A stretch of 20,578 bases of DNA from a virus. Positions 1 to 20,578 of the stretch are shown one piece after another. How positions within the stretch are numbered: the stretch's first letter is position 1; each line of letters starts with the position of its first letter. Below the pieces are notes generated by a model. It had not been told where the DNA came from. It ran no database searches and saw nothing but the letters and a program-made list of their open reading frames with translations. Where the stretch lies: positions 1 to 20,578 of the IMG/VR virus record IMGVR_UViG_3300033816_000162; one strand, 5' to 3'. Made by a program: the position numbers and the translations under genes.

Positions 1-1303
1 CTTGAAAATTAGCTAGATGGAATGTCGTATTACTTGTATCAATATACACATTGGCATCAGGTTCTGGAAGATAATTGTCAAAGACCTTCCAAATCCCATC
101 GCTGGCGTCGCGGAATATACCAGTATGAGCGTATCCTCCGCTGTTATAATTACCAGCAACACCTATGTCTGGATTGGTAACATCATTATTAGAATTAAGA
201 TATATCATATTATCAGAGACTGACAGATTATTGGCGCCGATAATATTGACGTTTCCAGAAACGACTAGGTTTCCAGTTAGCGTCATGCCAACAAACTCTA
301 CTGAATCTGATGTTCTGACATTCTGGTTCATTCTATATGGAAGTCTAGCTTCTGCTACTGTGCCTGAAGAAATATTAGAAGCATTAGAAGAATAAGAAGT
401 AGCATTCGAATAAGCAGCAGAAGCATTAGCTGTTATAGCAGCATTGGCCGTTGCTATTTTAGAATCTGTATAAGAAGTAGCATTAGTGTATGCAGCAGAA
501 GCGTTAGAAACTATAGCAGAGTTAGCAGTAGCTATCTTTGAGTCTGTGTAACTGACTGAATTAGAATACGCATTAGCAATAGCTAGATTGGCTGTACCAA
601 TCTTAGAATCAGTATATGATACTGCATTCGAATAAGCTGCTCCTGCAAATATAGCCATTGTGACATTAGCAGCGCCAATCGAACTGTCAGTATAACTTAC
701 TGCATTAGAATAAGCGTTAGCGATCGCTAAATTGGCAGTAGCAATTTTCGAGTCAGTATAGCTGACTGCATTAGAATATGCTGCTGAAGCATTAGCGGCG
801 ATAGCGGCGTTGGCAGTTTCTATAGAACTGTTAATATATGATACTGCGTTAGTATACGCTGCAGAAGCATTAGCAACTATAGCAGCATTAGCCGTGAATA
901 TCTTGGTATCAGTATATGTTACAGAGTTAGAATAGGCTGCTGCAGCATTAGCAACCATTGCAGCGTTAGCAGTTTCTATAGAACTACTGATATATGAAAC
1001 TGTATTAGAATAGGAGTTGGCTATATCTGATCTAATGACAACTAAATTAGCTTGAAGGTCTGTATTAGAAACAACGTCATTGGCCGTTACTGACCCAACA
1101 TAAAGAGTGTTATTTGCTGTGCCTGGATATGAAGTGTTGTTCATAGACTGGCCAGAAATAGTAATACCATTACTATGAATGGAAGTATTACCTACAGTTA
1201 TTCCGCTAGTATGGATAACAGTGTTACCAACGCTAACGCTTTCTGCAGCTGTATTGACTGTTACAACTTGACCAAGTTCGCCAATTTCTCTATTCTGAGC
1301 CAT
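1..1303 (-). CDS. Long tail fibre protein, N-terminal 434 codons (runs off left edge)
   Basis: An open frame reads from the ATG at 1303 to the left edge with no stop, so the 3' part is missing. A Shine-Dalgarno-like AAAGG lies about 9 bases before the ATG. The protein begins MAQNREIGELGQ, then has short VGN-type beta segments (about residues 20-50), a GTANNTLYVGS block (about 61-71), a stalk of 26/22-residue repeats (96-310), and a module containing EARLPYRMNQNV and HTGIFRDASDG (about 315-434). From about residue 61 onward it is a clear paralogue of the 1654-residue fibre just upstream; the last 121 residues differ at about 18 positions by hand count. Its first 60 residues differ and lack that fibre's Mtd-like N-terminus, which suggests another attachment point or partner. 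The role as a virion fibre that contacts the host is inferred from these modules. Whether it also ends in an S74 chaperone cannot be seen. Confidence 0.88.
   Translation of the reverse strand, partial: MAQNREIGELGQVVTVNTAAESVSVGNTVIHTSGITVGNTSIHSNGITISGQSMNNTSYPGTANNTLYVGSVTANDVVSNTDLQANLVVIRSDIANSYSNTVSYISSSIETANAAMVANAAAAYSNSVTYTDTKIFTANAAIVANASAAYTNAVSYINSSIETANAAIAANASAAYSNAVSYTDSKIATANLAIANAYSNAVSYTDSSIGAANVTMAIFAGAAYSNAVSYTDSKIGTANLAIANAYSNSVSYTDSKIATANSAIVSNASAAYTNATSYTDSKIATANAAITANASAAYSNATSYSSNASNISSGTVAEARLPYRMNQNVRTSDSVEFVGMTLTGNLVVSGNVNIIGANNLSVSDNMIYLNSNNDVTNPDIGVAGNYNSGGYAHTGIFRDASDGIWKVFDNYLPEPDANVYIDTSNTTFHLANFQ
374..1018 (-). repeat. 26/22-residue stalk repeat array, truncated fibre
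   Basis: Residues 96-310 are eight in-frame repeats plus a 15-residue remnant, with unit lengths 26, 26, 26, 22, 26, 22, 26, 26 and 15, which sum exactly to 215. The core of a unit is AYSNAVSYTDSKIATAN followed by a small-residue tail. The 22-residue units lack four residues at the tail and are followed by NAYSN instead of AAYSN. The composition is Ala/Ser/Asn/Thr-rich with regularly spaced Tyr and Ile. A trimeric helical stalk is an inference. Confidence 0.9.
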
Positions 1304-1326
1304 TTTTTGCCTTTATTATTTGTTTT

Positions 1327-4300
1327 TTAACTATTTATCAGTTTTTTCAAATCGCTCATTTCTTGTTTCATAGTCTCAATCATTTCTTGCTGTTCTTTAA
1401 TCGCTTGTATCAAAAGCGGCACCATTCTTTCATACTGAATAGTTAGATAGTTTTCGCCGCTTCTGGATGTATCCATCTTTTCATCTAATTCTTCATCGGT
1501 GTAATCTTTACCTGGATCAGGCTTCCATCTATCAAATGGTGCCAATGTAACAACATGAGGAAGAACGGCCTCAACTTCTTGGGCGATACATCCAATATCA
1601 TCATATTTTCTTTCAGGAACGAAACCATTTTCCTCTGATATGTCATTCCAGTCAAATGTAACACCTCTAATCGCCTTGATTTTCTCAATAGCGTTAGGAA
1701 TTTCTTTGATGTTTTCTTTCAAACGACGGTCAGAAGCATATGCAATAATGTTATAGGCGGCAGTAATATTACCACCCCAATCGACATTATTATTAGTCAG
1801 ATTGACAGTCATAGGCCACCAACCAGAACCGACGGTGGACCATCCTTCGTTTAGATTGTTGTGTCTTAAAATGTATAATAAATTACTATTATTGTGTAGC
1901 GTAGCACACTGTTGATCCGTGTCTTCGAATCTAAATGTTGGTGCACCACCTCTTAAAAACATGTCGTTGCCATGACAACGTAACGTCGAGAATGATGAAT
2001 AACCATTAGGATTTACATAATATCCGGTGTCATTAATGTCATACATAGCCTCAACATAAGATAGATAACCATAGTAGCTACCATCAACTCTTAGATTGAT
2101 ACTATAATCCCCACCATTAGATCCTGGATAACCATGGATTCTAAATTCACCTTGTCCGCCTTGATCGGTGGTGTTATAAACTGTGATGGAAGGATATCCG
2201 CCCCATGATCTGTCAAGTTTTGCTCTCCAATGAATGATTTCTGCGTTATAAAGAACAGATGTTGAATTAGGATCAACATAATATCCGGTATCATTTCTAT
2301 CATATAAAATAGGTGTTCTGATACTACCAGCAATATAGACATTATAATCGTTCTGGAACCACATAACATTACCATAGTTACGACTATATGCAACATGCGG
2401 ATTAGGGTCTGTGCCGGCAGAATAACCAAAACCTAGTGACACTGCATCGGTACCCATAGTACCAATAATCCATTGTTTAAAGTTGCCGCTAGTAGCGTCG
2501 GCAGTATCATATGCAGCCAATCTAAGAGCAGGGCCGTGATTTGTGTTATTGATACCAGATGACATAATATCAATTTTAGGATAACGACCTTTAATAGCTA
2601 TACCAGGTCTGTGATCGGCATCTCCATCAAAAATACAACCATCATAACTCTGATAACCAATAAGTTGACGCCATCTTGTTCTGTGTTCATACACAAAAGA
2701 AACATCGTTTGGATTTACATAATAAGCAGTATTGTTTAAGTCATAGAAGATAGGTGATCTAACATCAGTGTCACCGAAAAGATTTCCTGAACATCTCAAT
2801 TCTGATCCTGCACCATGATATAACGCAACAGAAGAATATCCTGCCCTATGAAATGCTATACCCACATTACCGGCATTGCTGTTTCTTATTTCAAGTTGAG
2901 AGTTATTCCAAGCGATGGCGCCAGAAAGATTTGAGCCGATACAATGTGAACTTGATCTTCCTAGTCCACCCGCTTCAATTGTCGCCAGAATAGATATGCT
3001 TGCAGGATCAACATAGTAAGCAGTATTATCCGAATCATAGAAGATTGGCGAACGCATTGACCCATGAGCCAGAGAATAGTTTCCAGTATATACAACAAAT
3101 CTATCTGCACCATTAGACTTAATAATATAATTATTGTTGCCTGCATAAGTTAGAACTGGGCCAGATGTGTGCCACATAAATCCAACTTCTGTAGAACCTA
3201 GTTCTGTGCCATACTGCGCTGTAACTTTAAGCTGCTGCGGCGTAGAAATATTTCCATACGTAGTTATGTTTCTTGTTTCGCCTGCAATTTCAAACATACT
3301 TCTGGTGTTTGGATAATCATATACAGCGAAATTTTTATACGTTCCAGCAGCGCCGCCCCAACTTAAACCAAGTAGAGCATATGAAGAACCTGTATATGCG
3401 TCACAAGTATTAAATAGTAATCTGGAACCAAGTCTAATATTACCAGCAGATATTATAGAATCGCTAGTAGAAGTCAGATCAGCATAGAAACTGGTGTTAT
3501 CAGCATCATAAAATACTGGCCCTCTCCATGAACCATTTGTATAACCTACACCAGCACTATTGAAATAGAATGGCCCAGACAAAGAAGTCGAACCAGTGTT
3601 TGCATAAAGAAATAATATGTCATTGGTCGTAGTTGAACCTAGTTTGATAGAAGAAGAAGGAACAGTATTACTGACAACAGCCCAACCACTATTATAATAA
3701 ATGTTATGAGAAAGATGCGTATCAGAACTTAATAACGTTCCATATTCACCAAATCTTAATGTATGGTTTGCTGTTGTACCAACTCTTGCTGCTCCTGCGA
3801 CATCTAGTTTATATGATGGAGAAGTGGTGCCAATACCAACATTACCATCATGTTTTAGGAACATCAAATCTCTATAAGTTGAGGCGCTCAACTGCTGTAT
3901 AAATCTTATTCCAGTCGATGTATAAGTGGAAGGATTGTATGTATTCCATAGATCTACTTCCGCCAAACCATTAGAAAAATTGGTAGCAACAGCAAATCCA
4001 TAATTGTTGAAAGATGGATATGTTCCACCAGAACCTGAATTGAACGCACCAAGATACCCATAACCGCCAGTTTGGATAAATGTATCATTTACGCTCAACG
4101 CCTTTACAACAGAAGTACCATCTGGATCCAAATAATAAGAAAGGTTATTAATGTCATAGAATCTAGAAGCATATGCGCCAGAATTGTTAGCAACAAACCA
4201 GTTAGATGTTGTGTTGCCTAGGAATAGTGTATTTGCTTGGAAGTTTGCTATATGGAATGATGTATTTGTAGTATCAATCCAAACATTAGCATCAGGTTCT

Positions 4301-6291
4301 GGAGCATAATTGTCGAACACCTTCCAGATACCATCACTAGCATCTCGGAAAATACCTGTGTGAGCATAACCACCACTATTGTAGTTACCAGCGATACCTA
4401 GATCTGGATTCGTTACAGTGCTGTTAGCGTTTAAGTAGATCATATTATCTACTAGGGATAGGTTATTAGCACCTATGATATTAACGTTACCAGAAACTAC
4501 TAGGTTTCCAGTAAGAGTCATTCCATTGAATTGTACTGTATCTGTGTTACGAACGTTTTGATTCATACGGTATGGTAATCTAGCTTCTGCTAGTGTACCA
4601 GTATTAACATTTGAAGCATTAGAAGCAAATACTGTTGCGTTCGTATATGCCGCTGAAGCATTGGCAATCATTGCTGTATTTGCAGTTCCTATTTTCGTAT
4701 CAGTATAGGTTACTGAGTTACTATAAGCCGCAGCCGCATTAGCGACCATTGCTGAGTTAGCTATTCCAATCTTAGTATCTGTATATGTTACAGAGTTAGA
4801 ATATGCACCTGACGCATTAGCAACTATCGCAGAGTTAGCTGTTGATATTTTAGAATCTGTATAAGAAGTAGCATTAGAGTAAGCTGCACCTGCATTCGCA
4901 ACTATCGCAGAGTTAGCAGTAGCAATTTTAGAATCTGTATAACTGACTGCATTAGAATACGCAGCAGATACATTAGCAGCCATTTCAGAATTAGCAGTAG
5001 CAATTTTAGAATCTGTATAACTGACTGCATTAGAATAAGCATTAGCAATTGCTAGGTTAGCAGTAGCAATTTTTGTATCAGTATAACTTACTGCATTAGA
5101 ATAAGCTGCTGATGCATTTGATGTTATAGAAGAATTGGCAATTCCTATTTGAGCGTCAGTATATGAAACAGCATTAGAATAAGCATTAGCAATTGCTAGG
5201 TTAGCAGTAGCAATTTTCGTATCTGTATATGAAACAGAATTACTGTATGCAGCAGAAGCGTTAGCAACTATAGCAGAGTTAGCTGTTGCTATTTTAGAGT
5301 CAGTGTATGAGGTGGCATTAGAATATGCTGCATCAGCGTTCGCTACCATAGCAAGATTAGCAGTTCCTATAGCAAAACTAGTATAATTAACAGAATTAGA
5401 ATATGAATTTGCTATATCAGAACGTATGACTGTTAGGTTAGCTTGCAAGCTCGTATTTGAAACAACGTCATTAGAAGCAACTGACCCAACATAAAGAGTA
5501 TTGTTCGCTGTTCCGCTAAACGACGAAGTGTTAATGGTCGCACCAGCAATACTAATAGTAGTAGAATCAATGGTAATATTGCTTGATGTATTACCAATGA
5601 CTAGTGTAGAACCGTTTAAATATACGTTTCCTGGAACAATCTGAGTGTTAACAGAAGAATTACCGATTGATATTACATTACCAGAGATACTAGTATTACC
5701 AATTGTCAGATAAGAAGTTGATGTGATAACAGAATAACCAACAACGTCAATCAAAGCACCGTTTGCAGGAGCAGGAGAAATAACAACGTTGACTCCAGAC
5801 TGAACATTGGCCTCAAGACCGTTATGAAGCATAACACCATTCAAGAATACTGAAACAGTATTAGATTCGTAACCACCAGATATAGCAAATGTTGTTGTGT
5901 TTCCGTCGCCAGTAAATTGTTGTCTCACTGGACCTGTGGCGCTACCACCAGCTGGCGCCCAATAAACCCCAGAACCGTTTGAAGTAAGAACCAGTCCTGC
6001 TGCGCCGTTGCTGCTGTTGGCACTAATAGCGCCGAATATAGCTACATCATGAAATACAGCAACATTCTGAAATAATGCTGTGTCTGTTACATTGATGTTT
6101 GATGTTGTGATATTATTTGATACTTGGAGATCTGTTAGATTGGCGCCAATCTCAAATACTAGCGAACCGTCTGACGAGAATAGCTTTTTATCGGTAAGGT
6201 TGATTGCTAATTCGCCGATTGCGACAGTAGATGTATTTGGGACTTTACCTGCGACTGATGATCGACGCAGTTTGAAAACTGTATTTGCCAT
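1327..6291 (-). CDS. Long tail fibre with C-terminal peptidase S74 chaperone, 1654 residues
   Basis: A giant fibre protein. In order: an N-terminal segment like the Mtd/receptor-attachment N domain (about 1-50, KLRRSSVAGKVP then GELAINLTDKKLF); a beta module with FTGDGNTTTF and VFLNGVML (about 120-185); VGN-type beta repeats (about 190-270); a 26/22-residue repeat stalk (295-561); a module with HTGIFRDASDG (about 590-685); six copies of a YD-x-x-N/D-T-x-Y-Y-x-D/N-P motif (about 711-1430); a GNVGIGTTSPSYKLDVAG segment (about 811-830); and a C-terminal S74 domain (about 1517-1654). The S74 domain folds and trimerises such fibres, then cuts itself off. The ATG at 6291 follows AGGAG by about 10 bases. 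The stop lies 23 bases before the next fibre ATG. Probably a receptor-contacting side or long tail fibre; the target is unknown. Confidence 0.93.
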   Translation of the reverse strand: MANTVFKLRRSSVAGKVPNTSTVAIGELAINLTDKKLFSSDGSLVFEIGANLTDLQVSNNITTSNINVTDTALFQNVAVFHDVAIFGAISANSSNGAAGLVLTSNGSGVYWAPAGGSATGPVRQQFTGDGNTTTFAISGGYESNTVSVFLNGVMLHNGLEANVQSGVNVVISPAPANGALIDVVGYSVITSTSYLTIGNTSISGNVISIGNSSVNTQIVPGNVYLNGSTLVIGNTSSNITIDSTTISIAGATINTSSFSGTANNTLYVGSVASNDVVSNTSLQANLTVIRSDIANSYSNSVNYTSFAIGTANLAMVANADAAYSNATSYTDSKIATANSAIVANASAAYSNSVSYTDTKIATANLAIANAYSNAVSYTDAQIGIANSSITSNASAAYSNAVSYTDTKIATANLAIANAYSNAVSYTDSKIATANSEMAANVSAAYSNAVSYTDSKIATANSAIVANAGAAYSNATSYTDSKISTANSAIVANASGAYSNSVTYTDTKIGIANSAMVANAAAAYSNSVTYTDTKIGTANTAMIANASAAYTNATVFASNASNVNTGTLAEARLPYRMNQNVRNTDTVQFNGMTLTGNLVVSGNVNIIGANNLSLVDNMIYLNANSTVTNPDLGIAGNYNSGGYAHTGIFRDASDGIWKVFDNYAPEPDANVWIDTTNTSFHIANFQANTLFLGNTTSNWFVANNSGAYASRFYDINNLSYYLDPDGTSVVKALSVNDTFIQTGGYGYLGAFNSGSGGTYPSFNNYGFAVATNFSNGLAEVDLWNTYNPSTYTSTGIRFIQQLSASTYRDLMFLKHDGNVGIGTTSPSYKLDVAGAARVGTTANHTLRFGEYGTLLSSDTHLSHNIYYNSGWAVVSNTVPSSSIKLGSTTTNDILFLYANTGSTSLSGPFYFNSAGVGYTNGSWRGPVFYDADNTSFYADLTSTSDSIISAGNIRLGSRLLFNTCDAYTGSSYALLGLSWGGAAGTYKNFAVYDYPNTRSMFEIAGETRNITTYGNISTPQQLKVTAQYGTELGSTEVGFMWHTSGPVLTYAGNNNYIIKSNGADRFVVYTGNYSLAHGSMRSPIFYDSDNTAYYVDPASISILATIEAGGLGRSSSHCIGSNLSGAIAWNNSQLEIRNSNAGNVGIAFHRAGYSSVALYHGAGSELRCSGNLFGDTDVRSPIFYDLNNTAYYVNPNDVSFVYEHRTRWRQLIGYQSYDGCIFDGDADHRPGIAIKGRYPKIDIMSSGINNTNHGPALRLAAYDTADATSGNFKQWIIGTMGTDAVSLGFGYSAGTDPNPHVAYSRNYGNVMWFQNDYNVYIAGSIRTPILYDRNDTGYYVDPNSTSVLYNAEIIHWRAKLDRSWGGYPSITVYNTTDQGGQGEFRIHGYPGSNGGDYSINLRVDGSYYGYLSYVEAMYDINDTGYYVNPNGYSSFSTLRCHGNDMFLRGGAPTFRFEDTDQQCATLHNNSNLLYILRHNNLNEGWSTVGSGWWPMTVNLTNNNVDWGGNITAAYNIIAYASDRRLKENIKEIPNAIEKIKAIRGVTFDWNDISEENGFVPERKYDDIGCIAQEVEAVLPHVVTLAPFDRWKPDPGKDYTDEELDEKMDTSRSGENYLTIQYERMVPLLIQAIKEQQEMIETMKQEMSDLKKLINS
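1330..1743 (-). other. Peptidase S74 intramolecular chaperone domain with self-cleavage site
   Basis: The last ~138 residues of the 1654-residue fibre carry the family hallmarks: ASDRRLKENI at the start, then IGCIAQEVEAVLP and YERMVPLLIQAIKEQQ, ending in a helical coiled-coil tail. In characterised members (phage K1F endosialidase) cleavage is just before the Ser of S-D-x-R-x-K, using that Ser and the Lys five residues later. Here these are Ser1520 and Lys1525, both present, so an active cut between Ala1519 and Ser1520 is predicted. It would release a 135-residue chaperone from a mature fibre of 1519 residues. Confidence 0.88.
1332..1339 (-). promoter_or_regulatory. Probable T4-type late promoter (GATAAATA)
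   Basis: Minus-strand GATAAATA matches the T4 late promoter TATAAATA at seven of eight positions. It lies inside the last codons of the 1654-residue fibre gene, and its final A is 29 bases from the A of the downstream ATG. The two exact copies before other fibre genes sit at 28 and 30. That matching spacing is the main reason to believe it despite the changed first base. Confidence 0.55.
2005..4158 (-). repeat. Six dispersed YD..NTxYYxDP motifs in the fibre shaft
   Basis: Within the 1654-residue fibre the short motif F/L/M-Y-D-x-x-N/D-T/L-x-Y/F-Y-x-D/N-P/L recurs six times, starting near residues 711, 924, 1080, 1179, 1325 and 1414. Examples are FYDSDNTAYYVDP, LYDRNDTGYYVDP and MYDINDTGYYVNP. 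Spacing is irregular (roughly 90 to 210 residues), so each motif probably marks the junction between folded shaft domains rather than a strict tandem repeat. Similar motifs are common in S74-ending fibres; their exact role is not established from sequence. Confidence 0.8.
4609..5409 (-). repeat. 26/22-residue stalk repeat array, complete fibre
   Basis: Residues 295-561 form ten repeats plus a 15-residue remnant. Unit lengths are 26, 26, 22, 26, 22, 26, 26, 26, 26, 26 and 15, summing exactly to 267. The core is AYSNxVSYTDSKIATANSAI with a VANAS-type tail. Units 3 and 5 lack four tail residues. Neighbouring units are similar in protein but vary at synonymous positions, so the array is not freshly amplified. 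Confidence 0.92.
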
Positions 6292-6308
6292 TCTAGGCTC
6301 TCCTATAA

Positions 6309-6324
6309 CTCAGTATATACTGAG
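6309..6324. repeat. Perfect 16-bp palindrome CTCAGTATATACTGAG
   Basis: A perfect inverted repeat occupies nearly half of the 36-base gap between the coiled-coil gene and the 1654-residue fibre gene, 17 bases upstream of the fibre ATG. As RNA it could form a 6-bp stem with an AUAU loop just before the ribosome binding site AGGAG. No T-run follows on the minus strand, so it does not look like an intrinsic terminator. It could be a protein-binding operator, a translation-modulating hairpin or chance. Confidence 0.6.
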
Positions 6325-6327
6325 ATA

Positions 6328-6918
6328 TTAAAATTCATCTGGCAATGTTGCCGGAGGTTCTTTCTTTTTTGCCTTTTTTGAATCATCGCCTTTCAGCTTT
6401 TGATTCTCGGTGTATAAATTATTTAGTTCTTCGACTTGATGCTGGTATTCTGTTTTTAATTCTTCGGATCTAGAATTACATAGTTTTAATTCATCTTCTA
6501 ATTGTTTAATACGGATACCAGCTTCATTTAATTTCAACTGATTCTCGCCTTGAGCTTCTTTAATAATTCTCTCTTTTTGAGAATTAATCTCTTGATTTTT
6601 TTGTTGAAGAGCAGTATAATTACTTTGTAGCGATGAAATATCAGTTTTAGATGCTTCTAACTGACGAGTAATACGATCATTCTCAGCTGTCAGCGTTTCG
6701 ATGCTAGCAGCTGCTTGATTCAGTAATTCGTTACCAAGAGCTACTTGCTTCTGAGATTCCTCATAGCGAGCATTAGCTTCATTGATATTGTTGTTGAGAG
6801 CTACTATACGTACTTCTGCGTCGATGTTCTTACGCAAGAAATCCAGAAGCAATTGTTCTTGCTTCTGGATGTAATGTAGTGTATAGAGGTTTTGTTGGTC
6901 GTTTTTCTCTTCTTCCAT
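6328..6918 (-). CDS. Coiled-coil virion-region protein, 196 residues, function unknown
   Basis: A nearly continuous alpha-helical coiled coil from about residue 10 to 175, rich in Glu, Gln, Lys and Leu, with segments such as KQEQLLLDFLRKN and IRIKQLEDELKL. A lysine-rich patch (DDSKKAKKKE) and a short Pro-containing tail ending TLPDEF follow. There is no signal peptide or membrane segment. It starts at ATG 6918, 9 bases after GAGG, and lies 17 bases after the preceding fibre gene. Its place between two fibre genes suggests a fibre assembly factor, a rod-like connector or a structural whisker, but no family with known function is recognised. Similar coiled-coil proteins seem to occur in other T4-superfamily fibre loci; that is recalled, not tested. 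Confidence 0.85.
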   Translation of the reverse strand: MEEEKNDQQNLYTLHYIQKQEQLLLDFLRKNIDAEVRIVALNNNINEANARYEESQKQVALGNELLNQAAASIETLTAENDRITRQLEASKTDISSLQSNYTALQQKNQEINSQKERIIKEAQGENQLKLNEAGIRIKQLEDELKLCNSRSEELKTEYQHQVEELNNLYTENQKLKGDDSKKAKKKEPPATLPDEF

Positions 6919-6935
6919 AATATATCCTCAGATAA

Positions 6936-8780
6936 TTAGAAGCTACCTCCATCTAGATAATCGTATACTAGATGACTTCCGTTTGATTGAAGAACAAATC
7001 CACTAGTTCCAAGAGACAATCTATTATAGCCGTTCGAAGAGTTACCAACTAGCAATGCTTGATTGATAGTCGTCTTATAACCAGTACCACCCTCTGTTCC
7101 TGCGAGAGCAGTAGATAGAGCTAATGTATTAGCAACAATATTAACATTACAAGTTGAGTTTGCAGTAACTGTTAATGTAGTATTGTTAGATACAATAGCA
7201 CCAGACTCTAGGAAAGTCTGTAGAATTGCTAGGGTATAACCGTTAGCAGCTGTATTAACAACGTTGTTACCTGATAGCTCTTGTTGTGAACCTGTAAAGA
7301 GCTTATATATACCACCATCAGAAGCGTCACGGAACAGACCAGTGTGTAGGTTTGTGTTAGCTGCAATATCATGATAGTTAGCAGCGAAACCGATGTCTAA
7401 TAGATCGCTGGAATAGTTGTTACCAGCAAGATAGATCATTGGATCAGAAACGATAACAGATGATACGTTAGTTGTTACCAGGTTACCAGAGACGATAATA
7501 TCGCCAGCAATTTCAACGCTACCATCGAAGTAACCAGATGTAGAATGGATGTTAGCAGCGTGAATTTCTCTCCATCTTAGGCTGTTAGAACCTAAATCAT
7601 AGGCTGTATTAGCAGATGGATTTACGTTGCCTGTTACGCGAGCAGTAACATGGATTTCGTCTGAAGTGCTGTTACCTAGAGTGGTGTTACCCTGGACGAT
7701 GACATTCAAGAATTCTGCAGTTGCAGATGTAGCGTCAACGTTTGAACCAGAGAATACAACCTTTGTAGAATTGGCAGTAAAATCTGTACCAACGCTAAGA
7801 ATAGAAGCATTAACTGCGCCAACGGCGAACAAACCATAAGAGTTGGCTACAAGATCAGTACCAACAGTGTGGGCAAAGGCATTAACAATACCTGCAGCAA
7901 ACACACCACTGTTGTTAGCGGTTGTAAGTCCATTAATAACAATACCACCTGAAGTAATATTGGTATTAACTGTGTTGTTGCCTACGAAGAAAGTAGTGGT
8001 ATTCTGTACTGTGCCGCCGCCACCAGTTCCAATAGAACCAGCGTCAAAGGCTGTGGCGTTAACAATACCAGTTACATAAGCGCCAGAAGAATTTACTGCT
8101 AGGCCATTAGATTGTAGTCTTGTAGAGTTTGCTACAACTACTGAACCTACGCTTAATGTAGAAGCGTTAACTGTTCCAGTTGCGAAAACTCCCAAAGAGT
8201 TAGCAACAACATCTGTACCAATGCTTACGATGGCTGCATTAACTGTACCAGCCGGAGTCCACAGACCAGTAGAATTGGCGACTAATAGGGATCCAACAGT
8301 ATGAGAAGCAGCGTTTACTGTTGTGGCATTGACTGTTGTTGTGAATACAGTGTTGTCAATGAAAAGGTTATTGCTGACTTTATTGAATGTGAAACCAGCT
8401 GTGGCGTTTGCAACGCCTGAATCATTGAACTGGATTTGAGTGTTAGCGCCAGAAGTACCTGTTCCCCAATAGATGGCCGAACCATTGGTAACAAGAACTT
8501 GACCATTCGAACCCGGAGATCCATTGGCAGTAAGCATTTTGACGATAGCATTATCTACGATAACTGTATCAATACCGCCAGAAGTGTTAGCTACAAGGGC
8601 ATGGTTATTGGTCAGAATGCCTGGATATTGAGCGCCACCAATTCGTAGTACGCCAGAGCCGTCAGGAAGGCCGATATGAAGGGTGTTACTAGCTTGGGTG
8701 AACGCCAATTCACCATTTGAAAGACCGCTAACTGTAGCGTTAGCTACCGATCTTTTGATCTGAATTCTGTTATTGGCCAT
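6936..8780 (-). CDS. Beta-repeat tail fibre protein, 614 residues
   Basis: N-terminus MANNRIQIKRSVANATVSGL then GELAFTQASNTLHIG resembles the Mtd-type attachment domain also seen in the 1654-residue fibre. Next come NGQVLVTNGSAIYWG (about 90-110), a run of 24-25-residue beta repeats (about 154-345) broken by a GTGGGG hinge, a TAYDLGSNSLRWREI motif (about 390-405), and a module with MIYLAGNN and HTGLFRDASDG (about 450-490) related to one in the two left fibres. It ends in YLDGGSF. It lacks an S74 chaperone, so folding may need a separate factor. An exact late promoter and AAAGGAG precede the ATG at 8780. It is likely a trimeric fibre or fibre segment, inferred from module content; its receptor is unknown. 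Confidence 0.9.
   Translation of the reverse strand: MANNRIQIKRSVANATVSGLSNGELAFTQASNTLHIGLPDGSGVLRIGGAQYPGILTNNHALVANTSGGIDTVIVDNAIVKMLTANGSPGSNGQVLVTNGSAIYWGTGTSGANTQIQFNDSGVANATAGFTFNKVSNNLFIDNTVFTTTVNATTVNAASHTVGSLLVANSTGLWTPAGTVNAAIVSIGTDVVANSLGVFATGTVNASTLSVGSVVVANSTRLQSNGLAVNSSGAYVTGIVNATAFDAGSIGTGGGGTVQNTTTFFVGNNTVNTNITSGGIVINGLTTANNSGVFAAGIVNAFAHTVGTDLVANSYGLFAVGAVNASILSVGTDFTANSTKVVFSGSNVDATSATAEFLNVIVQGNTTLGNSTSDEIHVTARVTGNVNPSANTAYDLGSNSLRWREIHAANIHSTSGYFDGSVEIAGDIIVSGNLVTTNVSSVIVSDPMIYLAGNNYSSDLLDIGFAANYHDIAANTNLHTGLFRDASDGGIYKLFTGSQQELSGNNVVNTAANGYTLAILQTFLESGAIVSNNTTLTVTANSTCNVNIVANTLALSTALAGTEGGTGYKTTINQALLVGNSSNGYNRLSLGTSGFVLQSNGSHLVYDYLDGGSF
7746..8321 (-). repeat. 24-25-residue VNA...VG...VANS repeat array
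   Basis: In the 614-residue fibre about six units share the pattern T/I-V-N-A-x4-V/I-G-x3-V-A-N-S-x-G-L. Examples are TVNAAIVSIGTDVVANS and TVNASTLSVGSVVVANS. One unit carries an extra stretch, and one is interrupted by a glycine-rich GTGGGG segment near residue 240. The alternation of short hydrophobic strands and Asn/Gly turns suggests a triple beta-helix shaft (inference). Confidence 0.8.
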
Positions 8781-8809
8781 GTAGATAGCGCTCCTTTGAA
8801 TTTTTTATA

Positions 8810-8817
8810 TATTTATA
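8810..8817 (-). promoter_or_regulatory. T4-type late promoter TATAAATA
   Basis: An exact match to the T4 late promoter on the minus strand, placed two bases after the stop codon of the 89-residue gene and 30 bases (last A to A of ATG) before the 614-residue fibre gene. In T4 such sites are read by host core polymerase carrying gp55 and gp33 with the gp45 clamp. It would allow the fibre gene to be transcribed separately from the upstream genes. Confidence 0.8.
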
Positions 8818-8820
8818 AAA

Positions 8821-9090
8821 TTAGAAAACTCCACCATCTAAGTCGCCATCTATATTAACAAAATTCAAATGTTTAACTTGATAAGTATCTGTACTATCGT
8901 CATAAATTAATGTAGAACCGTCTGATCTTTGAGTCAGACCTACATCTCTTAATTCATCTATTGTGTCTAGCCCACTCGATAAAACTGGAGCATTCTTTAG
9001 GGTCACAGGAACTGTTGTGTCGATAACGCCACCAGTAGCGTTTGATGATACTTTGACGTTTCTTTTTCTCGAAACAACAACATTTACCAT
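8821..9090 (-). CDS. Small virion-region protein, 89 residues, DGGVF C-terminus
   Basis: A short basic N-terminus (MVNVVVSRKRNVKVSS) is followed by beta-rich sequence and a C-terminal VKHLNFVNIDGDLDGGVF. No enzymatic motif, signal peptide or membrane helix is seen. The ATG at 9090 lies three bases after the stop of the 110-residue gene, so translation is probably coupled; a GAGA about 8 bases upstream is a modest ribosome site. The last residues (LDGGVF) resemble the end of the next fibre (LDGGSF), hinting at a shared docking or packing end. Similar small proteins with this tail appear to be common beside fibre genes in marine myoviruses (recall, not tested). Function unknown; a structural adaptor is the best guess. 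Confidence 0.8.
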   Translation of the reverse strand: MVNVVVSRKRNVKVSSNATGGVIDTTVPVTLKNAPVLSSGLDTIDELRDVGLTQRSDGSTLIYDDSTDTYQVKHLNFVNIDGDLDGGVF

Positions 9091-9093
9091 GTA

Positions 9094-9426
9094 TTATCTC
9101 GTTACCTGTGGGGTTACTGTTACAATGCCTTCAACAACCCTAGAAACTGCATTCGAAGATGTGTCTGTCAGTTCAACATCATAAACATATCTTCCAGCTG
9201 TCAAAGCGCCAGTCTGATTTGCTGACAAAGTTAGAGATATCTGTCCAGAATATGCATTAACAGAAGTGCTAAAAGTTGTAGCATTGGTAGAAGTGTACCA
9301 TTTTCTCATCTGTGCGTTCGCAGAAAACCCAACCAAGTTAAGGGCATCTCCATTGTCATCTGTGAGGTCAAGCTCCACTGAAAAAGTGGAACCTTGATCT
9401 ATTATGAGATTAGCTTTCGTTGCCAT
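9094..9426 (-). CDS. Conserved small beta-sandwich virion protein, 110 residues
   Basis: The order KANLIIDQGSTFSVELDLTD, AQMRKWYTS, GRYVYDVELTD and VVEGIVTVTPQVTR matches a widespread small phage protein, similar in pattern to the N-terminal beta-sandwich of baseplate upper (BppU-like) proteins. It probably sits in the baseplate or fibre junction. Its ATG shares one base with the stop of the 744-residue fibre (TAATG), and no strong ribosome site is seen, so expression is likely by translational coupling. The family pattern is recognised with moderate confidence. The exact structural place is inferred from its position between two fibre genes. Confidence 0.85.
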   Translation of the reverse strand: MATKANLIIDQGSTFSVELDLTDDNGDALNLVGFSANAQMRKWYTSTNATTFSTSVNAYSGQISLTLSANQTGALTAGRYVYDVELTDTSSNAVSRVVEGIVTVTPQVTR

Positions 9427-11660
9427 TAGGAAGACTGAACCTTTGTAAATCTTACTGTTGACGAAGAAACCGAAGGAGTAAAGTAAAGGTATCCAACCCC
9501 GCCACTTACATCAGTAGTAAATGAGCCTAAATTACCAATTTGAGCGTATTCAGAAGAATTAATCGCTGTAGAATTGGTTGACACTAGAATCTTTGTAGCC
9601 ATTCTGTTACCAGAGCTATCTGCAACATGGATCACATAATCATATGCATAAGTTCCAAGAGCTACGCTATCGATTGACTGCTGGCCTGTGCCTGAAGTAA
9701 CAACAACGTTGTTTGACACTGGAATTATTGGCAGAGCAGTCCATAAACCATTAGCGTTTAGATAAGTGTTACCGTGGTTTCTCTGAGTAATATTTGGCGG
9801 AGAAACAGTAATAAATGAAGTTGTTGAATTGTTACCAATGGTAACACTAGTGTTGACAGTAAGAGCCTGGTATAATGTAGCGTTATTAGACAGAGTAAGC
9901 GTAGAACCGTTAATTCTCCATCTATTATTAACTGTACCTAGTTGATAAAGATCGTTCGACGAAGGAATAATATCACCAATAGCATTACCAGTGTATGTGA
10001 TATTACCGTTAACAGTAACGTCCCCGTTAACAACCAGAGTTCCTTTGACATTTACGTATGTACCAGCTGCTTGAGAAACACCAAACACAACGTTACCATA
10101 AACGTCCATATTGGCGTTTGAAGAAATAGCGGTAGCATTAATTTGAGTGCTGAACGAACTGTTAGCGTAGGCATAGAAAGCAGTAGAATTGATGCTGGTA
10201 TTAACACCAGCCTTACCGCTGTTAAATGTATTAGCCCATATAGTTCCGTTTGCCTCTAATCTATATGCAGGCGAAGTAGTTCCAACACCTACATTACCGT
10301 TGGCAAGAACACGAACACGCTCGACGTTGGTAGTAAACAACATAAATGGAGTTGTGTCAACAGTACCAATAGAACCAAGTGCTGCTCCGCCATATGCAGG
10401 ATTAATTCTTAGTTCTGAAGTTGTGCCTGTTCCACGTAGTCTGACTTGAGGAACAGATGACTGTATGTCAATAGCCACAGTTGGTGCAATACCACCAATA
10501 CCAATATGACCGTTAGAAGCTACTCTGAAGAATTCTGTTGATGTGTTACCAACATATAATGGATTTCCTGTTCTTGCAGCGAAATAACCAGCCCAAGAAG
10601 TGTTAGATAAACCATATACGCCATAGAAATTTTCTGAATCGCCAAAGGCTCCAACGCCGCTTATAGATCTACCATAAACGCCAGGGGCAGAATTAGATCT
10701 ACCAGACACACCAATATTAGAATTCGATTCACCGTAAATAGTGACATTATTATTAGAATAAGCCGTAATGGCCAAAACAGGAGAAACTATAGAACCAACA
10801 ACAATGGCTGTGGTATTAACAGTAACATTACCAGTAGTAATAATTGTACTGTTGACAAACGAATTACCAATTCTAAGATTGTCTGATGTAAGATTTGCTA
10901 CGCTACTAGAATTGGCAAGAGAGATTAATACAGAATTAATCTTAACATTAGCTGTTGGGCTTCTTACGTCGACGAATGTAGAATTCGAAAGTATGTTTGA
11001 TGTAGAAGTATAACCAGTAACAATAGTTGTATCATTAGCAAACGTATTAGAACCAATACGGATAGAAGTTGTATTGGCTGTGAAACCTGTAGATATGTCA
11101 TTGGCTGTGGTTATAATAGTGCTATTAACAACGCTATTACCAACCCACAAAGTATCGTAAGAAAGAATCGCTGAAATAGCGTCTTTGGTAATCAATACAC
11201 CATTAGAATTAAATGTGGAGTTAACAGTATCGTTTGCCTTGAAATACATATAGCTCTTATTCAAGACAGTGTTAGCAGAACTATCGCCTATGAATATCTG
11301 TGATGTATTAACAACGACATTAGAACCAACCAACACAGAGTAAGTCTTCATAGTGCTGGTGTTGACAGTAGAATTAGAAGTCTGGTTACCTACGTGGATA
11401 TGGGTTGTGTTTACGTATGCAGCGTTGGCGTCAGGATTACTGAAATTACCGACAACTACATAAGTTCCTACGTTCGCATTATAGGCAGAATTCAGAACAT
11501 TAGCGCTGAAAATGCCAGTAATACCAGCATTACCAACAGCAGCATTAGAGCCATTGGCCGTAACAGCATATACCGACATTGCATAAGCAAGTTCGTTAGT
11601 TCTGTTTAGCCAGTAAGCAAAGTTTTGATTATTACTGGTATTTGCGATAAGAACTGTCAT
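9426..11660 (-). CDS. Tail fibre protein, 744 residues
   Basis: The N-terminus has FAYWLNRTNELAYAMS (about 14-29), typical of phage fibre attachment ends. Residues about 80-305 are VGN/NST beta repeats. Residues 307-356 are five 10-residue GVYGxS-type repeats. Two strand-turn motifs follow: NGHIGIGGIAPTVAIDI (about 380-400) and NGNVGVGTTSPAYRLEANG (about 450-470). Next comes DLYQLGTVNNRWRINGSTL (about 570-590), then a C-terminal domain of about 130 residues ending RFTKVQSS, which may be the tip. No S74 chaperone is present. The ATG at 11660 follows two stops (TAATAA) ending the 71-residue gene, with AAGAGA as a weak ribosome site. It is very likely a structural fibre; the receptor is unknown. 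Confidence 0.9.
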   Translation of the reverse strand: MTVLIANTSNNQNFAYWLNRTNELAYAMSVYAVTANGSNAAVGNAGITGIFSANVLNSAYNANVGTYVVVGNFSNPDANAAYVNTTHIHVGNQTSNSTVNTSTMKTYSVLVGSNVVVNTSQIFIGDSSANTVLNKSYMYFKANDTVNSTFNSNGVLITKDAISAILSYDTLWVGNSVVNSTIITTANDISTGFTANTTSIRIGSNTFANDTTIVTGYTSTSNILSNSTFVDVRSPTANVKINSVLISLANSSSVANLTSDNLRIGNSFVNSTIITTGNVTVNTTAIVVGSIVSPVLAITAYSNNNVTIYGESNSNIGVSGRSNSAPGVYGRSISGVGAFGDSENFYGVYGLSNTSWAGYFAARTGNPLYVGNTSTEFFRVASNGHIGIGGIAPTVAIDIQSSVPQVRLRGTGTTSELRINPAYGGAALGSIGTVDTTPFMLFTTNVERVRVLANGNVGVGTTSPAYRLEANGTIWANTFNSGKAGVNTSINSTAFYAYANSSFSTQINATAISSNANMDVYGNVVFGVSQAAGTYVNVKGTLVVNGDVTVNGNITYTGNAIGDIIPSSNDLYQLGTVNNRWRINGSTLTLSNNATLYQALTVNTSVTIGNNSTTSFITVSPPNITQRNHGNTYLNANGLWTALPIIPVSNNVVVTSGTGQQSIDSVALGTYAYDYVIHVADSSGNRMATKILVSTNSTAINSSEYAQIGNLGSFTTDVSGGVGYLYFTPSVSSSTVRFTKVQSS
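10593..10742 (-). repeat. Five tandem decapeptide G-V-Y-G-x-S repeats
   Basis: Residues 307-356 of the 744-residue fibre are five consecutive 10-residue units: TIYGESNSNI, GVSGRSNSAP, GVYGRSISGV, GAFGDSENFY and GVYGLSNTSW, followed by the partial unit AGYFA. The period is exact. Such GVYG-x-S arrays recur in bacterial surface and phage fibre proteins and are likely beta-structured. Confidence 0.88.
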
Positions 11661-11663
11661 TTA

Positions 11664-11879
11664 TTAATTTCTCTTTAGTAGTTGACTAAGCATGTCCTTG
11701 ATTTCTTGGATGTCATTTTCTACTTTATTGATTCGCTCTACGTTCTTGATGTTGCTTTCGACAAACTGTTTTCTCTTTTTATATGCATCCAGTTTTGTAT
11801 TATCAACGTTGAGAACTGCCCCGCTATTAGGGTCTTTCATTAAACCTTCGAAATCTGTTTTATAATATTTATTTTCCAT
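11664..11879 (-). CDS. Small conserved coiled-coil protein, 71 residues, function unknown
   Basis: It begins MENKYYKTDFEGLMKDPNSG and continues with a short AVLNVDNTKLDAY segment. A basic stretch (KKRK) leads into a C-terminal coiled coil (about 42-70) with VENDIQEIKDMLSQLL. The pattern 'YYKT...L.KDP.SGAV.N.D', then a lone coiled coil, recurs in small proteins beside structural genes of many T4-superfamily phages, with no assigned role that I know of. The ATG at 11879 lies two bases after the stop of the 904-residue gene, so expression is likely coupled. The tandem stop TAATAA is followed directly by the 744-residue fibre ATG. A role in oligomerisation or assembly of a neighbouring tail protein is a guess. 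Confidence 0.85.
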   Translation of the reverse strand: MENKYYKTDFEGLMKDPNSGAVLNVDNTKLDAYKKRKQFVESNIKNVERINKVENDIQEIKDMLSQLLKRN

Positions 11880-11881
11880 GA

Positions 11882-14596
11882 TTACAACTGCATTGCTAGA
11901 GCTCTAAGATCGTCTATAATCGGAACCTTAGAAGTATCGTTTGATTTTAGAACAATCTTAATCTGGAATTGCTTAAACGAAGTAAAGAAGTTAGTTGAAC
12001 TGTTATAGTATGAAAGGCCTGGTTTTGACACTCTATAAGCAGTTGCTCCGCTAGTAGCACTTGACCAAGGAGTTCCAACGCTCAATAGAGTGTTGTTAGC
12101 AATGGAAACAATTACTTGTTGATCTGAGCCAACGCTTATAACAGAACCAACTGAAAGTTGTGTCGTGAAAGATGTACCAGAACCAACAATAGAATTGTTA
12201 GTAGTATAAGAAGAAACAGTTCCTGTCAAAGCAACTCTATCGTCTTTACCTACCCAAGCAGTTGTTGGGGGAGGAGCAAGATACATTCTTGTTGCAGATG
12301 TATAAGTTCCAATAAAGTTAGAAGATACTGTCAGAGAACTATCGCTAGCAATACTTACAATTTTTCTCTTTTGTTCTGTATAACCTGCTGTACTTGGAAC
12401 TAGGAAAGTAACAAACCATCCTGGCTGCAATTCAGACAAAAATGAAGTTCCTGTGCCAGTGACAGTTGTGCCTGATACTGTTACTGTACCAGAAGTTATA
12501 ACTGGAACATAATACGAAGGAACTGTATAAACATATTCTTTCATGTCTGTAGGATCAGAAGGATCTGAATATAATCCGTAACCAACATTATACAAAGGAG
12601 ACCAAGTTTTCTGATTGATAGATTCAGTGTCTTCGCCGTTTAAGAACTTGACCCATACTTCTACGTCAGAACCAATTGGTCTAAATGCAGTTAGAATGAT
12701 CTGAAGATCTTCAGCATCTTGACCATCAGCAAGAGTAATGATCTTAGAAACGTACTTAGATCTGGCGTTGCCGTTATTGAAATATTCGTCGTAGTCAAAA
12801 CCTAGAGGATCAATATCGTTCTTAATGACAAGCTGTTGATTTCTTACAGTGTCGATAGCAGGAGACAAGAATTCCGAATCAGAATACATAACTCCCTTGA
12901 GATACAAAGATTTACCAGACATACTGTTAAGTTCGTTGGTACGACTTGCTACGATACGCTCGTAATCATACATCTCCTTTTCGTAACCAGGAATAACCTT
13001 GGTTTCTTTGCTTTCGATGCTATAACTGTTTGTTGTTCCCGTATAGAAATATTCAACAGAAGTTCCTGGAGGAGTAATGTACGCCAATTGAGGGACTAGA
13101 GCATCAACTACAGGATTATACAAGGAACCTGTATTAGCATAAGCAACTATAGTCGAGTTGTTCGGCGAAGAAACTACAGAAGAGTTAGCAAATCTATGAA
13201 TCTGTACATACTTATTGGTAGAAAAATTACCAGTAGAATTATCAACGTATAGAATATTTTTGTTATCGTCATAGAAATTGACAATACCACTAACGCTAAG
13301 ATTAGCTGTAGAAGGAGTCGAATTGTCAGACTGATAAACATAATCTCCTGCAAGAATTGTAGAAGAAGAATTACTATATCCTACGTTATATACTGAAATA
13401 AAATCTGTATTCGTGTTAATGAAAATAGCCTGACCTTTTTGTGTGTTAAATCTAGCTCTATTGAGAGTAAATTTAACATATTCTGTTTGCAAGGCTGTCC
13501 ACTGTTCTTGTGTAGCACCATAAAAAGCTGTTCCGACTACTGGCTGACTGAATACTTGATATCCAGTATTAACGTCTGTGTCGCCAAGCTCTGCAGTCCA
13601 TACCTGATAATCCTGGTCATTGTTGTCTGGTCTTACAACGAATGCATAAGTTTGTTTGTTTGCCAAGAAAACAGGAGCTTCGAACGTAAATCTTGTTGCT
13701 ACAGTACCGTTTTCGCTTATATTTACTTCGCTGTAGGTTTTGTGAACTTTGGAGAAAGGTAATATGACTTTACCGTTAGGATATCCATTCTGAGTTTCAC
13801 AAATGTAAACATTAACGCCTCTTTCGGATACTAAAGATTTTTGTTTGAAGAACAAATCTATAGATGTAGCATAAATTCCTGATTCTCCATTTGGGGTGTT
13901 GATAGTAAGAGCTTGAGCTACAGGTTCAAGAAACAACCAAAATGGGAAAGGCTGAGGTGGAGGCGGAGGGGGTAAAATAGTTACGTTATCTTCAATGACA
14001 GAAGTAAGAACTGTTGTATCAGTATTTACGAATGTATTAGAAACAGGTATAAAATTTAATTCTGGTGTAACTGTTGTGAGAGTTAATGTATCTCTAGAAA
14101 CTGTTATGTTAGAAGCAGTAAACATAGCAGAAGAAACTGTGGTGATAGCATCGTTACCATATACAAGGCTATCTACGTCACATATCTGCAGAGCTCTTTC
14201 GCCAGTTTTGAATGTGCCTGCAGGAAGATTGAACTGACCTGTTACTCTACCATTTTTATCTGTATAAACAGGAGAACCCCAATTGCCAACTCTAGAAACT
14301 GATTGGTAATTTCCACCGTCTGTTGGAACAACATATGTGTTGTTACCATCTCTTGAACCAGGAGCACAATGTTCGTCTACGTTAACACTATCGAAGAAAA
14401 TATGAACTCTTCGATCAGGGCGCATGTTGTATGCAAAAAAGGAGACAATTCTGTTTTTAATGTACGGCTGAATAGAAATGTCGGTAACATAATTTCCGAC
14501 AGTTTTTGAATTCTTGTTTTCAGTAACTTGTAATTGCGTACCTTCGCGGATACCAATGGTAGTGCTTGTAATACTAGTAGTATTTGTAACAGCCAA
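11882..14596 (-). CDS. Large virion protein (baseplate/tail periphery), 904 residues, TTG start
   Basis: Recognisable parts: an N-terminal region with PYIKNRIVSFFAYNMRPD (about 48-65); a poly-proline hinge PPPPPPQPFPFW (209-220); a beta-sandwich with SIDLFFKQKSL, ETQNGYPNGKVILPFSKV and YAFVVRPDNNDQDYQVWTAE (about 235-345); two related V-x-G-x-G-T-x-F beta modules (about 702-774 and 790-859); and a C-terminal FKQFQIKIVLKSNDTSKVP then DLRALAMQL. These parts recur in large structural proteins encoded beside DUF4815 proteins in T4-superfamily phages. The start is TTG at 14596: AGGAG lies seven bases upstream, and an in-frame TAA two codons before excludes a longer form. An exact late promoter precedes it. 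The structural role is firm by context; the precise position in the virion is not. Confidence 0.88.
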   Translation of the reverse strand: MAVTNTTSITSTTIGIREGTQLQVTENKNSKTVGNYVTDISIQPYIKNRIVSFFAYNMRPDRRVHIFFDSVNVDEHCAPGSRDGNNTYVVPTDGGNYQSVSRVGNWGSPVYTDKNGRVTGQFNLPAGTFKTGERALQICDVDSLVYGNDAITTVSSAMFTASNITVSRDTLTLTTVTPELNFIPVSNTFVNTDTTVLTSVIEDNVTILPPPPPPQPFPFWLFLEPVAQALTINTPNGESGIYATSIDLFFKQKSLVSERGVNVYICETQNGYPNGKVILPFSKVHKTYSEVNISENGTVATRFTFEAPVFLANKQTYAFVVRPDNNDQDYQVWTAELGDTDVNTGYQVFSQPVVGTAFYGATQEQWTALQTEYVKFTLNRARFNTQKGQAIFINTNTDFISVYNVGYSNSSSTILAGDYVYQSDNSTPSTANLSVSGIVNFYDDNKNILYVDNSTGNFSTNKYVQIHRFANSSVVSSPNNSTIVAYANTGSLYNPVVDALVPQLAYITPPGTSVEYFYTGTTNSYSIESKETKVIPGYEKEMYDYERIVASRTNELNSMSGKSLYLKGVMYSDSEFLSPAIDTVRNQQLVIKNDIDPLGFDYDEYFNNGNARSKYVSKIITLADGQDAEDLQIILTAFRPIGSDVEVWVKFLNGEDTESINQKTWSPLYNVGYGLYSDPSDPTDMKEYVYTVPSYYVPVITSGTVTVSGTTVTGTGTSFLSELQPGWFVTFLVPSTAGYTEQKRKIVSIASDSSLTVSSNFIGTYTSATRMYLAPPPTTAWVGKDDRVALTGTVSSYTTNNSIVGSGTSFTTQLSVGSVISVGSDQQVIVSIANNTLLSVGTPWSSATSGATAYRVSKPGLSYYNSSTNFFTSFKQFQIKIVLKSNDTSKVPIIDDLRALAMQL

Positions 14597-14603
14597 TTTT
14601 TAT

Positions 14604-14608
14604 CTCCT
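14604..14608 (-). promoter_or_regulatory. Ribosome binding site AGGAG fixing a TTG start
   Basis: AGGAG lies seven bases upstream of the TTG at 14596. The in-frame triplets before TTG read AGA TAA AAA, so the stop excludes an upstream start. The next in-frame ATG inside the gene lies far into conserved sequence. This supports TTG initiation of the 904-residue protein. Confidence 0.82.
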
Positions 14609-14623
14609 AAATTCCATTTTGTA

Positions 14624-14631
14624 TATTTATA
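14624..14631 (-). promoter_or_regulatory. T4-type late promoter TATAAATA overlapping a stop codon
   Basis: Exact minus-strand TATAAATA; its TAA at 14629-14627 is the stop codon of the DUF4815 gene. The last A is 28 bases from the first base of the TTG start of the 904-residue gene. Consensus match, placement and spacing all agree with a late promoter for that gene and those after it. Confidence 0.8.
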
Positions 14632-17600
14632 AACCTCTTAAGAGAGTTGTCAATAAGTCTACGCCGCCATTCCAACCAGCTTGCACGAGAAGATCGTTTA
14701 CAGATGGAGGATTGGCAACAGGCTGAACAGCAGCAGGTCTATCGCTGACAAGATTTCCTCTGAAGTCATATACTTTGTTTCTAACTTCTCCAGTAAGAAT
14801 AGTCTCAACCTCAGTAGAAGTTGTAGTTCTCCAATCGCCCCATGTAACGCCGAATGGGCTAGAAGCGAATTCTTTCCATGGAGCAGCTGAATCAATATAG
14901 ATTTCTGCAGAACCAGTTTTACCTTCATTAACGCCATTATCGTATGTCGGAATAAGAGTAAGATGACCATTCCAAGCATAAGCAACCAAAGCTGAAGATC
15001 TATACTTTGTAGCATATTGCTGAACCAAGAAAGGAACTTCAGTATAGTTTAGTGTAATAAGTCTGCCTGTCTTGACAACATTAGAAGAAGCAGTGCTACT
15101 GAAATTGATAGTGATAGTTTCTCTAACAATTTTTGGTCTAGCGACGCCCTTCGAAGAATCAATTGCTATACTGAATTCTGGATTAGAAATATCGCAAAGA
15201 GAAAAAGAAGTCATAGGATCAACGAAAATACCATTCTTGAATCTATCAAGACCGTTTTCGTCAGTAACTGTTAAGTCTTTTGCCTTTTTCTCTAGCAATG
15301 ACAACTGAGTGTAATATTCTAGATTTGTAACTCTCTGATCAATAGAACCTATGTCTTTCATAGTATATCTTCTATTAGTCAAAGAAGAACCAGATATTGA
15401 AAGAGAAGTGTCTCTTATAAGGTTTATGGCGCTCTGGTTGATAGTCAAGAAGTCATCGACCTGCTCAGAAGATAGAGAAGGATATGGAGGTATATTGAGA
15501 GTAGCCAATGGCATAGCATTCTCTGGGAATAGAGGAGATTGTGGTGTAATGCTAGGCACACCCTCCTTTACCTTGAGAACATTGTCAGGGGTGATCATAA
15601 CCAGATCTTTTCTACCCAGATAGAAAGTATAATCTGCCTCTAGAGATTTACCATAAGCAGGAGAATTCATTCCTGTGATTGGAACATCAAACGATAGAGT
15701 GCTTGATGGATTCAACGTAGCATATGAAATTGCAGTATTAGTTTGAGCTCCGTTAGACCAATCGTAAAAACCGCTGTCGTTAGCAGTATTAATACATGGA
15801 ACTCTGAAGTCCACATAATCTCTTAGTGGTAATTTGGCTCCAGTGTCATCAACATAAAGAGGAATATCTTTTGTCTGAATGGCGGTAACACTAGCAGTAT
15901 TAGCGTCGTCAACAGGATAAGATTCGACTGTAAAATAACCAACTCCTGGCGATGTATTAACAGCAAAATAATCTAAGTCCACCAAAACATTTGGGAAAGA
16001 AGTAGCTGTATAACCAGGTTTAGCGTAAATATATGCTAAGTTATAATGAGTATCTTTTTGGCCTGTGTCAAGAGAGAAATTACTTGTTAGATCGACACCA
16101 TTAACAGTATAAACGCCATTAGCAGTTCCGTAAATTTTATTGATCTTATGTACGTCTCCCAACCCAAGGCACCATGGACCTTTTGGGTTTGAAGAAGTGT
16201 TGATCTTAACAAATCTCTTCTTTCTGATTTCCTTTTTAGCAGGAACAGTAACAGTTCTTTTTACGATATAAGAAACGTCAACGTCCAAAGGAACTGATGG
16301 AATCTGCCCTGAATGAATTGTGAACCCTGTGCTAGTATCTATTGTTACATATGGAGAAGGACCAGTAATACCCTTTGTTGTGGAAATTACTTTACCATTC
16401 ACATATCTCTTATAACAGTTTGTTCCAGAATTAGAGTAAGCGAACGGAGCATCAACAACCATATAAGTGTTGTTTGCAACTGATACAATTGTTCTTACTG
16501 CGCCATCGACCTTTACCAAATCTCCAGATGTAAATATAGAAGTAAATACAGTAGAAGAACCTGTTACAATAGTAGAAGATGTGCTTACTGAAACTGACCC
16601 AGTTATAGCAGCTGAATCTGCATTAGTTTTAGAAACAACTATAATGTCAGCTGCAGCCGAATCTGTTAATGTTGTACCTGCAACGAATGGTAGAATATCA
16701 GTTCCGCCTGTAACTGAAGAAGCTATTCTTGTGTCAATGTTACCACTGGTGTCCATAATAGCAGTAGTATTACTTGCTCTGTAATAGTAATCTGTAACAA
16801 CATTGTTGTTCTGATCTCTAAGATTCTTAATACCAGTTACGCCAAAACTGAATAGTTGTTTTTTGTTCTGCGAAGATACAATACCAGTAGATACAACGTC
16901 AGCAATACCTTTGTTTGGACCAGTAAATACGATAGATTTTATCTGGCTTGGTGTGTAATTTCCAGACATACTAGTATTGAAAATGTGAATGTAATAATTA
17001 GCAGTAGATGTGCCGGGAGTGCCGGAAACTAATGTTACACATCTAATATTGGCTGTACCTATCAAATTACCAACCAAACCAGTTCCAGAATATGTTCTGT
17101 TGGTAACAGCTTTTTGTGGCTGGTCATAAAAATTGACGCTAGCTATCAAATCGGATCTGAATGATCCAGCGTATTCATTTACAATAAAATAATTGCCATA
17201 ATTGAAATTGATTTCTTGTGAACGGTTTGTCTGGGTATCAACGCCACGACGCATGTTGATATATGCAGTTTTTTGGATTTCTACTCTGTTACCCTGAACA
17301 TAACCGATACCTGTGCTGACACGCCCTAGAACGCTGTTAGCATCAGATGCGCTTACATCAGAACCTGGAATGGTTGTTACAGTATCAACAATAAAAGGGT
17401 TTACGACATAATTGCCAGATTCTTCGAATGTTCTTTTTGCTAGAACGTCACCAACAACAGAATAGACGTTTGCTGCTGGTAAAACTTTAGAAACCAAACT
17501 ACCATAATTATAAATTCCGATAGGATTGAATTTCTCTCTAAGGGATGCTTCTTCTGTAGTAAGAGAAATGATTATAGGAGTAAGTTTCAAACGATGAGCG

Positions 17601-18361
17601 CCAGGAGCGTTTTCGTTGGTATATCCAAGAGCGTTATCTAGAAGACTTGTATCTTGGTTTTCTGTAACAATCTGTTCAATAAGGTCAAATCCAATAACAT
17701 TATTACCAGCGTAAGTACCAAAATTGTTAACAAGGCCAAATGTAGAATTTGCTACTCTAACGAATTCGCCTCCAATGAAAACAACGCCTTCTGTTACGCT
17801 TACGCCGTGAGAATTACCTGTTGTTACAGTATCGATAGGAGTGTTAGACCAACTATAAACATTTGCTAGATCAGTATTACCTGCAACAGAAACTTGCTGG
17901 AAAGTCAACAATTCGTTGTTGGAGAATATAGTTTCCCCGCCTGTTCCAGTGTTGATGTACTTTAGATACAGAATGTTTGTGTCAGGATAATTGGTGCTGA
18001 ATCCTGCATTAGCGTAAATGACCTGAGCTTTTAGATTGCTTGTGGCGCTAGTGGCCACTGCATTAACATAATCTCTTACGTCTAGAGTGGCTGAGTTTGC
18101 TGTACCGTTCGATGCGAAATCCATAAGGCGAACATACGGAACCGAAGGCATGTCGAAAATCTGACAACCATAAACAATATCGCCGTTATTAAACGCCCAG
18201 TTACCAAATCTTTCGATCTGTTTCTGGATAATTGTCTGGATCTGTGTTAGTTCTCTTGCCTGAACTGCTGTACCAGGTCTAAAAAGGATTCGATAATAGT
18301 CTTTAAACTCATCATAATCGTCGAAATATGGAGCAACGTTGAAATCTGTCTTTAGAGCCAT
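14627..18361 (-). CDS. DUF4815-type virion structural protein, 1244 residues
   Basis: The N-terminus carries the DUF4815 signature: FNVAPYFDDYDEFKDYYRIL then FRPGTAVQARELTQIQTII and QIERFGNW (about 6-55). Residues about 587-650 hold a V-x-G-S-x-V-F beta module also found twice in the next gene. A conserved helical and beta core follows: RRYTMKDIGSIDQRVTNLE, then YYTQLSLLEKKA and GLDRFKNGIFVDPMTSF (about 995-1060). Near the C-terminus is FGVTWGDWRTTTSTEVETIL (about 1180-1200). These proteins are virion components of T4-superfamily and other large phages, encoded next to baseplate genes; the detailed role is not settled, but a baseplate-to-fibre connector is plausible. The ATG at 18361 follows TAAGG (9 bases) and the tandem stop TAATAA of the gp8 gene. 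The gene is intact. Confidence 0.92.
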   Translation of the reverse strand: MALKTDFNVAPYFDDYDEFKDYYRILFRPGTAVQARELTQIQTIIQKQIERFGNWAFNNGDIVYGCQIFDMPSVPYVRLMDFASNGTANSATLDVRDYVNAVATSATSNLKAQVIYANAGFSTNYPDTNILYLKYINTGTGGETIFSNNELLTFQQVSVAGNTDLANVYSWSNTPIDTVTTGNSHGVSVTEGVVFIGGEFVRVANSTFGLVNNFGTYAGNNVIGFDLIEQIVTENQDTSLLDNALGYTNENAPGAHRLKLTPIIISLTTEEASLREKFNPIGIYNYGSLVSKVLPAANVYSVVGDVLAKRTFEESGNYVVNPFIVDTVTTIPGSDVSASDANSVLGRVSTGIGYVQGNRVEIQKTAYINMRRGVDTQTNRSQEINFNYGNYFIVNEYAGSFRSDLIASVNFYDQPQKAVTNRTYSGTGLVGNLIGTANIRCVTLVSGTPGTSTANYYIHIFNTSMSGNYTPSQIKSIVFTGPNKGIADVVSTGIVSSQNKKQLFSFGVTGIKNLRDQNNNVVTDYYYRASNTTAIMDTSGNIDTRIASSVTGGTDILPFVAGTTLTDSAAADIIVVSKTNADSAAITGSVSVSTSSTIVTGSSTVFTSIFTSGDLVKVDGAVRTIVSVANNTYMVVDAPFAYSNSGTNCYKRYVNGKVISTTKGITGPSPYVTIDTSTGFTIHSGQIPSVPLDVDVSYIVKRTVTVPAKKEIRKKRFVKINTSSNPKGPWCLGLGDVHKINKIYGTANGVYTVNGVDLTSNFSLDTGQKDTHYNLAYIYAKPGYTATSFPNVLVDLDYFAVNTSPGVGYFTVESYPVDDANTASVTAIQTKDIPLYVDDTGAKLPLRDYVDFRVPCINTANDSGFYDWSNGAQTNTAISYATLNPSSTLSFDVPITGMNSPAYGKSLEADYTFYLGRKDLVMITPDNVLKVKEGVPSITPQSPLFPENAMPLATLNIPPYPSLSSEQVDDFLTINQSAINLIRDTSLSISGSSLTNRRYTMKDIGSIDQRVTNLEYYTQLSLLEKKAKDLTVTDENGLDRFKNGIFVDPMTSFSLCDISNPEFSIAIDSSKGVARPKIVRETITINFSSTASSNVVKTGRLITLNYTEVPFLVQQYATKYRSSALVAYAWNGHLTLIPTYDNGVNEGKTGSAEIYIDSAAPWKEFASSPFGVTWGDWRTTTSTEVETILTGEVRNKVYDFRGNLVSDRPAAVQPVANPPSVNDLLVQAGWNGGVDLLTTLLRGL

Positions 18362-18374
18362 TATTGGTGCCTTA

Positions 18375-19910
18375 TTATATCTGGATAATCAGTTTAAAAG
18401 ATTCGGTTTGGGTGTTAGACCTATTAACATTATTTATATTCTGTACGTAAAGAGGCTTCAAACTCTTAGCGTATATATCGCCCTTTGAAACAATATCAAC
18501 TTCTGTGTTGAGAACGCCATTACTAGAGAAAACATATTCTCCATCTATAAATGTTTTGTCGCCTGTGACATACAATTTAGTTGTATTTGAATAGGCAACA
18601 ATACCATAAGCGTTGCTGGTATTACCATAAACCCTGTCTCCAATAGTATATACGACTGGATTAGAGACATCGCATTCCATAACCTGACTGAAAACAGCCC
18701 CAGTAAATTGAGTATTACTTTTGGCGCCATTTGCATATAATTGGTATGGATTTTTAATAATACCTATCTTGTTATATTGAATCCAAGTAGGAATATTGTC
18801 GCCTTCAGTATTAGCAAAATGAAAGTTTACACCCAGAGCCTTGATATTCAATTCCGAAAGAGCGTCACTACCATGTCCGCCAGCTGGTGGTACGATAGCA
18901 TAAACATTAGCATTTTGACCAACCAAAGCATTAATCGTCACGTTAGCCCAAGATATATCCGCCCCAGTTTCTAGAATTACTACATCAGAAATAGAGTTTG
19001 CTTCTGGGTTTATAGTAGTATAAGCAATAGGTTGAGTTCCACCGTCTGTAACGAAATGAACGCTAGGAGAAATTTTGTATCTTGTGGCCTGTGGCAAGAT
19101 ATTGTCAGTATTAGCTTCTTTATCCAAATAAATCCATTTACCAACACTGTTTGCTACGTATTCAGTTATGTTGAATATCTGAGAAGTTGTAGCTGTAGTA
19201 TTGTAAATATAGATGGCGCTTCCTGTGTAATAACCGCTCTGGATACTGGCTTCGTTTTCAATCTGGATAACAGTAGTATTAGCAGATAGAATAGTGCCTT
19301 CATGATATGTAGAATAACCTGTTCCGCCGTTTTCAATAACAACTTTTTCTACACCAGCATAAACATTGGCATAAATTGATGTAATAGCGTTTGCGTATAA
19401 TGGAGCATATTCTTCGGTCGCAAACATTCTGTATAGTCTGAATGGAATAGAAGTTACATATTTCCAAACATAACCATCAGAAGTAGCAAAAGAAGTTGTT
19501 TGAACCATTGTTGGCTTGACAGAAGAAGGGGAATCGTTGCCATTGTCCAAACACTTATATACATTATAAGTGCCACCGTCATATTCAGGCTCGCAAATAG
19601 CATAAAACAAATTATTGGAATAAAGCTCGGGATCGCTATTATCATATTTTCTGTATATTGTGTTAGCGTCCCATATATTATTCTGAATCAACGGGGCGAA
19701 ATTAGAAATAGATAATTTCTTGCCAAATAACATCAACCAATCGTTCTCAAATTCAGTAGAATAGTCTTTTGGTGAAGTATTAGGAACAGCTCCACTATAC
19801 GCTACAGGGTTAGATGCAAATGCGTAATAATAAGACGTGTTTGTGCTGATATTATACAACATCTCATCAATTAAAGACTTTTTGTATGCAGATTGAATAA
19901 TTCCAGCCAT
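18375..19910 (-). CDS. 8: Baseplate wedge subunit, T4 gp8 homologue, 511 residues
   Basis: In T4, gp8 is a dimeric wedge protein that bridges gp10, gp7 and gp6 around the baseplate rim. Matches to the family: NVYKCLDN (116-123) and SDGYVWKYVTSIP (144-156), corresponding to T4 'VYRCLD' and 'GDGYVWEYLFEIP'; and a C-terminus KPLYVQNINNV...TESFKLIIQI, corresponding to T4 '...MENRPPI...TEEINILFTF'. At 511 residues it is about 175 longer than T4 gp8; the extra length lies mainly in the middle (about 180-460, beta-rich). It starts at ATG 19910, nine bases after the stop of the preceding gene, and the stop TAA overlaps the ribosome site TAAGG. T4 genes 7 and 9 are not next to it; a small fibre-tip gene and a DUF4815 gene flank it instead. 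Confidence 0.88.
   Translation of the reverse strand: MAGIIQSAYKKSLIDEMLYNISTNTSYYYAFASNPVAYSGAVPNTSPKDYSTEFENDWLMLFGKKLSISNFAPLIQNNIWDANTIYRKYDNSDPELYSNNLFYAICEPEYDGGTYNVYKCLDNGNDSPSSVKPTMVQTTSFATSDGYVWKYVTSIPFRLYRMFATEEYAPLYANAITSIYANVYAGVEKVVIENGGTGYSTYHEGTILSANTTVIQIENEASIQSGYYTGSAIYIYNTTATTSQIFNITEYVANSVGKWIYLDKEANTDNILPQATRYKISPSVHFVTDGGTQPIAYTTINPEANSISDVVILETGADISWANVTINALVGQNANVYAIVPPAGGHGSDALSELNIKALGVNFHFANTEGDNIPTWIQYNKIGIIKNPYQLYANGAKSNTQFTGAVFSQVMECDVSNPVVYTIGDRVYGNTSNAYGIVAYSNTTKLYVTGDKTFIDGEYVFSSNGVLNTEVDIVSKGDIYAKSLKPLYVQNINNVNRSNTQTESFKLIIQI
18431..18438 (-). promoter_or_regulatory. Possible T4-type late promoter TATAAATA inside gene 8
   Basis: An exact TATAAATA on the minus strand within the last codons of the gp8 gene (Gln-Asn-Ile-Asn-Asn), with its last A 70 bases before the ATG of the DUF4815 gene. 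T4 late promoters can lie in the preceding coding region, but the spacing is more than twice that of the other copies and Ile-Asn-Asn codons could produce it by chance. Confidence 0.5.
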
Positions 19911-19919
19911 TTTTAAACC

Positions 19920-20510
19920 TTACTTACCAAGCGCAATAAAATGAACGTTGATAGCTGTATTATCGTTTGTTCTGATAACAGCTGCAGTTGTATTCTGTTC
20001 AGGCACAAAAGGAGCAAAAGAAGCGTTAGCTGTATTACCGGTAACAGTAACAACATAACACTCTGATGTATAAGCAGAAGTAAAGATAGCATTTCCAATT
20101 GTACTATTACAATACACCCAACCCCAATTCATTTTTAGACCGTTTGGTAGGTAGGTATAACCATTAGCTCCAGCAGAAGAGGTAGTTCCAAGGTTCAAAG
20201 TATTTGATGTAACAGAAAGAGTTCCTGTATTTACCAGACCAGCTGTCTGGATAACAGAACTGTTTGCTATTACGTTCACTGATGCGCTGTTACCAATTCT
20301 AACGTAAGCAGCATTATTTTGCACATAAATCAAAGAAGAATTAACAAAGACGTTTCCAGTCGCTGTATTTCCTACAGTAATACTGGTGTTTACAACAGAG
20401 TTAGTACTCAGCTGAATAAAATTTTGATTGAACAGATCAACGGCATCTCTCAGAGGAGTGCCAGTTCCGTCGTTTGGGCTTGCGCCAATATTGGCTGTTT
20501 GTATTGTCAA
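19920..20510 (-). CDS. Small tail-fibre tip protein with gp53-like C-terminal domain, 196 residues
   Basis: Residues 7-32 (ANIGASPNDGTGTPLRDAVD then NQNFIQL) are the common phage fibre/spike N-terminal motif. Residues about 33-110 are VGN/NSS beta repeats. Residues about 115-196 match the gp53-like fibre C-terminal domain: GYTYLPNGLKMNWGWVY, YVVTVTGNTANASF and a final INVHFIALGK. In other phages this domain forms the receptor-binding end of short fibres. The start is TTG at 20510 with AGGGG seven bases upstream; an in-frame TGA upstream excludes a longer form. Its location immediately before the gp8 wedge gene suggests a short fibre or tip mounted on the baseplate (inference). Confidence 0.85.
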   Translation of the reverse strand: MTIQTANIGASPNDGTGTPLRDAVDLFNQNFIQLSTNSVVNTSITVGNTATGNVFVNSSLIYVQNNAAYVRIGNSASVNVIANSSVIQTAGLVNTGTLSVTSNTLNLGTTSSAGANGYTYLPNGLKMNWGWVYCNSTIGNAIFTSAYTSECYVVTVTGNTANASFAPFVPEQNTTAAVIRTNDNTAINVHFIALGK

Positions 20511-20517
20511 TTTAGTT

Positions 20518-20522
20518 CCCCT
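20518..20522 (-). promoter_or_regulatory. Ribosome binding site AGGGG fixing a TTG start
   Basis: AGGGG lies seven bases before the TTG at 20510 and overlaps the first part of the region after the preceding stop TAA (20524-20522). The frame leading into TTG has a TGA about nine codons upstream and no ATG or GTG after it, so TTG is the only reasonable start. Confidence 0.75.
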
Positions 20523-20578
20523 TATGAATCTTCAGATATTCTATCTACTCTGAGAGTGGCATTACTACAGAATATAGT
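20522..20578 (-). CDS. 3' end of an upstream gene (18 residues visible), unidentified
   Basis: From the right edge one minus-strand frame reads TIFCSNATLRVDRISEDS and ends in TAA at 20524-20522, directly against the ribosome site of the next gene. The other two frames are stopped within the same stretch. Spacing and tight packing like the rest of the operon support a real gene end, probably another virion or baseplate protein. Too little is visible to identify it. Confidence 0.5.
   Translation of the reverse strand, partial: TIFCSNATLRVDRISEDS

Follow-up and report, generated by a model that had tools for sequence, protein, structure and literature searches.

Two neighboring paralogous tail fiber genes of an environmental T4-like phage keep their N-terminal mounts and differ in their distal parts from a near-identical relative

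The tips of tail fibers determine which bacteria a phage binds. In the phages DT57C and DT571/2, the adjacent LtfA and LtfB genes share identical stretches, recombine, and end in self-cleaving chaperones; the C-terminal part of LtfA differs and sets host specificity, and LtfB is believed to attach to LtfA (PMC4728585). The locus described here resembles that system in its two adjacent fiber genes, its C-terminal chaperone (self-cleaving in the Ltf proteins), and its shared stretches between genes, which support recombination, as well as in the existence of near-identical phages with conserved N termini and diverged distal parts, a divergence that in LtfA switches host specificity. It differs in that DT57C and DT571/2 are T5-like siphoviruses with fibers of other families, and in that branching and host range were tested there (PMC4728585).

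In pelagi- and cyanomyophages, a hypervariable fiber cluster sits downstream of VrlC (PMC7029224). Our phage is likewise T4-like, with a hypervariable fiber region directly downstream of VrlC, but those clusters vary in gene content as a whole, whereas parts of genes are exchanged here against a background of 0 mismatches in 11.3 kb (PMC7029224). The metaviromic islands of marine phages also include fiber C termini that vary between near-identical phages while the N termini stay constant; those are single fibers with T7-like N termini, whereas two paralogous fibers are changed here and the joins can be located (PMC3909814). A survey of fragment shuffling likewise singled out tail fibers as a hotspot in which domains have recently been mosaicized, a survey-level result to which we add one concrete locus (PMC10684548). 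Fiber cassette exchange is already well known (PMC3909814, PMC10684548), and what is notable here is that the joints are clean and that two neighboring paralogues are affected in a nearly clonal background.

A tandem fiber pair in a host recognition cluster

The window, by which we mean the whole stretch of DNA that was analyzed (20,578 nucleotides of IMG/VR record IMGVR_UViG_3300033816_000162), is the start of the host recognition cluster of a T4-like myophage, an environmental virus of bacteria. A baseplate wedge gene is followed by the VrlC/DUF4815 gene and then, further downstream, by structural genes and the fiber genes (Table 1). VrlC is only about 36% identical to its nearest named homologues (Caulobacter phage Cr30), and the phage is therefore distant from named phages. 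In relatives, a third S74 fiber of 640 aa and a 227-aa protein rich in glycine come after fibers A and B; the glycine-rich protein (L007:15094-15777) could be a tip adhesin.

Table 1. Features of the fiber pair and its surroundings, in window coordinates
Feature	Position	Strand	Basis or remark
Fiber A, 1654 aa	1327-6291	-	ORF; C terminus matches PHROGs for tail fiber and long-tail-fiber distal; Peptidase_S74 PF13884
Mount A, residues 1-259: gp37-type N terminus (about 1-60), then beta-rich domain (about 118-190)	5515-6291	-	tblastn; Foldseek
Fiber A pre-stalk block (GTANNTLYVGS...NSYSN), common to B	5395-5514	-	36/40 aa identical to B
Fiber A stalk	4624-5394	-	Repeat analysis; unit spacings 26 and 22 aa only
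Fiber A shared module, residues 557-685	4237-4623	-	108/129 identical to B; widespread module
Fiber A tip, patchwork segments separated by YD-N-T-YY-DP repeats	1753-4236	-	Segment comparison
Fiber A S74 intramolecular chaperone and C-terminal helix	1327-1752	-	PF13884 at residues 1520-1581, E 1e-16
Fiber B, first 434 aa, open at window edge	2-1303	-	ORF; L005-L008 carry the whole 1255-aa frame
Mount B, residues 1-60, MAQNREIGELGQ type	1124-1303	-	Homologues, each of them downstream of a mount A, in L036, L038, L039, L043, L050
Fiber B pre-stalk block, common to A	1004-1123	-	Alignment to A
Fiber B stalk	389-1003	-	Repeat analysis
Fiber B shared module, residues 306-434	2-388	-	Alignment to A
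Replaced cassette, fiber A: distal stalk, module, tip, most of S74 (vs L006/L033)	1399-5236	-	1 mismatch/2776 nt before boundary, about 30% after
Shared bridge, reaching from the last ~23 codons of A across the intergenic gap into the mount and initial stalk units of B	861-1398	-	4 mismatches/538 nt vs L033 (~99%)
Replaced cassette, fiber B: distal stalk and module, continuing past the window edge	1-860	-	Comparison with relative
Baseplate wedge gene	18375-19910		Family/homologue searches
VrlC/DUF4815 baseplate protein	14627-18361		DUF4815 match and VrlC-annotated homologues

The initial annotation of this DNA had described tandem paralogous fibers that share, in the same order, a pre-stalk block, a repeat stalk, and a 121-residue module, and this description was borne out. 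BLASTP of fiber A against fiber B gives an E value of about 1e-157 across 443 columns, the block is identical at 36 of 40 residues, and the module differs at exactly 18 positions (103/121 identical, or 85%), as had been estimated by hand. An old divergence under purifying selection is likewise evident in the module, in which synonymous sites are close to saturation (pS 0.72 to 0.75) while dN is about 0.11, but the simple duplication history that had been attached to it does not hold (see below). The N termini do differ, as had been noted for the first ~60 residues, but the differing stretch spans 259 residues in A and 60 in B. Nor are the shafts nearly the same, since stalk length and unit order differ and both stalks are replaced in their distal part relative to a near-identical phage. 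Units of 26 or 22 residues number 11 in fiber A and 9 in fiber B of the window; in L006, all units of A are of 26 residues, while B combines units of 26 and 22 with one of 11. These unit lengths presumably fit a near-straight trimeric coiled coil built of hendecad and pentadecad repeats.

Fiber B begins 23 bp after the stop of fiber A, preceded by an AAAGG-like ribosome site, and runs off the window. Its full-length form was found as an intact 1255-aa frame in four other IMG/VR contigs (L005 to L008, mutually identical at 99.9%), with the matching fiber A in L006 to L008 and L005 starting inside the end of fiber A. With the same pair in four contigs and an intact fiber B there, neither a decaying left copy nor an assembly join of two copies, the two refuting outcomes that the initial annotation had allowed for, explains the pair.

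Fiber A ends in a C-terminal Peptidase_S74 domain of the endosialidase/T5-Ltf type, and its C-terminal region matches a long tail fiber distal subunit in the PDB (6f45, E 1e-7). An SDRRLK motif lies in the S74 region, and autoproteolytic release is predicted. Fiber B of L006 likewise carries a C-terminal Peptidase_S74 (E 1e-14), beyond the point at which the window copy ends. The AlphaFold monomer of the shared module reached a pLDDT of 78 and had no match in the PDB, and a profile search of the PDB with the module gave chance-level matches only; since the module most likely folds as an interwoven trimer, little can be read from a monomer model.

Several further features of the neighborhood deserve mention. 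A 196-aa protein directly upstream of fiber A (6328-6918), without a family match and predicted by eye to form a coiled coil, has homologues in the same position before fiber A in several relatives (L009, L013, and L014) and is possibly a connector or a fiber assembly factor. The 614-aa protein (6936-8780) and the 89-aa protein (8821-9090) both have C termini of the DGG-F type (DGGSF and DGGVF); DGG[SNT][FY] also closes most homologues of the 614 type, and such a C terminus may serve for docking. Late-promoter-like TATAAATA sites were found three times on the coding (-) strand, each just upstream of a gene (8810-8817, 14624-14631, and 18431-18438); their number in the window is at chance level, and none lies between the 614-aa gene and fiber B.

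Distal replacements in a near-clonal background

As a close relative for comparison we used a 66-kb contig (G001, comprising L033 and L113), which has 0 mismatches to the window at reverse-strand positions 1-11324 (11.3 kb). Beyond 11324, there are 2 mismatches in a 110-aa gene, 20 in the 614-aa gene, and 1 in the 196-aa gene, followed by 0 in the first 1055 bases of fiber A, mount A included. At 5236, which is codon 352 and lies within the stalk of fiber A, identity falls at once to about 70%, and the tip is partly unalignable. Identity resumes at 1398 (codon 1631 of 1654), in the tail of the S74 domain, and a second switch follows from 860 (codon 148 of fiber B), again in the stalk. Both fibers keep their mount and carry a different distal part, and for fiber B the visible change comprises stalk and module only. 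The bridge between the two cassettes is slightly more divergent than the backbone before fiber A (4/538 versus 1/2776 mismatches; Fisher p = 0.003) and may have a history of its own.

The 20 mismatches in the 614-aa gene are confined to 241 bases (8013-8253) and cause 5 amino acid changes, with the rest identical; here a further protein that bears the module has a small recombination patch of its own.

A metagenome assembly might have joined the backbone of one strain to the fiber segments of another, as stalk repeats are hard to assemble and the window allele occurs in one contig only, no other contig searched having a close copy (back-translated patterns of the fiber A tip gave a single weak match in IMG/VR and no close copy). 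Such a chimera would, however, require three joins (5236, 1398, and 860), each falling exactly in frame between divergent sequences, and the pair itself is present in four other contigs, so that we regard this explanation as very improbable. Diversity by inversion was also considered, and no inversion site or enzyme was noticed in the window.

A widespread module and patchwork tips

More than 100 frames in the fetched loci carry the module, which sits on a wide range of N termini and also in the 614-aa gene of the window and its family; in the tree, the fiber modules group together with support and are separated from most modules of the 614 type. The module is a widespread mobile fiber domain. 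Among fiber modules, a single clade of mount-A modules was rejected (AU p = 5.5e-7), while a single clade of mount-B modules was not (AU p 0.076). The tip of the window's fiber A has different best relatives among the fetched loci along its length: fiber B of L006 for residues 686-734 (71%), an L057 fiber for 735-830 (60%), a mount-B fiber of L050 for 800-930 (71%), fiber A of L006 for 1085-1330 (77% and 58%), and, for 1425-1654, an L018 fiber on yet another mount (52% and 66%). Together with the failure of mount-A modules to form one clade, these differing relatives point to patchwork evolution and not to a single duplication.

The history originally proposed, an old tandem duplication of one fiber gene with later replacement of one N terminus and no cassette traffic, would account for the common order of block, stalk, and module and for saturated synonymous sites alongside a low dN. 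We nevertheless consider it highly unlikely, since the module sits on many mounts and mount-A modules are not one clade, tip segments are related to fibers on other mounts, and the distal parts of both genes are replaced in a near-clonal background.

A further and rather doubtful idea is that the shared stalk and module might be a built-in recombination joint through which the second fiber would act as a tip reservoir for the first, so that either mount could be re-aimed within its own genome. The relationship of fiber A tip segments to mount-B fibers and the partial module similarity between the pairs of L038 and L025 are compatible with this idea; the modules of window fiber A and L006 fiber A are still near relatives of each other (dS about 0.8), which weighs against claiming direct A-to-B transfer within one genome.

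The L025 pair (L025:8888-14633) is a second tandem fiber pair with different N termini, whose modules are each other's nearest relatives and share 76% DNA identity across 744 bases.

Mounts and the arrangement of the two fibers

By tblastn, roughly a thousand phage records contain a T4-type gp37 whose N terminus matches the first ~50 residues of mount A. In Yersinia phage fHe-Yen9-01, the matching stretch of the annotated distal subunit starts at its residue 5 (E 3e-8), and in Acinetobacter phage PhT2 it lies near the start of the fiber gene that follows gp34-gp35-gp36. The Mtd-like N terminus that the initial annotation had recognized in fiber A gave way to this homology with the distal subunit of T4-type long tail fibers: mount A has no match in Pfam up to E 1, and Mtd appears in neither Pfam (to E 1), the PDB profile search, nor the Foldseek list. 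Fiber A thus carries a gp37-type N-terminal domain of about 50 residues and, as in gp37, an S74-type C terminus related to distal-subunit PHROG families; it differs in that no gp34, gp35, or gp36 is recognizable beside it (none of the window proteins searched matched such a PHROG) and in that its stalk, module, and most of its tip belong to other families. For residues 118-190 of mount A, a fold was predicted with fair confidence in a monomer model, and Foldseek returned phage tail-adaptor chains and N-terminal chains of fibers and tailspikes with a probability of 1.00 but E values of 2e-3 to 1e-2.

The gp37 likeness bears on whether the two proteins are proximal and distal parts of one long fiber, as the initial annotation had suggested for the pair, because the gp37 N terminus in T4 joins other fiber proteins and not the baseplate (PMC5537660). 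Against this, both complete proteins end in an S74 chaperone, which is typical of free tips, so that both are built as free-ended distal fibers and a single long fiber is extremely unlikely.

For mount B, named phages gave no match, and it does not resemble known virion attachment domains. N termini of its type occur downstream of mount A in six lineages (that of the window and L006, and L036, L038, L039, L043, and L050), and a third mount type (MS-TNDL-LANSANV) sometimes intervenes; in L036, L043, and L050, other fiber genes lie between A and B. The conserved co-occurrence and order in six lineages suggest that the two mounts may have separate, simultaneous jobs, and the order favors simultaneous over alternative use of the two fibers.

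We propose, with a probability of roughly 0.7, that the pair represents two receptor-binding fibers at fixed mounts with interchangeable stalk-tip cassettes, set in a T4-like host recognition cluster. As judged by homology, the two genes would encode two homotrimeric, receptor-binding tail fibers of a T4-like myophage, both on the virion at once. Each would have an N-terminal mount of its own that fixes its position there, followed by a coiled-coil stalk, a spacer module, and a variable tip, and would end in an S74 chaperone that is expected to fold the trimeric tip and then to cut itself off. The mounts would be stable, while stalk, module, tip, and chaperone would form interchangeable cassettes. 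With homologous recombination acting upstream in the stalk repeats and downstream in the conserved tail of the chaperone, the distal part could be swapped and attachment left undisturbed, with repeats and chaperone tail serving as joints that preserve frame and mount; a common stalk and module would let cassettes move between mounts and between phages.

Alternatively, the fiber could be branched, with B docking through its 60-residue N terminus on A or on another fiber, in the way assumed for LtfB on LtfA in DT57C and DT571/2 (PMC4728585). The N terminus of B is far shorter than that of A and lacks similarity to known virion attachment domains, the two genes are adjacent (23 bp from stop to start), mount B follows mount A in six lineages, the parallel with DT57C is close (PMC4728585), and the Foldseek matches of mount A include TSP4 of CBA120, a protein known to belong to a branched complex of tailspikes. 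These matches are weak, however, and include unbranched fibers, no docking partner was identified, and other fiber genes intervene between A and B in L036, L043, and L050. Overall, we judge a branched arrangement unlikely, though well worth keeping in mind.

At this locus, what has been changed as a unit is directly visible: the same mounts and backbone carry a new stalk and tip in fiber A and a new stalk and module in fiber B. The locus also locates the joints of natural fiber swaps, in the stalk repeats and in the chaperone tail, and it offers a place where exchange between two fibers of one genome can be tested.
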